Source: Microbacterium natoriense (lineage in GTDB: Bacteria > Actinomycetota > Actinomycetes > Actinomycetales > Microbacteriaceae). From it: a stretch of DNA of 64,000 bases. Position numbers and translations under genes: made by a program. Positions 1-64,000 of the stretch are shown here, piece by piece. Position 1 is the first letter of the stretch. Every line of letters begins with the position of its first letter. The stretch covers positions 806,001-870,000 of the forward strand of contig NZ_JAUSXV010000001.1 of the NCBI RefSeq assembly GCF_030816295.1, in the 5' to 3' direction. A model generated the notes under the pieces. The model did not search any database. It saw nothing but the letters and a program-made list of their open reading frames with translations, and was not told the origin of the DNA.

Positions 1-6
1 GCCACG

Positions 7-807
7 ATGCCCGACGAGATGCCGCTCGCGCTGCTGCCGGTGAGCCAGTACTACGCGACGCAGATCTTCGCGCTTCTGCTGCTGGGCGGGGTGTTCGCCG
101 GGCTCGCTGTGCATATCGTCGGGAGTCGTCGTGCGCTCGCCGCCTGGCCAGCGGCGCTCGGTGTGATGCTGTTGCACGTGATCGCGATCGTGCAGAGTTT
201 CGCGGTCGTGGGCGCGGGGCTGCGCGACGGGAGCGATTCGACCGTGTACCTCGTCGGGCTTCTCGGCGGAGCTGTCGCCTCGGCGCTCTGCGCGCAGCTC
301 GGGTTCTTGATGACCTCGCGTCGCTCGGTCGGCGTCGCCGCGTTCGGCGTCGCGCTGGCCGCCGCGCCATTCGCCACGTGGGCCTCGACGTTGATTGTCG
401 CGTTCACCGGCGAGGTGTTCCCGCCCGCGTTCCTGCCCGAGTTCGTGCGCTGGCTGCCCGGCGTCGTCGTGGGTGCGGCGCTGATCTGGTGCGGGGTGCG
501 TCCGTTCTGGCGGCTCGTGGTGTGGGCGGTGTCGCTGCTGGCCCTGTGGATCATGCCGGCGCTGTTCACCGCGATCATGTACTCGCTCGGCAGCCGGGTG
601 ATGCTCGGCGACTTCCCCGAGATGCTCGCCGCCTCGGTGCAGCTGTTCCCGATGGTGCTCGCGGAGGTGTGGATGCCGGTGATCGCTGCCGCCGTGATCG
701 GCGTCGTGGGTACCGTGGTGCGGATGCTGGTGCAGAGGTCGCGTGCGGAGGCTCACGCGAGTCCGGCGGTAGCGGACGAGAGTGCTCGAGCTGGAGTGCC
801 GCACTGA
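7..807 (+). CDS. Multi-pass membrane protein of unknown function
   Basis: An open frame of 266 codons encodes a strongly hydrophobic protein with about six or seven predicted membrane segments (for example around residues 18-38, 45-70, 80-105, 110-135, 145-190 and 215-240) and a short polar tail. No family motif is recognised. The start is only seven bases from the window edge and the frame is open upstream, so the true start may lie outside the window. The next gene (DUF2568-like) follows on the same strand, so the two small membrane proteins may be co-transcribed. Function is unknown. Confidence 0.6.
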   Translation: MPDEMPLALLPVSQYYATQIFALLLLGGVFAGLAVHIVGSRRALAAWPAALGVMLLHVIAIVQSFAVVGAGLRDGSDSTVYLVGLLGGAVASALCAQLGFLMTSRRSVGVAAFGVALAAAPFATWASTLIVAFTGEVFPPAFLPEFVRWLPGVVVGAALIWCGVRPFWRLVVWAVSLLALWIMPALFTAIMYSLGSRVMLGDFPEMLAASVQLFPMVLAEVWMPVIAAAVIGVVGTVVRMLVQRSRAEAHASPAVADESARAGVPH

Positions 808-871
808 TTACGTGCCGACATCCGCTGCGGCAGCTCTCGGCCTGGAACCGGTCGTGCGCCATCATGGAGCT

Positions 872-1285
872 GTGGCCGAACCCTCTGAACCCGCCGACCC
901 GAAGCGCGTCCATGCGGAGTGGGAGGGCTACTCCTCGCCGCTCCGTGAGCTCGTCATGCTCAATGCCCTCGTGGCGTTCGTGCTCGAGCTCGCGATGCTC
1001 GTGTTCGTCGCGTGGTGGGCGCTGCTGCTCGACGTTCCGTGGTGGGCGCGGATTCTGATCGCGTTCGTGCTCGTCGGCGGACTCGCCGTGCTGTGGGGGA
1101 CGTTCGCCTCTCCGCGGGCGCGCGTCGCGCTGCCGGTGTTCGGGATCGTGGTGGTCAAGGTGATCGCCTTCGGCGCCGGAGCGCTCGCGCTGTGGGGAGT
1201 CGGCGGACCGGTGGCGGCTGGGGTGTTCGCCGTCGTGGCGGCGGTGAGTGTTGCGATCACGACGTTCGTGAGGGCGCGGGCGTAG
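872..1285 (+). CDS. YrdB-like DUF2568 family membrane protein
   Basis: The 137-residue product has four hydrophobic segments and the pattern WWALLLDVPWWARI followed by LAVLWGTFASPRARVALP, which is characteristic of the small YrdB/DUF2568 membrane family; the family has no known function. The frame is open back to 782, overlapping the upstream gene, but GTG 872 gives a normal N-terminus (AEPSEPADPKR) and avoids that overlap. ATG 956 is a shorter alternative. No strong ribosome binding site decides between them. It ends facing the SDR gene at 1442. Confidence 0.6.
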   Translation: MAEPSEPADPKRVHAEWEGYSSPLRELVMLNALVAFVLELAMLVFVAWWALLLDVPWWARILIAFVLVGGLAVLWGTFASPRARVALPVFGIVVVKVIAFGAGALALWGVGGPVAAGVFAVVAAVSVAITTFVRARA

Positions 1286-1354
1286 CAGCCGCCGCCGCGG
1301 CGCGGCCGTGGTCACGCTTGTGGTGGCCTCGGCATCCACCAATCCGCCTGAAGT

Positions 1355-1378
1355 GTGACCGACCTGTGGGGCGGTCAC
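1355..1378. terminator. Inverted repeat between convergent genes
   Basis: GTGACCG at 1355-1361 is matched by CGGTCAC at 1372-1378 with a 10-base spacer. It lies in the gap between the convergent genes ending at 1285 and 1442. A terminator role is inferred from position only; there is no clear T-run. Confidence 0.35.
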
Positions 1379-1441
1379 GGCAGTGGCGACCTGCGCAGGC
1401 GGCATCCCGCCAGACGCGTGACCGAACCGAGCGTGAGGTGT

Positions 1442-2437
1442 TTACTGCACCGACCATCCCCCGTCGGACGCCAGCACGACCCCGTTGATGTTCACCGCGT
1501 CGTCGGAGAGCAGGAAGGTGATGGACGCGGCCAGGTGCTCGGCGGTTGCGACGGTGGGGATCGCCTGCTGGAACGGCGCGAGGCGAGCGGAGCCGTACTC
1601 CGACATGTTCGGCGGCATCGGGATGCCGGTGGCGACGCCGCCGGGGGCAACCGAGTTCACGCGGATGCCCTTCGGTCCGTACATGAACGCCGCCGACTTC
1701 GTGACTCCGATGATGCCGTGCTTGCTGGCCGTGTAGGCGTTGCCCGAGGAGTTTCCACGCAGGCCGGCCTCGCTCGAGACGTTGAGGATCGAGCCGCTGC
1801 CCGCCGCCTCCATGATCGGCAGCACCGCGCGCATGAGCTTGAACGGAGCGGTGAGATTGATCGCGATGACGCGGTCCCAGACGGCATCCGTCGTCTCGCC
1901 GGCGGGCGAGAAGTCGTCGTTGATTCCGGCGACGTTCGCGAGGGCATCGATGCGGTCTCCCGCGGCGGCGATGACCGCGTCGATCGCGCTCTGCTGGGTG
2001 AGGTCGCCGGCGACGGTGACGACGTCGGGGAACTCGGCCTTCAGCGCATCGAGCTTCTCGGCGGAGATGTCGGCGGCGATCACCCGTCCGCCTTCGCGAG
2101 CGATGCGGGATGCCGTGGCCCTGCCGATTCCGGATGCAGCGCCCGTGACGATCACGGTCTTGCCGGCGAAGCGTCCGGTGGTGGGCCTCTCGGTCCAGCC
2201 CGCAGTGTCGGTGTCTTCCGGGATGACGCCGCCGTTGGCCGCGCGGACGAGGTCGTCGACGACCGACTGCGGCAGTGCGCCCTGGCTCATCGCGACGAGC
2301 TGCTGCAGGGGGAGGCCGAGCACGGGGGTGAGGAGTTCGGGGTCGGCACCGGTCTGCTCGAAGAGTCGGCGGACGAGCGGTCCGCCGACCTCGTCGTTCA
2401 GCCAGTCGCCGATGGTGGAGTGTGCGGTTAGGGTCAT
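1442..2437 (-). CDS. SDR family oxidoreductase with N-terminal helical extension
   Basis: The 331-residue protein is a classical short-chain dehydrogenase from about residue 90 onward: cofactor motif TGAASGIG near residues 98-105, the NVAG-type segment, catalytic Ser in NVSSEAG, and YTASKHG with the Tyr/Lys pair. It is about 80-90 residues longer than usual at the N-terminus. That extension (TIGDWLNDE..., PELLTPVLGLPLQQL, SQGALP) resembles the small helical domain seen at the ends of some glycoside hydrolases and related enzymes. The substrate is unknown. It is divergent from the TetR gene at 2508, which probably represses it. Confidence 0.85.
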   Translation of the reverse strand: MTLTAHSTIGDWLNDEVGGPLVRRLFEQTGADPELLTPVLGLPLQQLVAMSQGALPQSVVDDLVRAANGGVIPEDTDTAGWTERPTTGRFAGKTVIVTGAASGIGRATASRIAREGGRVIAADISAEKLDALKAEFPDVVTVAGDLTQQSAIDAVIAAAGDRIDALANVAGINDDFSPAGETTDAVWDRVIAINLTAPFKLMRAVLPIMEAAGSGSILNVSSEAGLRGNSSGNAYTASKHGIIGVTKSAAFMYGPKGIRVNSVAPGGVATGIPMPPNMSEYGSARLAPFQQAIPTVATAEHLAASITFLLSDDAVNINGVVLASDGGWSVQ

Positions 2438-2507
2438 GCTCGTTCTCCCTGATTCGAGTTTCGCAACGGTGCGTCTACTTATTTCTGATCGTACTCCTGA
2501 GTAGCCT

Positions 2508-3071
2508 GTGAGCGTGCCCAGACCTCGAAGTGAATCCGCCCGGCAGGCCGTGCTGGAGGCGATGCGGGGGGCTCTGTCTTCGTCGGGTTACGAGGCCGTG
2601 ACGATCGAGGGGCTCGCCGAGGCCGCCGGAGTGTCGAAGCAGACGATCTACCGGTGGTGGCCGTCGAAGGCGGCGATCCTGGGGGAGGCGCTGCTGGAGG
2701 GGGAGCTTCCCGAGGTGGAGCTGCCGATGACCGATGACCTGGCGGCGGATTTGAAAGCGATGTTCGCGGTGCAAGGGCAGGATGCGGAGACGATCGCGCT
2801 CGCCCGCGCCCTCATCGCGGTGACGGCGACCGATCCGGAACTCGGCGCGCGGCTGAACGAGCGACTCGCGGCGCCGATCCGCGAGTGGACGGCGGAGAGG
2901 CTCGCTCTCGGAGTTTCGGCCGGTGAAGTGCGAGCGGACGTCGATGCGGCGGTTGTGGCGGACCAGCTGATTGCGCTGGGGTCGTATTTGGCGCTGCTCG
3001 GGGTGCCGTTGGGGCGGGAGAATTCGGACGCTCTCAGCGAGCTGGTGCTGCGGGGAATCGCCGCGCGCTAG
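2508..3071 (+). CDS. TetR/AcrR family transcriptional regulator
   Basis: The 187-residue protein has an N-terminal TetR helix-turn-helix (about residues 12-58, with TIEGLAEAAGVSKQTIYRWW) and a helical ligand-binding domain. The GTG at 2508 fits the family length; the upstream region is shared with the divergent SDR gene, 70 bases away. The likely role is repression of that oxidoreductase and of itself. No convincing palindromic operator was identified in the 70-base gap, only CTACT/AGTAG arms about 20 bases apart. The ligand is unknown. Confidence 0.88.
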   Translation: MSVPRPRSESARQAVLEAMRGALSSSGYEAVTIEGLAEAAGVSKQTIYRWWPSKAAILGEALLEGELPEVELPMTDDLAADLKAMFAVQGQDAETIALARALIAVTATDPELGARLNERLAAPIREWTAERLALGVSAGEVRADVDAAVVADQLIALGSYLALLGVPLGRENSDALSELVLRGIAAR

Positions 3072-3234
3072 ACATCAACACAGGCTGAGATAGTTGGATA
3101 TTGGCCGACGCGGCAGTCCCAGCGTTTCGAGGTCAGCGCTTCTCCCTGGTGAGAGTCGCGGTCAATGCCAGACAATCGCGAGCGTTGCGGTAGAGATATA
3201 TCAATACTTTCAATGATTGACCCATGGAGGGCTC

Positions 3235-4542
3235 GTGAGTCTCGTAGAGATTTGGGATTCAGTCTGGATCGCGGCACTAGCCTCTGCCATGCTCTACGGC
3301 ACCTATCGAGCAGTCGAATGGCGATGGCCGGAGCGGTACATCGGGATGACCCAGACCTTCGGGCTCTCGGCCCAGCAGACTTCGCTTCGCTTCTTCGCGT
3401 ATAGGTGTGTGCCAACTTACCTGTTCGCTGCCACCTGTTTCGTGACTGTGGAACGCCTCGGAGGAAACGCCTGGATCTCGGCGGGGGTGATGTGGACGTG
3501 CAGCGTTGCCGCGACGCACGGTCGGGTAGTGGTCGAAGGGCTAGTCCGAAAGTGGGGCGAGGCCAACTATGCCCTGTTCCATTTGGCCATGCTCGTGCTC
3601 CTGGGCGGCGTCGTGGTCGCGGCCCGGTTGACCACGCGAACCTGGGCCGTGCTGGTGCCGTCTCCTGGCGAATTGCTCGCGGCCCTTTGGTCGGGTCTCT
3701 TAGTTGCAGGTATCGGCGGATTCGCAGTATTCGTGCTGCGGCCTCGAAAGAACAGTTCCCCATCGTACGGTGCCGCCTATTTCGTGGAACGAGCATCACG
3801 CGATGTCGGGATTGAAGCTCTCGACTGGCTTTTCGCTGAGAGTCTCCGTGTGGGAGCCAACCCGATTCTTCTAAAGGCCATTCTTGTGGTCGAGGCGCTT
3901 CAACGGCCGAGATGGGCGCGGTCCGTGGAACGAGCATTCGTCTACCTCCGGCTGGCTCGCACTTCAGGCGTCATGCAAATGTCATCGACCAGACCGCTCA
4001 CAGATCGCGAATCGATATCGGAAGCAGCAACCCAGTATGCCGGGACTTGGGCCCTGCGTTTCCAGGCCCTCGACGGTCTGCCTACCTGGACCCTTGATTC
4101 AGGAGACGCATGGGAGCACGTGACGGCGCATAATGGCGACGTTGCGTTCGCGGAGAGTGTTCGGGACATCGCGAACCACCTACTCGAGACTGTGTCGGGG
4201 CGGTGGACCCGTCGCTCCGAGAATGCACCCATCTTGCTCGAGCTGCGCCGCTTTCCCGCCCGGTTTGCATTCCGAGGGGTCGCGCGTGCGGATGAACTCA
4301 CTCTGCTCGAGTTGAATGGTGCGGCTCACTACCAGACCATCTCGCCGCCGGCTGACCGAACTCCAGGAAGTTGGTGGGCATGGGAATGCGAGATATCCCC
4401 CTCCGCTCGAACGGTAGCGGTCATCGACAAGGACAAGCAGGCGGCCACTGTTGCTAGCCTGGCTGACGGGCAGATAGCGGACGTGCAGGCGACAGACGCA
4501 AGTGATATTCAGTTCCTAATCAACGCTGACTCTTCCAAATGA
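3235..4542 (+). CDS. Membrane protein with a lysozyme-like soluble domain (island gene)
   Basis: GTG 3235 is chosen because GGAGG lies at 3226-3230, giving 435 residues. The first about 170 residues hold about five hydrophobic segments; the remainder is soluble. Residues about 210-260 carry LLKAILVVEALQRP followed by an aromatic/basic stretch and TSGVMQM, then RPLTDRESI. An acidic residue followed at this distance by a G-x-M-Q motif is the arrangement of soluble lytic transglycosylase/lysozyme folds, so a peptidoglycan-acting domain is possible but unproven. Base composition is lower in GC than the flanks, and the gene overlaps the convergent helicase gene by 23 bases. No family name is recognised. 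Confidence 0.75.
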   Translation: MSLVEIWDSVWIAALASAMLYGTYRAVEWRWPERYIGMTQTFGLSAQQTSLRFFAYRCVPTYLFAATCFVTVERLGGNAWISAGVMWTCSVAATHGRVVVEGLVRKWGEANYALFHLAMLVLLGGVVVAARLTTRTWAVLVPSPGELLAALWSGLLVAGIGGFAVFVLRPRKNSSPSYGAAYFVERASRDVGIEALDWLFAESLRVGANPILLKAILVVEALQRPRWARSVERAFVYLRLARTSGVMQMSSTRPLTDRESISEAATQYAGTWALRFQALDGLPTWTLDSGDAWEHVTAHNGDVAFAESVRDIANHLLETVSGRWTRRSENAPILLELRRFPARFAFRGVARADELTLLELNGAAHYQTISPPADRTPGSWWAWECEISPSARTVAVIDKDKQAATVASLADGQIADVQATDASDIQFLINADSSK

Positions 4543-6238
4543 TTTGCCGCAGCCGCTCCCGCAGCCCCGGATCGCACACGTACACATACGTCCCAAGCAT
4601 CCCGCGGGTGAGCAAGACGCCGTAGATGTTGCGGATGAAGGTGAGGAGCTCGGCATCCGAGAACGCGCCCTTCAGGTGCCCGGTATTCTCCTTACCCTTC
4701 GTGTCGCGGTAGTTCTCGCGGTCGGCGATGATGGCACCGGATGCCGGGTCGACGCGGAGGTCGGGACCGATGATCACGTCGGCGTAGTTGAGGTCGTACC
4801 CCTGCACCGTGTGGATGGAGCCGATCTCGTCGACGGACCCCCGGGAGTTGATCCAGTCCTTCTGCGCCTTGTTCCACTGCATCCGCTCGCGATCGATCTC
4901 GATGTCGTAGGCATCCGGGTTCTTGCGCGAAACCCACTCCCACGCATAGCCGGCGACGAGTCGTGACAGGCCGGCCTCGGCATCCCTCTGCCGGATCGCG
5001 GCCCGCATCTGGCCGAGGTCGGCGAAGAGGCGCAGGTCGTAGTCGCCGAGATCGGGGAGCTCGACGGGCTCGCCGCGAAGTAGCGCCCGGATGAACTCGA
5101 CGTAGCCGGCGCCCGCCTTCACGCGCATCTGCGTGGTGAGCGGGTAGTGACGATGCTCGTTCTTCGCGGCATCGATCGCGGACATGAGGACGGCCGGTGA
5201 GAGGTCATGCGGACGCACGCTCTGCTCGCCGTCCACGAGCAGCAGGCGGTGCCGGCGAGCGACGATCCAATCGAGCTGGGTGAGGGCCGGGTAGTCTGCG
5301 CCGAACAGCTTCTCGTTGATCGTGATGAACTTGCCGTTTTGCACGCCGGACGCCTGGTTCGCGCGCTGCCCGAGCCGGTGAGTCTCGTCAACGAGCACGA
5401 GGTCGAACACGTCTTCCGACTCGCCCACTCGGAACGGCGACAGCACCATCGACGGCTCCAGCCGCGGTGTCTTGCGGAAGACCTTCTTGACCGACTCGCG
5501 CAGCGATTGCTGGGGGATGACGAGCGCCATGCGCAGGTCTTTCAGCAGCTCGCGGTTCTCGGGGACGAAGAACTCCGCGAACATCGAGTCGGGCTCGACC
5601 TCGTCGTGCTCCCCGTGTGCACGGATGTCGGCGAGCAGCTTCATGAGATAGATCGCGATGATCGTCTTGCCGGTGCCTGGGTGACCCTGCACGACGAGCG
5701 TGGACCGCTTCGAGTCGTCTCGCAGCTCGGTGAGCAGGCCCTCGACGATGTCCTCGACTGCGATGGCCTGGTCTTCGGTCAGGGCTTTGAACGGTGACAG
5801 CTTGAAGAGGTCGGTGTTCTCGATCTGCGGGATGCTGCGGGTGAAGAGCCCGGCCGACCGCAGCTCCTCAAAGATGTCGCGGAACGACTCGCGATAGGCG
5901 TCGCGGTCGTAGTACTGCGCATTGGTGAGTCCGTCGTTGCCGTTCAGGATCTCGTATTGCCCGTCCCCATGGAACCAGCGGATCAGATGCGCCTCGAGAT
6001 CCAGGCAGACCGACTTGTTGTACGTGTCGTCGACGACCACGCGGATGCTGTCGAGTGCGCGCTTCTGCGGATTCCTGAGATGCTGACGGATGCGCTTCTG
6101 CGCGCTGGTGGTCTCGCCGACGTACACCTTCTTCGGCCGTCGGTCGCCATCGATCATGTAGACGACGGGCCAGTTCGCGAGGTGCTCGTCGCCACGATCT
6201 ATCGCCTTCTCCTGGAATCGGAAGTGGCGGATGCTCAC
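4520..6238 (-). CDS. GIY-YIG nuclease fused to DUF2075 (Schlafen-like) helicase/ATPase
   Basis: This 572-residue protein starts with a GIY-YIG-like module (VVYMIDGD..., KVYVGETTSAQKRIRQHL, residues about 24-55, with a later acidic residue in DLEAHLIRW) and continues as a DUF2075 superfamily-1-type ATPase. The Walker A is GHPGTGKT near residue 184 and the Walker B is LVLVDETH near residue 283. Later helicase-type motifs include LLLVDGEQ, TTQMRV and SIHTVQGYDLNYADV. Such proteins act on nucleic acids; several DUF2075 proteins occur in defence islands. It overlaps the MazG-like gene by four bases and is translated after it, which suggests a coupled two-gene operon. Confidence 0.88.
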   Translation of the reverse strand: MSIRHFRFQEKAIDRGDEHLANWPVVYMIDGDRRPKKVYVGETTSAQKRIRQHLRNPQKRALDSIRVVVDDTYNKSVCLDLEAHLIRWFHGDGQYEILNGNDGLTNAQYYDRDAYRESFRDIFEELRSAGLFTRSIPQIENTDLFKLSPFKALTEDQAIAVEDIVEGLLTELRDDSKRSTLVVQGHPGTGKTIIAIYLMKLLADIRAHGEHDEVEPDSMFAEFFVPENRELLKDLRMALVIPQQSLRESVKKVFRKTPRLEPSMVLSPFRVGESEDVFDLVLVDETHRLGQRANQASGVQNGKFITINEKLFGADYPALTQLDWIVARRHRLLLVDGEQSVRPHDLSPAVLMSAIDAAKNEHRHYPLTTQMRVKAGAGYVEFIRALLRGEPVELPDLGDYDLRLFADLGQMRAAIRQRDAEAGLSRLVAGYAWEWVSRKNPDAYDIEIDRERMQWNKAQKDWINSRGSVDEIGSIHTVQGYDLNYADVIIGPDLRVDPASGAIIADRENYRDTKGKENTGHLKGAFSDAELLTFIRNIYGVLLTRGMLGTYVYVCDPGLRERLRQIIWKSQR

Positions 6239-6555
6239 TGCTCGGCCCGCTTGTGGATGCGGCCCTGGTTCAGCTCGACCGGATACTTCTGCTCCGTCTT
6301 CGCCAGCTTGCTCATGACGATCTCGTCGAGGTCGACGCCGAGCCGGTTCGCGAGATGGATGCAGTACGTAACGACGTCGGCGAGCTCATCTCTGACGTCC
6401 TGCGGGTCGGCGTCAGGTCCCCACTGATAGCACTCGAGGAGTTCGGACGCTTCGATCGCGATGCTCTTCGCCAGGTTCTCCGGGGTTTGGAGCTGGCCCC
6501 AGTCGCGGGCGGCGACGAAGGCGCGGAGGGCGGCGACGGTCTGCTCAGACAGCAT
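6235..6555 (-). CDS. MazG-like nucleotide pyrophosphohydrolase
   Basis: The 106-residue protein matches the compact all-alpha MazG/RS21-C6 (dCTP pyrophosphatase-like) family. It has the EASELLECYQW segment (EExxE-type metal site) near residues 35-45 and DELADVVTYCIHLANRLGVDL near 55-75, with the ExxD pair. It probably hydrolyses non-canonical or pyrimidine nucleoside triphosphates. Its stop overlaps the start of the downstream GIY-YIG/DUF2075 gene by four bases (ATGA), so the two are translationally coupled. The link of a nucleotide hydrolase with a nuclease-helicase suggests joint action in phage defence, which is inference. Confidence 0.88.
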   Translation of the reverse strand: MLSEQTVAALRAFVAARDWGQLQTPENLAKSIAIEASELLECYQWGPDADPQDVRDELADVVTYCIHLANRLGVDLDEIVMSKLAKTEQKYPVELNQGRIHKRAEQ

Positions 6556-6581
6556 GAAGGTGACGGTACTACGTTGGCGCT

Positions 6582-7058
6582 ATGCATGGAGGGGTTGAAC
6601 CGTCGGCGTCTGCAACGGGTCTTGTCGCTCCGACGCCGGGTCGCCGTCGCAACATGCAGGCAAATCGACGGCGAGACACGAAGCCCGAACGGGCTATCCG
6701 ATCGCTACTGCATGCGGAAGGATTCCGGTACCGGTGCGATCTTCGCATCGATCTGGCGGCCGGCCGAGTTCGTCCCGACATCGTGTTCACTCGTCGGCGC
6801 ATAGCCGTTTTCGTCGACGGGTGCTTCTGGCACTGCTGTCCAGTTCACGGAGCCCCTCCGCGAGTCAACACGTCCTACTGGGCCCCCAAACTCCAACGCA
6901 ACGTCGAACGCGACGCGCGCAACACACGGATGCTTGAGACTGAAGGTTGGACCGTAATCAGAATCTGGGAGCATGAGGATCCGCAAGTCGCGGCGTTTCG
7001 CATTGGGGCAGCGGTGTCGCGGTGCGAAGCGGGCAGAGCCGGTAATGCATCATCCTGA
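6582..7058 (+). CDS. vsr: Very short patch repair endonuclease (Vsr)
   Basis: The 158-residue protein has the Vsr landmarks: RRRDTKPERAIRSLLHAEGFRYR near residues 28-50, PDIVFTRRRIAVFVDGCFWHCCPVH with the catalytic Asp and zinc-site residues, then WAPKLQRNVERDARN and GWTVIRIWEHE. Vsr nicks at T:G mismatches created by deamination of 5-methylcytosine and normally accompanies a C5 methyltransferase, which follows here. ATG 6582 gives the usual short lead-in before the conserved region; an internal ATG at 6654 is less likely. It is divergent from the MazG-like gene. Confidence 0.92.
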   Translation: MHGGVEPSASATGLVAPTPGRRRNMQANRRRDTKPERAIRSLLHAEGFRYRCDLRIDLAAGRVRPDIVFTRRRIAVFVDGCFWHCCPVHGAPPRVNTSYWAPKLQRNVERDARNTRMLETEGWTVIRIWEHEDPQVAAFRIGAAVSRCEAGRAGNASS

Positions 7059-8364
7059 TGTCCGTGCGCCGACGTACGATAACAAAGTGCCTAAGACCCC
7101 AAGTTCCGGAGACCAGATTCTCAGCCTCGTAGAGGCATGCGCCGGCGCTGGCGGGCAGTCGCTCGGCCTTCATAAGGCGGGCTTCAAGCACTCGATAGCG
7201 ATCGAGATCGACGAGACGGCGGCCGATACGCTTCGGTCAAACCTAGAGGTAGACGTTGCTGTTGGCGACGTGGCCGACGCGGCCGTATGGGACCCGAGGC
7301 TCTATGAGGGCGTCGACCTTTTTGCGGGCGGCGTGCCGTGCCCGCCGTTCTCAGCGGCCGGCAAGCAACTCGGAACCTCTGACGAACGTGACCTATTCGC
7401 GTGGGCGATCGAACAGGTAGCTGTCATCCGTCCCGGTGCGGTGATGCTGGAGAACGTCCGCGGGCTGTCGGCGCCCCGGTTCGCGGCCTATCGTCAGCGC
7501 ATCCTCGACCGCCTGGACGAACTTGGTTATGTAGGGGAGTGGAAGTTGCTTCACGCAGCTGACTTCGGGGTCCCGCAGCTTCGCCCCCGGTTCGTGCTGG
7601 TCGCCATGCCTGCTGACGAGATGCGCTACTTCCATTGGCCTGAACCGAAGTCTGGTCCGAGGGTGACGGTCGGCGAGGCCCTACACGATCTGATGGCTGC
7701 AGACGGCTGGGAGTATGCCGACGCTTGGAGTGAAATGGCGGCCGACATCGGCCCCACGCTCGTGGGGGGAAGCAAGAAGCATGGTGGCGCTGACCTCGGT
7801 CCGACTCGTGCCAAAGCGGGATGGGCGAAGCTGCACATCGATGGACGCGGCATCGCCGACTCGGCGCCGAATCGGACCTCTCCATCCTTCAGGACTGTGC
7901 CGCCGCGCCTCACGATCGAGATGGCCGCCCGAATTCAGGGCTGGCAAGCGGAGGATGCTTACGAGTTCTCTGGGCGGAAGACCTCTCAATACCGTCAGAT
8001 TGGGAATGCTTTCCCGCCTCCAGTCGCGAGAGTAGTCGGAGAAAGAATCCGAGATGCTCTCAAGCATCAGAGCAGTGTCCGATCTGAACTCCCAGGCGCT
8101 ATGGACCTTCACGACCCCGTGTATCGCGCTCTCGCGCGCAGCGACAAGCCGTTGAGTTTGGACGAGCTAGTCCAGGCGTATACGGAAGGCAGCGCCTCGG
8201 CAGTAGAACAGCGGCTTGCCGCTATCCGTCGGGACTTCGAGCTTCACATGCTCGAGGATGGCGGGGTTACGCTGTACAGGCTTGGTCAGTTCAAGGGTTT
8301 CACTGGCCAGGAAGACCACTGGCGTCACGAACTCGTTTCCCGGTTTAAGAACAGAGTGAGCTGA
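7045..8364 (+). CDS. dcm: DNA cytosine-5 methyltransferase of a NaeI-like R-M system
   Basis: All main C5-methyltransferase motifs are visible: I (EACAGAGGQSLGL), IV with the catalytic Cys (GGVPCPPFS; Pro replaces the usual Gln), VI (MLENVRGL), VIII (QLRPRFVLVA) and X (YRQIGNAFPPPVA). About 90 residues follow motif X, including DKPLSLDELVQAYTEG, and look like an accessory helical or winged-helix tail. The start is uncertain: ATG 7045 overlaps vsr by 14 bases, GTG 7087 gives a shorter tail, and neither has a clear Shine-Dalgarno sequence. It protects host DNA from the adjacent endonuclease; the recognition site is inferred to be GCCGGC-like. Confidence 0.92.
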   Translation: MHHPDVRAPTYDNKVPKTPSSGDQILSLVEACAGAGGQSLGLHKAGFKHSIAIEIDETAADTLRSNLEVDVAVGDVADAAVWDPRLYEGVDLFAGGVPCPPFSAAGKQLGTSDERDLFAWAIEQVAVIRPGAVMLENVRGLSAPRFAAYRQRILDRLDELGYVGEWKLLHAADFGVPQLRPRFVLVAMPADEMRYFHWPEPKSGPRVTVGEALHDLMAADGWEYADAWSEMAADIGPTLVGGSKKHGGADLGPTRAKAGWAKLHIDGRGIADSAPNRTSPSFRTVPPRLTIEMAARIQGWQAEDAYEFSGRKTSQYRQIGNAFPPPVARVVGERIRDALKHQSSVRSELPGAMDLHDPVYRALARSDKPLSLDELVQAYTEGSASAVEQRLAAIRRDFELHMLEDGGVTLYRLGQFKGFTGQEDHWRHELVSRFKNRVS

Positions 8365-8370
8365 TTCGGC

Positions 8371-9303
8371 ATGACGGGGCGCCACGAGCCCATTCCCGTT
8401 CCGGGAGAGGTGTGTCAGCCGGATGCTCGTAAGGCGGGGGTCCCTCCAGCCCACGAGATTCTTGATCCGATTCTGGACTCAGAACTCCAGACCGTCCTTG
8501 CTTGGCTCAAAGCTCAGCAGATCACCGATCTCCTGCGAACCGCTGTTGACGACGCGGTCAAGTATGTCCTCGATGGGGCAAGAACTTGGCGGTTTGACCT
8601 CACGGACCCCGCCGTCGATTCTGATGAACGGTCCTCGGTCGGTACGAAGCTTCAGTATCACGTAATAGAAGAGCTCGGACTGAAGAAGGAGCCTCCTCTC
8701 GACACCACGATCATGGGCATCGCCGTAGAGATCAAAGGGACGATTCGCGACACTTGGATGATCCCGCGCGAGGGGCAGTGCGAGGTCACTCTCATGATCC
8801 GGATTGACGCTAAAGCGCACCTCTTCGAGGCCAGGCTGATGCGTGTACACCGTGCCTGGCTGACCGGCAAGAAGGGGAATCGCGACCTAAAGCGCTCACC
8901 GCGTGCTGACGCAGTGCGCCGCTACTCGCAGGTTGTGGTGCCGCCGACGCCCTTGCCCCCAGAGCCGTTGAGGCTCTTGGATCGCGCATCCTTAGATGTC
9001 GTATTCGGTAACGACGGCTTGCGGAAGAGGCTCATCGCCTTGTTTGCGGCCCTTCCAGAGATTGTTATTCCCCGTGGGTCTATCGGGATTGTAGGAGCAG
9101 GTCTTCGAGACCCGATGAAGCGCGCGAGGGAAGCCAAGGTCGAGCTGCGGGAGAAACACGGACTTATCGTCCTTGTGGGCACGTGGCCTGCAGAACGTAC
9201 GCTCGCGCGAACGATGGGGTTCGACCTGAGCGACGAGGCCTGGGTTGCTGTGCATCTGGACACGTTTCAAGTTTACGGATTGCGCGTCCCGGAGCCCCGG
9301 TAG
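8371..9303 (+). CDS. NaeI-like type II restriction endonuclease
   Basis: The 310-residue protein begins six bases after the methyltransferase stop. Residues about 85-125 contain SSVGTKLQYHVIEELGL, then PPLDTTIMGIAVEIKGT, a PD-(D/E)xK nuclease core in NaeI-type arrangement (Asp, then E-x-K). WMIPREGQCEVTLMIRID is also typical of the NaeI family. NaeI (GCCGGC) is a type IIE enzyme with an N-terminal endonuclease and C-terminal DNA-binding domain; the length here is similar. Recognition of GCCGGC is inference from the family. Composition is lower in GC than the rest of the window, which agrees with acquisition by transfer. Confidence 0.85.
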   Translation: MTGRHEPIPVPGEVCQPDARKAGVPPAHEILDPILDSELQTVLAWLKAQQITDLLRTAVDDAVKYVLDGARTWRFDLTDPAVDSDERSSVGTKLQYHVIEELGLKKEPPLDTTIMGIAVEIKGTIRDTWMIPREGQCEVTLMIRIDAKAHLFEARLMRVHRAWLTGKKGNRDLKRSPRADAVRRYSQVVVPPTPLPPEPLRLLDRASLDVVFGNDGLRKRLIALFAALPEIVIPRGSIGIVGAGLRDPMKRAREAKVELREKHGLIVLVGTWPAERTLARTMGFDLSDEAWVAVHLDTFQVYGLRVPEPR

Positions 9304-9463
9304 CGCCATCCGAGCTGAAGAATAGGGCCGCGAATCGCGTCCACGCGCACGAGGTCGGCCGCGCCGATGGACCTCACAGAGAACCCGGGAGCGTTCCGTT
9401 GTGCGCATGGCCGCGAGCTCTTGCGCGCGGCCGGGCGATTGGCCGACGTACGTCGCGAGTTCA

Positions 9464-9595
9464 GGCGCGCTCTCGCACCATCTCCTTGCGCAGATCGTTC
9501 AGCAGGGCACCATTCTCGACGCGCCAGAAGTACCAGGCGTCTTGAGCGAGATCAGCGAGGATGACGCGTACCGGTACGGCAAACAGCGCTCTGAT
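9464..9595 (-). pseudogene. Possible decayed C-terminal gene fragment
   Basis: The minus-strand frame ending at the TGA at 9461-9463 encodes about 44 codons with a protein-like composition (DAWYFWRVENGALLND and LRKEMVRERA) but has no start codon before a stop at 9598-9596. It may be the tail of a gene lost at the island edge. The rest of 9304-9592 shows no convincing coding sequence on either strand. The family was not recognised. Confidence 0.3.
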
Positions 9596-9610
9596 CTACC
9601 CGGGTAGATC
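9593..9610. repeat. Perfect 18-bp palindrome
   Basis: GATCTACCC joined to GGGTAGATC forms a perfect palindrome directly next to the terminator hairpin of the SulP gene. It may be a second terminator arm or a protein-binding site. Confidence 0.55.
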
Positions 9611-9638
9611 GCCCCGATTTCCCCCGGGAAATCGGGGC
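9611..9638 (-). terminator. Terminator hairpin of the SulP gene
   Basis: GCCCCGATTTCCC at 9611-9623 pairs perfectly with 9626-9638 (13-bp stem, 2-base loop). It lies one base beyond the SulP stop codon. Confidence 0.75.
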
Positions 9639-9639
9639 T

Positions 9640-11136
9640 CTACTCGAACCCACCAGTCAGCCGCCCCCGCATCCGCTCGCTGCTCTCGTTCATCCCGACG
9701 ATCTCCACGCTCTTCCCCAGCGCCGCATACTTCGTCTCGATCGCATCCAGCGCGGCGACGGTCGACGCATCCCACACGTGCGACCCCGACAGATCGATGA
9801 CGACCCGACAGGGGTCGGAAGAGTAAGAGAACAGCGTCGTCAGATCGTTGCTCGACGCGAAGAACAGCTCCCCGTCGACCACATAACGCGCAACAGAACC
9901 AGCGACAGTCCGCGTCACCGTCACGAAATGCGCCACGCGCCGCACGAACAGCACCGACGCGACCAGCACCCCTCCCACAACTCCCACCGCAAGATTGTGG
10001 GTGACCAAGACCAGAAGAACGGTAGAGAGCATCACGAACGTCTCGCTTTTCGGCATCCGCTTCAAGGTCGACGGACGCACGGAATGCCAGTCGAACGCGC
10101 CGATCGCGACCATGATCATGACGGCCACGAGAGCTGCCATCGGGATCGTCCCCACAAAGTCCCCGAAGACCACGACCAACAAGAACAGGAACACCCCGGC
10201 GCAGAACGTCGAGATGCGAGTCCTCGCCCCCGAGGCCTTCACGTTGATCATGGTCTGACCGATCACCGCGCAGCCGCCCATGCCGCCGAAGATCCCTGAG
10301 AGCACGTTCGCGACACCCTGCGCCCACGACTCACGGCTCTTGTTCGAGTGCGTGTCGGTGATCTCGTCGACGAGCTTCGCGGTGAGCAGCGACTCCATGA
10401 GCCCGACCAGCGCCACACCGAGCGCGAACGGCGCGATGATCGTGAACGTCTCCCAGGTCAGCGGCACGTTGGGGATGAACAGCGACGGCAGGCTCCGCGG
10501 CAACTCGCCCTGATCGCCCACGGTCGGTACGGCGATCGCGAACACGAGCACGACCGCGGTCACGATGATCACCGACACGAGCGGCGCCGGCACGACCTTG
10601 GTGATCTTCGGCATCACGAGCATCACGACGATTCCCAGTGCGACCAGCGGATACACCATCCAGGGCTTATCGATCAGCTGCGGGAACTGCGAGCTGAAGA
10701 CGAAGATCGCCAGCGCGTTCACGAACCCGACCATGACGCTGCGCGGAATGAACCGCATCAGCTTCGCGACCCCCAGCACCCCGAGGATCACCTGGAACAC
10801 TCCCGCGAGGATCACCGTCGCGATGACGTAATCCAGTCCGTACGCCGGTGCGACCGGCGCGATCACGAGCGCGACGGCACCAGTCGCCGCGGTCACCATC
10901 GCCGGACGCCCGCCGAGGAACGCGATCGACACCGCCATGATGAACGACGAGAAGAGTCCCACCTTCGGATCGACGCCCGCGATCACCGAGAACGCGATCG
11001 CCTCGGGGATCAGCGCGAGCCCCACGACGAGACCCGCAAGGACTTCGCGGGTCAGCATCCGCGGGCTCTTCAGCGTCTGAAGCACAGTGGGGTTGGCCCG
11101 ATAGCGGGCGCGATCAGACATCGCGGTGGCAGACAT
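9640..11136 (-). CDS. SulP family inorganic anion transporter
   Basis: The 498-residue protein has a SulP (SLC26-like) membrane domain with about 11-12 hydrophobic segments (GLVVGLALIPEAIAFSVIAGVDPKVGLFSSF near the N-terminus is the family signature region) and a C-terminal STAS domain from about residue 400 (VDGELFFASSND, VVIDLSGSHVWDASTVAALDAIE). SulP proteins import sulfate or bicarbonate by proton or sodium coupling; the substrate cannot be decided here. ATG 11121 is an alternative start five codons in. A strong hairpin follows the stop. It is divergent from the membrane protein gene at 11302. Confidence 0.93.
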   Translation of the reverse strand: MSATAMSDRARYRANPTVLQTLKSPRMLTREVLAGLVVGLALIPEAIAFSVIAGVDPKVGLFSSFIMAVSIAFLGGRPAMVTAATGAVALVIAPVAPAYGLDYVIATVILAGVFQVILGVLGVAKLMRFIPRSVMVGFVNALAIFVFSSQFPQLIDKPWMVYPLVALGIVVMLVMPKITKVVPAPLVSVIIVTAVVLVFAIAVPTVGDQGELPRSLPSLFIPNVPLTWETFTIIAPFALGVALVGLMESLLTAKLVDEITDTHSNKSRESWAQGVANVLSGIFGGMGGCAVIGQTMINVKASGARTRISTFCAGVFLFLLVVVFGDFVGTIPMAALVAVMIMVAIGAFDWHSVRPSTLKRMPKSETFVMLSTVLLVLVTHNLAVGVVGGVLVASVLFVRRVAHFVTVTRTVAGSVARYVVDGELFFASSNDLTTLFSYSSDPCRVVIDLSGSHVWDASTVAALDAIETKYAALGKSVEIVGMNESSERMRGRLTGGFE

Positions 11137-11301
11137 GGATGCTCCAGAGAAGGGCGCCTCGAGAATGAGGCAGACGTTCCAGGGTAGAGCGGATGCCGTG
11201 GCGCCGAGTCATGTCGACAGACTCGGCGTCCCGTTGAGGCGCCTTCCGCCCCTGTCGCCGATGAGACATGATGAGGAGGACCGACGTCGAAGGAGACCGC
11301 C

Positions 11302-11811
11302 TTGCCGCTGCCCCAGACTTCGCCGAGCAACGTGGCATCCTCCGCCCTTCCCGGCGCGACCGTGATCGAGAAGATCCGGCGACTCGTGATCGTCTCGGTG
11401 ATCGCTGCGTTCGCGTACGCGGTCTTCATGACCGCGAACCGAGGCTATTGCGCGGGCGGATTCGACGCACAAGGAGGTTTCATCGACGCTTCCGGTCGTG
11501 CCGTTGACCAAGCTCCTCGATGCGTGGAGCTGACCCTCGGCGCGAGCCCGCTGCTCTACGCCGGGATCGCGCTGTTCGTCGTCCTCGCGATCGGTCGGGC
11601 GACGAACGCGTCCACCGCGATGGCCACCAGGCGGAGCCTCAACCGCTCGGCCTTCGTCGTCGTCGGGATCGTGGTGTTCGCGATCGTCGTCTCTCAGATG
11701 TGGTTCCAACTGGTCCCGATCGAGGGCTTCGCCTCAGGGGGCGGGTCGATCTTCAGCCCCTTCCCCTTCGGGATCATCGACGTCGAGACCACACCGATGA
11801 CCACACCCTGA
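11302..11811 (+). CDS. Small membrane protein of unknown function
   Basis: TTG 11302 is preceded by AAGGAGA at 11289-11295, which supports this unusual start and gives 169 residues. Three hydrophobic segments are visible (about 27-45, 82-98 and 117-137). The loop between the first two has two cysteines (GYCAGGFD and PRCVEL), which may form an extracytoplasmic disulfide. The protein is not recognised. A 32-base genomic repeat lies just downstream, before the convergent MarR gene. Confidence 0.75.
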   Translation: MPLPQTSPSNVASSALPGATVIEKIRRLVIVSVIAAFAYAVFMTANRGYCAGGFDAQGGFIDASGRAVDQAPRCVELTLGASPLLYAGIALFVVLAIGRATNASTAMATRRSLNRSAFVVVGIVVFAIVVSQMWFQLVPIEGFASGGGSIFSPFPFGIIDVETTPMTTP

Positions 11812-11828
11812 CGGGTGAGGCGGGTGGC

Positions 11829-11860
11829 GTTTCGTCTCGCTTCGCTCGCTCAACGACCGG
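11829..11860. repeat. Dispersed repeat family A, copy 1
   Basis: This 32-base element (begins GTTTCGTCTCGCTTCGC, ends CAACGACCGG) is identical to 22867-22898 and related to copies at 22749-22978 and 23888-23935. Here it is intergenic, between convergent genes. Confidence 0.85.
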
Positions 11861-11866
11861 CGGACG

Positions 11867-12367
11867 TCATTCGGCCTTCGGTTTGCGCCGTCCCGCTGAC
11901 CGCGGCGGGTTCGCTCGCAGGTGTTCGCTGACCTGCGTCATCACCCGCGCGAGCACCTCGACATCCTCTTCCGCCAGCGGATCGATCAGCAGATCGCGGA
12001 CGGCCTCGATGTGGCCGGGGAACACCTTCTGCAGCACCGCGCGTCCCTCCGCCGTGATCGCGACGATGGTGCTGCGCTCATCTTCGGGTGAAGGCGCGCG
12101 CGTGACCAGCCCGCGTTCCTCGAGCGACTGCGCCTGATACGTGAGCCCGCTGCGGCTGTACACGACGCCGTCGGCGAGATCCGTCATCCGCTGGCTGCCG
12201 CCAGGAGCGTCACCGAGCCGGGCGAGCAGCTGGAACTGCACGTAGCTGAGCTTGCCGACCTCGCGCAGCTGCTGCTCCACCGCGTGCCGCAGCAGGCTGC
12301 TCACTTCTGTGAAGGCGAAGTAGGCCGCGAGTTCCGTCGGGGAGAGCTGGGGAGGGTGTGTGCTCAT
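11867..12367 (-). CDS. MarR family transcriptional regulator
   Basis: ATG at 12367 gives 166 residues with a MarR winged helix: YVQFQLLARLGDAPGGSQRMTDLADGVVYSRSGLTYQAQSLEERGLVTR (read in segments, residues about 40-90), then the wing DERSTIVAITAEGR. The open frame runs upstream over the divergent gene and is ignored. The protein probably represses the divergent zinc-less quinone oxidoreductase at 12458 and itself through two palindromes centred in the 90-base gap. Such pairs usually respond to quinones, phenols or electrophiles; the effector is unknown. Confidence 0.92.
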   Translation of the reverse strand: MSTHPPQLSPTELAAYFAFTEVSSLLRHAVEQQLREVGKLSYVQFQLLARLGDAPGGSQRMTDLADGVVYSRSGLTYQAQSLEERGLVTRAPSPEDERSTIVAITAEGRAVLQKVFPGHIEAVRDLLIDPLAEEDVEVLARVMTQVSEHLRANPPRSAGRRKPKAE

Positions 12368-12386
12368 GCACCCAGTATACGTGTTG

Positions 12387-12437
12387 CTTCGAATTCGAAG
12401 TAGTGTTACGCTCACCATATGCTTCGAATTCGAAGCA
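12387..12437. promoter_or_regulatory. Paired operators of the MarR regulator
   Basis: CTTCGAATTCGAAG occurs as a perfect palindrome at 12387-12400 and again, extended to TGCTTCGAATTCGAAGCA, at 12420-12437. The centres are 35 bases apart. Both lie between the divergent MarR and oxidoreductase genes, so they are very likely the shared MarR operators. Confidence 0.8.
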
Positions 12438-12457
12438 ACAACGAAAGGATCAGAATC

Positions 12458-13387
12458 ATGAAGGCAGTACGGTTCCACGAAGTGGGCGGCCCCGAAGTGC
12501 TCCGGTACGAAGAGATCGGGCAGCCCGCTCCGGCTGCGGGGCAGGTGCGACTGCGGGTCGCGGCATCCGCTTTCAACGCCGCCGACAACGGCATGCGCGC
12601 CGGCTTCCTCCCGATTCCGGTGGTGCTGCCTCACGTTCCGGGATACGACGTCTCCGGCGTCGTCGATGCGATCGGTGAAGGTGTCGACGGGTTCGCGGTG
12701 GGCGACGCGGTGATCGGCTTCCTGCCGATGGCCGAAGACGGAGGGGCGGCGGAGTACGCCATCGCCCCGGCCGACGCGCTCGTCGCAGCGCCGACGTCGG
12801 TGCCGCTGGCGGATGCTGCGGCATTGCCCTCGGTCGCACTCACCGCGCGTCAGGCCCTCTTCGATGACGGAAACCTCGAAGCGGGTCAGCGCGTGCTCAT
12901 CGTCGGTGCGGGCGGCGTCGTGGGCAAGTACGCGATCGCCCTGGCGAAGCGCGCAGGCGCACACGTCATCGCCACTGCCAGCCCTCGGAGTGCGGATGCT
13001 GTCCGCGCGGCAGGCGCAGACGAGATCATCGATCACACGGAGACGGGTGTCGTCGACGCGGTCTCCGAGCCGGTCGACCTGCTGCTCAACCTCGCCCCCA
13101 TCGAGCCGAGCGAGTTCACCGCACTGGTGCGGCTCGTGCGCGACGGCGGGACCGTGGTGAGCACCACGGCGTGGATGCCGGCTCCCGACGATGCCGAGCG
13201 AGACGTCCGCTCGGTGGTCGTCTTCGTCCGCAGCGACGCCGAGCGGCTAGTCGAGCTCGCGTCGCTGGTCGACAGCGGTGACCTCAAGCTCGAGGTCACC
13301 CGGCGCATTCCGCTCGCCGAGCTGCCGGCTCTGCACGCGGAGGCCGCCGCGGGGCGGATCAGCGGCAAGGTGATCGTCATCCCGTGA
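12458..13387 (+). CDS. NADP-dependent zinc-less quinone oxidoreductase (MDR family)
   Basis: ATG 12458 follows GAAAGGA, giving 309 residues. The protein is a medium-chain dehydrogenase/reductase of the quinone oxidoreductase type: GroES-like N-terminus (MKAVRFHEVGGPEVLRYEE), HVPGYDVSGVV, and the cofactor motif VLIVGAGGVVGKYAIALAKRAGAHVIATAS near residues 147-176. The zinc-ligand cysteines are absent. It probably reduces quinones or enones with NADPH and is controlled by the divergent MarR protein via the two palindromes upstream. A terminator hairpin follows. Confidence 0.92.
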   Translation: MKAVRFHEVGGPEVLRYEEIGQPAPAAGQVRLRVAASAFNAADNGMRAGFLPIPVVLPHVPGYDVSGVVDAIGEGVDGFAVGDAVIGFLPMAEDGGAAEYAIAPADALVAAPTSVPLADAAALPSVALTARQALFDDGNLEAGQRVLIVGAGGVVGKYAIALAKRAGAHVIATASPRSADAVRAAGADEIIDHTETGVVDAVSEPVDLLLNLAPIEPSEFTALVRLVRDGGTVVSTTAWMPAPDDAERDVRSVVVFVRSDAERLVELASLVDSGDLKLEVTRRIPLAELPALHAEAAAGRISGKVIVIP

Positions 13388-13410
13388 GGTGTGCGGGTCG
13401 AACGAGGATC

Positions 13411-13455
13411 GCGTTCCGCGCGGCGGGTGCACCGGCATCCGGCCCCGCGGAACGC
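13411..13455 (+). terminator. Terminator hairpin after the quinone oxidoreductase
   Basis: GCGTTCCGCG at 13411-13420 pairs with CGCGGAACGC at 13446-13455, followed by a T-rich stretch. The remaining 13456-13709 holds no gene; an AT-richer patch at 13560-13630 probably contains the pan operon promoter, but no clear -35/-10 pair could be fixed. Confidence 0.6.
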
Positions 13456-13709
13456 GCTTCTCCTTGGCATGTAGTGACCCCGCGCCCGTCGCAGAGCGCT
13501 GAGCAAGATGCTGGACGCCGTGGCGGACCACTATGGCAGGCAGCGTCTCGCCGGAAGAACGAAACGACAAGGCGCAATCGCATAATTGGAAAGATCTGAC
13601 TAGCAAGGTTGGCATTTAACTTGTCTGAATGCTCTCCGATTTGGAACCCGTGCCGTCTCGGGCGGATACTCGTGGCACCTGCGTCCGCCCTTGTCGACCG
13701 GCCTTCACC

Positions 13710-14423
13710 ATGAATCCTGCCTCTGCTCTCGCGCCTGCGACCATCATCGCCGTCATCGGCGCCGGCCGTCTCGGCGGCGTTCTCAGCCGGGCGCTTCGGA
13801 CGGCGGGATTCAGCGTCCTGGGACCGCTCCGTCGGGACCAGTCCATGCCATCCGCCGACATCGCGCTGCTGTGTGTTCCGGATGCCGCCATCCCCGCGGT
13901 GGCGTTCGTCGCGCGTTCGCATGTGCGCCTGGTCGCGCATGTCTCCGGCGCCACCGGCCTCGACGATGTCGATGTCAGCATCCATCCCCTCCAGACCTTC
14001 ACCGGTGCCGAAACTCCTGACGTCTTCCACGGCATCGGCGCCGCGATCGACGGACGCACCGATGGCGACCGAGAGCTCGCCGCCGAGCTCGCCCGCGCCC
14101 TCGGCATGAACCCCTTCACGGTCACCGACCGGGTCGCTTATCACGCCGCCGCATCGTTCGCCTCGAACTTCGTGCTCACCGTGCTCGACGCCGCAGAGCA
14201 GCTCGCCACGGCCGCCGGCGTCGAGAACCCCCGCGAGATCCTCGCGCCGCTCGTCCGCCAGTCGGTCGACAACTGGCAGAGCCAGGGCGCGAAAGCGGCT
14301 CTCACCGGCCCGATCGCTCGCGGCGACGAGCAGACGGTCGCCCGGCAGCGCGAGGCTGCACCGGACAGGACCCTCTTCGACGCCCTCGCCGCCGCCACCC
14401 GAGCTCTGAAGGACCGCGCATGA
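13710..14423 (+). CDS. Rossmann-like/DUF2520 protein, first gene of the pantothenate operon
   Basis: ATG 13710 gives 237 residues starting shortly before the nucleotide-binding motif IAVIGAGRLGGVLSRAL (GxGxxG). The C-terminal half is the helical DUF2520 domain (VAYHAAASFASNFVLTVLDAAEQLA). The architecture is that of 6-phosphogluconate-dehydrogenase-like or ketopantoate-reductase-like enzymes, and its stop overlaps panC by four bases (ATGA). No panE lies in the window, so a ketopantoate reductase role is a reasonable inference, not shown. The frame extends upstream to 13629 without a better start. Confidence 0.85.
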   Translation: MNPASALAPATIIAVIGAGRLGGVLSRALRTAGFSVLGPLRRDQSMPSADIALLCVPDAAIPAVAFVARSHVRLVAHVSGATGLDDVDVSIHPLQTFTGAETPDVFHGIGAAIDGRTDGDRELAAELARALGMNPFTVTDRVAYHAAASFASNFVLTVLDAAEQLATAAGVENPREILAPLVRQSVDNWQSQGAKAALTGPIARGDEQTVARQREAAPDRTLFDALAAATRALKDRA

Positions 14424-15271
14424 GAACCGTCCGCACGATCGCCGAGGTGCGAGCGTCCGTCGCAGACGCGAAGACGAACCGAAAGAGGGTCGGCCTCGTC
14501 CCCACGATGGGCGCGTTCCACGAGGGGCACCTCTCCCTCATGCGCGAAGCGCGCGCGAACAACGATCTCGTCGTCGTCTCCCTCTTCGTCAACCCGACGC
14601 AGTTCGCGCCGAACGAAGACCTCAGCTCGTATCCTCGCGACGAGGCCCGCGACGCTGCGCTCGCCGAAGCCGAGGGTGTCGACGTGCTCTTCGCTCCGGC
14701 CCCTGAAGAGATCTACCCCGACGGCTTCGCCACGAACATCCACGTCGCAGGCCTCACCGACGTCCTCGACGGCGCGAGCCGCGGCGCGCACCACTTCGAC
14801 GGCGTCGCCACAGTCGTCACCAAGCTGTTCGGCATTGTGCGCCCCGACGTCGCCTACTTCGGCCAGAAGGACGCGCAGCAGGTGCTCGTCGTGCGCCGCG
14901 TCGTGCGCGACCTCGACCTCGACGTGCGCATCGAGGCGTGCCCGATCGTGCGCGAACCCGACGGGCTCGCCATGAGCTCGCGCAATGTGTACCTCGATGC
15001 CGACGCCCGGCGGCAGGCGACCGCGCTGAACCGGGCCCTCGACGCCGCACAGGCTCTTCACGACGGCGGAGAGCGGGATGCCGGCAGCATCCGCACAGCC
15101 GCACTGAAGGTGCTCAAGGATGCCGGCATCCACCCCGAATATCTCGAACTCCGCGACGCCGAGACGCTCGAGCCGGTCGCCGACACCGCGAGAGACACCC
15201 TGCTCGCGGTCGCCGCCCGTGTCGGCGCCGCCCGCCTCATCGACAACCACGTACTGAAAGCGAGCCTCTGA
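14420..15271 (+). CDS. panC: Pantothenate synthetase (pantoate-beta-alanine ligase)
   Basis: The 283-residue enzyme joins pantoate and beta-alanine with ATP to make pantothenate. Visible motifs are [21 protein letters not shown] (HIGH-type nucleotide site, HEGH here), [22 protein letters not shown] and the KMSKS-like MSSRN. Length is normal for PanC. It overlaps the DUF2520 gene by four bases and panD by one base (TGATG), so the operon is translationally coupled. Confidence 0.97.
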
Positions 15272-15654
15272 TGCGACGCACCATGCTGAAGTCGAAGATC
15301 CATCGCGCGACCATCACCGGCAGCGACCTGAACTACGTCGGATCGATCACGATCGACCCCGACCTGCTCGAAGCCGCCGACATCCTTCCGCACGAGCAGG
15401 TGCATGTCGTCGACGTCGACAACGGCGCCCGCTTCGTCACCTACACGCTGATCGGCGAGCGGGGGAGCGGCGTCATCCAGGTCAACGGCGCCGCCGCCCG
15501 CCTCGTGCACACGGGCGACACGATCATCGTGATCTCCTACGCTGAGTACTCGCCGAAGGATCTCGCCGACTATGAGCCCACCGTCGTGCACGTCGATCGT
15601 GCGAACGCGATCATCCGCGTCGACGACGCCGTCGGTGAGCTGGTGACGGCGTGA
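15271..15654 (+). CDS. panD: Aspartate 1-decarboxylase
   Basis: The 127-residue proenzyme makes beta-alanine from aspartate for the PanC reaction. [16 protein letters not shown] begins the protein and the self-cleavage site is YVGS with Gly24-Ser25, where Ser25 becomes the pyruvoyl group. [20 protein letters not shown] is also typical. The start ATG shares its A with the panC stop, and the stop overlaps the panB GTG. Confidence 0.97.
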
Positions 15655-16520
15655 GCGCGCACGCGGCACCCACGAAGCGCCTCGCGCTGGGCGACCTCGC
15701 CGCGAAGAGGGATGCCGGTGAGCCGATCGTCATGGTCACCGCCTACGACTTCCCCAGCGCGCAGATCGTCGAGGCCGCCGGCGTCGACATCGTGCTCGTG
15801 GGCGACTCCGCCGCGATGACCGTGCTCGGCTACGACAGCACCGTGCCCGTCACGATCGACGAGATGCTCATGCTCACCAAAGCCGTGCGGCGGGGGCTCA
15901 CGCGGCCGCTGCTCGTCGGCGACCTGCCGTTCGGCTCGTACGAGGCGTCCGACGAGATCGCCATCGCGACCGCCCAGCGCTTCATCAAAGAGGCCGGCGT
16001 CGACCTCGTCAAAATCGAACGCGGCGGGACCACCGTCGACCGGGCGCGTGCGCTCGTGAACGCCGGCATCCCCGTCGTCGGCCATGTCGGGCTCACCCCG
16101 CAGACCGCCACCGCCCTCGGCGGCTACCGCGCCCAGGGCCGCACGGCCGAGGCCGCGCTCGCCGTGATCGACGACGCCCTCGCCCTGCAGGCGGCCGGCG
16201 TCTCGCTGCTCGTCGTCGAAGCCGTGCCCTCCGAGGTGACCGCCGCGCTCATGCCGCTGCTCGACATCCCCGTGATCGGAATCGGAGCAGGAGCGGATGC
16301 CGACGGCCAGGTGCTCGTCTTCCATGACCTCCTCGGCATATACGCCGGCGGCGCGGCGAAGTTCGTCAAGCGCTACGCCGACCTGCGCGCGGCATCCGTC
16401 GAGGGCGTCGCCGCTTACGCCGACGAGGTGCGCGACGGCGTGTATCCGGGGCCTGAGCACGGGTACGGGATGCCGGAGGGCGAGGCCGCACGGCTGCGGG
16501 AGCTGATCGCGGGGCGGTAG
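15651..16520 (+). CDS. panB: Ketopantoate hydroxymethyltransferase
   Basis: The 289-residue enzyme adds a hydroxymethyl group from methylene-tetrahydrofolate to 2-oxoisovalerate. Motifs are [29 protein letters not shown] (metal-binding Asp), [34 protein letters not shown] (catalytic Glu), and the C-terminal [24 protein letters not shown] 15651 overlaps the panD stop (GTGA). With panC and panD it completes the pantothenate branch except for a confirmed ketopantoate reductase. Confidence 0.97.
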
Positions 16521-16616
16521 TCGGCCGCCCGAGGTGCGTGTTGTGGTCGGCTCAGCGCGTTGGAGCGGCATTGCGGCGCACCTCGAGGGCTCGAAGTCGG
16601 CGCGCCGCCGCCCCGC

Positions 16617-17852
16617 CTACTCCGCCCGGCGCACCCGCAGCACGAGGGCCACCAGGGCGAGGGCGATCACGACGAGTCCGTATCCCACGCACACCGGCCC
16701 CAGCCCGAAGACTCCCACGAGCAGGCCGGCCACAACCGCCGGAACTCCGAACGCCAGGTAGGCCAGCAAGTAGATGACCGCGAACGCATCGGCGCGTTCG
16801 GATGCCGGGATGCGCGGCGCAAGAGAGGCGACGACTCCCGAGAACGCGGTGCCGAAGCCCATGCCGGTGATGCCGGCAGCGACGAGGTAGAACGTCAGTG
16901 ATCCGGTGGCGAGCGCGGCGAGCGACAGGGCCGTGCCGGTGGCGAGCGCCGCGGTTCCGAAGATCGTCATGGTGCGCGCTCGCCGGCCGCGCATGACGAA
17001 CGCGGTGACCGCGCCGACACCGGCGAGCAGTGCGACAGTGAGTCCCTGCCACACGTGGGCGGTGCCGCCGAGTTCGCCGTGCACGATGTTCGCACCGAGG
17101 GAGAGGAACAGTCCACCGGTCGCCCATCCGGCGACGACGGCAGGTGCGCTGCGCCAGAAGTCGGTGCGGATGCTCGCGGGGATGGAGAGCCGGAAGCTCA
17201 GCGACGCCCAGGCGCCGGGCTTGCGAGGCGCGGTCTCGGGAAGGAACAGGAGGATCACCGCGATCGCGACGTAGATCACGGTGAGAGCGGAGAACACGTC
17301 GACGAGCGCGTCGCGCGTGAGATCGAGCATGATGCCCGACACGAGAGCGCCGACAGCCAGACCGATGCCCGGGCTCAGAGAGTTCCACAGGGCCGCGCGC
17401 TGCGGTTGTCCTGTGGGCGCGAAGTCGAGCACGGTCGCGGAGAGCGCCGCGATCAACAGGCCGCTCGCGATGCCCTGTGCGATGCGCGCGAGGAAGAGGA
17501 TGGCGACGGCATCCGCGTGCCAGAACAGCAGCATGCTGACGGCGAGCAGTACGAAACCGGCGATCGCGACGGGGCGCCTGCCGATGTGATCCGACAGCGA
17601 GCCCGCGGTGAGCAGAGTCAGCAGCAACGCGATCGCGTACACGGCGAACACCGCGCTGATCACGACGGCGTCGAATCCGATGTCGTGGGCGAGCACGGGA
17701 TAGAACGGCGATGGCGCGCTCGCGGCCACCATCATCAGGATCTGCGCGACGACCGCCAGCACGAACCCGAAGCGGGTACGCGACGCGGAGGGGACGGATG
17801 CGGGAGCGGATGCCGTGCGCGGTGGCACGACGATCGAATCAGTGGCGGGCAT
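16617..17852 (-). CDS. MFS transporter (drug-efflux-like)
   Basis: The 411-residue protein has 12 hydrophobic segments and the MFS loop 2-3 signature GSLSDHIGRRPVAIAGF. RIAQGIASGL and the mid-loop FLPETAP fit drug/metabolite exporters. It is divergent from the small ArsR-type regulator at 17949, and both start regions share TTCGA-type inverted repeats, so export of the regulator's inducer is likely. The substrate is unknown. Confidence 0.92.
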   Translation of the reverse strand: MPATDSIVVPPRTASAPASVPSASRTRFGFVLAVVAQILMMVAASAPSPFYPVLAHDIGFDAVVISAVFAVYAIALLLTLLTAGSLSDHIGRRPVAIAGFVLLAVSMLLFWHADAVAILFLARIAQGIASGLLIAALSATVLDFAPTGQPQRAALWNSLSPGIGLAVGALVSGIMLDLTRDALVDVFSALTVIYVAIAVILLFLPETAPRKPGAWASLSFRLSIPASIRTDFWRSAPAVVAGWATGGLFLSLGANIVHGELGGTAHVWQGLTVALLAGVGAVTAFVMRGRRARTMTIFGTAALATGTALSLAALATGSLTFYLVAAGITGMGFGTAFSGVVASLAPRIPASERADAFAVIYLLAYLAFGVPAVVAGLLVGVFGLGPVCVGYGLVVIALALVALVLRVRRAE

Positions 17853-17882
17853 GGCAGCTCCTTGAAGGTCCGCGAGTCTTCG

Positions 17883-17950
17883 GTTCGAGAATCATCGAAC
17901 TATCGGAGCGTACTCGCCAATCTGTAATTGTTCAAGTATTCTCGAACTAT
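17883..17950. promoter_or_regulatory. Operators between the MFS gene and its ArsR-type regulator
   Basis: GTTCGAGAAT at 17883-17892 is matched by ATTCTCGAAC at 17938-17947, and TCGAACTAT is repeated directly at 17896-17904 and 17942-17950. TTCGA-N6-TCGAA forms a local site at 17884-17899. The right copy overlaps the regulator's start codon. Confidence 0.6.
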
Positions 17951-18254
17951 GCCCGGAGATCTGCCGCATCCCGAGCGCGCCGAGATCCAGCTGACCGACG
18001 TGCTCTTCGCTCTCAGCGACCCCGAACGTCTCGCCATCGCCCGGCAGCTCGCCGACGGCCCGCTCGACATGGCGGAATGCCACGCGACCGACCCGAATCT
18101 GCCGAAGTCGACCAAGTCGCACTTCATGAAGGTGCTCCGCGAAGCGGGCGTCATCCGCAACGAGCCCAACGGACGCCGTCGCACATTGACGCTCCGCCGC
18201 GACGAGCTCGACGAGCTCTTCCCCGGGCTGCTCGACTCCGTGCTGCGGGGCTGA
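17949..18254 (+). CDS. ArsR-type helix-turn-helix regulator
   Basis: ATG 17949 gives 101 residues with a winged-helix fold: QLTDVLFALSDPERLAIARQLADGPLDMAEC, then STKSHFMKVLREAGVIRNEPNGRRRTLTLRRDEL. The metal-binding CxC motif of classical ArsR is missing, so an organic ligand is more likely. It faces away from the MFS transporter and the spacer carries inverted and direct repeats, one overlapping its own start. The likely role is autorepression and control of the exporter. Confidence 0.88.
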   Translation: MPGDLPHPERAEIQLTDVLFALSDPERLAIARQLADGPLDMAECHATDPNLPKSTKSHFMKVLREAGVIRNEPNGRRRTLTLRRDELDELFPGLLDSVLRG

Positions 18255-18321
18255 TCGGGCGCAGCATCCGCTCGCCAGCCCTTTCTGCCTTGCACTGGGG
18301 AAGGCATCCTGCGCTTCAGAA

Positions 18322-18348
18322 GGAAGGATGTCCGAGAACGATCCTTCC
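18322..18348 (+). terminator. Hairpin after the ArsR-type regulator
   Basis: GGAAGGAT at 18322-18329 pairs with ATCCTTCC at 18341-18348 (11-base loop), 68 bases after the regulator's stop. Confidence 0.45.
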
Positions 18349-18432
18349 GAAGCGCGAAAGACCTTCCGTGGGGCAGGGGTGAGAGCGCGAGGGGCAGCGG
18401 GAGCGGGCGGGCCAGGGCGACCGGGCGTGCGG

Positions 18433-18714
18433 CTAGGACGCGAGCTGCGCGCGACTCCCTTGGGCGGGTTGCGGGCTGACCTCGGCCCAGACGGCGTCGA
18501 GCGAGAGGCCGAGGACGTGCGTGATGGCGGCGATCGTCGAGAACGCGGGCGTCGCCACGCGGCCCGACTCGATCTTGCGCAGAGTCTCGGGCGAGACGCC
18601 GGCGTCGAGGGCGACGCTCAGCATCGAACGCTCACCGCGCGCTCGCCGCAGCAGGGCGCCGAGTCGTTCTCCGCGTTCGACCTCGGCGGGAGTGAGCGGC
18701 ATCCGGACCATCAT
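18433..18714 (-). CDS. XRE family helix-turn-helix regulator
   Basis: The 93-residue protein contains a Cro/C1-type HTH: LGALLRRARGERSMLSVALDAGVSPETLRKIESGRVATPAFSTIAAI (read in segments, residues about 18-65). It is divergent from a methionine aminopeptidase gene, and the 58-base spacer has a tandem TACCGGGATAGT repeat. It probably regulates that gene and itself. The effector is unknown. It could be a minimal DNA-binding protein with no separate sensing domain. Confidence 0.88.
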   Translation of the reverse strand: MMVRMPLTPAEVERGERLGALLRRARGERSMLSVALDAGVSPETLRKIESGRVATPAFSTIAAITHVLGLSLDAVWAEVSPQPAQGSRAQLAS

Positions 18715-18728
18715 GATGACGATTCTAG

Positions 18729-18754
18729 TACCGGGATAGTATTACCGGGATAGT
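18729..18754. promoter_or_regulatory. Direct repeat operator upstream of map-like gene
   Basis: TACCGGGATAGT occurs at 18729-18740 and 18743-18754 (14-base period) between the XRE gene and the aminopeptidase gene. It is the probable XRE binding site. Confidence 0.6.
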
Positions 18755-18772
18755 TATTGGAAGGCGTGAACC

Positions 18773-19549
18773 GTGATCGAAATACTGACCCCCGAAGAAC
18801 TGGACCGAGCGCGCGACACCGGCGCTCTCGTCGGCGGCATTCTGCAGTCCCTGAAGGAGCGCGCGACGGTCGGGGTGAACCTGCTCGATCTCGACGCGTG
18901 GACGAAGGAGATGATCGAGGATGCCGGAGCCGAGTCCTGCTACGTCGACTATGCGCCGTCCTTCGGACGCGGCCCCTTCGGTCACTACGTCTGCACGGCC
19001 GTCAACGATGCCGTGCTCCACGGGATGCCGCACGACTACGCACTGGCCGACGGCGATCTGCTCACGCTCGACCTCGCCGTCACGCTCCGCGGCATCGCGG
19101 CCGACGCGGCGATCAGCTTCGTCGTTGGCCAGACGGCGTCGCCCGACGACCTCGCGATGATCGAGACAACCGAGCGTGCGCTGGCGGCCGGCATCGCGGC
19201 GGCGCGACCGGGCGCCCGCGTCGGCGATCTCTCGCGCGCGATCGGCACCGTGCTGCGCGCGGCCGGCTATCCCATCAACCGCGAGTTCGGAGGCCATGGT
19301 ATCGGCTCGACCATGCATCAGGACCCCCATGTGGCCAACGACGGGCGACCGGGGCGTGGCTACATCCTGCGTCCGGGGCTGCTGCTCGCGCTCGAGCCGT
19401 GGGTCATGTCCGACACCGATCAGCTGGTGACGGACGACGACGGTTGGACTCTCCGCAGTGCGACCGGATGCCGCACCGCCCATACCGAGCACACGATCGC
19501 GATCACCGAGACCGGCGCGGAGATCTTGACCCTGCCGCCGATCGCCTGA
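18773..19549 (+). CDS. map: Type I methionine aminopeptidase (accessory copy)
   Basis: GTG 18773 follows GGAAGG and gives 258 residues. The pita-bread metal ligands are all present: Asp in LTLDLAV, Asp in IAADAAISF, His in GGHGIGSTMH, Glu in LALEPWV and Glu in HTEHTIAIT. CTAVNDAVLHGMP is the conserved substrate-side segment. The enzyme removes N-terminal Met from nascent proteins. Pairing with a dedicated XRE repressor suggests a conditionally expressed second copy rather than the housekeeping one; this is inference. Confidence 0.93.
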   Translation: MIEILTPEELDRARDTGALVGGILQSLKERATVGVNLLDLDAWTKEMIEDAGAESCYVDYAPSFGRGPFGHYVCTAVNDAVLHGMPHDYALADGDLLTLDLAVTLRGIAADAAISFVVGQTASPDDLAMIETTERALAAGIAAARPGARVGDLSRAIGTVLRAAGYPINREFGGHGIGSTMHQDPHVANDGRPGRGYILRPGLLLALEPWVMSDTDQLVTDDDGWTLRSATGCRTAHTEHTIAITETGAEILTLPPIA

Positions 19550-19613
19550 CACCGCTGTCCTGCGGCGACAGTCCGCGCTCGCATCCGGTCCGAGCGTCCG
19601 GCCAGTGCGTTGC

Positions 19614-20144
19614 TCAAGAAGGCGGGGCGGACCACATGCGGGACAACCCGCGCGCGCGCATGGCCTCAGCGGCGACGTACGCGTCGTCCACGAAGCGCCG
19701 TGTGAGGCGGGTGTAGTGCTCGACCTCCCGCTTGCTCCACCCGTCGAGTACCAGAGCGATCATGTCGTCTCCGAGATCGAACACATGCTGCGCTGCTTCG
19801 AGCCCCGCGGCAGTGAGGCCCACGAGAGTCGCTCGCGCATCCGTCGGATCCGGCGTGCGCTCCAACCAACCGTTCGCTTCGAGGCGGTGCAGCATCTTGC
19901 TGACGTTGGATGCGCCCGTCTTCAGGCTCTCTGCGATCTGCGACGGCCGCAGCGGACCCGAGAACCCGAGCAGTCGGAGCAGTTGATGAGACGACTGATC
20001 CAGCGGCTCGCCTGACCGCGTCAGCACCTCGGATTGGAAGCGCGGGGATTCCCACAGGTAGATGAGCCGGCTCAGGTCGGTCAGGAGGTCGGATCTGTAG
20101 CTGGTCGAGCCATCTGGATCCCGACCATCCTCAGCAGTTGCCAT
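19614..20144 (-). CDS. MarR family transcriptional regulator
   Basis: The 176-residue protein has a MarR winged helix (QLLRLLGFSGPLRPSQIAESLKTGASNVSKMLHRLEANGWLER, residues about 55-97, with wing DPTDARATLVGLTAAG). It is divergent from a SnoaL-like gene remnant and an SDR gene. Two nearly identical CTGTCGT...ACGACAG palindromes lie in the spacer, 22 bases apart, and are the probable operators. The ligand is unknown. Confidence 0.9.
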   Translation of the reverse strand: MATAEDGRDPDGSTSYRSDLLTDLSRLIYLWESPRFQSEVLTRSGEPLDQSSHQLLRLLGFSGPLRPSQIAESLKTGASNVSKMLHRLEANGWLERTPDPTDARATLVGLTAAGLEAAQHVFDLGDDMIALVLDGWSKREVEHYTRLTRRFVDDAYVAAEAMRARGLSRMWSAPPS

Positions 20145-20186
20145 ACGGCGACCCTACCGCGGGAACATTCTCAACCCGGGAATAAG

Positions 20187-20224
20187 CTGTCGTATACGAC
20201 AGTTATTGCTGTCGTAGACGACAG
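20187..20224. promoter_or_regulatory. Twin MarR operators
   Basis: CTGTCGTATACGACAG at 20187-20202 is a perfect palindrome. CTGTCGTAGACGACAG at 20209-20224 repeats it with one central change. The centres are 22 bases (two helical turns) apart. Confidence 0.75.
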
Positions 20225-20292
20225 TAATACTACTGACGTCGCCGCATGGATCCACCGTGGATTCATGCGCCATTCGATGGGAGAGAACGCAC

Positions 20293-20636
20293 ATGAACAC
20301 CATTCCCGACGGCCCGGTCGCCGAGTTCATCGACGCCACGAACCGACACGACGCCGACGCGCTGCTCGCCGTATTCGCACCGACCGCGACAGTGCGAGAC
20401 GACGGCTCCGACTACACGGGGTCGGCCGAGATCCGGCGGTGGATTCAGGAGCACCAGATCGCACCGAAGATCACCCTCGATCCGACGTCCTACGACGAAG
20501 CAGATGAGAAGACGGCACCGCTGAGCTCACGGCGTCTGCGGACGGCGACTTCCCCGGCGGGCCGCTGCCGTTCACCTTCGATTTCACCCTCGAGAGCGGC
20601 CGGGTCATCGCACTCGGCATCCGCCTCGCGCACTGA
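20293..20636 (+). pseudogene. Frameshifted SnoaL-like (nuclear transport factor 2 fold) protein
   Basis: The reading frame from ATG 20293 encodes a typical SnoaL-like N-terminus (AEFIDATNRHDADALLAVFAPTATVRDDGSDYTG, residues about 9-42, then IRRWIQEH). After about codon 75 the family-like sequence moves to another frame ([18 protein letters not shown], then [12 protein letters not shown] and TGA at 20634). A one-base deletion or two-base insertion near 20505-20525 explains this. Either the gene is broken or the assembly has an error there. It would be the first gene under the twin MarR operators, followed by an SDR gene. Confidence 0.7.
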
Positions 20637-20725
20637 CATCAACTGGAGCGGCTCTTCCGCCGCGCACCGCGGTCGCTGATCTCGCGGCCGCACGATGGGA
20701 CCGCCAGGGCCCGCGAAAGGACACC

Positions 20726-21496
20726 ATGATCGACTCCACAACCCTCAACGGCAAGCGTGCACTCGTCTCCGGAGGAACGAAAGGCACCGGGCGAGCAGTC
20801 GCGCAGGCGCTCGTCACGGCCGGCGCCCACGTCACCGTCTTCGGGCGCTCCAGGCCCGATCCCTCCCACCCCGCGCATGACGCGCAGATGGCCGACGTCA
20901 CCGACGCCGCGGAGCTCGGCGCTTTGGCTCAGCGCGTCGGCGAGGTCGACATCCTCGTTCACGTGGCCGGAGGATCCGACGAGCCCGGTGGCGGCTTCCG
21001 TGCCCTCGGCGACGAACACTGGGATCATGCGCTCCGACTCAACCTCCTCGGAGCGGTTCGTCTCGATCGGGAGATCATCCCCGGCATGATCTCCCGCGGT
21101 GGCGGCGCGGTGGTCCATGTGTCCTCGATCCAGGCGCAGATGCCCCTGTTCGACGGAACGCTGGCGTATGCCGCGGCGAAAGCAGCTCTCAGCACATACA
21201 GCAAGGCACTCGCGAACGAGTGCGCGCCGCTCGGCGTGCGCGTCAACACCGTCTCGCCGGGATTCATCCGCACGCCCTCGGCCGAAGCGCTCATCAGCCG
21301 CCTCGCGACAGCCCGCGGCACCGACCGCGACGCCGCGCGGCAGTCGCTGATGGATTCGCTCGGGGGCATCCCGCTCGGTCGCCCTGTCGAATCCGAAGAA
21401 GTCGCGAATGCCGTCGCCTTCCTCGTCTCCGCCGCGGCCTCCGGCATCGTCGGTGTCGATGTCAATGTCGACGGAGGAACCGTTCCGACCCGATGA
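20726..21496 (+). CDS. SDR family oxidoreductase
   Basis: The 256-residue protein is a short-chain dehydrogenase. [15 protein letters not shown] is the cofactor motif, VHVAGG stands for NNAG, VHVSSIQ holds the catalytic Ser, and YAAAKAAL the Tyr/Lys pair. PGFIRTPS and the C-terminal VNVDGG segment are also typical. It starts after GAAAGGA and lies 89 bases downstream of the SnoaL-like remnant, probably in the same MarR-controlled unit. The substrate is unknown. Confidence 0.9.
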
Positions 21497-21574
21497 CGGA
21501 TGCCGTCGGGTTGACGCACCGGGCGGCGCCGGCGCCGCTGGCCGATGGGCGCGGGCGAGCCTTAGAGTGGCGCC

Positions 21575-22057
21575 ATGCCCATCGAGCCTCCGGAGTGGAT
21601 CGAGGTCGAGCTGACCAGTCACCGCAGCGCGGTCGGTCAGCGCTGGGTCGCGGTGGTGCTGGCGCTCGCCGGCGTCGTCGGCCTGGTGCTCAGCTTCTTC
21701 ATGGAGCCCGAGTGGTGGGCGGTCATCTCCCTGGGCCTCGTGAGCCTGTTCATCGTGGTCATCGGCATCAGCCTCTGGTTCAACGCCGGGGCGAACGCGG
21801 CGGCGACGGTCGCGCTGCGTGAGTCGGGCACGCAGGCCGCTCTCCGGGTGCTGTCGGCGGAATTGGTCGCCGATGACGGCGTCATCTATCGCCTGCTGCT
21901 CCGTGTGCCCGTGGACGAACTCGTGGTCGTTCAGCACCAGTGCAGTCAGGGCCAATGCATCGACGCTGCCGGTGGGGCTCCGGGCACCGAGGTGCCCGCG
22001 CTCCTCGACAGGGCCACGAAGTCGTGGGGTGTCATCCACGGCCGCCTCGGCGGCTGA
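21575..22057 (+). CDS. Small membrane protein of unknown function
   Basis: The 160-residue protein has two adjacent hydrophobic helices (about 25-44 and 50-67) and a soluble C-terminal part with two cysteines (HQCSQGQC). No family is recognised. It stands upstream of the PadR gene on the same strand but with its own spacing. Confidence 0.7.
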   Translation: MPIEPPEWIEVELTSHRSAVGQRWVAVVLALAGVVGLVLSFFMEPEWWAVISLGLVSLFIVVIGISLWFNAGANAAATVALRESGTQAALRVLSAELVADDGVIYRLLLRVPVDELVVVQHQCSQGQCIDAAGGAPGTEVPALLDRATKSWGVIHGRLGG

Positions 22058-22088
22058 GATTCCCATCCCACTCACAGTCTCAACGACA

Positions 22089-22115
22089 TATCGTTAGCTA
22101 TCGCTACCTATATCG
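22089..22115 (+). promoter_or_regulatory. Possible PadR operator
   Basis: TATCG is repeated at 22089, 22099 and 22111, with a TAGC-TATC-GCTA inverted repeat at 22095-22106, directly before the PadR ribosome binding site. Assignment is tentative. Confidence 0.35.
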
Positions 22116-22125
22116 GGAGGTCATC

Positions 22126-22680
22126 ATGAACAACGCATTCCCCTCAGGTCCGTTCGGTGGAGCGAATCCGGCATCCGCTCTCTTCGACGCCATGGAGCAG
22201 CTCCGCAAGTCCTTCGATCCGCGTCCCAGCGGCGGTTCGCGCATGGCGCGCGGCGACGTCCGCACCGCCGTCCTGTCGCTCCTCGCCGAGAAGCCCATGC
22301 ACGGCTACCAGATCATCACCGAGATCGCCGAGCGCAGCGGCGGCAGCTGGAAGCCGAGTGCCGGTTCGGTCTACCCGACCCTGCAGCTCCTCGCCGACGA
22401 GGGCCTCATCACCGCCGAAGAGCAGAACGGCCGCAAGACCTACTCGCTGACGGATGCCGGAGCAGCGGTCGCCGCCGAGGCGACCGAGACCCCGGCGCCG
22501 TGGGAGGCCTCCGGTCCGCGCGATCACACGCGCTTCAGCGCACTGCCGAAGGCAGGCGTCGACCTCGCTGCCGCCGCAGCCCAGGTCGGCCGCACCGGTT
22601 CGCCCGAGCAGGTGCAGCAGGCCATCGACGTGCTCGATGAGGCTCGCCGTAGGCTGTACTCGATCCTCGCCCAGGACTGA
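22126..22680 (+). CDS. PadR family transcriptional regulator
   Basis: ATG 22126 is placed by GGGAGG at 22115-22120 and gives 184 residues. RGDVRTAVLSLLAEKPMHGYQIITEIAERSGGSWKPSAGSVYPTLQLLADEGLI (read in segments) is a textbook PadR winged helix, preceded by a Gly/Pro-rich lead and followed by a helical dimerisation tail. It may regulate the downstream AarF/UbiB kinase gene and itself. Confidence 0.93.
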   Translation: MNNAFPSGPFGGANPASALFDAMEQLRKSFDPRPSGGSRMARGDVRTAVLSLLAEKPMHGYQIITEIAERSGGSWKPSAGSVYPTLQLLADEGLITAEEQNGRKTYSLTDAGAAVAAEATETPAPWEASGPRDHTRFSALPKAGVDLAAAAAQVGRTGSPEQVQQAIDVLDEARRRLYSILAQD

Positions 22681-22716
22681 TCGGATGCCGGCGCGACAGC
22701 CGGCGGGAGGAACGAG

Positions 22717-24681
22717 ATGACGGATGCCGAGCCCGGTCGCGCGCCCCGTTCGTTGAGCGAGGGAGCGCCAGCGCCCGAGACGAGACCCGTTCCGTCCCGC
22801 TCGTTGAGCGAGGAGCGCAGCGACGAGATGAAACGCGAGTCTCCTGCGTCGAGTTCGGCTGACGGCGTTTCGTCTCGCTTCGCTCGCTCAACGACCGGGG
22901 ATGGCGACGACGTTTCGTCTCCCTCCGTTCGCTCAACGACCGGGGGCGCTGACGGCGTTTCGTCCCGCTCAACAACCGATGCGGCGCGCGGTCCGGCCGA
23001 CCAGGCGCGATACCGGCGCATCCTCGGCTTCGCGTCTCGCCAGTTGATCCAGCTGTGGTGGTTCGAGCTGTTCCTGCCCCGCATCGGCTTCGGCCGGATC
23101 TCCGACCGCACGCGCACGCACCGCCTGCAGATGCTGGCTCGACGGTTCCATGCGCTCGCGGTCGAGCTCGGCGGACTCATGATCAAGGTCGGGCAGTTCC
23201 TCTCGTCGCGCCTCGACGTGCTGCCGCCCGAGATCACCGATGAGCTCGCGGGTCTTCAGGACGAGGTGCCTGCCGTTCCTTTCGCGCAGATCAGGGAGAT
23301 CGCCGAAGCCGAGCTCGGCGCCCCGCTGCAGCAGATCTACGCGTGGTTCGACGAGGTGCCCGTGGCCGCGGCATCCCTCGGCCAGGCGCATCGCGCCCGG
23401 CTCTCGGCCGCCGATGCCCTCGACACCGGGCTCGGCGAGGTCGTCGTCAAGGTGCAGCGCCCCGGCATCGACCGGGTGGTGGCGACCGATCTCGCCGCGC
23501 TCCGCCGCGTCGGCCGCTGGTTGAGCCGCGTGCACGCGGTGTCGAGCCGCGTCGACGCCCCCGCGCTGGTCGAGGAGTTCGCGCACACCAGCCTCGAAGA
23601 GATCGACTACCTGCACGAGGCCGCGAGCGCCGAGCGGTTCGCCGCCGACTTCGCCGACGACGACAGCATCCGCACCCCCGCCGTCGTGTGGGCGCGCAGC
23701 ACGCGCCGTGTGCTCACCCTGGAAGACGTCACCGCGATCAAGATCAACGACACCGACGCGCTGCGAGCTGCGGGCATCGACCCGGGACGCGTGGCCGACG
23801 CCTTCGCCCGCGCGATGTTCGACCAGGTGTTCGCCCACGGTTTCGTGCACGCCGATCCGCACCCGGGGAACGTGTTCGTCGAGCCGGTCGTCCTTTCGGC
23901 TCGGTCGGCTTCGCCGTCCTCGCTCAACGACCGAGAGTTCCGCCTCACCTTCATCGACTTCGGGATGATGGCCGAGGTGCCGGCATCCCTCCGCGGCGGC
24001 CTGCGCAGCCTCGTGATCGCCATCGCGACGCGCGACGGCCGAGCCATGATCGAGGCCGCCCGCACGATCGGCGTCCTCATGCCGACCACCGACACCGCCG
24101 ACCTCGAACGAGCGCTCACGGCGCTGTTCGATCGATTCGGCGGCATGGGCTTCGGGCAGTTGAAAGACGTCGACCCGCGTGAGTTCCAAGACTTCGGCGA
24201 CCAGTTCGGACACGTGATGCGCTCGCTGCCGTTCCAGCTGCCCGAGCGTCTGCTGCTGCTCATCCGCGCCGTCTCGCTGACGTCGGGCATGTGCAGCGCG
24301 CTCGACCCCGACTTCAACGTGTGGGACGCCGTCGAACCCTACGCCACCCAACTGCTCGGCGAGGAGAGCGCGGGGCTGGTGCAGGACATGGCCAAGCAGG
24401 CGGCCGCCAGCGCCGGCATCCTGTGGCGGATGCCGCAGCGCCTCGATTCGCTCCTCACCCGCGTCGACGCGGGTGAGGTCAGCTTCGACACCTCGCGGCT
24501 CGAGCACCGCCTCGACAGACTCGAGCACGTCGCGCGGCGCATCGCCTCCGGTGTGCTGTTCGCAGCGCTGCTCGTCGGCGGCGCGATCCTGCTGGCACCC
24601 GCGCCGCCCCTCGGCATCGTGCTGATGGGCGTCTCGGTGCTGCCGCTGCTGCACGCCGTGTTCGCGCGACCGCCGCGCTGA
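22717..24681 (+). CDS. AarF/UbiB (ABC1) atypical kinase with in-frame repeat insertions
   Basis: ATG 22717 follows GGGAGGA, so the repeat-rich first 90 codons belong to the gene. The kinase-like domain shows KxGQ (MIKVGQFLSSR), the ATP-site Lys in VVVKVQRPG, EEIDYLHEA, HADPHPGN and DFG, and two C-terminal membrane helices end the 654-residue protein. UbiB-type proteins are linked to quinone and lipid homeostasis. Residues about 10-95 are encoded by several direct and inverted copies of repeat family A, and a further copy (LSARSASPSSLNDREF) sits between HADPHPGN and DFG, inside the catalytic core. The insertions keep the frame open. Confidence 0.9.
   Translation: MTDAEPGRAPRSLSEGAPAPETRPVPSRSLSEERSDEMKRESPASSSADGVSSRFARSTTGDGDDVSSPSVRSTTGGADGVSSRSTTDAARGPADQARYRRILGFASRQLIQLWWFELFLPRIGFGRISDRTRTHRLQMLARRFHALAVELGGLMIKVGQFLSSRLDVLPPEITDELAGLQDEVPAVPFAQIREIAEAELGAPLQQIYAWFDEVPVAAASLGQAHRARLSAADALDTGLGEVVVKVQRPGIDRVVATDLAALRRVGRWLSRVHAVSSRVDAPALVEEFAHTSLEEIDYLHEAASAERFAADFADDDSIRTPAVVWARSTRRVLTLEDVTAIKINDTDALRAAGIDPGRVADAFARAMFDQVFAHGFVHADPHPGNVFVEPVVLSARSASPSSLNDREFRLTFIDFGMMAEVPASLRGGLRSLVIAIATRDGRAMIEAARTIGVLMPTTDTADLERALTALFDRFGGMGFGQLKDVDPREFQDFGDQFGHVMRSLPFQLPERLLLLIRAVSLTSGMCSALDPDFNVWDAVEPYATQLLGEESAGLVQDMAKQAAASAGILWRMPQRLDSLLTRVDAGEVSFDTSRLEHRLDRLEHVARRIASGVLFAALLVGGAILLAPAPPLGIVLMGVSVLPLLHAVFARPPR
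22749..22978. repeat. Cluster of repeat family A copies inside a coding region
   Basis: Two inverted copies (about 22749-22785 and 22800-22836) and three direct copies (22867-22898, 22912-22943, 22957-22978, the last shortened) of the GTTTCGTCTCGC...CAACGACCGG element. All are translated in frame near the N-terminus of the UbiB-like protein. Confidence 0.85.
23888..23935. repeat. Repeat family A copy inside the UbiB kinase core
   Basis: A diverged copy (ends CTCGCTCAACGACCGA) adds about 16 residues between the HADPHPGN loop and the DFG motif. Confidence 0.7.
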
Positions 24682-24751
24682 TCGCACCGCGCGGGTGGGG
24701 GACAGCATCCGTCCATCCGGCGTTCATCTGCGACCACTACCTGTGGGACAC

Positions 24752-26482
24752 GTGACTCTCCGTTCCTCTCTCTCGTGCGCGGCCGTCGTCGCCGCCGTCA
24801 TGTCCCTCGCGGTCGCCGCCCCCTCGCAGGCCGCCGAGGCCCCGGCCGACCCGGGCGATTTCTACAGCAGCAAGCAGCCCTACGTCCCGCCGACCGACGC
24901 GGACGTCGCCGCCTATCAGCAGGCGCCCGCCGGATACGCGCCGCTCGCGACCGAGACCGTGGCGCGGCACGGCTCGCGTGGTCTGTCGGGCTACAAGTAC
25001 GATCTGCTGCTGCACCGGCTCGCCGAGACCGCCCAGGCGGAGGGCGGGTTCCTCACGCCCGAGATCGGAACCGAGTTCCTCACGAACCTCGACGCGATCA
25101 CCGCGGCCAACGTCGAGAACGGCTACGGCATGCTCACCGGCCAGGGCGAGACGCAGCACCAGGGCATCGGCGAGCGGGCCGCCGCCCGCAACGCGGCGCT
25201 CTTCGCGGATGCCGGCAATCGCATCGTCGCGGAGACCTCGGGTGAGCCGCGAGCGACGGAGTCGGGCGAGAACTTCCTCCTCGGGCTCGGCGACGCGGGG
25301 CTCGCGCTCGAGCCGCGACCCGATCTGCTGTACTTCCACAAGGTCGAGAACCCCGACGGCACCGAGAAGGCGCCGGGCACTCCCGAACGCGAGGGCGCCG
25401 AGGCCTACGAGGCGTACATCGAGGCGCAGACCGATGACGGGGGCACGATCGCAGCAGCCACCGAGTTCATCGAGGAGCGCCCTGAGTCGGTGCGGGTGTC
25501 GGAGGAGCTGCTCTCGGGCATCTTCACCCCGGCGTTCATCGCGGCGATGGGAGCGGATGACGCCCACACCTGGTACGCGACAGTCGACGGCACGAAGGGC
25601 GGCGCCCCCGCGTGCGCTCCCGGTGCCGACCCGGCCGCCGATCCCGACGCGTGCAGCGACCCGAAGAAGTCGATCAAGAGCGCTGTGGATGCCGCGATGA
25701 CCCTCTACAACCTGTACATCATCGCCGCCGACATGGAGCAGGAGAACGTATCCCCGCACGAGTTCGACTTCGCCCAGTACTTCGACGGGCGAGAGGCCGA
25801 TGCCGAGTGGTTCGCCTATCTGCTCGACACCGAGGACTTCTACGAGAAGGGGCCGAGCCTCGCCGGACACGACGAGACCTACACGGTCGCCCAGCCCCTG
25901 CTGGACGACTTCTTCCGGGTGATCGACGACCGCGCTGCGGGCGGTGATGTGGCGGCGACGTTCCGCTTCGCGCACGCGGAGACGATCGTTCCGTTCGCGG
26001 CGCTCCTGAAGCTTCCGGGTTCGACCGTGCCCGCTCCCGACGTGGCGGCACCGGCATCCGTCTCGGATGTCTTCGACTACGCGTCGAACCCGTGGCGCGG
26101 GGCTCAGGTGACGCCGATGGCCGCGAACGTGCAGTGGGACGTGGTGTCCCGAACGGGCGTCGACCCCGCGACGGGCACCTCGTACACGCCGCTCGTGCGC
26201 ATGCTCTACAACGAGCGCGAGATCGCCTTCGCCGACGGATGCCGTCCGGTCGCCGAGGGGTCGCACTGGGTCAAGGTCACCGAGCTCAAGCGCTGCCTCA
26301 CCGGCGCCGCGATGGCCGAGAGCCCCCTGATCGGCGACACAGCGCCCGTCGACGACACGGTCCCGGGGCCGGAGCTCGCTGCGACGGGTGGCGGAGCGGA
26401 TGCCGCGACCTGGATTCTCGGCATCCTGCTGTTCGTGGTGGGCGCGGGGGCTGCGTCGCGGCGCCGCGCATTGCGCGACTGA
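24752..26482 (+). CDS. Sortase-anchored histidine-type phosphatase
   Basis: GTG 24752 gives a Sec signal peptide (SLSCAAVVAAVMSLAVAAPSQA, in two pieces) and 576 residues. The phosphatase core has TVARHGSRG (RHGxR) near residue 70 and HAET late in the protein as the acid/base motif, as in MINPP/phytase-like histidine phosphatases. The C-terminus has PELAATGGG, a hydrophobic helix and RRRALRD, a LAxTG-type sorting signal typical of class E sortases of Actinobacteria. It probably releases phosphate from organic phosphates at the cell surface. No sortase gene is in the window. Confidence 0.85.
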   Translation: MTLRSSLSCAAVVAAVMSLAVAAPSQAAEAPADPGDFYSSKQPYVPPTDADVAAYQQAPAGYAPLATETVARHGSRGLSGYKYDLLLHRLAETAQAEGGFLTPEIGTEFLTNLDAITAANVENGYGMLTGQGETQHQGIGERAAARNAALFADAGNRIVAETSGEPRATESGENFLLGLGDAGLALEPRPDLLYFHKVENPDGTEKAPGTPEREGAEAYEAYIEAQTDDGGTIAAATEFIEERPESVRVSEELLSGIFTPAFIAAMGADDAHTWYATVDGTKGGAPACAPGADPAADPDACSDPKKSIKSAVDAAMTLYNLYIIAADMEQENVSPHEFDFAQYFDGREADAEWFAYLLDTEDFYEKGPSLAGHDETYTVAQPLLDDFFRVIDDRAAGGDVAATFRFAHAETIVPFAALLKLPGSTVPAPDVAAPASVSDVFDYASNPWRGAQVTPMAANVQWDVVSRTGVDPATGTSYTPLVRMLYNEREIAFADGCRPVAEGSHWVKVTELKRCLTGAAMAESPLIGDTAPVDDTVPGPELAATGGGADAATWILGILLFVVGAGAASRRRALRD

Positions 26483-26489
26483 CTCCTTT

Positions 26490-26555
26490 TGCAATCTAAG
26501 GGTTGCATGTCGTGAGATGATGTGCAACTCTGGGATTGCAATCAGAGCGGTTGCA
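26490..26555 (+). promoter_or_regulatory. TGCAA/TTGCA operator cluster of the ArsR-SRPBCC operon
   Basis: TGCAA-N8-TTGCA occurs at 26490-26507 and 26523-26540. A third TGCAA-N9-TTGCA (26537-26555) overlaps the second. All lie upstream of the SRPBCC/ArsR operon and are the likely autoregulatory sites. Confidence 0.7.
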
Positions 26556-26573
26556 TCTGGAGAAGGAGGCATC

Positions 26574-27056
26574 ATGGTGAACGAGATCTCGAACCCCGCA
26601 GCCGTCGTCGATGAGGAGACGTTCTCGGTGCGGCGGACCATCCGCATCGCCGCATCCATCGACAAGGTGTGGCGCGCCGTCGCCGAACCCGAGCATGTCT
26701 CACGGTGGTTCGGACACGTCGCCCTCGACGGCTCCGGAGCCGGCGCCACCGGCACGATGACCTTCCCCGACTACGGGGCGATTCCGCTGCGCGTCGAGGC
26801 TTTCGACGAGCCGAACCTCATCGCGTACCGGTGGGGCAACGACGATGCGCAGGATGAGCGCCCCGATGTGCTCGATCCCGAGACGTCGACCGTCTTCACG
26901 TTCACGCTCGAGCCCGTCGACGGCGGAACCCAGCTCACGGTCGTCGAGTCGGGATTCGAGCGCACCTCGGCTCCCCTCGCGAATCTCGAAAGCCACCGCA
27001 CCGGATGGAACGAGGAGCTCGACAAGCTCGTCGCCCTGGTCGAGGGCGAAGCGTGA
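26574..27056 (+). CDS. SRPBCC (AHSA1-like) domain protein
   Basis: ATG 26574 follows AAGGAGG and gives 160 residues. The Bet v1-like fold is suggested by VRRTIRIAASIDKVWRAVAEPEHVSRWFG, then TFTLEPVDGGTQLTVVESGFE and the C-terminal helix GWNEELDKLVALVEGE (each read separately). These domains bind hydrophobic ligands; no enzyme activity can be assigned. It is translationally coupled to an ArsR regulator (GTGA overlap), a common pairing. Confidence 0.9.
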   Translation: MVNEISNPAAVVDEETFSVRRTIRIAASIDKVWRAVAEPEHVSRWFGHVALDGSGAGATGTMTFPDYGAIPLRVEAFDEPNLIAYRWGNDDAQDERPDVLDPETSTVFTFTLEPVDGGTQLTVVESGFERTSAPLANLESHRTGWNEELDKLVALVEGEA

Positions 27057-27370
27057 CCACCGACACCCTGCTTCCCGTGTTCTCGGCGCTCGCCGACGAG
27101 ACGCGATGGAGCATTCTGCAGGCGCTCGGAGAAGCGGATGCTTCGGCATCCGCTCTCGCGGGCCGCGTGCCGGTCAGCCGTCAGGCCATCGCCAAGCACC
27201 TCTCCGTGCTGCAGGAGGTCGGTCTGGTCGAGCCGATCCGGGTCGGGCGCGAGGTGCGCTTCCGGGTGATCGGCGCCGAGCTCTCCGCCACTGCCGCGAG
27301 GCTCGACGCGATCGGCCGCGAGTGGGATCGTCGTCTCGCCGCGATCAAGGGGATCGCGGAGGGGCTCTGA
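27053..27370 (+). CDS. ArsR family regulator coupled to SRPBCC protein
   Basis: GTG 27053 overlaps the SRPBCC stop and gives 105 residues. VFSALADETRWSILQALGE, RVPVSRQAIAKHLSVLQEVGLVEP and GREVRFRVIGAEL form the winged helix. No metal-binding cysteines are present. It probably represses this two-gene operon by binding the TGCAA-N8-TTGCA sites at 26490-26555. Confidence 0.92.
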   Translation: MTTDTLLPVFSALADETRWSILQALGEADASASALAGRVPVSRQAIAKHLSVLQEVGLVEPIRVGREVRFRVIGAELSATAARLDAIGREWDRRLAAIKGIAEGL

Positions 27371-27422
27371 GGATCGGCGACCGGTCGGATCTGCCGACTG
27401 GTGCCGTTCGTCGGCGTGGAAT

Positions 27423-27482
27423 CCGTCTGCATGCTGAATCGGGCCGTTTCGGCATGCAGACGGAATCTCGGCATGCAGACGG
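27423..27482. repeat. Inverted repeat with a third partial copy
   Basis: CCGTCTGCATGC at 27423-27434 is inverted at 27452-27463 (GCATGCAGACGG, 17-base loop), and GCATGCAGACGG recurs at 27471-27482 with its last base lying in the next gap. It lies between the ArsR stop and the next gene. Confidence 0.6.
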
Positions 27483-27584
27483 CACCGCACTGCACATTCG
27501 TGCCGCCGACCGCAACCCACTGATGTGCAGGGCGATGCCCCTCTAACCTCGGCGGGACGAGTTGTCGACGGTGAGGAGGGATTC

Positions 27585-28076
27585 GTGTCCCGCAATGTGA
27601 GGGTGCTTCACTGCACACCTGAAGACGTGTTCGACGTGCTGGGCGACGGCTGGCTTTATCCGTCTTGGGTCGTGGGGGCCTCTCGAATGCGCGACGTCGA
27701 CGCGTCGTGGCCGGCACGCGGGGCGGAGCTGCATCACTCGTTCGGTGTCTGGCCCGCGCTGATCGACGACAAGACCGTGGTGGAAGAGTACGACCCGCCG
27801 CGCCGCATGGTCATGCGTGCTCGCGGCTGGCCGGTCGGAGAGGCGAGGGTCTTCCTCGAGGTGAAGGAGCGCGGAGGCGACTGCGTCGTGCGCATCCGCG
27901 AAGAAGCGGTCGCCGGGCCCGGGCGGTTCGTTCCGCGTGCCCTGATGGACATGTTGCTGCACTGGCGCAACGACGAGACCCTGCACCGGCTCGCGTACCT
28001 CGCCGAGGGGCGTGCGGCGCCCTCGGAATACATCGTGTCGCGCAGGCGAGTGGTGCCTGAGCGATTGAACCCTTAG
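27585..28076 (+). CDS. SRPBCC/polyketide-cyclase-like protein
   Basis: GTG 27585 follows GAGGAGG and gives 163 residues. VRVLHCTPEDVFDVLGDGWLYPSWV at the N-terminus, VVEEYDPPRRMVMRARGWP in the middle and RIREEAVAGPGRFVP fit the SRPBCC (polyketide cyclase/dehydrase) family of ligand-binding proteins. It has its own leader with an inverted repeat. The stop overlaps the convergent TetR gene by four bases. Confidence 0.85.
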   Translation: MSRNVRVLHCTPEDVFDVLGDGWLYPSWVVGASRMRDVDASWPARGAELHHSFGVWPALIDDKTVVEEYDPPRRMVMRARGWPVGEARVFLEVKERGGDCVVRIREEAVAGPGRFVPRALMDMLLHWRNDETLHRLAYLAEGRAAPSEYIVSRRRVVPERLNP

Positions 28077-28717
28077 GGCTGCACGGAGGGATCGAGGTCC
28101 TTCGCCAGAAGATCATCTGCGTGTTCCGGATCGAGCCCAGAGGCCCAGACTCGCCCCCCGACAGCGAGATCACGGAGGAATCGTGTCAGCTCCTCCTCGT
28201 CGTACGGGGCTTCCTCGTCGAGCCACCAGGTGAGGATGCCGACGATCTCGCCAGCCCATGCCCGCGCCACGAAAGGGATCGGCAGTCGGGGGGTGACCCC
28301 GCTGCGAGCGGCGCGACGATCGAATGTCTCCTCGGCCTGAGCGACGAGGAAATGGGTGAGTTCGCGCAATGCCTGCCCGTTTCCCTCGCCGCGCAGAATG
28401 ATCCGATATGCGTCGCGCTCGCGAGCGGCCAGTTCGAAGAGGTGTCGAACGGGTAGACCCGAGAAGCCGAGCGGACGCGCTTCCTCGATGCCGGGGAGCA
28501 GCCTTTGGCGTTCGAGGGCCAGGTCGGAGACGAAATCGCTGAGCAGGCTGTCTTTGTCGCGGTAGTGCGTGTAGAACGTCGCCCGCGACAGATCGGCGGA
28601 CGTGACGATGTCTTCGATCGTGACGGCATCGAAGCCCTTCTCGAGGACGAGTTCGATGAACGCATCGCGGATCGCCCGCTTCGAGCGGCGCACCCGGCGA
28701 TCCTCGCCTGTTCTCAT
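28073..28717 (-). CDS. TetR family regulator of the acyl-CoA cluster
   Basis: ATG 28717 follows GAGGAGA on this strand and gives 214 residues. SKRAIRDAFIELVLEKGFDAVTIEDIVTSADLSRATFYTHYRDKDSLLSDFV (read in pieces) is a TetR HTH. It is divergent from the AMP-dependent ligase gene and the gap contains a perfect palindrome, so it most likely represses the ligase/dehydrogenase/MFS cluster. By analogy with FadR/PaaR-type TetR proteins an acyl-CoA may be the inducer, which is inference. Confidence 0.9.
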   Translation of the reverse strand: MRTGEDRRVRRSKRAIRDAFIELVLEKGFDAVTIEDIVTSADLSRATFYTHYRDKDSLLSDFVSDLALERQRLLPGIEEARPLGFSGLPVRHLFELAARERDAYRIILRGEGNGQALRELTHFLVAQAEETFDRRAARSGVTPRLPIPFVARAWAGEIVGILTWWLDEEAPYDEEELTRFLRDLAVGGRVWASGLDPEHADDLLAKDLDPSVQP

Positions 28718-28775
28718 GAATTTCTCCTCGTGGGATTGACGCCGCATTCCCACAGAGTATATTCCTAGACACAAC

Positions 28776-28789
28776 GTTCAGTACTGAAC
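28776..28789. promoter_or_regulatory. TetR operator palindrome
   Basis: GTTCAGTACTGAAC is a perfect 14-bp palindrome between the divergent TetR and AMP-dependent ligase genes. Confidence 0.65.
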
Positions 28790-28813
28790 AGCATGTCTAC
28801 CAATGGAGGAAGC

Positions 28814-30373
28814 ATGAATCTCGGAAGGTTCGTTCGGGCGACTGCGGCCGTGCAGCCGGGTGCAGAGGCGGTCGTCGCCGGGGAGTCGAGGCTCACCTAC
28901 GCACAGCTCGATGAAGCGAGTGATCGTCTTGCGGCAGCTCTCATGGATCGGCACGGTTTGGTGCGCGGCGATGTGGTTGCCGTGCTCGGATGGAACTGCG
29001 CCGAGCTGGTCATCACCGAGGTCGCGCTGTACAAGGCGGGGCTGGTTCGCGCGCCTATCAACGCTCGGCTCGGCGTCTCCGAAGTGCACGACGTTCTGGC
29101 CGATGCCGGAGTGAAGGTCCTCATCGCGGATGTGGACCACATCGATCTCGTACGCAGCGCTCTCGCTTCGGTGACCGTGGATACCGTCATCACCATCGGT
29201 GGCGCGAGCGACCTCGGAATCTCGTTCGTCGATGCTCTGGCATCCGTGGAGCGGAGGGCCGTGGATGTCGAGTGCAGTGAAGCGGACACCGCCGTTCTGC
29301 ACTTCACCTCCGGGTCCACGGGCAAACTGAAAGCCGCCGTCCACACGTACGGGAATCGGCTCGCGCTCATTCGCAAGTCGCTGATGCACCCCGATGGCTA
29401 CGTGGGGCCCGGCGGCCGAGAGATTCTGGCAGGCCCTATCACCCACGCGTCAGGGATGCCGATGATGGGCGTGTTCCGCGCCGGCGGATGCGTGATCGTG
29501 ATGCGCACATGGGATCCGATCGAGTTCCTCAAGACCGTCGAGCGGGAGAAGGCGACGCACGCGTTCGTGGTGCCCACGATGATCAACATGATCCTTGCCG
29601 TCCCCGACGTGGGCCGCTTCGATCTGTCGACTCTGAAGCACCTCATCTACGGGGGCGCGCCGATGTCGCCCGCGCGAATCCGTGCAGCATGGAAGCACCT
29701 GGGCCCCGTGCTGACGCAGGGGTTCGGGTGTGCCGAGACGACATCGGTGGTGATGCTGCTCAGCACCGATGACCACCGTCGCGCCATCGAAGACGGCGAC
29801 GAGGAACTGCTCCTCAGCTGCGGGAGGGCGATCTTCGATGCCGAGGTCCGCGTCGTCGATGAAGCCGGAGCTCAGGTCGCACCAGGAGAGATCGGCGAGC
29901 TCGCCGTACGCGGCCCGGACATCGCCCATGGCTATCACAATGAGGAAGCGCTGACGGCGGAGACGTTCCGCGGCGGGTGGTTCCACTCGGGCGATCTCGC
30001 CCGGTACCGGGAGGACGGATACATCTTCATCGTCGACCGGAAGAAGGACATGATCATCTCGGGCGGGTACAACATCTACTCCGTCGAGGTCGAGGCGGCT
30101 CTGCTGCAGCATCCGGGAATCTTCGACGCCGCCGTGATCGGCGTCCCCGACGAGGAATGGGGGGAGGCTGTCAAGGCTGTCGTCGTCCCGCATCCCGGCG
30201 TGATCCTCGACGAGGTGGAAGTCATCGAATTCTGCGCGGCCCGCCTGTCACGACTGAAGAAACCCCGTTCGGTCGATGTCGTCAGCTCGCTCCCCGTCAA
30301 CCAGAACGGCAAGACCGACCGCCGCGCGATCCGAGAACGCTTCTGGACCGCCGACGGGCGCCGGGTCGCCTGA
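28814..30373 (+). CDS. AMP-dependent acyl-CoA synthetase/ligase
   Basis: ATG 28814 is preceded by GGAGGA; the upstream ATG 28793 has none. The 519-residue enzyme has the ANL superfamily motifs: AVLHFTSGSTGKLKAAVHT (P-loop-like A3), GFGCAETTSV, YHNEEALTAETFRGGWFHSGDLARYREDGYIFIVDRKKDMIISGGYNIY (A7/A8, read in parts) and the catalytic Lys in NQNGKTDRRAI. It activates a carboxylic acid to its CoA thioester. With the next gene, an acyl-CoA dehydrogenase, it starts a short acid-degradation or modification pathway; the acid is unknown. Confidence 0.93.
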   Translation: MNLGRFVRATAAVQPGAEAVVAGESRLTYAQLDEASDRLAAALMDRHGLVRGDVVAVLGWNCAELVITEVALYKAGLVRAPINARLGVSEVHDVLADAGVKVLIADVDHIDLVRSALASVTVDTVITIGGASDLGISFVDALASVERRAVDVECSEADTAVLHFTSGSTGKLKAAVHTYGNRLALIRKSLMHPDGYVGPGGREILAGPITHASGMPMMGVFRAGGCVIVMRTWDPIEFLKTVEREKATHAFVVPTMINMILAVPDVGRFDLSTLKHLIYGGAPMSPARIRAAWKHLGPVLTQGFGCAETTSVVMLLSTDDHRRAIEDGDEELLLSCGRAIFDAEVRVVDEAGAQVAPGEIGELAVRGPDIAHGYHNEEALTAETFRGGWFHSGDLARYREDGYIFIVDRKKDMIISGGYNIYSVEVEAALLQHPGIFDAAVIGVPDEEWGEAVKAVVVPHPGVILDEVEVIEFCAARLSRLKKPRSVDVVSSLPVNQNGKTDRRAIRERFWTADGRRVA

Positions 30374-30422
30374 CACGACGTCCTCACCTGAACCTGCTCC
30401 GACCCGAAAGAGACCCGAACCG

Positions 30423-31592
30423 ATGACATTCACGCTCGACCCCGATTACTCCGCAGACCCGAAGCTGCAGGACCTCATCGCGCAGCTGCGACGCTATCTG
30501 ATCGAGGAACTCATCCCATACGAGCAGAAGCTCGGGCTCACCCCTGAGACCAAGGTCACTCGTGCACAGCTCGAACCGGTCTGGCATCGCAGTCGGGAAC
30601 TCGGCTTCTACGGGATCGCTCTGCCGCCCGAACTCGGCGGTCAGGGATTGTCGACGTATGCCCTCTGCGCACTGAAGGAAGAGCTCACGGCGCACGGATC
30701 CGTGCTGTCGCATTCGGTGCTCGGCGACATGGGCGGCCCGCTGCGGGCCGGATCCATCATGCAGTACGCCACACCCGGTCAGCTCGAGAAGTATCTGATG
30801 CCGGTCATCCGCGGAGAACGCGCCTGCTGCTTCTCGATCACTGAGCCGGATGCCGGATCCGACGTGCGGCGCATGCGCACGACAGCTCGTCTCGACGGCG
30901 ACGAGTACATCATCGATGGAGGGAAGGTCTTCAGCTCGGCCGCTCCGTTCGCGGACTTCGCGATCGTCGTGGCGCGCATGGACGGCGAGGACGAGCAGTA
31001 CAGCGCGTTCCTCGTCGATCTGGATGCTCCCGGTGTCACCGTGCGCGACGGCGAGATCCCGATGTCCGGGCAGCAGATCGAGGGCGACATCGACTTCGTC
31101 GGCGCCCGCATCCCCGCTGCGAACCTGCTCGGTGAAGTCGGTCAGGGTCTGCGGATCGGGATCGGACGGATCAACATGAACCGTCTGCTGCACAGTCCCT
31201 CCATCATCGGAGCCGCTCGCCGGGCGTGGACGCTGTCAGTCGAATACGCGCGCACGCGCATCATCAACGGGCGGCCGCTGATCCAGTTCCAAGCCATCCA
31301 GCACAAGCTCGCCGACATGGCCACCGACCTCTACGCCGCCCGTTCGATGGTGATGGCCACCGCCGCGAAGGTCGACCGCGGTGAAGACGTATCCGTCGAG
31401 GCGAACATGTGCAAGCTGTTCACGGCCGAGGCCTGCTTCCGCATCGCGGATGAGGCCGTGCAGATCCACGGCAAGGCCGGGCTCACCCAGGGCAATGAAG
31501 TGGAGCAGCTGTTCCGCACACTGCGGATGTACCGCATCGTCACGGGAACCAGCGAGATCCATCGAAACGCGATCGCGAAAGCACTCGCCTGA
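30423..31592 (+). CDS. Acyl-CoA dehydrogenase
   Basis: ATG 30423 gives 389 residues, a normal ACAD length. Motifs: ELGFYGIALPPELGGQGLS, CCFSITEPDAGSDVRRM (FAD/substrate segment), then the C-terminal QIHGKAGLTQGNEVEQLFR and RIVTGTSEIHRNAIAKAL. The enzyme oxidises an acyl-CoA at the alpha-beta position using FAD. It follows the CoA ligase by 49 bases in the same TetR-controlled cluster. The usual catalytic Glu position cannot be fixed by eye. Confidence 0.94.
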   Translation: MTFTLDPDYSADPKLQDLIAQLRRYLIEELIPYEQKLGLTPETKVTRAQLEPVWHRSRELGFYGIALPPELGGQGLSTYALCALKEELTAHGSVLSHSVLGDMGGPLRAGSIMQYATPGQLEKYLMPVIRGERACCFSITEPDAGSDVRRMRTTARLDGDEYIIDGGKVFSSAAPFADFAIVVARMDGEDEQYSAFLVDLDAPGVTVRDGEIPMSGQQIEGDIDFVGARIPAANLLGEVGQGLRIGIGRINMNRLLHSPSIIGAARRAWTLSVEYARTRIINGRPLIQFQAIQHKLADMATDLYAARSMVMATAAKVDRGEDVSVEANMCKLFTAEACFRIADEAVQIHGKAGLTQGNEVEQLFRTLRMYRIVTGTSEIHRNAIAKALA

Positions 31593-31648
31593 GCACGAGT
31601 TCGCATCCGCCCTCGCACCTCCTCCGCAATGACGCACCAAGGAGAATC

Positions 31649-33139
31649 ATGACCCGTCCCACTGGCACTGCCGGAGTGCTCACCCGGATTCCCGCCGACG
31701 CTCGCGGCATCATCGCTCTGCTGATAGTCCTCGAGTTCGTCGCGGGACTTCTGCAGGGCTTCTACGACCCGCTCGTGAAGCTGTTCGCGCAGGCCTACGA
31801 GGTCTCAGACGGGCACATCATCTGGTTCCACACCCTGCAGGGCCTGTCTGCGGCGGTCACCGTTCCGTTGCTGGCCAAGTTCGGCGACATGTTCGGCCAC
31901 CGCCGCATCCTGCGCATCGCCGTCGGAATCGTGATTGCGAGCACGCTGCTCACCGCGCTCGCACCCGACTTCCCGCTCCTTCTCGCCGCGCGGATCCTCG
32001 CAGGACCGATCGCGGTCTGGCTGCCGCTGGAGATCGCACTCGTGCACCAGCGCGTCGATCACGCCACCGCGCGTCGGGTGATCGGATGGCTCGTCTCCGT
32101 GCTCGTCCTCGGCGCTGTGATCGGCAACATCCTCGGAGGCCTCTCAGTGACCCTGGTGCCCTTCTCCGTGGCGCTGTACGTGCCCGTGATCCTGATGATC
32201 GGAGCGGTCGTGGCCGTGCTCCGGATCCCGGAGACCACACTGCGCGCCGCTCCCGGTATCGACGGATGGGGGCTGTTCGGCATCGCTGTATCGATGGTGT
32301 TGTTGCTGACAGGAATGAGCCGCCTGGCCGATGACGGACTCGGTGCCCCCTTGCCCTGGATCCTCATCGCCACGGCCTTGGTCAGCTTCACCGTGTGGGC
32401 CTGGTGGGAACGGCGCAGCAGCAACCCGGCGGTCGACCTGCGGATGCTGGCCTCGCCGAGACTCGCCCCCCTGTACATCGTCGGATTCCTGTTCGGTTTC
32501 GTGCTCTTCGGATTCCAGACACCGCTCGCCACGTTCGCCGCATCCGACCCCGTGTCCGACGGCTACGGACTCGGGTTCCCCACCTTCATGCTCTCCCTCG
32601 TCATCGCAATCTTCACGATCATCACCGCCGCCGGTTCCGCGATCGTCAACACGCTCACCCGATGGATCGGAACCAAGACCGTGCTCGTGACCGCAGCACT
32701 CATCTCGGCCGCCGGATTCATCTTCTTCGCCGTGCAACACTCCGAGAAATGGCACATCTTTGTCCTCGCCGTGCTCGCCGGCATCGGAATGGGACTACTT
32801 ATGGGTGCCCTCCCGGCGCTCGTCGCTGAAGAGGCCCCTGCCGACAGCACCGGCATCGCAGCCGGGGTCTACAACTCGCTGCGCACACTGGGCGGAGCGC
32901 TGTCTGGTGCGGGATTCTCCATCGTGCTGATCACGCTGGCGAACCCCGGTGGCGGGGCGTCCGATGTGGGTTACACCGTGATCTGGTTCACCGCAGCGTC
33001 CGCGTTCCTCATCGCAGCGGTCGTCCTCGCTGTCAGCAAGACCGTATCCGTCCCGGAATCGATCCTCCTCCCCACGCCCACCGGCACGATGCCGGTCCAC
33101 AACCCCATCGAACGCGAGAGTCGACATGAACACCCCTGA
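31649..33139 (+). CDS. MFS transporter (14-helix type) of the acyl-CoA cluster
   Basis: The 496-residue protein has about 14 hydrophobic segments and the MFS signature KFGDMFGHRRILRIAVG between helices 2 and 3. It starts after AAGGAG, 56 bases downstream of the dehydrogenase. A role in importing the acid activated by the ligase, or exporting a product, fits the context but is unproven. Confidence 0.92.
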   Translation: MTRPTGTAGVLTRIPADARGIIALLIVLEFVAGLLQGFYDPLVKLFAQAYEVSDGHIIWFHTLQGLSAAVTVPLLAKFGDMFGHRRILRIAVGIVIASTLLTALAPDFPLLLAARILAGPIAVWLPLEIALVHQRVDHATARRVIGWLVSVLVLGAVIGNILGGLSVTLVPFSVALYVPVILMIGAVVAVLRIPETTLRAAPGIDGWGLFGIAVSMVLLLTGMSRLADDGLGAPLPWILIATALVSFTVWAWWERRSSNPAVDLRMLASPRLAPLYIVGFLFGFVLFGFQTPLATFAASDPVSDGYGLGFPTFMLSLVIAIFTIITAAGSAIVNTLTRWIGTKTVLVTAALISAAGFIFFAVQHSEKWHIFVLAVLAGIGMGLLMGALPALVAEEAPADSTGIAAGVYNSLRTLGGALSGAGFSIVLITLANPGGGASDVGYTVIWFTAASAFLIAAVVLAVSKTVSVPESILLPTPTGTMPVHNPIERESRHEHP

Positions 33140-33248
33140 GCAGCCCACTCCGGCCGACTTCTGTGCGACGGCGGATGCCTCCTCGAGCCGCATCGCATAC
33201 ACCGACGATGCGGGCATGTGCCCGCCAGGGGCGGCGGGCCGGGTCTGA
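33126..33248 (+). CDS. Short open frame, possibly a truncated gene
   Basis: ATG 33126 lies inside the last codons of the MFS gene and opens a 40-codon frame (NTPEQPTPADFCATADASS, then RIAYTDDAGMCPP) ending at 33248, just before the TSUP start. It may be a remnant of a further pathway gene that lost its body, or a short coupling peptide. The family was not recognised. Confidence 0.3.
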   Translation: MNTPEQPTPADFCATADASSSRIAYTDDAGMCPPGAAGRV

Positions 33249-33255
33249 TGCGGGG

Positions 33256-34074
33256 ATGGCGATGACACGGGGCAGAAGGGGCCGCAGGGCGTCCATCGCG
33301 ATCACGATCGGTGTCAGCGCCGGAACGCTCTCCGGTGTCTTCGGCGTCGGAGGCGGCGTCGTGGTCATCCCCGCGCTGATGCTGCTTCTCGCGTTCGACC
33401 AGCGCCGTGCGGCCGGCACTTCGCTTGCCGCGATCGTTCCGACCGCCGCTGTCGGGGTCGTCTCCTATGCGACTCACGGCTGGGTCGCCTGGGGACCGGC
33501 GATCCTGTTGGCCGCCGGAGCGATCATCGGCGCTCAGCTCGGCATCCGGATGCTGCCTCGGGTGCCTCTCCTCGCGCTGCGGTGGGTGTTCATCACCTTC
33601 GCGTCGGGCGCCATCGTGACGCTCTTCCTGGTCGTCCCGGTTCGTGCCGAGCAGGTTCCCATCACCGGATGGCTCGGGCTGGAGCTGGTCGCCCTCGGTC
33701 TGATCACCGGAGTGCTGTCAGGCCTTCTCGGTGTCGGCGGCGGCATCGTCGTGGTCCCCGCGCTCATGGTCCTTTTCGGCTTCGACGACCTGATCTCGAA
33801 GGGCACCTCGCTGTTGATGATGATTCCTGCGGCGCTGGCCGGGACGGTCGGAAATCTGCGTCGTTCGCAGGTGGATCTGCCTCTCGCGATCACGGTCGGA
33901 GCATCCGCATGCGCGACGGTGCCGTTGGGGACCTGGGTTGCGGCATCGATCGATCCGCGCACCGCCAACATCGTCTTCGCGATCTTCGTCGCCATCATCG
34001 TGGTGCAGATGGCACTGGCAAGACCTCAAAGCCCTCCGCCGCAGGTAGGGCGCGATCCCCGACCAGCGGGTTAG
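33256..34074 (+). CDS. TSUP/TauE-SafE family permease
   Basis: ATG 33256 gives 272 residues with about eight hydrophobic segments and the internal duplication typical of TSUP proteins: SGVFGVGGGVVVIPALMLL in the first half and SGLLGVGGGIVVVPALMVL in the second. The family exports or imports small organic or sulfur anions (sulfite, sulfoacetate, taurine). Its place behind the acyl-CoA cluster suggests transport of an organic anion, which is inference. Confidence 0.92.
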   Translation: MAMTRGRRGRRASIAITIGVSAGTLSGVFGVGGGVVVIPALMLLLAFDQRRAAGTSLAAIVPTAAVGVVSYATHGWVAWGPAILLAAGAIIGAQLGIRMLPRVPLLALRWVFITFASGAIVTLFLVVPVRAEQVPITGWLGLELVALGLITGVLSGLLGVGGGIVVVPALMVLFGFDDLISKGTSLLMMIPAALAGTVGNLRRSQVDLPLAITVGASACATVPLGTWVAASIDPRTANIVFAIFVAIIVVQMALARPQSPPPQVGRDPRPAG

Positions 34075-34231
34075 CGTCTACCGGGGCGGCCCCTCCGAGA
34101 TAGAAACCCTCAGGGTGCTTCGGAGTGCATCGTCGACTGAGGGTGAAACGGGTGAGCAGAATGTGCATTCAGTCCAGGAATTGACAATGCTGCACCGTCG
34201 TCGAACCGGCCTGTCGGTGGCCGTGGACAAG

Positions 34232-34278
34232 TTTCATCATTTCGCGTGATGAAAGGCGTAGGTCGGCGTCTCTCTAAC
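34232..34278 (+). promoter_or_regulatory. Shared envelope promoter element, site 1
   Basis: TTTCATCA at 34232-34239 pairs with TGATGAAA at 34247-34254. ATGAAA at 34249-34254 is followed after 12 bases by CGTCTC at 34267-34272. The stretch 34241-34278 aligns without gaps to 39931-39968 (same spacing, TTCGCGT start, GGCGTCTCTCTAA end). CGTC suggests an ECF-type -10. Confidence 0.55.
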
Positions 34279-34344
34279 TAGGTCGGGGTCCGTGATCAGC
34301 CGGAAAGCTGCCGGAGCACCGACGACAAAGAGTCTGGGGAGACC

Positions 34345-36168
34345 ATGAAATCTGGAGAATATTCACGCACCGATGCGCGCCGTGGCGCTACGGCCAAGAG
34401 AAAGGCCCGCGCGATGCAGGGTCTCGTTCTCGCGGGACTGGCAGTTGCCGGAACGTTGGCTGCCGCAGCGCCAGCTTCTGCAGCGGTGGCGACGCTGCAA
34501 CCGACTTATACGACGGACGCCGAGTTTCCGGCAGGAACCTACGCAGGGCTGTCGCTCGCAGGCGTCGAGGGTGTCGGTCGTGAAGTCCTGGAGTTGCCAG
34601 CGAGCGTCACCACGACCGAACTGGAAGTGACTCGGCCATCGCTGTCGACAGGAATGCGCCTTCCCGCGGGTCTCGGGGGAACCATCCATTTGACGAGCGA
34701 GCGAGTGGGGCTCGCCACCACCCAACCGATTCCGGCGCGGTCGACGCTCACCGGTGCGCTGACCGGCCTGGCCAACGAGGACAACCAGAATCCGTCGCCG
34801 ACCACGTTCCTGAGCGATTTCAGCGTCAACAACACCACCCAGGGGGATTGGAAGTACACCTTCGACTTCTCGGGCCTTGATGGAGGGGTTCTTCCGGCCG
34901 GTTCTCTCTTGAACACGGGAGACCTCGATGTCTGCAAACCCACCGTAGAGACGATTAGATTCTCAGCGGACGCGACCGGGCAGTGGGCGACCTTCGATCT
35001 GAATCGTCAGATCCAAGGTTGGCCTGCCTCATCTGCGCCGCCGACCGTGGCGTTCGATGACGTAACGTCGGAGTATGTCGTCACCGGGGTCTGCGGGAAC
35101 GTGAACATGGGGAACTGGTTTACCACGACCCAGCCGATCACGACCCTCCACGTGCGGATGACGAACGCGGGCGGTCTCAATACCTTCATCTCATTTGGCA
35201 TTCGGACGCCAGTGGAGCCGCTGGCGCCGGCGGTCGGGATCGTGAAGACCACGAATGGTGTCGATGTCCAGGCGGCACCGGGCCAGACGGTCGCGGCCGG
35301 TTCGACGGTCACCTGGGGGTACGCGGTGACGAACACCGGTGACACTCCCCTGGGCAACGTCGCCGTCACCGACGACAAGCTCGCCGACACCGCTATCGAC
35401 TGCGGGGCGGGGACCAACATCATCCCCCAGCTCGCGATCGGTCAGACCGTGAACTGCTCGGCTACGGGGACCGCGATCGAGGGGGATTACACCAACGCTG
35501 GATCCGTCACAGGAACCCCCGTCGACGAGACCGGGACGGTCATCGACTCCCTCGAGCCGGTCACCGCGACCGACACCTCCTGGTACCACGGGCAGGCCAC
35601 CCGCACACTCACGATCGCGAAGGTCGTCGACCAGGCGCAGGCGACCCCCGGCGACACTCTCCGGTACACGGTCACGGTCACGAACACCGGTGATGCGAGC
35701 ATCCCCTCCACGGTCGTGCGCGACGAGCTTCCGGCGGATGTCGAGTTCGTCTCCGCGACCGACGGAGGCACGCTGCAGGGCGATGAAGTGATCTGGAACG
35801 TCACCGACCTCGGCGCGGGACAGTCTGTCGCGTTCGTCGTGGAAACCCGCATCCTGGACACCGCAGCCGGATCTCTGGAGAACCGGGCAGGCGCCACCGG
35901 CACGACGCCTGACGGTCAGGAGATCGACGCCACCGCCACCGTCGAAACAGCCTGCGCCGATGACACGCGCGAAGCGTGCGCGGTGACGACGCTGCCTGTC
36001 GTCACGCCCCCGACAACCGGAGGCGGAACCACGACCACGCCGACATCGACGCACCCGCTGGCAACGACGGGTTCCGACTTCCCCGTCGTGCTCACCGCAA
36101 TCGCCGGCCTGACAGTCCTGGCCGGAGCCGCCACCCTGCTGATCGCCCGACGCCGCACCCGCGTGTAG
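34345..36168 (+). CDS. Sortase-anchored surface protein with DUF11-type repeats
   Basis: The 607-residue protein has a long basic N-terminus followed by a signal helix (GLVLAGLAVAGTLAAAAPASA, residues about 27-47), an N-terminal beta-rich domain (about 50-290), then two DUF11-like domains (about 300-410 and 420-530; VTVTNTGDASIPSTVVRDELP is typical). The C-terminus has HPLATTGSDFP, a hydrophobic helix and RRRTRV, a LAxTG sorting signal. It is probably a cell-wall stalk or adhesin. Upstream is a promoter element shared with two other sites in this locus. A terminator follows. Confidence 0.88.
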   Translation: MKSGEYSRTDARRGATAKRKARAMQGLVLAGLAVAGTLAAAAPASAAVATLQPTYTTDAEFPAGTYAGLSLAGVEGVGREVLELPASVTTTELEVTRPSLSTGMRLPAGLGGTIHLTSERVGLATTQPIPARSTLTGALTGLANEDNQNPSPTTFLSDFSVNNTTQGDWKYTFDFSGLDGGVLPAGSLLNTGDLDVCKPTVETIRFSADATGQWATFDLNRQIQGWPASSAPPTVAFDDVTSEYVVTGVCGNVNMGNWFTTTQPITTLHVRMTNAGGLNTFISFGIRTPVEPLAPAVGIVKTTNGVDVQAAPGQTVAAGSTVTWGYAVTNTGDTPLGNVAVTDDKLADTAIDCGAGTNIIPQLAIGQTVNCSATGTAIEGDYTNAGSVTGTPVDETGTVIDSLEPVTATDTSWYHGQATRTLTIAKVVDQAQATPGDTLRYTVTVTNTGDASIPSTVVRDELPADVEFVSATDGGTLQGDEVIWNVTDLGAGQSVAFVVETRILDTAAGSLENRAGATGTTPDGQEIDATATVETACADDTREACAVTTLPVVTPPTTGGGTTTTPTSTHPLATTGSDFPVVLTAIAGLTVLAGAATLLIARRRTRV

Positions 36169-36194
36169 CGGGGAACTCAGACGGTGGAGGACCT

Positions 36195-36229
36195 CAGTGG
36201 AGGGGTGAGCGGATCACACCCCTCCACTG
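36195..36229 (+). terminator. Terminator of the DUF11 surface protein
   Basis: CAGTGGAGGGGTG at 36195-36207 pairs perfectly with CACCCCTCCACTG at 36217-36229 (13-bp stem, 9-base loop), 27 bases after the stop. Confidence 0.75.
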
Positions 36230-36358
36230 CCTCGCCGCGCGTCGGTGAGCGTGCGTGGCCTCCTTGTCGTCCTTGACGCGCCCCGGTCACAAGCTGGTGC
36301 GCATCGTCCAGTCGATGCGCACCGAAGCCGCCACTCTGCTCCCCGGCGAGTGGCGGTG

Positions 36359-36401
36359 CGACCCTGATTCCTCTCCCCCACCTCGAGGGGAGTCAGGGTC
36401 G
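36359..36401 (+). terminator. Second hairpin in the surface-protein gap
   Basis: CGACCCTGA (36359-36367) pairs with TCAGGGTCG (36393-36401), with an inner CTCCCC/GGGGAG, followed by TCTTCTCTT. It is a likely additional terminator isolating the next gene. The rest of 36230-36596 shows no gene. Confidence 0.5.
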
Positions 36402-36504
36402 TCTTCTCTTGCTCTCGCCAAGACGGTCGCTGGAGATCCGAACAGTCATCGCTCGCCTCTCCGGTCTGTCCGGCCCCGGACATCGACGGGCGGCTCACCG
36501 CCTG

Positions 36505-36533
36505 TCGTCATAAAACTGCATCTCACTCGTCTC
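36505..36533 (+). promoter_or_regulatory. Shared envelope promoter element, site 3
   Basis: ATAAAA at 36510-36515, then 12 bases, then CGTCTC at 36528-36533, the same spacing as sites 1 and 2 but with weaker upstream identity (CGTCAT). It lies 64 bases before the start of the second surface protein. Confidence 0.4.
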
Positions 36534-36596
36534 ATTAGAGGGGTGGTGTCCGATCACCGCTCCGCACCCGACTGCTTACCTATCTGGGGATGGAAA

Positions 36597-38291
36597 GTGC
36601 GCAACTTCAAATTCTCCGCGCCTGCGAGCGCGGCAACGATCACCTTCGCGGTATTACTGTCCGTCGCCGCGGCGGCTCCTGCTCACGCGGTGACGACGGC
36701 CGTCACCGACTGGACCACGTTGGACCAGTCCTTCGAGAACGCGGTCGACGGCGACGTGGTGATGCTCGACGCAGACATCGACGCCTCGGGAACGGCGGAC
36801 TATCTCGGTGTCCCAGCGGGCGCGGGCATCACGCTCGACCTGAACGGTCACTCGCTGAAGCTGGCGCCCACGACGGGTCCGGGCATCCACGTCGGCAGCA
36901 CGTCGTCGCTCACGATCGATGACTCGGTCGGGACCGGCCGACTCGAGGCGATCGGCAGCGCCAACCCGGCCGACCCGTGGCCGTATTTCCCTGGCATCGG
37001 TACGGACACGACCGATCTCGCGGCCGGCGCCGTGACCATCAACGGCGGCGCGATCACCGCTCAAGGTGGGATGTACGCGGCCGGCATCGGCGGTTCGCGC
37101 TTCGCTGGTGGGGGATCGGTGACCATGACGGGCGGTTCGCTCGTCGCGCAGAGCGGGTCATTGGCCGCTTCCGTGGGCTCGGGGTATCTGGTCTTCAATC
37201 CGCTCTATCGAGGTTCGGTCACGGTGGTCGGTCCCGAGGACGCCACCGGACTTCCGACTGTCGCGGGCCGCGGAGGCCCGGACAACGAAGTGGCACCTGT
37301 GTCTTACACGGATCCGACCTCTGGAGTGCTGGTGACGGGAGACGCAACCGGCAGCATCCCAGATCAAGGCCGGCTGACGCTCGCGTTCCACTACCGAGTG
37401 ACGTTCGCTTTCGCCGACGGAGTCACGAGCGACTCGACGCAGATCGTCGACTGGGGGCACGCCGCATCAGTGCCGGCTGACCCCGTGCGCCCGGGGTACA
37501 CCTTTGCCGGGTGGGCGTCGTCTGTCGCCGGAACCTCGCCGGGTGACCCGACGATCGCCCCGGTGACATTCACCGCCCAGTGGAACAGCGTCGCGCTCGA
37601 CGCTCCGGAGATCACGACCCTGTCACTCCCGGATGGAATCGTCACCGACGCGTACAGTGCGCCCGTCAACGCGATCGGAACCGGCCCCATCACCTTCCAG
37701 GTGAGCGCCGGCACACTGCCCGCAGGACTGGTCCTCGATCCTGCCACAGGTGTCGTGAGCGGGACCCCGACGACTGCGGGGACGTTCGCGTTCACTGTCT
37801 CGGCGTCGAACGCGGGCGGTTCGGATGAGCAGGAGTACACCGTGGTGATCCGGGAGCGGCCGATCATCACGACCATGTCTCTGCCCGATGGAACGATTGC
37901 AGCGCCGTACCGCGAGACGATCGCGGCGACCGGCACCGGCCCGATCACGTTCGCCGTCACGGCCGGGTCGCTGCCGCCGGGACTGAGCCTTGATCCGACG
38001 ACAGGTGTCATTTCGGGCACGCCCACGGTGAACGGGTCCTTCCCGTTCACCGTGACCGCATCGAACGCCGTCGGTGACGATACTCACGAATACACCATCG
38101 CCATTGCTGCGCGATCGGTACCGGCGACTTCGACGGATTCCACGGGCACTTCGGTGCGCACACCCTCGGACGGCAACTTGGCGTGGACCGGCGCAGAGAC
38201 GCCTCTGCCTTGGATGATCGGCGGAGGATTGTTGATTCTTCTCGGAGCCTCGACGATCCTGTGGGCGCGTCTGCGTCGCCGATTCGCCTGA
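36597..38291 (+). CDS. Sortase-anchored surface protein with beta-helix and putative Ig-like repeats
   Basis: GTG 36597 opens a Sec signal (AATITFAVLLSVAAAAPAHA) and gives 564 residues. Residues about 30-200 look like a right-handed beta-helix (ITLDLNGHSLKLAP, LTIDDSVGTGRLEA). Residues about 260-325 resemble a Listeria-Bacteroides (InlB B) repeat (VRPGYTFAGWAS). Two He_PIG-type Ig-like domains follow (GPITFQVSAGTLPAGLVLDP and GPITFAVTAGSLPPGLSLDP). The C-terminus DGNLAWTGAETP, a hydrophobic helix and RLRRRFA form a LAxTG sorting signal. An adhesin or envelope-structural role is likely. A strong terminator follows. Confidence 0.85.
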   Translation: MRNFKFSAPASAATITFAVLLSVAAAAPAHAVTTAVTDWTTLDQSFENAVDGDVVMLDADIDASGTADYLGVPAGAGITLDLNGHSLKLAPTTGPGIHVGSTSSLTIDDSVGTGRLEAIGSANPADPWPYFPGIGTDTTDLAAGAVTINGGAITAQGGMYAAGIGGSRFAGGGSVTMTGGSLVAQSGSLAASVGSGYLVFNPLYRGSVTVVGPEDATGLPTVAGRGGPDNEVAPVSYTDPTSGVLVTGDATGSIPDQGRLTLAFHYRVTFAFADGVTSDSTQIVDWGHAASVPADPVRPGYTFAGWASSVAGTSPGDPTIAPVTFTAQWNSVALDAPEITTLSLPDGIVTDAYSAPVNAIGTGPITFQVSAGTLPAGLVLDPATGVVSGTPTTAGTFAFTVSASNAGGSDEQEYTVVIRERPIITTMSLPDGTIAAPYRETIAATGTGPITFAVTAGSLPPGLSLDPTTGVISGTPTVNGSFPFTVTASNAVGDDTHEYTIAIAARSVPATSTDSTGTSVRTPSDGNLAWTGAETPLPWMIGGGLLILLGASTILWARLRRRFA

Positions 38292-38303
38292 GCGCGTGAA
38301 CGA

Positions 38304-38338
38304 TCGTGGGCCCATCCGGATCTCGGATGGGCCCACGA
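38304..38338 (+). terminator. Terminator of the beta-helix surface protein
   Basis: A 15-bp perfect stem (TCGTGGGCCCATCCG, 38304-38318) with a 5-base loop and its complement at 38324-38338. Confidence 0.8.
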
Positions 38339-38392
38339 ATCGCTGAAGCAGCTGGTCCCGGGGTGAGGGTTCAGCCCGGGGACGTGGGGACG

Positions 38393-39700
38393 ATGGGAAC
38401 AGTCACGAACACTTCGGTCGAAAGCGACGACGGCTTCGAACTCGTCGCTCTCGCTGCCGAAGGAGATCGAGCGGCGGCGGGCGCCTACTTCCAGAAGAAC
38501 CAGCGGTTGCTCATGGCTATGGCGCACCGCATCAGTGGTGGCGTTCTCGATCCTGACGACCTTCTGAGCGAAGCGATGATCACGGTCTTGACGAAGTGGT
38601 CACAAGGGACGGGCCCGGAACGCTATGCGAACGCGTACGTGATCCAGACGATGCGGAATCGGGTGAAGGACGAGTTGAGATCTCCACGGTCGCGGGTGGG
38701 AGAGATCACCGAGACCAATGCGCCGCTGCATGACGACAGCACGGAGCAGCACTCCGCGGACATGCACCGCGAATATGCGATCGTGCGCAGAGCGCTCGGC
38801 CTGCTTCCTGAGGACCAACGAGCGGTCCTCGTCGCCACCGTCTTGGAAGGGCGCAAGCCCGCAGACCTCGAGGAAGAGCTGGGGCGTCCGGCGTCTGCGA
38901 TCTATTCGCTGTCGCGACGAGCGCGTCTGAACCTTCGGCGCGCGACGCTGCGAGTGGTCCTGGAAGACGGAGCGCCGCAGAAATGTCGCGCCGCGTCCGC
39001 CGAACTGCCAGAGAAGGTAGCCGCGTCGCCCGAGGACTCGGGTGAATCTCACGGCATGCACCATATCCGTACGTGCGCGCGCTGCCGCGGGGCGTGGTCA
39101 CGCTTCGCGGCGATATCCCTCTCTCTCGGGGTCGTCACCCTCCTCACCGTCAGCGGCGTGCTGTTCCCCTCGGGGAGCGCGGAGGCTGCAGAGACGCACT
39201 CTCCGTCTGCGCATGGGCGCCATGCGACGGTGCGCAGCGTGCGTCGGATAGGGGGTCGAGCCGGGTCGTGGGCCGTCACCCCGACGCGGGTCGGTGTGAC
39301 GGCCCTTGCGGTCGGCATCGCCATAGTCGTCGGATCGATCGCACCGGCACTCATGCCGCCCCCTCCGGATGCGGTGTTCGACGTCACGGCGACGGCGGTC
39401 GGTGAGCGCGTCGTTCTGAATGTCGGCATCCTGATCGACCGACCGTGGACCGTGGAGCGCATGGTCATCTCCCTGCCTTCGGGCCTGTTCGTCGACGAGG
39501 CTCCGCCGGGATGGGATTGCACGCCGATCGAGCTGAGCGAGACCCAGTGCGTCGTCGACGGTCCGAGCCCTCTTGGAGGAGACTTCGTCATCGATGGTCC
39601 GGGGCTCCTACTTCGCGGCGCCGCGTACCGGGTGGATCTTGTCGCGCATGCCGACGGACGCACACTCACCGCATTCGAAAGCGGACCGCTCGAACAGTGA
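38393..39700 (+). CDS. ECF sigma factor fused to zinc-finger, membrane and extracytoplasmic domains
   Basis: The 435-residue protein begins as an ECF sigma factor: region 2 (LLMAMAHRISGGVLDPDDLLSEAMITVLTKW in parts, residues about 40-75) and region 4 (LGLLPEDQRAVLVATVLEG and ASAIYSLSRRARLNLRRA, about 130-185). Near residue 221 is HHIRTCARCRG, a zinc-finger anti-sigma (ZAS, zf-HC2) motif. Hydrophobic segments follow at about 236-258 and 302-322, then a beta-rich tail with a Cys pair (WDCTP, TQCVVDG) that looks secreted. Fused sigma/anti-sigma proteins of this kind are known in actinobacterial ECF groups. The flanking LAxTG proteins and shared promoter element suggest an envelope regulon. GTG 38363 is an alternative start. 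Confidence 0.88.
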   Translation: MGTVTNTSVESDDGFELVALAAEGDRAAAGAYFQKNQRLLMAMAHRISGGVLDPDDLLSEAMITVLTKWSQGTGPERYANAYVIQTMRNRVKDELRSPRSRVGEITETNAPLHDDSTEQHSADMHREYAIVRRALGLLPEDQRAVLVATVLEGRKPADLEEELGRPASAIYSLSRRARLNLRRATLRVVLEDGAPQKCRAASAELPEKVAASPEDSGESHGMHHIRTCARCRGAWSRFAAISLSLGVVTLLTVSGVLFPSGSAEAAETHSPSAHGRHATVRSVRRIGGRAGSWAVTPTRVGVTALAVGIAIVVGSIAPALMPPPPDAVFDVTATAVGERVVLNVGILIDRPWTVERMVISLPSGLFVDEAPPGWDCTPIELSETQCVVDGPSPLGGDFVIDGPGLLLRGAAYRVDLVAHADGRTLTAFESGPLEQ

Positions 39701-39730
39701 CTCCGTCATCACAGGGCGAGAACCACCTGA

Positions 39731-39764
39731 CTGCGGCGGGTCCGGGGAGGGAAGCCCGCCGCAG
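39731..39764 (+). terminator. Terminator after the fused sigma gene
   Basis: CTGCGGCGGG (39731-39740) pairs with CCCGCCGCAG (39755-39764), with additional outer pairing of CCTG/CAGG, followed by TTCTTGCTT. Confidence 0.7.
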
Positions 39765-39930
39765 CCAGGTTCTTGCTTGCGGAATTGAGGTGAGGTGGGG
39801 ATCTACACCGCCCGCCTGCGACACGGACCCCCGATCCGTGAGACGCGCCTGACAAGCCCGGCAATAAGGAAGACGAGAGTCAGCCCGATATCTGACGCGA
39901 ACGGCTCGCCGAGTCGAAGTCGCAGCCGTG

Positions 39931-39968
39931 TTCGCGTAATGAATGCGCAGCGGCGGCGTCTCTCTAAT
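39931..39968 (+). promoter_or_regulatory. Shared envelope promoter element, site 2
   Basis: TTCGCGTAATGAAT, then 12 bases from the ATGAAT to CGTCTC at 39957-39962, then TCTAAT. The spacing is identical to site 1. The next ATG is at 39970, so transcripts from this site would be almost leaderless. Confidence 0.5.
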
Positions 39969-39969
39969 C

Positions 39970-40383
39970 ATGACCATCCTTCCTTTGTTCCGCGTACTCA
40001 CCGCGCTGCTCATCCCGCTGGGCCAGATCGGTCTATGGGTGGCGATGGTCGGCGCGATCGCCCTCGCGATCGCGCTGGCGGTCGATGCTGCGGGGCTCGT
40101 CGGCGGTGGGGCCGTGCTGTGGCTGACCGGTGCGATGCTGAGCCTGGGGCTGTGGTACTCGGGTGATCTGTTGGCGCCGGTCGCGGTGGCGGTCGCCCTC
40201 GTCGTTGCTGTCGCTGCGGGCGTGGCTTGCCGACGACTGCTCAGGCGACGCCCTGGTGCGGTCCGGAATCCTGTCGTGCGGCAGGGGGCCGAGTCGGCTC
40301 GGCCGTCGGTGCGGACGCGCAAGGTCGCGCTTCCCGACGTCGAGCTGGCCTCGTTGGGTGCGCCATCCGACGCGCGGGCCTGA
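39970..40383 (+). CDS. Small membrane protein of the surface locus
   Basis: ATG 39970 gives 137 residues with three to four hydrophobic segments (about 5-25, 30-50, 52-90) and a polar, basic C-terminal tail of about 45 residues. It carries no recognised motif. The ATG is only 8 bases after the CGTCTC of the shared promoter element and has no Shine-Dalgarno sequence, so leaderless translation is likely. It is probably co-transcribed with the DUF4190-like gene at 40463. Confidence 0.65.
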   Translation: MTILPLFRVLTALLIPLGQIGLWVAMVGAIALAIALAVDAAGLVGGGAVLWLTGAMLSLGLWYSGDLLAPVAVAVALVVAVAAGVACRRLLRRRPGAVRNPVVRQGAESARPSVRTRKVALPDVELASLGAPSDARA

Positions 40384-40462
40384 GCCGCGCGCATCGATGG
40401 AGACGCGGCCGCGATCGGCGAGATCGACTCACACAGCTGAAACGACGTTCCTGCCTGCCCGT

Positions 40463-40687
40463 ATGAACTCCCTTGCCACCTTCTCTCTGATCTGCGGAAT
40501 AGCCGGGCTGTGTCTGGTGCCGGTCCTGGGCCCGGTTGCCGCCCTGGGAGCGGGGTATACCGCACGGAGGCAGATCGCCGCCCACCGCCAGCACGGACGC
40601 AGGCGGGCGACAGCCGGAATCGCGCTCGGCTGGATAGGACTCGTCATCGCATGCATCGTCATCATCCTGTTCGTCATCTGGCGCTGA
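40463..40687 (+). CDS. DUF4190-like small membrane protein
   Basis: ATG 40463 gives 74 residues. NSLATFSLICGIAGLCLVP, a central GYTARRQIAAHR and ATAGIALGWIGLVIACIVIIL match the compact two-helix DUF4190 family, which is often found with regulators of cell-envelope genes; its function is unknown. A longer upstream frame exists, but this start gives the standard family form. It follows the small membrane protein by 79 bases. Confidence 0.8.
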   Translation: MNSLATFSLICGIAGLCLVPVLGPVAALGAGYTARRQIAAHRQHGRRRATAGIALGWIGLVIACIVIILFVIWR

Positions 40688-40754
40688 CGGGCAGCGGTTC
40701 GCCAGGGTGCGAGCGCCGGCTGTCCATGACATGACTCCACAAGATCGAGGTGAG

Positions 40755-41018
40755 ATGAACGCAGGCAGGTACGTCGTCATTCATCCGCGTGCGTTGGAGG
40801 TATTTCGTCGGCGGGCCGGAAAGTCTGTGGCGCAAGTGCTGATCGACGCCGGGATCGATGCGCCGGAGTTCCGTGAGCGGATCCGCGGAGAAGGCTTCGG
40901 ACTGAGTGACGTCGCCCGCCTCGCGCAGGCACTCGACACGACACCCCGCGAGCTCACGACGACCAGTACAGTCCTCGCCGCCGCCGAACGCCTTCGGCGC
41001 CCTCGCGTCGCACCGTAG
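40755..41018 (+). CDS. Small XRE-like DNA-binding protein
   Basis: ATG 40755 follows GAGGTGAG and gives 87 residues. HPRALEVFRRRAGKSVAQVLIDAGIDAPEFRERIRG, then FGLSDVARLAQALDTTPRELT, resembles a Cro/C1-type HTH in which the second helix pair is diverged. No partner domain is present. Its target is unknown; it may regulate the preceding small membrane genes or the following oxidase. Confidence 0.65.
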   Translation: MNAGRYVVIHPRALEVFRRRAGKSVAQVLIDAGIDAPEFRERIRGEGFGLSDVARLAQALDTTPRELTTTSTVLAAAERLRRPRVAP

Positions 41019-41068
41019 CCCGTAGACGTTCGTCGAGCGTTCGCGCATTGCATGGGAAGGTGGGAGAC

Positions 41069-42013
41069 ATGAAGCGAAGTGTCACGGTCATCGGCGCGGG
41101 AGTCGTCGGCCTGTCGATCGCCCACGAGCTCGCTGGTGCAGGTCATGCGGTCACCGTGTGCAGCGATCAGCCGTGGGAGCAGACCTGCTCCGCGACAGCC
41201 GGCGCGATCTGGTTCCCGTTCGAAGTCGATGGCGGAGCAGACACCGAGGTGATGCTTCGGTCGACGCTGGAACGGTTCGAGTCCATCCACGACCAGCACG
41301 TGGACGCAGGCGTGGATTTCCGTCGGGGCACGGTGGTCGAGCGCTCGACCGTGGTTGACCGGGAGTGGACGCGGGTGGTCCCCGGCTGGAAGGAGACGAC
41401 GCTCGTCCCGCCGGGCACGACCGGGGTCCGCGCTACCGTTCCGGTGATCACGATGAGCGTCTACCTGCCGTGGCTGCGCGCGGCGACGGAGGCGCGGGGT
41501 GTGCGTTTCGAGTCGCGCACGATCCACAGCGTCGACGAGGCGGAAGTCGCGGATGAGCTCGTCGTGATCGCTGCCGGGTTGCGCAGTACGCGACTCATCG
41601 ACGACGAGTCCCCGGTCGATCCGGTGCGAGGGCAGGTCGTTCGGATCGACAACACCGGGCCTGACAGCGTGCAGGAGTGGCTGCTCGACGAGCACAATCC
41701 GGCTGGTCTGACATACGTGATCCCCCGCCGGGACTGCCTGGTACTCGGGGGCACCGCCGAGGCCGGAGAAACCGATCTCACGCCCGACGCCGCCGTCGAG
41801 CGTGGGATCATCGATCGCTGCGCCGACTACTTCCCGCAGATCAGAGGTCGAGAAGTGGTGTCGCGAGGTGTCGGGCTCCGGCCGCGTCGTCCCGTCATCC
41901 GGATCGATGCGACGACTGTCGATGGCCGCCGCGTGATCAGCGCCTACGGGCACGGTGGCGCCGGGGTCACCCTCTCCTGGGGTACCGCTGAGCAGGTCTT
42001 GACGCTCGTCTGA
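41069..42013 (+). CDS. FAD-dependent D-amino-acid-oxidase-like oxidoreductase
   Basis: ATG 41069 follows GGGAG and gives 314 residues. VTVIGAGVVGLSIAHELAGAG is the FAD-binding motif. TAGAIWFPFE and the C-terminal VISAYGHGGAGVTLSWGTAEQV match the D-amino-acid oxidase (DAO) family, where the Gly-rich end contacts FAD; VGLRPRRPVIRID is also typical. It probably oxidises D-amino acids to keto acids with hydrogen peroxide formation in the cytoplasm. The substrate range is not deducible. Confidence 0.92.
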   Translation: MKRSVTVIGAGVVGLSIAHELAGAGHAVTVCSDQPWEQTCSATAGAIWFPFEVDGGADTEVMLRSTLERFESIHDQHVDAGVDFRRGTVVERSTVVDREWTRVVPGWKETTLVPPGTTGVRATVPVITMSVYLPWLRAATEARGVRFESRTIHSVDEAEVADELVVIAAGLRSTRLIDDESPVDPVRGQVVRIDNTGPDSVQEWLLDEHNPAGLTYVIPRRDCLVLGGTAEAGETDLTPDAAVERGIIDRCADYFPQIRGREVVSRGVGLRPRRPVIRIDATTVDGRRVISAYGHGGAGVTLSWGTAEQVLTLV

Positions 42014-42082
42014 TTGCTGGGTCGATGAACCTCGCTCAAAGAGCCGGGGCCGCGGTGAGCGCCGGGCTCACCGCGGCGTTTC

Positions 42083-43877
42083 TCACTCGACCGACCCTGT
42101 GAGCAGCTCGACAAGAGCGTCGCTGTGGGTCAGTTGCGGATGGTGTCCAGCCCCTGCCACGGAGATCAGCTCGACGTTCTGACGTGATGCGAGCTGTGCG
42201 AACGCACCGGTGGATAGGGGATCGTCGCTTCCCGTGATGATGCGGATCGGGCCGCGGAATCGCTCGAGCGCTTCTCGCAGCTCGGCTCGCCACTGCGTGG
42301 AGCCGGTGCGCGCGAGATGCTCGGCCGCCCTCGTGGCGGTGCGTCGTTGGAGGTCGCCGACGCTGGATTCGAGGGCGGCCGCGCTCGCTTCTGATCCGGT
42401 CAGTCGGCGTGACAACCGTGCCGGGTCGGTGTGCCTCAAGTAGGTGCGCACGAGCGGCCGCAGTCCCGCCGAGGCTCCCGCCGGGGCCTGCAGGAAGAAC
42501 GGTGCGATCAGCGTGAGGGATCTGACCTGCGTCGGGAGTCGATCGGCCGCGACCACTGCCGCGGCCGCCCCGATGGAGTGGCCGATCAGGTCGACAGGCC
42601 CGTCGCCCAGCACGGCAGGCAGCCACTGCTCCCAGTCGTGAACGCCTGTTCCGCCGCTGAGGCCGAGTCCGGGAAGGTCGACGGCTCGCGCACGGATGCC
42701 CGACGCCACCTCGGCCCAGGTGTCGGCGTTGACCGGCAGGCCGGGAAAGATCACTCGGCTCGATCCGGAGGCGCCGAGTTCGAAAGTCCTCAGACCGCCG
42801 ACGTCGACGAATCGACGTCCGTCAGTCGTGTCGGCGCCGAATCGGTGCGCGGCCAGGTGGTCGACCCACCGTTCGAGAGACACCCGCACATCGGGCATCC
42901 GGATGCCGTGTCTGGAGGCCAGCTCGACGGCGGAGTCTGTCGGATAGCGATCGGCCGACATGAAGGTGAGCGTCTCCGGATCGGCCTTGGTGATCCACTG
43001 CGGGAGCCGCTTTGATGACACCGACCGGCATCCGCACCCGCGGAACCCCGGCGCCGAGATGCCGGCCGACGTGCGTGAGAAGGTCGGCCAGCGGCGGCGT
43101 GGCGTCGTCGAGGATCCAGTAGGCCTTGCCCGCGGCATCCGGATCGATCGCCGCTGCCGACATGAAGGCCGCCAGATAGTCGACAGTCACGACCGGGAGG
43201 AACGTCGTCTCATCTCCGGGCAGGGCGGCCGCAGTGCCGTTCCACATCTGCTCGATCGTGGTGGCCAGCCCGATGTGCTGGTCGGATTCCCCGGTGACGC
43301 TGTCGCCGATCACGCTGGACGGATTCACGATGGTCCAGGGGATGCCGCGCTCGAAGGCGCGGGCCTGGAAGATGGCGTCGGATTCGACCTTGGATGCTTC
43401 GTAGGCGCCGAGTTCCTTGTAGAGCGCGGTGCGGTGGTCATCTGACCAGGGAACGGTCGCGGGGTCCTGCCCGCCGACTCGGTAACCCGACACGTGGACG
43501 ACGCGCTGCAGATGGGGGAGGCCCTCGGCGAAGTCCATGACCTTCTCGACGATGCCGACGTTCGCGGTGCGCGCCTCCTGGGCGTTCATCCCGAACCGGT
43601 AGGACCCGGCGCAGTTGTGGATCTCGGTGACGGAGGAGAGCGCGGCCGGACCACCGGCGATGATCTCGGGAGCGTCGAAGTCGACGATCGTCGTGCGGAT
43701 GCTCCGGCTCAGGCCGTGCTCTGTGAGCCATCGCTCGACACGAGCCCCCGACGCGGCGGTCCGGACTGCGACCGTGACGTCTGCGCCGGCCTCGGCAAGA
43801 GTCAGGACGAGGTGTCGGCCGACGAGCCCGGAGGCCCCGAAGACCAGGGCGTGCCGGGAGACTTCGTGCGACGTCAT
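42083..43877 (-). pseudogene. Frameshifted SDR - alpha/beta hydrolase fusion
   Basis: From ATG 43877 the first frame encodes an extended SDR/epimerase (LVFGASGLVGRHLVLTL; Tyr/Lys in GAYEASKVESD) to about residue 290 (VRMPVGVIK). The family-like sequence then continues in another frame (RLPQWITKADPETLTFMS...) into an alpha/beta hydrolase with nucleophile GHSIGA and a C-terminal His (AGAGHHPQ), ending at 42083. Removing one T from the TTT at 43011-43013 restores a single 597-residue fusion. The gene is either broken or the assembly has a homopolymer error. The start overlaps the TetR stop (ATGA), so it is the regulator's target. Confidence 0.8.
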
Positions 43878-44473
43878 CGCGTCTTCTCCGCGGCCTGGCA
43901 GCGCTGGTCGATGAGCTCGGCCACGACGTCGGCGGCGGAGAGCAGGGGCTGGGTGCTCTTCATGGCGCGAGAGACGATCACCGCCCCCTCGATCGTCGAC
44001 ACGACGACGGTCGCCAGAGAGCGGGCCTCTGCCGCCTCCAGGCCATTGGCTTCGAGAAGGGCGGTGGTCGGCGTGATCCACGACTCGAACGCGGTCGCGC
44101 ACGCCTGCCGCAGTCGCTCGCTCTCTGCGCCCATCTCGAGGGTGACGACGGAGACCGGGCAGCCCAGCCGGAAGTCGCTCTCGCCGACGATGGTCGCCAG
44201 CGCCTCGACAGCGGCGCGGGCGGCCCCGGCCGCGCTTCCTGCCGATGCTGCCGCCTCGGCGATCAGCGCCTCGAACTGCTTCGCGGCGAGGTCGACGGCG
44301 GCGACTCCCAGTCCCTCTTTCCCCTTGGGGAAGTGGAAGTAGATCGACCCCTTCGGCGCGCCAGCGCGTTCGATCACGGCGTTCAGGCCCGTGCCGCTGT
44401 AGCCGCTGGTCTGGATGAGCTCGAGCATGGACTCAGCGAGCCGTGCCTTGGTCAGGTCTCCTTTGGATGCCAT
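43874..44473 (-). CDS. TetR family regulator (LmrA/YxaF-like)
   Basis: The 199-residue protein has a TetR HTH (LAESMLELIQTSGYSGTGLNAVIERAGAPKGSIYFHFPKGKEGL in parts; the APKGSIYFHFP form is typical of the LmrA/YxaF/QdoR group). ALATIVGESDFRLGCPVSVV belongs to the ligand domain. A perfect ATAGACCGGTCTAT palindrome lies ten bases upstream of its start. It is translationally coupled to the downstream SDR-hydrolase fusion, which it probably controls. Confidence 0.92.
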   Translation of the reverse strand: MASKGDLTKARLAESMLELIQTSGYSGTGLNAVIERAGAPKGSIYFHFPKGKEGLGVAAVDLAAKQFEALIAEAAASAGSAAGAARAAVEALATIVGESDFRLGCPVSVVTLEMGAESERLRQACATAFESWITPTTALLEANGLEAAEARSLATVVVSTIEGAVIVSRAMKSTQPLLSAADVVAELIDQRCQAAEKTR

Positions 44474-44482
44474 AGCTCAATA

Positions 44483-44496
44483 ATAGACCGGTCTAT
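44483..44496 (-). promoter_or_regulatory. TetR (LmrA/YxaF-type) operator
   Basis: ATAGACCGGTCTAT is a perfect 14-bp palindrome just upstream of the TetR start, similar to the known QdoR/LmrA-type box. Confidence 0.75.
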
Positions 44497-44552
44497 ATAT
44501 TTTGCAAATCGACCGGAGAGCGGGCGTGGGTCAGTCCTCGCTGCGCGCCGTC

Positions 44553-44579
44553 CGTCACGAATCAGGCCGCTCGGCGGTC
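44553..44579 (+). promoter_or_regulatory. ECF41-type promoter of the cupin gene
   Basis: CGTCACG (44553-44559), 16 bases, GGTC (44576-44579). It differs from the consensus only in the last -35 base. The start codon is at 44638. Confidence 0.65.
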
Positions 44580-44637
44580 CTCCTCATAGGGGTACGTCCG
44601 TCCCCGATGTGGAGCAAAGAGATCAGGAGTGTCAGAC

Positions 44638-45066
44638 ATGCACGACCACAATTCCATCTACGACAACCTCGCACCCGCTCAGCGACCGGCAGTTCACGTC
44701 CTGTCATCGGTCGATCTCGCAGCGATCGACGGTGCACGTGACGCGATGACGATCCACGTCACCCTGCCGCCGGCGAGCCCGGGAACGAGGCCTCACCGCC
44801 ATTCGGGTCCCGCGTTCGGCTATGTGGTCGAAGGCGAACTGCTCTTCGAGCTGGAGGGTGAAGCCCCGCGGGTCGTGAAAGCAGGGGAGACCTTCTGGGA
44901 GCCGGGCGGAGACGTGATCCACTACCAGGACGCCAACAACCTCGCTGACGAGTCCACGACCTTCGTGGTCACCATGCTGTGCGTCCCGGGCGAGCCCATG
45001 CTCACTCTCGTCTCGGAGCAGGAGCTGAGCAGCCGAAGCGCCCGCCGCGTGCCCGCATCGGCGTGA
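44638..45066 (+). CDS. Cupin domain protein
   Basis: ATG 44638 is eight bases after AGGAG and gives 142 residues. The cupin beta-barrel motif is PHRHSGPAFGYVVEGELLFELEGE, with PAGxTF-type GETFWEPGGDVIHYQDAN as motif 2 (read in pieces). The metal-binding His residues (HRH and the IHY) are present. Small cupins of this type act as oxygenases, isomerases or sensors of small molecules. Its promoter has the YGTCACR-N16-GGTC element, so it probably belongs to the ECF41 regulon that follows. Confidence 0.88.
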   Translation: MHDHNSIYDNLAPAQRPAVHVLSSVDLAAIDGARDAMTIHVTLPPASPGTRPHRHSGPAFGYVVEGELLFELEGEAPRVVKAGETFWEPGGDVIHYQDANNLADESTTFVVTMLCVPGEPMLTLVSEQELSSRSARRVPASA

Positions 45067-45101
45067 TTTCGTCGGCCGTTTGAAAGTCCGTCCCGTCGAA
45101 T

Positions 45102-45142
45102 GAGACCCGCCGTCCGCCATCTCCGGCGCCGCGGTGGGTCTC
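45102..45142. terminator. Hairpin between convergent cupin and cytochrome b genes
   Basis: GAGACCC (45102-45108) pairs with GGGTCTC (45136-45142), with additional CCG/CGG pairing inside. It is a probable bidirectional terminator. Confidence 0.5.
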
Positions 45143-45199
45143 GTCAGCACCGACTGCGATGAGACCTCCGGTCGGCGTCACGTCTTCGTGCCGTGTGGT

Positions 45200-46822
45200 T
45201 CAGGCTTCTTCCAGTGGCGGAAGTGACGCGGTAGTCGACATCCCGGAGTCTTTCCTCGTGCCTGCCGATGAGATTCGATCGCCGAGCAGGCGCACCGCCA
45301 ACCAGCCGCGAAGTCGCTCGGCTCGTCGTAGCCGTCCATCTTCATCGGGGCGTGCCTCGACGGCCTGCGCCGGCTTGTGGGCGGCGAGCCTCCATCTCTC
45401 ATACTCGTCGAGCGGTTGATGCACCTCTATGTACTCTCCACCGGGCATTCGGACGATGCGCCCTGTCTCGTATCCGTGCAGCACGAGGTCGCGGTCCTTG
45501 CGCTGCAGCGCGATGCAGACGCGCTGGGTGACGAAGAAGGCTGCCAGAGGTCCGACGAGAAGCGCCACCTGCAGCGTGAGGATCACCGTCTCGAACGACA
45601 CGTGGAAGAGGAGCGCGATGATGTCGGCGCTGCCTGCTGTCCAGAGGATGCCGTAGAAGATCACGCCGGCGACTCCGATCGACGTGCGGATGGTCGTGTT
45701 GCGGGGGCGGTCGAGGATGTGATGATCCACGCTGTCGTGCATGATCCACCCCTCGAGGAACGGGTAGAGGGCGACAACGACGAGGAACGCGCCGACGACC
45801 GTCAACGGAACAAGCACAGCGAGTGTCCACGTGCGGTCGAGGAACTCGAACTCCCAGCCGGGGGGTACCAGACGCAGCGCACCGTCAAGGAACCCGGTGT
45901 ACCAGTCCGGCTGACTTCCTGCGGATGCGTTGCCAGGATCGGCCGGGCCGTAGTTCCATATCGGATTCACGGTGACGAGGGTCGACATGAGAACCAGAAG
46001 ACCGACGACGACGGCGAACAGTCCTCCTGCCCGTACAGCGGCGTGAGGGAGCAGCGGAATGCCGACGATGTTGTTCTCCTCCCGACCGCCGGCGGCGAAC
46101 TGGGGAGGCTTGTTCTTGTAGGCGGATCGAGCGCGACCGGCGATGAGCACGAGCATTCCGACAGGGACCACGAGGATGTGAACCAGGTAGAGATTCTCGA
46201 TGATCCTTCCCGGGAACTCGCCTCCGAAGAGGGCCGTCGACAGCCAGGTTCCGATCACGGGGATGCCGAGGGTGATGCCCTCCACGATGCGGAGCCCCGA
46301 TCCGGAGAGCATGTCGTCGGGGAGTGCGTATCCGCTCCACCCGCCGGCGAGCACGACGATGAGCAGGAGGAAAAGCATCAGCCAGCTGCCTCGTCGCGGA
46401 CGGCGGAATCCACCGGTGAAGTACATGACCAGCAATTGGATCAGGACAGATGCGGGAACCATCAAGGCGGCCCAGTGATGGAGCTGCCGAAGAAGCAGTC
46501 CGCCGGGCACCTCGAACGACACCCGCATGACGGAATCGAAGGCCCGCGAGACCGTGACGCCGCCTAAGGGCACGTGCGGGCCGCGGTACACGACAGCCTC
46601 GCTGGACGGCACGTAGACGACCATGAGCACGACGCCGGTGACGAAGAGCACCGCGACGCCGGCGATCGTGATGACGCCGAAGAGGTTCGTCCAGTGCAGC
46701 GGGATGGAGCGCCCACGCAGTTCCTGCCGCACGGACGCCACCGCAGCACCCATGCGGGTACTGCGGAGACGATCCGACACGCGATCCGTGAACGATCCCG
46801 TGCGGCGTCGATCAACTGGCAT
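45200..46822 (-). CDS. Divergent QcrB-like cytochrome b lacking one heme ligand pair
   Basis: ATG 46822 gives 540 residues similar throughout to actinobacterial QcrB: PLHWTNLFGVI, VSFEVPGGLLLRQLHHWAALM, SGYALPDDMLSGSGLR, GIPVIGTWLSTALFGGEFPG, VNPIWNYGP, SQPDWY (Qo-site PEWY equivalent) and IEVHQPLDEYER. In helix B the first His (QLHHW) is kept, but the second ligand, His in HLxRxFFTG of QcrB, is Gln (IQLLVMYFTG). In helix D the first His (LVHILVVP) is kept but the second is Arg. So one heme (b_H-type) should be missing. No QcrA or QcrC is adjacent. It overlaps the NDH-2-like gene by 11 bases and shares its ECF41 promoter. Confidence 0.9.
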   Translation of the reverse strand: MPVDRRRTGSFTDRVSDRLRSTRMGAAVASVRQELRGRSIPLHWTNLFGVITIAGVAVLFVTGVVLMVVYVPSSEAVVYRGPHVPLGGVTVSRAFDSVMRVSFEVPGGLLLRQLHHWAALMVPASVLIQLLVMYFTGGFRRPRRGSWLMLFLLLIVVLAGGWSGYALPDDMLSGSGLRIVEGITLGIPVIGTWLSTALFGGEFPGRIIENLYLVHILVVPVGMLVLIAGRARSAYKNKPPQFAAGGREENNIVGIPLLPHAAVRAGGLFAVVVGLLVLMSTLVTVNPIWNYGPADPGNASAGSQPDWYTGFLDGALRLVPPGWEFEFLDRTWTLAVLVPLTVVGAFLVVVALYPFLEGWIMHDSVDHHILDRPRNTTIRTSIGVAGVIFYGILWTAGSADIIALLFHVSFETVILTLQVALLVGPLAAFFVTQRVCIALQRKDRDLVLHGYETGRIVRMPGGEYIEVHQPLDEYERWRLAAHKPAQAVEARPDEDGRLRRAERLRGWLAVRLLGDRISSAGTRKDSGMSTTASLPPLEEA

Positions 46823-48173
46823 GCCGTGCCTCGTCAGGTACACGATCCGAAAGGCGGATGATCGGCGGAACGGCCTCGAGGAATGCTGCCCGAGGCTGCT
46901 GAACCGATTGGAGAGAGACGATGTCACGGCCGAAGAGGAACGCGACGACCCACAGCGCCAGCACACGGGACTTGCGCTCCCACGTAGGAACAGCAAGAAC
47001 GTGATAGCCGCGGTGCATCAGCCACGCCAGGAGTCCCTTGATGACGATGCCCTTGTACTGGAAGACGCCGTGTCCGAGACCGAGGGTAGCGACGACGCCC
47101 AGGCTGTGGTGCGCATACTCGCGGGGCAGCTCTCCCCGGAGGGCCGCGGCGATGTTCTTGGCGAGCAGGCGACCCTGCCGGACGGCATGCTGCGCGTTCG
47201 GTACCGTGCGCGCTCCCGCGATCGGCGAGGTCAGGTCGGGGATGGCCGCGTTGTCGCCGGCGGCCCACGCGTCTTCGACGATCCTGTCGGCGGTGCCGAT
47301 CCGGAGATCCGGCCGGGTGATCAGAAGTCCCCGGGCGTCGATCGGCAGGTCCGTGTGCGAGGCGACGACCGGGTTCGACGCGTTGCCGGCAGCCCAGACC
47401 AAGATGTTCGAGGCGTACCGCTCACCGGTGGACAGCCTCACCTCGCCACCGGTGGCCGACACGAGCTGAGTGTTGAGATGCACGATCCCACCGCGCTGCG
47501 TCAGATGCTCGACGACCCACCGGCCGGGCTCGTCCGTCACCTCGGGAAGGATCCGCTCGTTGGCTTCGACCAGATGGAAGCTCAGCTCAGAGAAGCGGAG
47601 TTCTGGATAGGACTTCAGCAGCGACGACGCGAGAGCCAGCATCTCGCCGAAAGCCTCCACCCCGGAGAATCCGCCGCCGACGACCGTAGCCGTGAGGAGT
47701 CGCCGGCGCTCGGGCCCAGGAGGGAGAGCCGCTGCTGCTTCGAACGCGGTCAGCAACTGGTCGCGCACTGCGACGGCTTCCTCGACGGTCTTCAATCCGA
47801 TGGCATGCTCCGAGATGCCGTCGATCGGGAAGACCCGGGACACGGCCCCCGCTGTCACCACGATGATGTCGTAGTCCCGCCTCTGTGAGGAGCCATCCGG
47901 CATCTCGACGAGCACGTGCTTCTCGGCGTGCGAGATCGACGTGACACGGCCCGGAATCACTGTGGTCCGCCTCAGATGGCTGCGTAGAGAGACGGCGACG
48001 TGCCGCGCTTCGACAGATCCTGCCACCACCTCGGGAAGGAACGGCTGATAGGTCATATACGGCCGCGGCTCGACGAGAGTGATGCGAGCCTGCTTGTCGC
48101 GAAGCCGCTTCTCCAGGTTCCACGCCGTATAGAAACCGGCGTAACCGCCACCGACGATGAGGATGTTCTTCAT
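46812..48173 (-). CDS. NDH-2-like FAD-dependent NAD(P)H dehydrogenase
   Basis: ATG 48173 follows GGAG at 48182-48185 and lies inside the transcript expected from the ECF41-type promoter; longer frames start upstream of that promoter. The 453-residue protein has two dinucleotide-binding folds (ILIVGGGYAGFYTAWNLE and TATVVGGGFSGVEAFGEML), the NDH-2 segment YQPFLPEVVAG, VWAAGN and AWAAGDNAAIP. It would oxidise NAD(P)H and pass electrons to quinone or directly to the partner. Overlap with the divergent cytochrome b gene suggests a two-protein electron-transfer unit at the membrane. Confidence 0.9.
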   Translation of the reverse strand: MKNILIVGGGYAGFYTAWNLEKRLRDKQARITLVEPRPYMTYQPFLPEVVAGSVEARHVAVSLRSHLRRTTVIPGRVTSISHAEKHVLVEMPDGSSQRRDYDIIVVTAGAVSRVFPIDGISEHAIGLKTVEEAVAVRDQLLTAFEAAAALPPGPERRRLLTATVVGGGFSGVEAFGEMLALASSLLKSYPELRFSELSFHLVEANERILPEVTDEPGRWVVEHLTQRGGIVHLNTQLVSATGGEVRLSTGERYASNILVWAAGNASNPVVASHTDLPIDARGLLITRPDLRIGTADRIVEDAWAAGDNAAIPDLTSPIAGARTVPNAQHAVRQGRLLAKNIAAALRGELPREYAHHSLGVVATLGLGHGVFQYKGIVIKGLLAWLMHRGYHVLAVPTWERKSRVLALWVVAFLFGRDIVSLQSVQQPRAAFLEAVPPIIRLSDRVPDEARHAS

Positions 48174-48202
48174 CAGTTCCGTCTCCATTCCCTCACCAAT
48201 AA

Positions 48203-48229
48203 GACCCCGTAGCGGTGTGGATTGTGACA
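48203..48229 (-). promoter_or_regulatory. ECF41-type promoter of the NDH-2/cytochrome b operon
   Basis: On the minus strand TGTCACA (48229-48223), 16 bases, GGTC (48206-48203). The start codon at 48173 is about 30 bases on. Confidence 0.75.
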
Positions 48230-48263
48230 GGTGTCGTGAGTTCGTCGACCTCGTCGAGAATGG

Positions 48264-48295
48264 AGGGTGTGAGGAGTGATCACTCCTCACACCCT
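48264..48295 (-). terminator. Perfect 32-bp palindrome terminator
   Basis: A 16-base arm (AGGGTGTGAGGAGTGA) is followed directly by its exact complement, with no loop bases. It lies five bases beyond the NmrA-like gene's stop. Confidence 0.75.
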
Positions 48296-48300
48296 GACTC

Positions 48301-49056
48301 TTACTTCTTGGCCTGCGAGGCGAGCCACTCGTCGAGCGTCGTCGACGCGAGCTGCGCGCCTTCGACCGGGAGAAGCGTCGACTGCTCGATCTTCGCGCCG
48401 AAGTACTGCGCGTCGGGGGTGGTCGTCACCGAGCGCTGATCGCCTGCTGCGGCGAACGTCCGCTTGATGAACTCCTCGATCGAGAACGTCTCCGGCCCGG
48501 CGACCTCGACGGGGCCGTTGGCGGGTTCCCCGGCTGCAGCGCGGCCCACAGCGGTCGCGACATCCTCCGCCGCGATCGGCTGGATCAGGGCGTCGGCGAC
48601 GCGGATCTCCTCCCCCTGCATGGAAGTGAAGACGATCGCCGGAGCGAACTCGAAGAACTGCGTGGCGTGAAGCAGGGTGTAGGGCACACCGGAGTCCGCG
48701 ATCAGCTTCTCCTGAGCAGCCTTGCCGTGGAAGTAGCTGATGTCCTGCGGCCGGTTGGTTCCGACCACGGTGAGCGCCACGTGATGCTTGACTCCCGCTT
48801 CCTTCTCCGCAGCGAGCTGGTTCTTCGTGGACGTCGTGAAGAAGTCCATCACCACGTCCGGAGCATACGAGGGCGCCTGTGTCGTGTCGACGACCACGTC
48901 GGCTCCCACGAGCGCCTTCGCGAGTCCCTCACCGGTCATCGTGTCGACGCCGGTCTTGCGCGACGCGGCTACCGCATCGTGTCCGTGCGCGATGAGCTTC
49001 TCCACGACGCGGGAGCCGACATGTCCGGTGCCGCCGATAACTACGATCTTTGCCAT
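48301..49056 (-). CDS. NmrA-like NAD(P)-dependent oxidoreductase, copy 1 (ECF41 regulon)
   Basis: ATG 49056 gives 251 residues beginning AKIVVIGGTGHVGSRVVEKL, an NmrA/atypical-SDR nucleotide-binding motif. SGVPYTLLHATQFFEF and VAGPETFSIEEF follow. It is a close relative of the genes at 55744 and 56573. Such oxidoreductase/epimerase-type proteins are known partners of ECF41 sigma factors (the COE set). A YGTCACR-N16-GGTC promoter lies just upstream at 49107-49133. The substrate is unknown. Confidence 0.9.
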   Translation of the reverse strand: MAKIVVIGGTGHVGSRVVEKLIAHGHDAVAASRKTGVDTMTGEGLAKALVGADVVVDTTQAPSYAPDVVMDFFTTSTKNQLAAEKEAGVKHHVALTVVGTNRPQDISYFHGKAAQEKLIADSGVPYTLLHATQFFEFAPAIVFTSMQGEEIRVADALIQPIAAEDVATAVGRAAAGEPANGPVEVAGPETFSIEEFIKRTFAAAGDQRSVTTTPDAQYFGAKIEQSTLLPVEGAQLASTTLDEWLASQAKK

Positions 49057-49106
49057 TTTCGGATACCTTCCGTCTTTGAGACGTCGACGTGACGTCCCGA
49101 AGGGGT

Positions 49107-49133
49107 GACCGGTGACCGAGGTCGGGTGTGACG
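49107..49133 (-). promoter_or_regulatory. ECF41-type promoter of NmrA-like copy 1
   Basis: On the minus strand CGTCACA (49133-49127), 16 bases, GGTC (49110-49107), immediately after the upstream SnoaL gene's stop. Confidence 0.75.
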
Positions 49134-49136
49134 GTG

Positions 49137-49448
49137 TCATCGATTCCAGTGGCGGAGTTTCTCCGGGTTGCACACCACCCACACGGTGGCCATTCGTCCT
49201 GAGCGGAAGTCGGCCGTGATGACTCCGACGACCCGGTCATCCCGAACCAGGGTGATGCCGGGGACGCTGTTGATAGAGGCCAACGCCGCGGTGGTTCCTT
49301 CAGTCATCAACGCCACCAGTTCCGACGACGCGGCAGAGCGCCCGCTGAGAGGGATCGATGCGGTGTCCACGTGCCCTCCGCTGTCTATGACCAATGTCAC
49401 GGCCCGATGAAGGAGGCCACGAATCGCTTCGTCGTCCTTCGTCGCCAT
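49137..49448 (-). CDS. Free-standing SnoaL-like domain related to the ECF41 C-terminus
   Basis: The 103-residue product (ATKDDEAIRGLLHRAVTLVIDS, SELVALMTEGTTAALASINS, and the end VWVVCNPEKLRHWNR) resembles the C-terminal half of ECF41 sigma factors, whose tails end in a VRNPDKL-like segment; the adjacent sigma factor ends in LWVMSPEKLRNV. No sigma region 2 or 4 is present. It may be a remnant of a second sigma gene or a genuine small regulator that acts on the sigma factor. It lies 81 bases downstream of the sigma gene on the same strand. Confidence 0.7.
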   Translation of the reverse strand: MATKDDEAIRGLLHRAVTLVIDSGGHVDTASIPLSGRSAASSELVALMTEGTTAALASINSVPGITLVRDDRVVGVITADFRSGRMATVWVVCNPEKLRHWNR

Positions 49449-49529
49449 CGCCTTCGAGAGCTCTGCGATGATCTCCTCGTCGGCACCACGATGTGCCCGG
49501 CGCGACCACGCGCGGGTAACGCCTGGAGG

Positions 49530-50501
49530 TCATGCGCTGACCGCGGCGACGTTCCGCAATTTCTCGGGGCTCATCACCCAGAGAAGTTGCAGGATGCCGT
49601 CACTCGACGGTGTCACGGTCACCACGGTGGTGACCTGCCCGTCTTCCGTGAGGGTTGCGGCGGGCTGCCCGTTGACCTCGACCCAGTCGATTCTCTTGTT
49701 CGTCCAGAAGTGGTGCGCGAACGCGGAGACGAACTTCGCCACCCGCCCGCGCCCGCTCACCGGGATGCGTGCGGCCTGCTTCACCCCGTTGCCATCCGTG
49801 TAGCTCACGACGTCGGCAGCGAAGAGCGACTCGAGCTCGCGGACATCCCCCTTCTGGGCAGCAGTCAGGAAAGCCGCCAGAAGACGTCTTTGCGCTGCGG
49901 GATCCACCGTCGCCTGCTTTGCGGACGCGAGGTGTGCGCGTGCTCGGCTGACCAGCTGTCGTGCGCTGGCCGGGCTGGATGAGACCACCTCGGCGATGCG
50001 CGGGTAGGGGTAGTCGAATGCCTCGCGAAGGATGTACGCCGCCCGCTCGGTCGGTGTCAGCTTCTCCAGCGTGAGCAGGATCGCGAAATGCAGAGCTTCG
50101 GCGCGCTCCGCTCCGAGAGCGGGGTCGTCCTCCGTGTTCACAGGCTCAGGGAGCCACGGGCCGATGTACGTCTCACGGCGCACGCGGGAAGACTGGAGGA
50201 CGTTGATCGACAGCCGCGTCACGATCGTGGTGAGAAAGGCGATCGGTTCCTGTACCTTCGAGCGATCCGTGTTCTGCCAGCGGATCCAGGTCTCCTGGAC
50301 GATGTCATCGGCATCGGCAACGGTGCCGAGCATCCGATAGGCGATGCCGAACAGACGTCGGCGGTGCGCGTCGAATGTCGTCAGCGCGTCCTCCAGCTCG
50401 GTGCACACACCACTATGTTCGTCGGTCTTCTCGCGTTCGTCCACGTCGACGTCTTCAGCGCCCACGGGAGACCCTGCTTCCGTCTTCCTGACCCGTCCCA
50501 T
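49530..50501 (-). CDS. ECF41-type sigma factor (SigJ-like) with SnoaL-like regulatory tail
   Basis: Region 2 is RRRLFGIAYRMLGTVADADDIVQETWIRW, region 4 LTPTERAAYILREAFDYPYPRIAEVV with SPASARQLVSRARAHL (read in parts). IGPWLPEPV between them is a hallmark of group ECF41. A SnoaL-like domain of about 110 residues follows. In this group the fused tail, not a separate anti-sigma factor, controls activity. The start is uncertain: ATG 50501 has no clear Shine-Dalgarno sequence, GTG 50555 has GAGGA upstream, and shorter starts exist. A YGTCACR-N16-GGTC site at 50578-50604 implies autoregulation. Confidence 0.9.
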   Translation of the reverse strand: MGRVRKTEAGSPVGAEDVDVDEREKTDEHSGVCTELEDALTTFDAHRRRLFGIAYRMLGTVADADDIVQETWIRWQNTDRSKVQEPIAFLTTIVTRLSINVLQSSRVRRETYIGPWLPEPVNTEDDPALGAERAEALHFAILLTLEKLTPTERAAYILREAFDYPYPRIAEVVSSSPASARQLVSRARAHLASAKQATVDPAAQRRLLAAFLTAAQKGDVRELESLFAADVVSYTDGNGVKQAARIPVSGRGRVAKFVSAFAHHFWTNKRIDWVEVNGQPAATLTEDGQVTTVVTVTPSSDGILQLLWVMSPEKLRNVAAVSA

Positions 50502-50577
50502 CCGACACCACGATCCGCATCGTCGCCCGCTCCGTTCTGAACGACTTCGGTCCACGCAGATGCCGTCCTCTAAGGGT

Positions 50578-50604
50578 GACCGCGCAGGAGCCCGATCTGT
50601 GACG
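50578..50604 (-). promoter_or_regulatory. ECF41-type promoter of the sigma gene itself
   Basis: On the minus strand CGTCACA (50604-50598), 16 bases, GGTC (50581-50578), just upstream of the sigma coding region. It implies positive autoregulation. Confidence 0.75.
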
Positions 50605-50643
50605 GGTCCAGGCGAAGACGTCTGACGGCGAGCAGCTTCTTCG

Positions 50644-51240
50644 TCAGTCCGGGTAGGCCGCCCGTATGCGGCGTCGTTCGTACATCAGAGTCGCGGTCAG
50701 CAGCGCCGCTCCGACGACCACCCCGGCGATCTGGGCGAGGAGTGGCTGCGCGCCCCCTCCGAAGATCAGGAGGAGCGCGACGAGCGCTCCCCCGAGCACC
50801 GAGTTCACCGTTCCGATCATGCTCGCCATCGTGAACAGGAATGACGAACGCGAGTAGCGCACACCCAGCTCCCCGGTGCGCGGGTTGTCGAGGGAGATCA
50901 GATCCGGACCTGACGGATGCAGGCTGACGAAGTGCTCCCGGATCCGCACCATGCGCCGGCGCACCGTGATGTTCTCGACGCTGGTGTCGACCAGGCGCAC
51001 GACGGTGAACCAGCCGAGCATGAAGATCGTAGGGAAGACCGTGACCGTGAGGACCGCCAGCAGTGCGGGCGACCTGCCCGCGAAGCCGATGGCCACCAGT
51101 CCGCTTGACAGCGTCGACAGGTAGATCGTGCTGCGCGTTCCCGCCTCTGCGATCGTCGAGCTCGCGACCGATTGCAGCACGAACAGCTCGGTCCCGATCG
51201 CACTGTTCAATGCGGCCGCGCCGGGTTCCGCATCGGCCAT
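50644..51240 (-). CDS. Membrane protein in the CMD operon
   Basis: ATG 51240 shares its A with the TGA of the upstream CMD gene (TGATG), so it is translationally coupled. The 198-residue protein has two hydrophobic pairs (about 40-75 and 130-180) flanking a charged middle (VRRRMVRIREHFVSLHPSG). The family is not recognised. Coupling to an AhpD-like protein in a sigma regulon suggests a membrane partner in redox or quinone metabolism, which is inference. Confidence 0.75.
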   Translation of the reverse strand: MADAEPGAAALNSAIGTELFVLQSVASSTIAEAGTRSTIYLSTLSSGLVAIGFAGRSPALLAVLTVTVFPTIFMLGWFTVVRLVDTSVENITVRRRMVRIREHFVSLHPSGPDLISLDNPRTGELGVRYSRSSFLFTMASMIGTVNSVLGGALVALLLIFGGGAQPLLAQIAGVVVGAALLTATLMYERRRIRAAYPD

Positions 51241-51770
51241 CAGCGGGCCTCGTTTCCGCTTCGACGCTCCGGGGCCACCTCGTAGTGACTGGTGATGGCG
51301 ACTCGGTTGAAGGCGTTGATGATGATGGCCAGCCACCTCACCGCGGCGTGCTGCTCGACCGAGAGTGCGCCGGTTGCGTCGCGCTGCGCTGCGCGCCCGG
51401 CCTGTTCGTCGGCGATGAGCGTCACGTGCTCGGTGACCGCGAGCGCGGCCTTCTCCACCGGGGTGAAGTAGTCGGTGTCCCGCCACGCGCTCAGAACGGC
51501 GAGGCGGTCGGATGTCTCCCCCGCGAGGAGAGCGTCGCGCGTGTGCATCCGCAGGCAGAACGCGCAGCCGTTCAGCTGAGACGCGCGGACGCGAATCAGC
51601 TCGATGATGCGCTGGTCGAGGCCCGCCTGCACTGCCGCAGCAGTGGCCTCCTTGCCTGCTGACAGGAGCGCCTTGTACACGGCGGGTGCGGCGTGGTCGA
51701 GGTGCGCGGGAGGGAGCCCGGGCTCGGCCGGGAGATCCGCGATCGTTTCCTGCTGCCCGATGGTCGACAT
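51240..51770 (-). CDS. Carboxymuconolactone decarboxylase/AhpD-like protein
   Basis: ATG 51770 follows AAAGGTG and gives 176 residues. ELIRVRASQLNGCAFCLRMHTRDAL contains the CxxC-type site with the following His of AhpD/CMD proteins, preceded by AVYKALLSA. Such proteins act as alkylhydroperoxidase-like thiol reductases or decarboxylases. CMD proteins are the classical neighbours and targets of ECF41 sigma factors. A consensus YGTCACR-N16-GGTC promoter lies at 51826-51852. Confidence 0.93.
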   Translation of the reverse strand: MSTIGQQETIADLPAEPGLPPAHLDHAAPAVYKALLSAGKEATAAAVQAGLDQRIIELIRVRASQLNGCAFCLRMHTRDALLAGETSDRLAVLSAWRDTDYFTPVEKAALAVTEHVTLIADEQAGRAAQRDATGALSVEQHAAVRWLAIIINAFNRVAITSHYEVAPERRSGNEAR

Positions 51771-51825
51771 GTTCACCTTTCGAATCTGAGGCGCGCCTGA
51801 CATTCTCAGCGCCGTTCACTTCGTT

Positions 51826-51852
51826 GACCGGGAGGAAGCCCCCGTTGTGACG
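51826..51852 (-). promoter_or_regulatory. ECF41-type promoter of the CMD operon
   Basis: On the minus strand CGTCACA (51852-51846), 16 bases, GGTC (51829-51826). The start codon is at 51770. Confidence 0.75.
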
Positions 51853-51892
51853 AGCGTCACAGGCGCAACAGGGGGCTGCCGCTCGATCGGCC

Positions 51893-51919
51893 TGTCACAC
51901 CGCAGCGGTTCTCGCTGTC
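51893..51919 (+). promoter_or_regulatory. Weaker ECF41-type promoter of the SDR gene
   Basis: TGTCACA (51893-51899), 16 bases, TGTC (51916-51919) instead of GGTC. A second TGTCACA begins at 51916. Upstream of the SDR start at 51990. Confidence 0.45.
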
Positions 51920-51989
51920 ACATTGGTGGCGCCCTACGAGCTCCGGTGGAGCCACCTCCGGTCGCGGCGCCATGATCAGGGGAAAGCGC

Positions 51990-52727
51990 ATGAATCGGAA
52001 ACTGGAAAGCAAAGTCGTACTCGTCACCGGAGCGTCATCCGGAATCGGACGCGCCACCGCTCTGGCCCTCTCCACAGCTGGTGCACTCGTCGTCGCCGCG
52101 GGACGCCGAACGGAGAATCTGCAGGAGCTGGTCGAGGAAGCTCCCGGCGAGATGCTGGCGGTGGAGCTCGATGTCACCGACAGGGAATCCGTGGACCGGG
52201 CGGTGGCGGCAGCCGTCGAACGTTTCGGTCGGCTCGACGCACTCGTGAACAACGCCGGGCTGATGTTGGCAGGAATGGTCGTGGGCGCGAACACGGACGA
52301 ATGGGTGCGCATGGTGGAGACGAACCTGTTGGGATCGATGTTCGTGGCCCACGCCGCTCTCCCTCACCTCGTCGAAACGCACGGCGCGTTCGTTCAGGTG
52401 TCATCCACCTCGGGGCGAATCGCGTCTGCGGGCGCCGCCGTGTACTCGGCGACCAAGTTCGGGATCACCGCATTCGCGGAAGCGGTCCGACAGGAGGTCA
52501 CGAGTCGCGGCGTCCGAGTCGTCGTGGTGGAGCCGGGCTTCGTCGAGACGGAGCTCACCGACCACACCACAGACCCCGTCATGAGGGATGCCGCCGATCA
52601 GATCGGGCGGTCGATGCGCACACTACAGCCGGAGGACATCGCGGACGCGATCGTCTTCGCGCTCACCCAGCCGGAGCACGTCTCCATCAACGAGCTCTTG
52701 GTTCGCCCGACCGATCAGGTCCACTGA
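51990..52727 (+). CDS. SDR family oxidoreductase (ECF41 locus)
   Basis: ATG 51990 follows AGGGGAAA and gives 245 residues. VVLVTGASSGIGRATALAL (cofactor), LVNNAGLMLAG, VQVSSTSGR (Ser), YSATKFGITAF (Tyr, Lys) and EPGFVETEL are typical classical SDR motifs. It probably reduces a carbonyl compound with NADPH. The upstream element TGTCACA-N16-TGTC is a weaker match to the ECF41 promoter. A strong bidirectional terminator follows. Confidence 0.93.
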   Translation: MNRKLESKVVLVTGASSGIGRATALALSTAGALVVAAGRRTENLQELVEEAPGEMLAVELDVTDRESVDRAVAAAVERFGRLDALVNNAGLMLAGMVVGANTDEWVRMVETNLLGSMFVAHAALPHLVETHGAFVQVSSTSGRIASAGAAVYSATKFGITAFAEAVRQEVTSRGVRVVVVEPGFVETELTDHTTDPVMRDAADQIGRSMRTLQPEDIADAIVFALTQPEHVSINELLVRPTDQVH

Positions 52728-52734
52728 TCGCTCG

Positions 52735-52773
52735 GTGGTGCACCGTCTAGGTGTTCGACGGTGCACCACCGTG
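52735..52773. terminator. Bidirectional terminator
   Basis: A 15-bp perfect stem (CGGTGGTGCACCGTC) with a 9-base loop between the convergent SDR and hydrolase genes. Confidence 0.85.
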
Positions 52774-53712
52774 TCACGGTGTGCCGGCTCCGTCCCCTGG
52801 AGGTTCCGCGACATCCGCGACAGCCTGGGCGAAGGCGTGCGGTGCCTCGGCCGGCAGATGGTGACCCGCATGGCGGACCTGACGATGCTCGCGGGGGCCT
52901 GAGAACAGATGCGCATGCTGTGACCCGTCCGTCGCCGGGAAGTTCCCATCCGCCGTCCCATCGAGCGTGATCGTGGGAACGCTGATCGTCGGGGCAAGAG
53001 CCAGACGCTCCTCGAGTTCGTCGTAGATCTCCGCTCCTGGCGCCAGGCCCAGTCGGTGACGGTACGAGTGGATGACGACCTCGACGTAGTCGGGATTGTC
53101 GAATGCGCGGGCGACGCGGTTCAGTTGCGCGTCGCTGAACGCCCATTCCGGCGAGTTCCTCCGCCAGATCACCTCGGCGATGTCTCGCCTGTTGGCATCG
53201 AGGCCGCGACGACCTCGGTCGGTGGCGAAGTACCAGAAGTACCAGAACCCGGCCTCCAGGTCAGGGCGTATCGGTGATTGCGAGTCGGCGATGTTCTGGA
53301 TGAGGTAGCCGTTGACCGAGACGAGTCCGGAGATCCGCTCCGGCCACAGGGCGGCGACGACGCATGCCGCCCGCCCGCCCCAGTCGTATCCGGCGAGGAC
53401 CGGCTCGTCCAGATCCAGAGCGTCGATGAACGTCAGAAGGTCCGATCCCAATGCGGCTTGCTGACCCGTGCGAGCGGTTCGGTCATCCCGGAACCGCGTG
53501 GGGCCGTGCCCGCGCAGATACGGCACGACGACTCGATAGCCGGCGTCGACGAGCATCGGCGCGACCTCGGCGTAGCTGTGCACGTCGTAGGGATAGCCGT
53601 GCAGGAGCACGACGGGGTCTGCAGACGGGTCGCCGAGATCGAAGTAGGCGACGGACAGGTCGCCCGCGTCGATCTGCTGGGCAGTGAGGAAGGGCGAGGA
53701 TGCAGAGGTCAT
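52774..53712 (-). CDS. Alpha/beta hydrolase, epoxide-hydrolase-like
   Basis: The 312-residue protein has the oxyanion segment LLHGYPYDVHS, RGHGPTRF, and the nucleophile elbow GYDWGGRAA with Asp as nucleophile, as in epoxide hydrolases and haloalkane dehalogenases. The catalytic His is probably in RHAGHHLPAEAP. Substrates may be epoxides or similar electrophiles. It is the third of three consecutive minus-strand hydrolase genes and may be in one unit with the ECF41-type promoter at 55605-55631. A hairpin follows its stop. Confidence 0.92.
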   Translation of the reverse strand: MTSASSPFLTAQQIDAGDLSVAYFDLGDPSADPVVLLHGYPYDVHSYAEVAPMLVDAGYRVVVPYLRGHGPTRFRDDRTARTGQQAALGSDLLTFIDALDLDEPVLAGYDWGGRAACVVAALWPERISGLVSVNGYLIQNIADSQSPIRPDLEAGFWYFWYFATDRGRRGLDANRRDIAEVIWRRNSPEWAFSDAQLNRVARAFDNPDYVEVVIHSYRHRLGLAPGAEIYDELEERLALAPTISVPTITLDGTADGNFPATDGSQHAHLFSGPREHRQVRHAGHHLPAEAPHAFAQAVADVAEPPGDGAGTP

Positions 53713-53780
53713 GATGATCCTTCACGTCGATGGTGTGGCGCCCCGCACCGCGCGAGCAGTGCGGGACGCCACGGTCTGGG

Positions 53781-54524
53781 TCAGGCCATGGTTGACGTGA
53801 CGCCGGCGACGTACGCCTTGCCGGCGGACGCGATCACTTCGGCGACGACCTCGGGGTGCGACACCAGGGCGGCGTGGGAGGCACCCTCGATCTCCCGCGT
53901 TCCGCGGGAAGCGGCGCGCTCTGCGCCCGCGCGGAACACCGCCACCGGGATGTTCAGGTCATGGTCGCCGAAGACGTGCCATGACGGGATGTCCTTCCAC
54001 GCCGGCCGCGTGGTGGGCAGACCGTCCGTGAGTGCGGCCTCGGTGACCGGTCGCTGAGTCGCGGCCATGAGGACGACGGTCTCCTCAGTCACGTCCGCAG
54101 CGAACTGGTGGTGGAATGCGTCCGGACGGATGGCGAACTCGTTTCCGCCTGTGGAGACGGGGTGCACCAGCAGCGTCTCGCCGAGTGTGCTCCCGGGGGC
54201 GCTGTTCGACAGATCGAAGGCGCTCTCGCCGGTCTCGGGGACGAACGCTGATACGTAGACGAGGCCGACGACAGCCGTGTTGGCGGACGCTGCCTCCGTG
54301 ATCACGAGACCGCCGTAGGAGTGCCCGACGAGTACGACAGGCCCCGCGATGGAGGAGATGACGTCGCGCACGTACGCGGCATCGCCGGTCAGGCTGCGCA
54401 GCGGGTTGGCGACGGCGACCACCTTCACACCGTGGGTCTGCAGCTGCGCGATGACGGCATTCCAGGATGCAGACTCTGCAAACGCTCCGTGGACGAGGAC
54501 GATGGTGGGTTTCTCGGGGGTCAT
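53781..54524 (-). CDS. Alpha/beta hydrolase (EstC/MenH-like)
   Basis: The 247-residue protein has IVLVHGAFAESASW (oxyanion loop), VLVGHSYGGLVI (nucleophile Ser in GHSYG) and a terminal His in EGASHAALVSHP. The catalytic triad of serine hydrolases appears complete. The substrate is unknown. It lies 59 bases downstream of the hormone-sensitive-lipase-like gene and 68 bases upstream of the epoxide-hydrolase-like gene, all on the same strand. Confidence 0.92.
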   Translation of the reverse strand: MTPEKPTIVLVHGAFAESASWNAVIAQLQTHGVKVVAVANPLRSLTGDAAYVRDVISSIAGPVVLVGHSYGGLVITEAASANTAVVGLVYVSAFVPETGESAFDLSNSAPGSTLGETLLVHPVSTGGNEFAIRPDAFHHQFAADVTEETVVLMAATQRPVTEAALTDGLPTTRPAWKDIPSWHVFGDHDLNIPVAVFRAGAERAASRGTREIEGASHAALVSHPEVVAEVIASAGKAYVAGVTSTMA

Positions 54525-54583
54525 GATGTCTCTTCTCTCTAGATGTTGCGCTGCTGGGGGGCTTCGGATGTGAGGACGGGCGA

Positions 54584-55534
54584 CTACGCGGCTGCGAGTG
54601 CCTTGCGGAGAATGTGGATCGCCTGTTCGATCGCGGCAGTGCTGGCAGCGGAGCTGCGCAGCGGGTTGAGCATCATGAAGTCGTGGATGGTGCCGTCGTA
54701 GCGGACGAGCGTCGTACGCACGCCTGCTTCGATGAGCTTCCGCCCGTACGCTTCGCCCTCGTCGCGAAGGACGTCGTTCTCGTCGACGACGAGGAACGTC
54801 TCCGGCAGACCCGCCAGCTCGTCGATCGACGCTCTGAGTGGGGACGCGCTGACATCGGTGCGAGCGTCGACGTCAGGAAGGTAGCTGTCCCAGAACCAGG
54901 CCATCGCGTCGGCGCGAAGGTGGAACCCTTCTGCGAACTCCCGGTAGCTCTCCGTGTCCTGACCGGCGTCGGTCACCGGGTAGTACAGCGACTGGTGGAC
55001 GAAGGTGACGTCGCCGCGACGCTTCGCGAGAATCGCGACGACGGCTGCCATGTTCCCGCCGACGGAGTCACCGGCGATGGCGAGACGAGAAGCGTCCAGA
55101 CCTTTCGACGCGCCGTCGTTCGTGATCCAGCGTGCCGTCGCGTACACCTGTTCGACAGCCACGGGGTGATGGGCTTCCGGCGAGCGGTCGTACTCGACGA
55201 AGACGACCGCCGCATCGGCGCCGGCCGCAAGCTCGCGCACGAGACGGTCGTGGGTGCCGGCATCGCCCAGCACCCATCCACCACCGTGGACGTAGAGCAC
55301 GACCGGCAGCTCGCCGCTGGAACCCGCAGGCTTCACGATGCGGACCCGCACGTCTCCGACCTCCGCCGGGACAGTGATCCACTCATCGACGACATCGGAC
55401 TCTGCGATCGGCGCTCCCTGGACGTCGTCGAGGAGCTTTCGCGCGCCCTCGACACCGAGGTCGGCGAGGAACGGAGGCGTCGATGTCGCGTCGGCGAAGG
55501 CTTGCGCCTCCGGCTCCAGAACGTGGTCGGTCAT
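54584..55534 (-). CDS. Alpha/beta hydrolase (hormone-sensitive-lipase family)
   Basis: The 316-residue protein has LYVHGGGWVLGDAGTHDRL (HGGG oxyanion motif), IAGDSVGGNMAAVVA (nucleophile GDSVG), FLVVDENDVLRDEGEAYG (Asp) and TIHDFMML (His), the HSL/family IV esterase pattern. It probably cleaves short-chain esters or lactones. A consensus ECF41-type promoter (TGTCACA-N16-GGTC, minus strand) lies at 55605-55631, back to back with that of the NmrA-like gene. Confidence 0.93.
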   Translation of the reverse strand: MTDHVLEPEAQAFADATSTPPFLADLGVEGARKLLDDVQGAPIAESDVVDEWITVPAEVGDVRVRIVKPAGSSGELPVVLYVHGGGWVLGDAGTHDRLVRELAAGADAAVVFVEYDRSPEAHHPVAVEQVYATARWITNDGASKGLDASRLAIAGDSVGGNMAAVVAILAKRRGDVTFVHQSLYYPVTDAGQDTESYREFAEGFHLRADAMAWFWDSYLPDVDARTDVSASPLRASIDELAGLPETFLVVDENDVLRDEGEAYGRKLIEAGVRTTLVRYDGTIHDFMMLNPLRSSAASTAAIEQAIHILRKALAAA

Positions 55535-55604
55535 GACAGGGTCCTTTCAGATGTGCGGTGAGCCGTTCTCGACCGTCACCGGTTCTGCAGCCCATGCAAG
55601 AAAG

Positions 55605-55631
55605 GACCAGATGAACTCAGTGATTGTGACA
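55605..55631 (-). promoter_or_regulatory. ECF41-type promoter of the hydrolase genes
   Basis: On the minus strand TGTCACA (55631-55625), 16 bases, GGTC (55608-55605), ahead of the HSL-type hydrolase start at 55534. Confidence 0.75.
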
Positions 55632-55664
55632 ACCCTGCGGATGAGCGGTCTTCTCGCCGTTTTG

Positions 55665-55691
55665 CGTCACAACCTCCGTGTGCGCCCGGTC
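55665..55691 (+). promoter_or_regulatory. ECF41-type promoter of NmrA-like copy 2
   Basis: CGTCACA (55665-55671), 16 bases, GGTC (55688-55691). The start codon is at 55744. Confidence 0.75.
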
Positions 55692-55743
55692 AATTCATGT
55701 ACGGGCGGCCATACGCGACGGCCCCAGCTGACGAAGGAGCATC

Positions 55744-56490
55744 ATGAAAATCACGGTCATCGGTGGAACCGGACTGATCGGCGCCAAGCTCACCCGCGCT
55801 CTCGACGATGCCGGCCACGAAGTTCTCGTCGGGGCACGCGCGACCGGCGTGAACTCGTACACCGGCGAAGGGCTGGAGGAGGCGCTGACCGGTGCGGACG
55901 TGCTCGTCGACGTGTCGAACTCCTCGTACACCGACGAAGAGGCCGCCCGTGACTTCTTCTACACCTCGACCATGAATCTGCTCAGCTACGGCCGAGCGGT
56001 CGGAGTCCCGCATCATGTCGCGCTCTCGGTTGTCGGAACGGACAGGCTTGCGCGCGCTGAAGGAGGGTACTTCGCAGCGAAAGAGCAGCAGGAGCGGTTG
56101 ATCATCGAGTCCCAGCAGCCGTACTCACTGGTGCACGCAACGCAGTTCTTCGAGTTCATCCGAAACATCACCGACAACGCCACGCACGGCGGGAAAGTTC
56201 GCGTCGCGGACGTGCTCCTACAGCCCATGGCGGCAGCAGACGTCGCCGGTGCCGTCGCCGAGGTCGCCCTCGGTCGACCGCTGTACGGCATGGTCGAGTT
56301 CGCGGGCCCGGAGGTCTTCAGCCTCGAGCAGCTGGCGGTTCAAGATCTGCGTTTCCGCCAGGATGAGCGGGAGGTGACTGCAGACCCTCTCGGCACCTAT
56401 TTCGGGGCACATCTTCAGAGCCGCGACCTGCTCCCCGAGGCGACGGCGAGGATCGCTCCGACGAGGTACCACGACTGGCGGAGCAACTGA
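55744..56490 (+). CDS. NmrA-like NAD(P)-dependent oxidoreductase, copy 2 (ECF41 regulon)
   Basis: The 248-residue protein begins KITVIGGTGLIGAKLTRAL and contains PYSLVHATQFFEF and VEFAGPEVFSLEQL, closely like the genes at 48301 and 56573 in order and length. It starts after GAAGGAGC, 52 bases downstream of a consensus ECF41-type promoter. A nucleotide-dependent reductase or sensor role is likely; the substrate is unknown. Confidence 0.92.
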   Translation: MKITVIGGTGLIGAKLTRALDDAGHEVLVGARATGVNSYTGEGLEEALTGADVLVDVSNSSYTDEEAARDFFYTSTMNLLSYGRAVGVPHHVALSVVGTDRLARAEGGYFAAKEQQERLIIESQQPYSLVHATQFFEFIRNITDNATHGGKVRVADVLLQPMAAADVAGAVAEVALGRPLYGMVEFAGPEVFSLEQLAVQDLRFRQDEREVTADPLGTYFGAHLQSRDLLPEATARIAPTRYHDWRSN

Positions 56491-56498
56491 CGAACGTC

Positions 56499-56525
56499 TG
56501 TCACATCCAACACCCCTGTCTGGTC
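56499..56525 (+). promoter_or_regulatory. ECF41-type promoter of NmrA-like copy 3
   Basis: TGTCACA (56499-56505), 16 bases, GGTC (56522-56525), nine bases after the stop of copy 2. A TGGGCAC/GTGCCCA hairpin follows in the leader. Confidence 0.75.
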
Positions 56526-56572
56526 ACTACTTATGGGCACGCCTACCTGTGCCCACGAGAGGAAGGCATGAA

Positions 56573-57328
56573 ATGGCAAAGATCGTCGTCATCGGAGGCA
56601 CAGGCCTCATCGGATCCAAGGTCGTCTCGAAGCTGAACGCGCACGGCCACGAGGCCATCGCGGCGTCGCCGAACACCGGCGTCAACACGCTGACCGGAGA
56701 GGGCGTCGCGGAAGTCCTCACGGGCGCCGACACGGTCGTCGACGTGTCCAACTCGCCGTCCTTCGCGCCGGATGACGTCATGGAGTTCTTCACCACGTCG
56801 ACGAGCAATCTGCTGCGCGCAGAGGCGGCGGCCGGCGTGAAGCACCACGTCGCTCTCACGATCGTCGGCACGAACAGGCCCCAGAGCATCCCGTATTTCG
56901 CGGCGAAGGTCGCTCAGGAAAAGCTGATCCGCGACTCGGGAATCGGATACTCACTGGTCCACGCCACGCAGTTCTTCGAGTTCGTCGGCAGCATCGCCGA
57001 CATCTCGACCGAAGACGACACAGTCCGGCTTCCCGGCGGCCTGGTTCAGCCCATCGCCGCGGAAGACGTCGCGACGGCCGTCGCGCGCACGGCTGCGGGC
57101 GCGCCCCAGGGCGACATCGAGATCGCGGGACCCGAGGCCTTCGGCATGGACGAGTTCATTCGTCGCGGCCTCACCTTCCGCAAGGACCCTCGAGTCGTCG
57201 TGCGCGACGACAGCGCTCCGTACTACGGCGCGCAGATCGAAGAGCGCACTCTTCTCCCTGTCGAGGGCGCTCAGATCTTCGAGACGCGCTTCGAGGACTG
57301 GCTGCCGCTCAACCCGCCCCGCAAGTAG
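56573..57328 (+). CDS. NmrA-like NAD(P)-dependent oxidoreductase, copy 3 (ECF41 regulon)
   Basis: ATG 56573 follows GAGGAAGG and gives 251 residues. AKIVVIGGTGLIGSKVVSKL, YSLVHATQFFEFVGS and IAGPEAFGMDEFIRRGL match the other two copies; the N-terminus is almost the same as that of the 48301 gene. Three paralogues with the same promoter type point to local gene amplification under one sigma factor, perhaps with different substrates. Confidence 0.92.
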   Translation: MAKIVVIGGTGLIGSKVVSKLNAHGHEAIAASPNTGVNTLTGEGVAEVLTGADTVVDVSNSPSFAPDDVMEFFTTSTSNLLRAEAAAGVKHHVALTIVGTNRPQSIPYFAAKVAQEKLIRDSGIGYSLVHATQFFEFVGSIADISTEDDTVRLPGGLVQPIAAEDVATAVARTAAGAPQGDIEIAGPEAFGMDEFIRRGLTFRKDPRVVVRDDSAPYYGAQIEERTLLPVEGAQIFETRFEDWLPLNPPRK

Positions 57329-57487
57329 TAGGACGGGACGTCACCTCACCCCGTCTCCCTGACGCCGCTCGGCCCTTTACGATCCACGCTCCTCACGGAG
57401 TGCAGATCGTAGGGGGCTGAGCTTTTCTCGTTGAAGTCTTGCCGCAGCGCCGGTTCGTTCGCTTCACAGTGCTCCCGAACGAACCTC

Positions 57488-57534
57488 TTGACACGGCATC
57501 CGATCGGGCATAACGTACAACCAAATGGTTGTAC
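57488..57534 (+). promoter_or_regulatory. Promoter and operator of the ArsR-SRPBCC operon
   Basis: TTGACA at 57488-57493 and a -10-like CATAAC at 57509-57514 precede GTACAACCA (57515-57523) / TGGTTGTAC (57526-57534). The operator overlaps the start codon ATG 57525, so the regulator would block its own promoter and translation start region. Confidence 0.65.
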
Positions 57535-57905
57535 AAAGAGAACTCAGTGAAGCGGAGGTCGACCGTGTCTTTCACGCACTGGCGACGTCTACCCGGCGCG
57601 ACATCCTGCGTCGGACGATCGAGCGTGAGCAGTCCGTCTCGGACCTCGCCTCCGAATACGACATGTCGTTCGCGGCTGTGCAGAAGCACGTGGCAGTGCT
57701 CGAGGCTGCGGACCTCATCATCAAGCGCGCAGAGGGACGCGAGCGGCTCGTCCGCGCGAACCCCGAGATGATCGCCCGCGCCAGGGCGCTCCTCGCCCGA
57801 TACGAAGAGCTGTGGCGGTCGCGCATCGCCCGACTCGACGATCTGCTGGCCGAGACGGCATCCACCCAGAACAAGAACAACGAACCGAACGAACAGGGAG
57901 ACTGA
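57525..57905 (+). CDS. ArsR family regulator
   Basis: The 126-residue protein has a winged helix: VFHALATSTRRDILRRTIEREQSVSDLASEYDMSFAAVQKHVAVLEAADLIIK (read in pieces). The start ATG lies inside the inverted repeat GTACAACCA/TGGTTGTAC, so the mRNA has almost no leader. It is followed directly by a SRPBCC gene, the standard pairing in Actinobacteria. It lacks the classic metal cysteines. Autorepression through the start-codon operator is likely. Confidence 0.92.
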   Translation: MVVQRELSEAEVDRVFHALATSTRRDILRRTIEREQSVSDLASEYDMSFAAVQKHVAVLEAADLIIKRAEGRERLVRANPEMIARARALLARYEELWRSRIARLDDLLAETASTQNKNNEPNEQGD

Positions 57906-57906
57906 C

Positions 57907-58887
57907 ATGCCCGTCACCGACGTCACTACCGACCCCGAGAACCTGACGATGACCATCGTCGCCGAGTTCGCCGCACCCGTGGAGCGCGTGTGGAGCGCGT
58001 ACAGCGATCCGCGCCAGCTCGAGCGCTTCTGGGGTCCTCCCGGGTGGCCGGCGACGTTCACCGCCTGGGACCACACGGTCGGCGGGCGGGCGTACTACAC
58101 GCTCAACGGCCCGCGCGGAGAGAGCTCTTCGGGTTCGTGGGAGTTCCTCTCGATCGACGGGCCGCACAGCTTCGAGGTGCTCGACTCGTTCGTCGACGCC
58201 GAGGGCAAGCCGCTCGCAGGCTTCGCGCCGATGCGGATGAAGCTGTCGTTCGAGCCGACGGACGACGGCACGCGGATGATCGGCGAAAGCCACTTCGACT
58301 CTGCTGAGGCGCTCGAACAGGTCGTCGCGATGGGCGTCGTCGAGGGCACCAAGATGGCGATGGCTCAGCTCGACGCCGTGCTGCAGGACCTCCGCGAGTT
58401 CGCGCAGGGCAAGGGCACCCAGGTCGAGCTTCTCGACGACATCCACGTGCGCATCACGCGTCTCGTCGACGGGCCGCGCGAGCTTGTGTGGCGCGCGTAC
58501 AACGAGGAGGCGCTGATGCGGCAGTGGATGCTCGGTCCCGACGGATGGGAGATGACCGAGTGCGTCGTCGCCATCGAGCCTGGCGGCTCGCACCGCACCT
58601 CGTGGGCGCCGGTCGGAGACACCGAGGGCGAGCCCTTCGGATTCGAGGGTGAGGTGCTGCTGGTCGATGCGCCGCGCCGCGCCGTCACCACCGAGCGGAT
58701 GATCGGCACCGAAGGCCCGGAGACGCTGAACGACCTCAACCTCTACGAGGAGGACGGCGCGACCCTCATCACGCTGCTCATCGAGTACCCCGACAAGGAG
58801 ACCCGCGACATGATACTCGCGACCGGCATGGCCGAGGGCATGGAGGCGTCGTACGCCCGACTGGAGAGCACGCTGCTCAAGGTCTGA
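57907..58887 (+). CDS. Tandem SRPBCC (AHSA1-like) protein
   Basis: The 326-residue protein carries two SRPBCC domains in tandem (about residues 15-165 and 170-325). Both have the helix pattern at the end and start with AAPVERVWSAYSDPRQLERFWGP and DGPRELVWRAYNEEALMRQWMLGP, in turn. AHSA1-like domains bind hydrophobic ligands. Its stop is followed by a very strong terminator. It is transcribed with the ArsR regulator. Confidence 0.92.
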   Translation: MPVTDVTTDPENLTMTIVAEFAAPVERVWSAYSDPRQLERFWGPPGWPATFTAWDHTVGGRAYYTLNGPRGESSSGSWEFLSIDGPHSFEVLDSFVDAEGKPLAGFAPMRMKLSFEPTDDGTRMIGESHFDSAEALEQVVAMGVVEGTKMAMAQLDAVLQDLREFAQGKGTQVELLDDIHVRITRLVDGPRELVWRAYNEEALMRQWMLGPDGWEMTECVVAIEPGGSHRTSWAPVGDTEGEPFGFEGEVLLVDAPRRAVTTERMIGTEGPETLNDLNLYEEDGATLITLLIEYPDKETRDMILATGMAEGMEASYARLESTLLKV

Positions 58888-58904
58888 GCGTTCACCGCTC
58901 CTGA

Positions 58905-58940
58905 AGAACGGGCCGGATCCTGCGGGATCCGGCCCGTTCT
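58905..58940. terminator. Strong bidirectional terminator
   Basis: A 16-bp perfect stem (AGAACGGGCCGGATCC) with a 4-base loop TGCG between the convergent SRPBCC and RNase H genes. Confidence 0.88.
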
Positions 58941-58968
58941 GCGTCGATCGGGGAAGTGGGCTCGACCG

Positions 58969-59796
58969 TCAGATCAAGCGACGCAGGGCCTCTTCGAGGG
59001 TGACGCCCTGGGCCTCGGCGAGGTCGGTGAGACGCGCGTGCTCGTCGCCGCTCAGCGTGATGCGCAGTTCGATCGGGTCGTCGGCGGGTGCGTCGTCGAG
59101 ACCGTCGAACAGGTCGGATGCCTCGGCCCACAGCGGCTCGGCGAGCGATGCCGCTGCGGCGGATGCCGATGGGTCGCTGAGCTTGTCGAAGCGTCCTGCG
59201 GTGGGCCCTTCGACAGGCTCAGGGACCCAGGGAGTGCCGGGCCCGTCGGCGGGCGCTGCGCCCCAGGCATCGTCCCCACGGGCGCCCGCTGCGATCGGCG
59301 CCGAACCGGCGACCGCGGCCCCGGCATCCGTCGCCTGCGTGAAACCGGGACCCCGCCGCGGCTCCTGCTTCGCCTGATACGCCTTCGCGGCGGCGTTGGC
59401 GCGCTGGTCGGCGGCCTCGTTGAGCGGGTGACCGGCATGACCCTTGACCCAAGAGAACTCGACATCGCGCCCTCGCATCGCCTCATCGAGCGCCTCCATG
59501 AGGTCGCGGTTGAGCACCGGCCCGCCGTCGGACTTGCGCCAGCCCTTGCGTTTCCAACCAGGCATCCACTTGGTGACCGAGTCGATCACGTACTTGCTGT
59601 CGCACTCGATCAGGAGCTTCTCGTCTGTGCCCGCGGTCGCCCGCAGCAGCTCGAGCACGGCCTGCAGCTCTCCTTGGTTGTTCGTGCCGTGCGGAGATCC
59701 GCCGGCCGCCCAGTTCTCGTCGTCGATGTACCAAGCCCAGCCGTTGGGACCGGGATTGCCCAGGGCGGAGCCGTCTGCGGCGGCGGTGATCGTCAT
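58969..59796 (-). CDS. rnhA: Ribonuclease H with C-terminal extension and in-frame repeat
   Basis: ATG 59796 follows GGAGGG and gives 275 residues. The RNase HI active site is complete: Asp in AAADGSALGNPG, Glu in NNQGELQAVLE, Asp in IECDSKYVID and Asp in NEAADQRAN. After residue about 145 comes a low-complexity linker in which PWVPEPVEGPTAG and RFDKLSDPS are encoded by repeat family B, then a short ribbon-helix-helix-like end (ITLSGDEHARLTDLAEAQGV, TLEEALRRLI). It degrades RNA in RNA-DNA hybrids. The tail may bind DNA or a partner. Confidence 0.92.
   Translation of the reverse strand: MTITAAADGSALGNPGPNGWAWYIDDENWAAGGSPHGTNNQGELQAVLELLRATAGTDEKLLIECDSKYVIDSVTKWMPGWKRKGWRKSDGGPVLNRDLMEALDEAMRGRDVEFSWVKGHAGHPLNEAADQRANAAAKAYQAKQEPRRGPGFTQATDAGAAVAGSAPIAAGARGDDAWGAAPADGPGTPWVPEPVEGPTAGRFDKLSDPSASAAAASLAEPLWAEASDLFDGLDDAPADDPIELRITLSGDEHARLTDLAEAQGVTLEEALRRLI
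59171..59227. repeat. Dispersed repeat family B inside rnhA
   Basis: Inverted arms GGGTCGCTGAGCTTGTCGAAGC (59171-59192; one base shorter when read as motif) and GCCCTTCGACAGGCTCAGGG (59204-59223). This is the well-known actinobacterial/proteobacterial palindromic repeat whose translation gives PEPVEG and RFDKLS. Confidence 0.8.
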
Positions 59797-59963
59797 CCCT
59801 CCACCGTAGCCGGGGCCGGCGACGCCATCCGTCGCCTCATGCGCGCTCCAAACTCGGCGACGTGCGCTTCCCTCGGCGAGAATCCACGGATTCGACCGAG
59901 TGGGATGCGCAATTCCGAGGGGAGGGCGCATCGGGCGGATGCCGGGGGCCGAAGGCGTCGTGC

Positions 59964-60629
59964 TCAGCCCGCCAGCCGCGCATCGGCCGCAGCCAGACCA
60001 CGGTGCATCTCTGCGCGCTCCTCCTCGGGCCACGGACCGGAGTACGCCAGCGGGATCTCGGTCATGAAGCGCCGCTGGTCTTCGGGAATGCGCGCGACCA
60101 CGGCATCCGGGTCCGAGCCGGCAGTCGCATAGAGACTCGGGCCGTCGGCGTAGTAGGGGTCGGTGAGCACGAGCCGGCCGTCAGTACCGCGCATCACATT
60201 CGCCGGGTTCGCATCGAGAGGGCCGCACCACGGCAGCTCCTCGATCGCTCGGGTGTGGATGCTGCGCACGCTCTCCGCGAGAACCGCCACCTCCGGGGCG
60301 CTCGCGTCGATCGCCTCGAGGAAGGCCACGGCATCGGTCTCTTGCGTCGGACTCAGCCACTCCATGACGAGAAGGTCACCTCCTCCGCCGAGACGCCGGT
60401 GCGCGAAGCGCACCGGCACCTGGCGCGTGGGTGCGGCGCGACGGTACAGCTCGGCCGTGTAGGGGCCGGTGGGGTCGAACGGGCTGATCCGCGCGACCGC
60501 CGACCCGTCGGGGGAGCGGAGAGCGATCGCCCAATCGCCCGCCCCGCACGGAGTCCAGCCCGCGGCGAGGTGAGCCTGTTCGGCGGCGCGATGATCGGCC
60601 TCCGCGCCGAGCGCGATGACGAGCGGCAT
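59964..60629 (-). CDS. Kinase-fold (phosphotransferase-like) protein
   Basis: ATG 60629 gives 221 residues. The C-terminal half has CGPLDANPANVMRGTDGRLVLTDPYYADG, resembling the catalytic loop (DxNPxN) and the metal-binding DP of aminoglycoside-phosphotransferase-like kinases, but the usual HxD is changed to LDA. A small GDWAIALRSPDGSAVARI N-lobe is visible. The substrate is unknown and activity uncertain because of the altered loop. It is read with the small gene at 60640. Confidence 0.75.
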   Translation of the reverse strand: MPLVIALGAEADHRAAEQAHLAAGWTPCGAGDWAIALRSPDGSAVARISPFDPTGPYTAELYRRAAPTRQVPVRFAHRRLGGGGDLLVMEWLSPTQETDAVAFLEAIDASAPEVAVLAESVRSIHTRAIEELPWCGPLDANPANVMRGTDGRLVLTDPYYADGPSLYATAGSDPDAVVARIPEDQRRFMTEIPLAYSGPWPEEERAEMHRGLAAADARLAG

Positions 60630-60639
60630 CAGGGTCGGA

Positions 60640-60855
60640 TCACTCTTCGGGCTCGCCGGTCTCCGTGCCTTCGGTGTCCTGCAGCACCGGTGCGACCGGG
60701 AACACGATCGAAGTGATCGGATTGCCGAGGCCGAGCGCGAGCGAATCGACGCTCGGCACCTCGTCGAGAAGGTCGGCCTCACTGCGAGCGAGCGGCTCGG
60801 AGGGCAGAACCCACTGGTTCTCCTCTTCTTCGGAGCGTTGCTGGAAAAGTCCCAT
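60640..60855 (-). CDS. Small acidic protein of unknown function
   Basis: The 71-residue protein (GLFQQRSEEEENQWVLPSE, LGNPITSIVFPVAPV and an acidic end TEGTETGEPEE) has no recognised motif. The coding frame lies ten bases before the kinase-fold gene on the same strand, which suggests co-expression. Composition and codon use look normal for the genome. Confidence 0.6.
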   Translation of the reverse strand: MGLFQQRSEEEENQWVLPSEPLARSEADLLDEVPSVDSLALGLGNPITSIVFPVAPVLQDTEGTETGEPEE

Positions 60856-60907
60856 GTCCCCATTGTGCGCCGGTCGGGGCGTCAGGGGCGAGACTCATCG
60901 GAAGCTG

Positions 60908-61222
60908 TCAGGAGCGGGAGGCGGCCCGCACGGCGTCGACCAGCTCGCGCCACGGGCCGTCGAGGGCGCCGTCGGGCAGTTCGTGCTCTCGGCGCTCCGC
61001 GGGAGTACGAGCGCGGATGCTCCACACGAATCGGTCTGCACCCGTGCCGTCGGGCGTCGGCTCATCCCACGGGCATGAGTCGATCAGCGCGATCCAGTCG
61101 CCGGCCTCTTCGGGGGGAGCCTCGACCCGCCAGCGACGCCGGATGCCCGCGATGCCGCCGGTGCGCACCACCGCGATCACGACATGCGCATCATCGCGTT
61201 CGGGTGGACGGGCCTCGCTCAT
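60908..61222 (-). CDS. Emfourin-like protealysin inhibitor
   Basis: The 104-residue protein has VVIAVVRTGGIAGIRRRWRVEAP, the conserved start of emfourin-type inhibitors, followed by a compact acidic/aromatic C-terminal part. Emfourins inhibit M4 metalloproteases of the protealysin type and are encoded next to them, as here: the coding regions overlap by 32 bases. It probably keeps the M4 enzyme at 61191-62276 inactive in the cytoplasm. Confidence 0.88.
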   Translation of the reverse strand: MSEARPPERDDAHVVIAVVRTGGIAGIRRRWRVEAPPEEAGDWIALIDSCPWDEPTPDGTGADRFVWSIRARTPAERREHELPDGALDGPWRELVDAVRAASRS

Positions 61223-62276
61223 CCTTCAAGAGTCCCACGGTCGTCCACGCGCGTCGAGCGGCTGCTTCGACGACTGTCGCGTCGGTCTCGCGATCGAGAG
61301 CGGATGCCGCGACGATCGTTGCCTCGGCGAACTCCGCGAACGTGGCGGTGCTCGACAGGCCACCGGTGAGGGCGCGGTACCAGACCAGCCCCGCGCGCTC
61401 CCAGGCGTTGCCGCCGAGGTCTGTCGCGAACAGGGCGAAAGCGCGATTCGGGATGCCGGAGTTGATGTGCACCCCGCCGTTGTCTTCGGTGGTGCGGACG
61501 AACCCGTCCATGTGATCGGGCTGCGGGTCCTTGCCGAGCTCGTCGTCGTCGTAGGCGGTGCCCGGATGCAGCATCGAGCGCAGGGCCTCGCCCTGAACGG
61601 CATCCGTGAAGATCTCGGCCCCGATCAGCCAGCTCGCCTCGTTCGCCGATTGCCCGAGCAGGTACTGCTCGGTGAGCGCGCCGAACACGTCGGCGATCGA
61701 TTCGTTCAGAGCGCCGGGCTGGCCCTGATACTCGAGGTTCGCTGTGTGCTGCACGACGCCGTGCGCGAGCTCGTGCCCGATGACCGTGGTCGAGGCGGTG
61801 AAGCCGGTGAAGACCTCGCCGTCGCCATCGCCGAACACCATGCGCTCGCCGTCCCAGAAGGCGTTGTCATAGTCGACGCCGTAGTGCACGGAGGCGTTGA
61901 GCGGGGCGCCGGCGTCATCGAGGGAGTTGCGGTGGAAGGCGGAGAGCAGCATCTCGAACGTGGCGCCGAGACCGTCGAACGCCTGGTTCACCGCGTCGTC
62001 GGCGACGGGGCCGTCGTCTTCGGAGCGCACGACGATCCCCGGAAGCTTCTGTGTGTTGCCCGCGTCGCTGATCGTGCGATTGGGCGCGTCGGACAGCTGC
62101 GCGACCAGGTCGCCGTTCTCGTCGATGGACAGATCGAGGCGCGCGCGGAACGGCGGTCGCCCTGCCGTCAGCGTCTGCCGAGCGGCGGCCGCGGCTCCCG
62201 GGAACCTTCCCGATTCGGCCAGGCGCGCAAGCAGATAGGAGGGGATGATTCCGGGGGATCCTGCGTGGCTGCTCAT
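61191..62276 (-). CDS. Protealysin-like M4 metalloprotease
   Basis: ATG 62276 gives 361 residues without a classical signal peptide, as in protealysins. A short propeptide-like N-terminus (IIPSYLLARLAESG) is followed by the thermolysin-type catalytic domain: GHELAHGVVQH (HExxH), the third zinc ligand Glu in GALNESIADVFG, and the catalytic His segment GGVHINSGIPNRAF. It cleaves proteins, perhaps after secretion by a non-classical route. It is paired with the emfourin-like inhibitor downstream. Confidence 0.93.
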   Translation of the reverse strand: MSSHAGSPGIIPSYLLARLAESGRFPGAAAAARQTLTAGRPPFRARLDLSIDENGDLVAQLSDAPNRTISDAGNTQKLPGIVVRSEDDGPVADDAVNQAFDGLGATFEMLLSAFHRNSLDDAGAPLNASVHYGVDYDNAFWDGERMVFGDGDGEVFTGFTASTTVIGHELAHGVVQHTANLEYQGQPGALNESIADVFGALTEQYLLGQSANEASWLIGAEIFTDAVQGEALRSMLHPGTAYDDDELGKDPQPDHMDGFVRTTEDNGGVHINSGIPNRAFALFATDLGGNAWERAGLVWYRALTGGLSSTATFAEFAEATIVAASALDRETDATVVEAAARRAWTTVGLLKDERGPSTRTR

Positions 62277-62392
62277 GCCTCGACGATACGCCGGGCCGCC
62301 GACGTTCGCGCCTGCGGCCACGCGGGCATCCCTCGACGGGCAGCGACCTCAGAGCCCGGCGAAAGAGGCGAAGAACATGCTTCTGATTTGAT

Positions 62393-62411
62393 ATTGAGAA
62401 TCGTTATCAAT
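62393..62411 (+). promoter_or_regulatory. Fur-family (Zur-type) box
   Basis: ATTGAGAATCGTTATCAAT is a 19-base 7-1-7-type imperfect palindrome resembling Fur/Zur boxes, directly before the AztD-like gene. With the zinc context a Zur site is the best reading. Confidence 0.65.
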
Positions 62412-62424
62412 AAAGTGGCGTCCT

Positions 62425-63606
62425 GTGACCACGACCTTCCGCCGCCGCGCCGCGGCGCTCCTCGCGACCACGTTCCTCGCCTGCGCCGTGGTCGGGTGCG
62501 CGGCATCCGAAAGGCCGGAGATCGCCGCGACCGCACTCGACGGCGACGGCGTTGACGGCGGCGGAGCGGCAGAGGTCGCCGAGCCGGCGCGAGCGCTGAT
62601 CATCGCGGACGAGCGCGGCGGGCTCACCCTCCTCGACCTCGCCACCGAAGATAGCCAGGTCATCGCCGAAGCGCAGTCCGAGCGGGTCGCAGACGTCGAG
62701 GGGACCGGACGCTTCATCTACGTCGTGCGCGAGGGCGCCGTCGAGGTCGTCGACTCGGGGCGGTGGACCATGCCGCACGGCGATCATTCGCACTACTTCC
62801 GCGGTGAACCGCGAACCGTCGGGGCGGTCGACGGCGACGGTCAGGCGCTCATCGGGGTCGGTGCGGATGCGACCGTCATCCGCTTCGAGGACGAGGCGGC
62901 CGTCCTCGAGCACGAGCCGCTGGGCGAGGGCGCCGTCGATCCGGCACGCTCCGCGATCGACGGCGGGGGACCGGCGATCGTCGTCGCCGGTCACCTTCTC
63001 ACCGCGACGGATGCCGGAATCGCAGGGGTCGACGCCTCCACTGTTCCGTGCCAGGCGGCGAGCGACGTCGACCTCACGCGCGTCGGGACGGTGTTCGCGT
63101 GCGCCGAAGGCGCCGTGCTCGTCAGCCGCGAGGTCGACGGCACGGTGTCATCCGAGTCGATCCCCTACCCGGCAGGCGTCGCCGCCCCTGCGCTCACGCT
63201 GTCAGGGAGACCCGACCGGCCCGATCTCGCCGGCGTCTCGGTCGATGGCGGCGCCTGGCTGCTCGATGTGCGCGAGCGCGCCTGGACTCTTCTCCCCTCG
63301 GACGTGCCCCTCGTCGACGCTGCCGCGATCGGCGACGATGACGCGCGCACCGCCGTGATCGCATCCGACGGGTCCGTGCGGATTCTCGCCGCCGACGGGG
63401 CCGTGCTCGCCCGCACCGATCCGCTCCTCGCCGATGCCCTCGCGGACCCCGCGCTGAGCGAGCGGCTGCAGCTGCTCGTCGACGGCGATCACGCCTACGT
63501 CTCCGATCCCGCCACGGGGTCCGTGCACGAGATCGACCTCGACGACGGCTTGGTCACCCGCACGTTCGCTGACCTGCACCCCTGGGCCGTCGAGCTCGTC
63601 GGCTGA
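62425..63606 (+). CDS. AztD-like zinc metallochaperone lipoprotein
   Basis: GTG 62425 opens a lipoprotein signal (ALLATTFLACAVVGC, lipobox VVGC) and gives 393 residues. The protein is a beta-propeller-like repeat protein with a His-rich MPHGDHSHYFR segment near residue 115, a hallmark of AztD periplasmic/extracytoplasmic zinc chaperones that feed the AztABC importer. It probably binds zinc outside the membrane. A Zur-type box overlaps its promoter. A second, shorter-identity relative follows at 63664. Confidence 0.88.
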   Translation: MTTTFRRRAAALLATTFLACAVVGCAASERPEIAATALDGDGVDGGGAAEVAEPARALIIADERGGLTLLDLATEDSQVIAEAQSERVADVEGTGRFIYVVREGAVEVVDSGRWTMPHGDHSHYFRGEPRTVGAVDGDGQALIGVGADATVIRFEDEAAVLEHEPLGEGAVDPARSAIDGGGPAIVVAGHLLTATDAGIAGVDASTVPCQAASDVDLTRVGTVFACAEGAVLVSREVDGTVSSESIPYPAGVAAPALTLSGRPDRPDLAGVSVDGGAWLLDVRERAWTLLPSDVPLVDAAAIGDDDARTAVIASDGSVRILAADGAVLARTDPLLADALADPALSERLQLLVDGDHAYVSDPATGSVHEIDLDDGLVTRTFADLHPWAVELVG

Positions 63607-63663
63607 CGGACACACGCAGCCCCAGAAGCATCCCCGAAAGCACCAAGAGAAAGAGAGAACATC

Positions 63664-64000
63664 ATGTTCCGTCCTGTCCGACATCGTCTCGCGGCCGGCG
63701 CCGGCGTCGCGCTCGCTGCGGTGACCCTCGCAGGATGCGCGGGCGCCAGCGCCCCGGCATCCGCGCCCGCCCCTGAATCCGAGAGCGCCGCCCTCGATGG
63801 CGGCACTCGAGTCGCGATCGCCTACGACGGCGGAGTCCTCGTGCTCGACGGCGAGACCCTCGAGCCGGTGGGCGAGGCCGACCTGCCCGGCTACCTCCGC
63901 GTGAGCACTGCGGGCGACGCCGACGGACACGTCTTCGTCACCACCGACGGCGGATTCCACGTGCTCGACACGGGTATCGCGTCGGGAGAGGTCGCGTTCA
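63664..64000 (+). CDS. aztD: AztD family zinc metallochaperone (truncated by window end)
   Basis: ATG 63664 opens a lipoprotein signal (GAGVALAAVTLAGC, lipobox LAGC) and an AztD-like repeat start (RVAIAYDGGVLVLDGETLEPVGE, VFVTTDGGFHVLDT, read separately). The frame is open to the window edge (112 codons). It starts 57 bases after the previous AztD-like gene, so the two form an operon that probably continues with the aztABC transporter genes beyond the window. Confidence 0.85.
   Translation, partial: MFRPVRHRLAAGAGVALAAVTLAGCAGASAPASAPAPESESAALDGGTRVAIAYDGGVLVLDGETLEPVGEADLPGYLRVSTAGDADGHVFVTTDGGFHVLDTGIASGEVAF

Follow-up and report, generated by a model that had tools for sequence, protein, structure and literature searches.

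The question raised by this locus is whether a single ECF41-type sigma factor could command a whole set of surrounding genes, and what a second copy of its regulatory tail, encoded immediately behind it, might do. Two reports describe the ECF41 factors of B. licheniformis, R. sphaeroides and S. meliloti (RpoE9) as having one target each (PMC3426412, PMC6180224). When the ECF41 extension lost its distal portion, activity is reported to have risen about 20-fold in B. licheniformis and about 120-fold in R. sphaeroides, whereas full removal abolished it (PMC3426412). For ECF41 switching, no partner protein and no ligand has been named in the literature examined. The window analysed here, a stretch of 64,000 nucleotides from Microbacterium natoriense, contains the following genes:

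45200..46822, minus strand: second QcrB-type cytochrome b, with 537 bits against 732 for its counterpart at C1:3140868
46812..48188, minus strand: NDH-2-like pyridine nucleotide-disulphide oxidoreductase
48301..49056, minus strand: NmrA-like NAD(P)-binding oxidoreductase 1
49137..49448, minus strand: stand-alone ECF41 tail, NTF2/SnoaL-like, with the motif CNPEKLRHWN; 103 aa from an internal ATG
49530..50465, minus strand: gene for an ECF41/SigJ-type sigma factor of 311 aa, counted from the called start
50644..51240, minus strand: membrane protein gene paired with the next, by sequence; no Pfam match
51240..51770, minus strand: carboxymuconolactone decarboxylase (CMD)/AhpD-like gene
51990..52727, plus strand: short-chain dehydrogenase (SDR)
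52774..55534, minus strand: three hydrolase-type genes (54584-55534 and 53781-54524, typed by sequence; 52774-53712, an alpha/beta hydrolase by Pfam)
55744..56490, plus strand: NmrA-like oxidoreductase 2, same family as 1
56573..57328, plus strand: NmrA-like oxidoreductase 3, same family as 1

The sigma product, called ECF41 in a first-pass annotation, exceeds the cut-offs of both TIGR02957 (349 bits against 323) and the SigJ model (296 against 271). Like Ecf41Bli, Ecf41Rsp, RpoE9 and SigJ, it combines a sigma2-sigma4 core, a WLPEP linker (here YIGPWLPEP) and a complete fused SnoaL-like tail at its C-terminus, and its neighbours are of the CMD and oxidoreductase kind typical of the group (CMD, oxidoreductase or epimerase). 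However, the NPDKL expected at the end of the extension reads SPEKL, while the separate tail reads NPEKL. Because NPDKL is absent, though it is only one of several conserved motifs, the window sigma is, by its sequence, a divergent ECF41-type factor rather than a typical member.

Around these genes lie nine candidate promoter sites:

44553..44579, plus strand: doubtful site CGTCACG-N16-GGTC, before a cupin gene (44638-45066)
48203..48229, minus strand: predicted site TGTCACA-N16-GGTC, before the NDH-2-like gene
49107..49133, minus strand: predicted site CGTCACA-N16-GGTC, before NmrA-like gene 1 (48301-49056)
50578..50604, minus strand: predicted site CGTCACA-N16-GGTC, before the sigma gene
51826..51852, minus strand: predicted site CGTCACA-N16-GGTC, before the CMD/AhpD-like gene
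51893..51919, plus strand: ninth predicted site TGTCACA-N16-TGTC, before the SDR gene
55605..55631, minus strand: predicted site TGTCACA-N16-GGTC, before the hydrolase run
55665..55691, plus strand: predicted site CGTCACA-N16-GGTC, before NmrA-like gene 2
56499..56525, plus strand: predicted site TGTCACA-N16-GGTC, before NmrA-like gene 3

The first-pass annotation had listed eight YGTCACR-N16-GGTC matches and a ninth ending in TGTC, each correctly oriented 5' of a start codon, and this description proved accurate throughout: all were found with the positions and strands it gave, each 15 to 113 nt ahead of a called same-strand start, and none inside a called gene. Eight matches in the window compare with a mean of 0.47 in 100 dinucleotide shuffles, of which the largest count was 4 and none reached 8. 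Genome-wide, 8 of 17 exact matches to YGTCACR-N16-GGTC fall within this one 12-kb stretch; 34 genomic matches to a wider promoter pattern were also examined. All nine exact matches outside the cluster (9/9) read CGTCACG, and the form whose -35 ends in A, YGTCACA-N16-GGTC, occurs seven times in 4,191,385 bases, every time inside the cluster. By sequence, these seven sites are distinguishable from background. The remaining one, 44553(+) before the cupin gene, has the CGTCACG form of all nine outside matches and is doubtful, not being separable from background by sequence alone. The genome holds three N16-TGTC sites, of which the one at 51893(+) fits with the set.

Compared with the ECF41 promoter TGTCACA-N16-CGTC, the predicted -35 and 16-bp spacer agree, whereas the predicted -10 in the clade of the window sigma reads GGTC. 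Whether this recurs was examined in 67 loci carrying this sigma clade, most of them fetched by the tail gene, and in 61 loci of other ECF41s. Gene calls came from a codon-usage caller trained on these loci, with approximate starts; it missed the sigma genes of L091 and L206, which were read from frames, called none in L163 and called a short one in L141. The clade loci hold 205 sites at N16 (167 GGTC and 38 TGTC, plus 1 CGTC), 200 of them outside genes and 5 inside, and a same-strand start follows within 250 nt in 193 of the 205, at a median of 52 nt. This amounts to 3.06 sites per locus against 0.019 expected from block shuffling. Counts peak at a spacer of 16, with 207 sites, and the remaining spacers between 13 and 19 give 2 to 9 each. 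The other ECF41 loci yielded few sites (14 CGTC, 12 TGTC and 5 GGTC), and the GGTC -10, which the annotation had singled out as distinctive, is by this comparison of sequences a property of the window sigma's clade.

Dozens of related loci carry this promoter before members of these gene families, and 99 of 123 NmrA genes have a site of their own. The inclusion of respiratory-type genes, a further point of the annotation, recurs for NDH-2 in L170, for cytochrome b in L116 and for both in L202; the respiratory-type genes of L095 and L169 have no site of their own. Because an ECF41-like sigma, clustered sites and a promoter recurring before the same families coincide, the annotation's reading of a local ECF41 regulon is supported at the level of prediction. 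Recognition of YGTCACA-N16-GGTC (or TGTC) by the sigma would be a step strongly supported by comparison of loci, as would a target set made up of its own gene, the three NmrA-like oxidoreductases, the NDH-2/cytochrome b operon, the CMD/membrane pair, the SDR and the hydrolase operon. The predicted set of about eight local promoters, GGTC at seven and TGTC at one, compares with the single operon reported for studied ECF41s. With its dense, similar promoters, the clade is suited to study how control of a single target widens to that of a regulon and how a -10 preference changes from C to G.

The stand-alone tail, which had gone unmentioned in the annotation, was rated more surprising than the regulon. 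Its gene lies directly 3' of the sigma gene, and in profile searches it matches the tail region of SigJ (E 2.8e-13) and residues 176-297 of PDB 5xe7 (E 7.5e-8); a search of Pfam at E 0.001 gave no match. The free tail, the only protein folded, gave a model with pLDDT 84, NTF2-like matches and a TMq of 0.65 to 5xe7. Judged from sequence and model, it has the NTF2/SnoaL-like fold and the DxGG and NPDKL-type motifs of an ECF41 tail domain. NTF2-like proteins of 113-148 aa from other genera, labelled as tails by the first profile, do not have the NPDKL motif and were kept apart. A structure of sigma and tail as a single chain, with the sigma stop read as W, was considered in two alignments and set aside. 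In A2, tail rows of low identity suggest that free tails had been aligned to the fused tail, and in A3 the free tail had attracted the fused ones.

Sigma stop and tail start share a 4-nt overlap in 53 of 63 loci, and in most relatives the tail begins 28 codons upstream of the start called here, at an ATGA or GTGA. The window frame is open back to the sigma stop, and translation of the window tail is unsure because the sequence differs from that of the coupled relatives by one base in length near the start. Tail presence in the clade loci is partly by construction, since most were found by tail search; in a tail-neutral sample, an adjacent tail accompanied 10 of 12 clade sigmas against 0 of 54 other examinable hits. 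Inspection of the DNA downstream of 59 control stretches, independent of gene calls, revealed a tail in four (L116, L119, L120 and L122); the control L107, with just 120 nt downstream, was too short to judge. Among pairs of similar sigmas with dS of 0.05-1.5, the median dN/dS was 0.40 for tails (206 pairs) and 0.15 for sigmas. The tail evolves faster than the sigma and is, by these sequence ratios, under purifying selection.

Where did this gene come from? In the tail tree, built on few columns and with many forks unresolved, free tails group with the tails of degenerate second sigmas in the tandem pairs L166, L178 and L176 and stand apart from the fused tails of their own neighbouring sigmas; on this tree, a copy of the neighbour's tail was rejected. 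Tree and intermediates support the view that the free tail would have descended from a second ECF41 sigma after loss of its sigma2-sigma4 core. The Asn of NPDKL is distributed unequally: in 65 pairs it is present in the free tail alone in 49, in the fused tail alone in 8, in neither in 7 and in both in 1. These pairs include L206 and L207, from another family, which were added by hand and have the Asn in neither tail; the 63 pairs without them (49, 8, 5 and 1, respectively) leave out unreadable fused-tail motif rows (L081, with its sigma in two pieces) and tandem second-sigma loci. Among other ECF41 rows fitting xPxK[LIHM], 47 of 47 have the Asn, counted from 54 rows (score 136-250) after 7 misfits were dropped, of which two had no letters and five were divergent, with Asn missing in some. 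The count omits rows of lower score, several of which lack the motif. SPxKL also occurs in L118 and L121, which have no adjacent tail. The independent Asn changes number 2 in the fused tail and 4 in the free tail, and with 2 independent pairs, for which a sign test is not significant, the idea of a statistically proven exchange was rejected.

On balance, the locus is probably a local regulon of one ECF41-type sigma that is partly controlled in trans by the free tail, as far as sequence can tell. The free tail may dock in trans on the WLPEP linker between sigma2 and sigma4, replacing a fused tail weakened by SPxKL in place of NPDKL, and would act as a co-translated regulator of the sigma, most likely an inhibitor. 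Release of the tail would then come from a small ligand of its NTF2-like pocket, which might be something that the regulated enzymes consume or make. Counted in favour of this reading are the published gain of activity on distal truncation (PMC3426412) and one genome, G019, in which a tail is kept beside a sigma with an internal deletion, and an intact SPDKL sigma on another contig has no adjacent tail. To the full history, in which a second ECF41 lost its head, its tail became a co-translated trans regulator, the free tail took over the lock motif from the fused one and a self-driven regulon expanded, we give an even chance. A free tail beside the sigma may represent a novel mode of ECF41 control. 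Being a gene of its own, the tail lends itself to deletion, overexpression, purification and ligand screening independently of the sigma.

Rival readings were weighed as well. In one, the regulon is real and the tail would be an enzyme or ligand carrier of the SnoaL/ketosteroid-isomerase kind, serving the metabolic task and not touching the sigma; small enzymes also have this fold, and further NTF2-like proteins without NPDKL lie under the same promoter in other genera. We consider this unlikely, as the free tail mostly retains the motif reported for tail-linker contact in ECF41s, is coupled to the sigma gene as described and groups with sigma-factor tails. A positive co-factor is conceivable because ECF41s depend on a portion of their extension both to be active and to bind RNA polymerase, in keeping with the published loss of activity on full removal; yet the window sigma already has a complete fused tail, and distal removal raised activity (both effects in PMC3426412), so that such a role seems improbable. 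That the tail is a decaying, functionless remnant of a lost sigma gene is suggested by frame breaks at the tail in the window and L095 and by its faster evolution, but is very unlikely in view of purifying selection, the conserved motif, its presence in two families of the order and its persistence in L186, where the local sigma is deleted. Finally, it is scarcely credible that the sites bind another regulator and are not sigma promoters, as nothing was seen in favour of this and the -35 is identical to that published for ECF41, site counts are highest with a 16-bp spacer, and position and orientation suit promoters.

Among known systems close to this one, the ECF56 pair SigG1-RsfG of Streptomyces tsukubaensis likewise joins a sigma with a fused SnoaL_2 tail to a co-transcribed small regulator; unlike the window partner, itself an ECF41 tail, RsfG is reported to have no conserved Pfam domain, and SigG1 no NPDKL motif (PMC7730460). 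CorE and ECF42 are controlled by their extensions, but these are fused in cis (PMC8999054), whereas here one copy is a separate gene. The literature searched yielded nothing recognised as a free-standing tail of this group or as an ECF41 regulon with several promoters, which is not proof of absence. In PhyR-type sigma mimics and the split sigma SigO-RsoA, relatives of sigma factors have become regulators or parts, and sigma2 or sigma4 portions survive; here, in contrast, only the tail does.

The eight YGTCACR-N16-GGTC sites that the first-pass annotation had placed in front of genes between 44553 and 56525 are all present as described, against an expectation of 0.47, and at least eight were reached in none of 100 shuffled sequences. 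Genome-wide, 17 matches were found in 4.19 Mb, nine of them outside the cluster and all nine of the CGTCACG form; the seven genome sites of the narrower YGTCACA-N16-GGTC all fall within the cluster, at contig positions 854203-862525. Of the genome's three N16-TGTC sites, one is the ninth site (51893, plus strand), and a second (2853540) lies upstream of a gene pair containing the paralogous ECF41 sigma. The window's sigma gene exceeds the cut-offs of the TIGR02957 and SigJ models; its product would drive the predicted sites, and a local sigma regulon is very probable. Predicted targets were assigned by position, as the distance from a site to a called start on the same strand.

Predicted targets of the sigma factor in the window
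49530-50465, minus strand: the sigma gene itself, site 113 nt from start
48301: NmrA-like gene, site 51 nt from start
46812: NDH-2, site 15 nt from called start; another ATG lies 15 nt further on
after NDH-2: second QcrB-type cytochrome b
51240: carboxymuconolactone decarboxylase (CMD), with membrane protein gene, site 56 nt from start
51990: SDR, site 71 nt from start
54584: hydrolase run, site 71 nt from start
55744: NmrA-like gene, site 53 nt from start
56573: NmrA-like gene, site 48 nt from start

A further ECF-type sigma gene with a weak TIGR02957 match lies at 38486-38959 (plus strand; genome 844486-844959).

Wecke et al. (PMC3426412) report a single target operon for each ECF41, with the promoter consensus TGTCACA-16-CGTC; for RpoE9 of S. 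meliloti, one target is reported (PMC6180224). The loci compared here comprised seven named Microbacterium loci; 40 stretches from a tail search in 295 genus genomes, several being the same records as the named loci; 59 stretches that, with eight matches in stretches already included, cover 67 TIGR02957 matches in 59 genus genomes, drawn regardless of any free-standing tail gene (the tail-neutral sample); and further loci from the family and order, with genes and sites mapped in all. Clade loci were those with distinct sigma cores and a sigma profile score of 380 or more (n=67). These hold 205 YGTCACA-N16-KGTC sites (GGTC 167, TGTC 38) and, in addition, a single CGTC and a single AGTC site; each other spacer from 13 to 19 yielded 2 to 9 sites; at N16, 61 loci of other ECF41s gave CGTC 14, TGTC 12 and GGTC 5. 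K-type sites number 3.06 per clade locus versus 0.28 per other ECF41 locus. Called genes contain 5 of the 205, and for 193 a start on the same strand is no more than 250 nt away (median 52). Genes with their own site in clade loci include NmrA (99/123), the first hydrolase (14/17), membrane (10/15), sigma (38/81), NDH-2 (3/6) and cytochrome b (2/6); respiratory genes carry a site in the window, L170, L202 and L116, and lack one in L095 and L169, among others. This comparison therefore assigns the promoter, its GGTC -10 and a large part of the gene set to the sigma clade, not to the window alone. The NDH-2-like and second QcrB-type cytochrome b pair (window 45200-48188) also occurs in L141, L169, L170, L171 and L202; in L170 and L202, such a site precedes its NDH-2. 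In L168, L170, L174 and L176, the gene directly behind the same promoter type encodes an extra NTF2-like protein (about 113-148 aa) that lacks the NPDKL motif.

The site at 44553 shares the CGTCACG form of the genome background, and its cupin, the sole one called among clade loci, gave the comparison no test; this site is doubtful. A TetR-like repressor gene, identified by eye (43874-44473, minus strand), is divergent from the cupin, and its product, in place of the sigma factor, may be what regulates the cupin.

Directly after the sigma gene lies a gene absent from the first-pass annotation (49137-49448, minus strand), whose matches to the SigJ and SigX4 models (E 2.8e-13) are confined to the tail part. 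A search with this free tail returned 46 relatives under a length rule that excludes full sigmas, and its profile matches SigJ residues 176-297 in PDB. The predicted structure is NTF2-like (pLDDT 84, pTM 0.73), and in a structure search with it SigJ ranked fourth (TMq 0.65) and SigG1 tenth. The two genes are coupled: at 53 of 63 loci, the free tail start overlaps the sigma stop by 4 nt. The window has the ATGA too, but its sequence differs in length by one base close to the start, which shifts the frame; the domain body is intact from an internal ATG. The L095 free tail has a frame break as well. Of the 12 clade sigmas in the tail-neutral sample, 10 are adjacent to a free tail (exceptions L118 and L121), compared with 0 of the 54 other examinable matches, L107 being left out as too near a contig end. 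Free tails are under purifying selection, with a median dN/dS of 0.40 versus 0.15 for sigma (206 pairs, not independent). Control of sigma in trans by the free tail is somewhat favored: the free tail would bind the sigma linker and inhibit, which is more likely than that it helps sigma, and a ligand would release it.

NPDKL is reported (PMC7730460) as the motif by which ECF41 tails touch the linker. All 47 other ECF41s whose motif is readable have its Asn, these being the rows left after dropping those with unreadable or divergent motifs, some without Asn. Among 63 clade pairs, 49 have Asn solely in the free tail, 8 solely in the fused tail, 5 in neither and 1 in both; two more pairs from another family (L206, L207) have it in neither. 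Since two Asn changes in the fused tail and four in the free one are all that the tree requires, and the pair test lacks power, this exchange is a pattern from few events, not statistical proof.

In the tail-domain tree, where columns are few and many forks open, free tails group with tails of second sigmas in tandem ECF41 pairs (L166, L176 and L178, other genera of the family). They stand close to further ECF41 tails and apart from the tails fused to their own sigmas. The cores of these second sigmas are changed, one lacking the WLPEP linker. In genome G019, a promoter site is followed by a sigma with an internal deletion and then an intact tail (L186), and another contig holds the genome's intact clade sigma (L121), which carries SPDKL and lacks an adjacent tail. 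The tree grouping, the changed cores and the G019 arrangement fit an origin of the free tail as the retained tail of a beheaded second sigma.

The cluster is missing from G166, a genome of the same species (L205). Its match to the window, at 97%, extends to the right from 57127; the common sequence picks up within the last NmrA-like gene, 60 codons of which remain at the break. The best match in G166 to the window's sigma is a 42% paralogue. In the window at about 59170-59256, some 26-28 bases have near-exact copies at many places in the G166 genome and are, judged by these copies, a dispersed short repeat.
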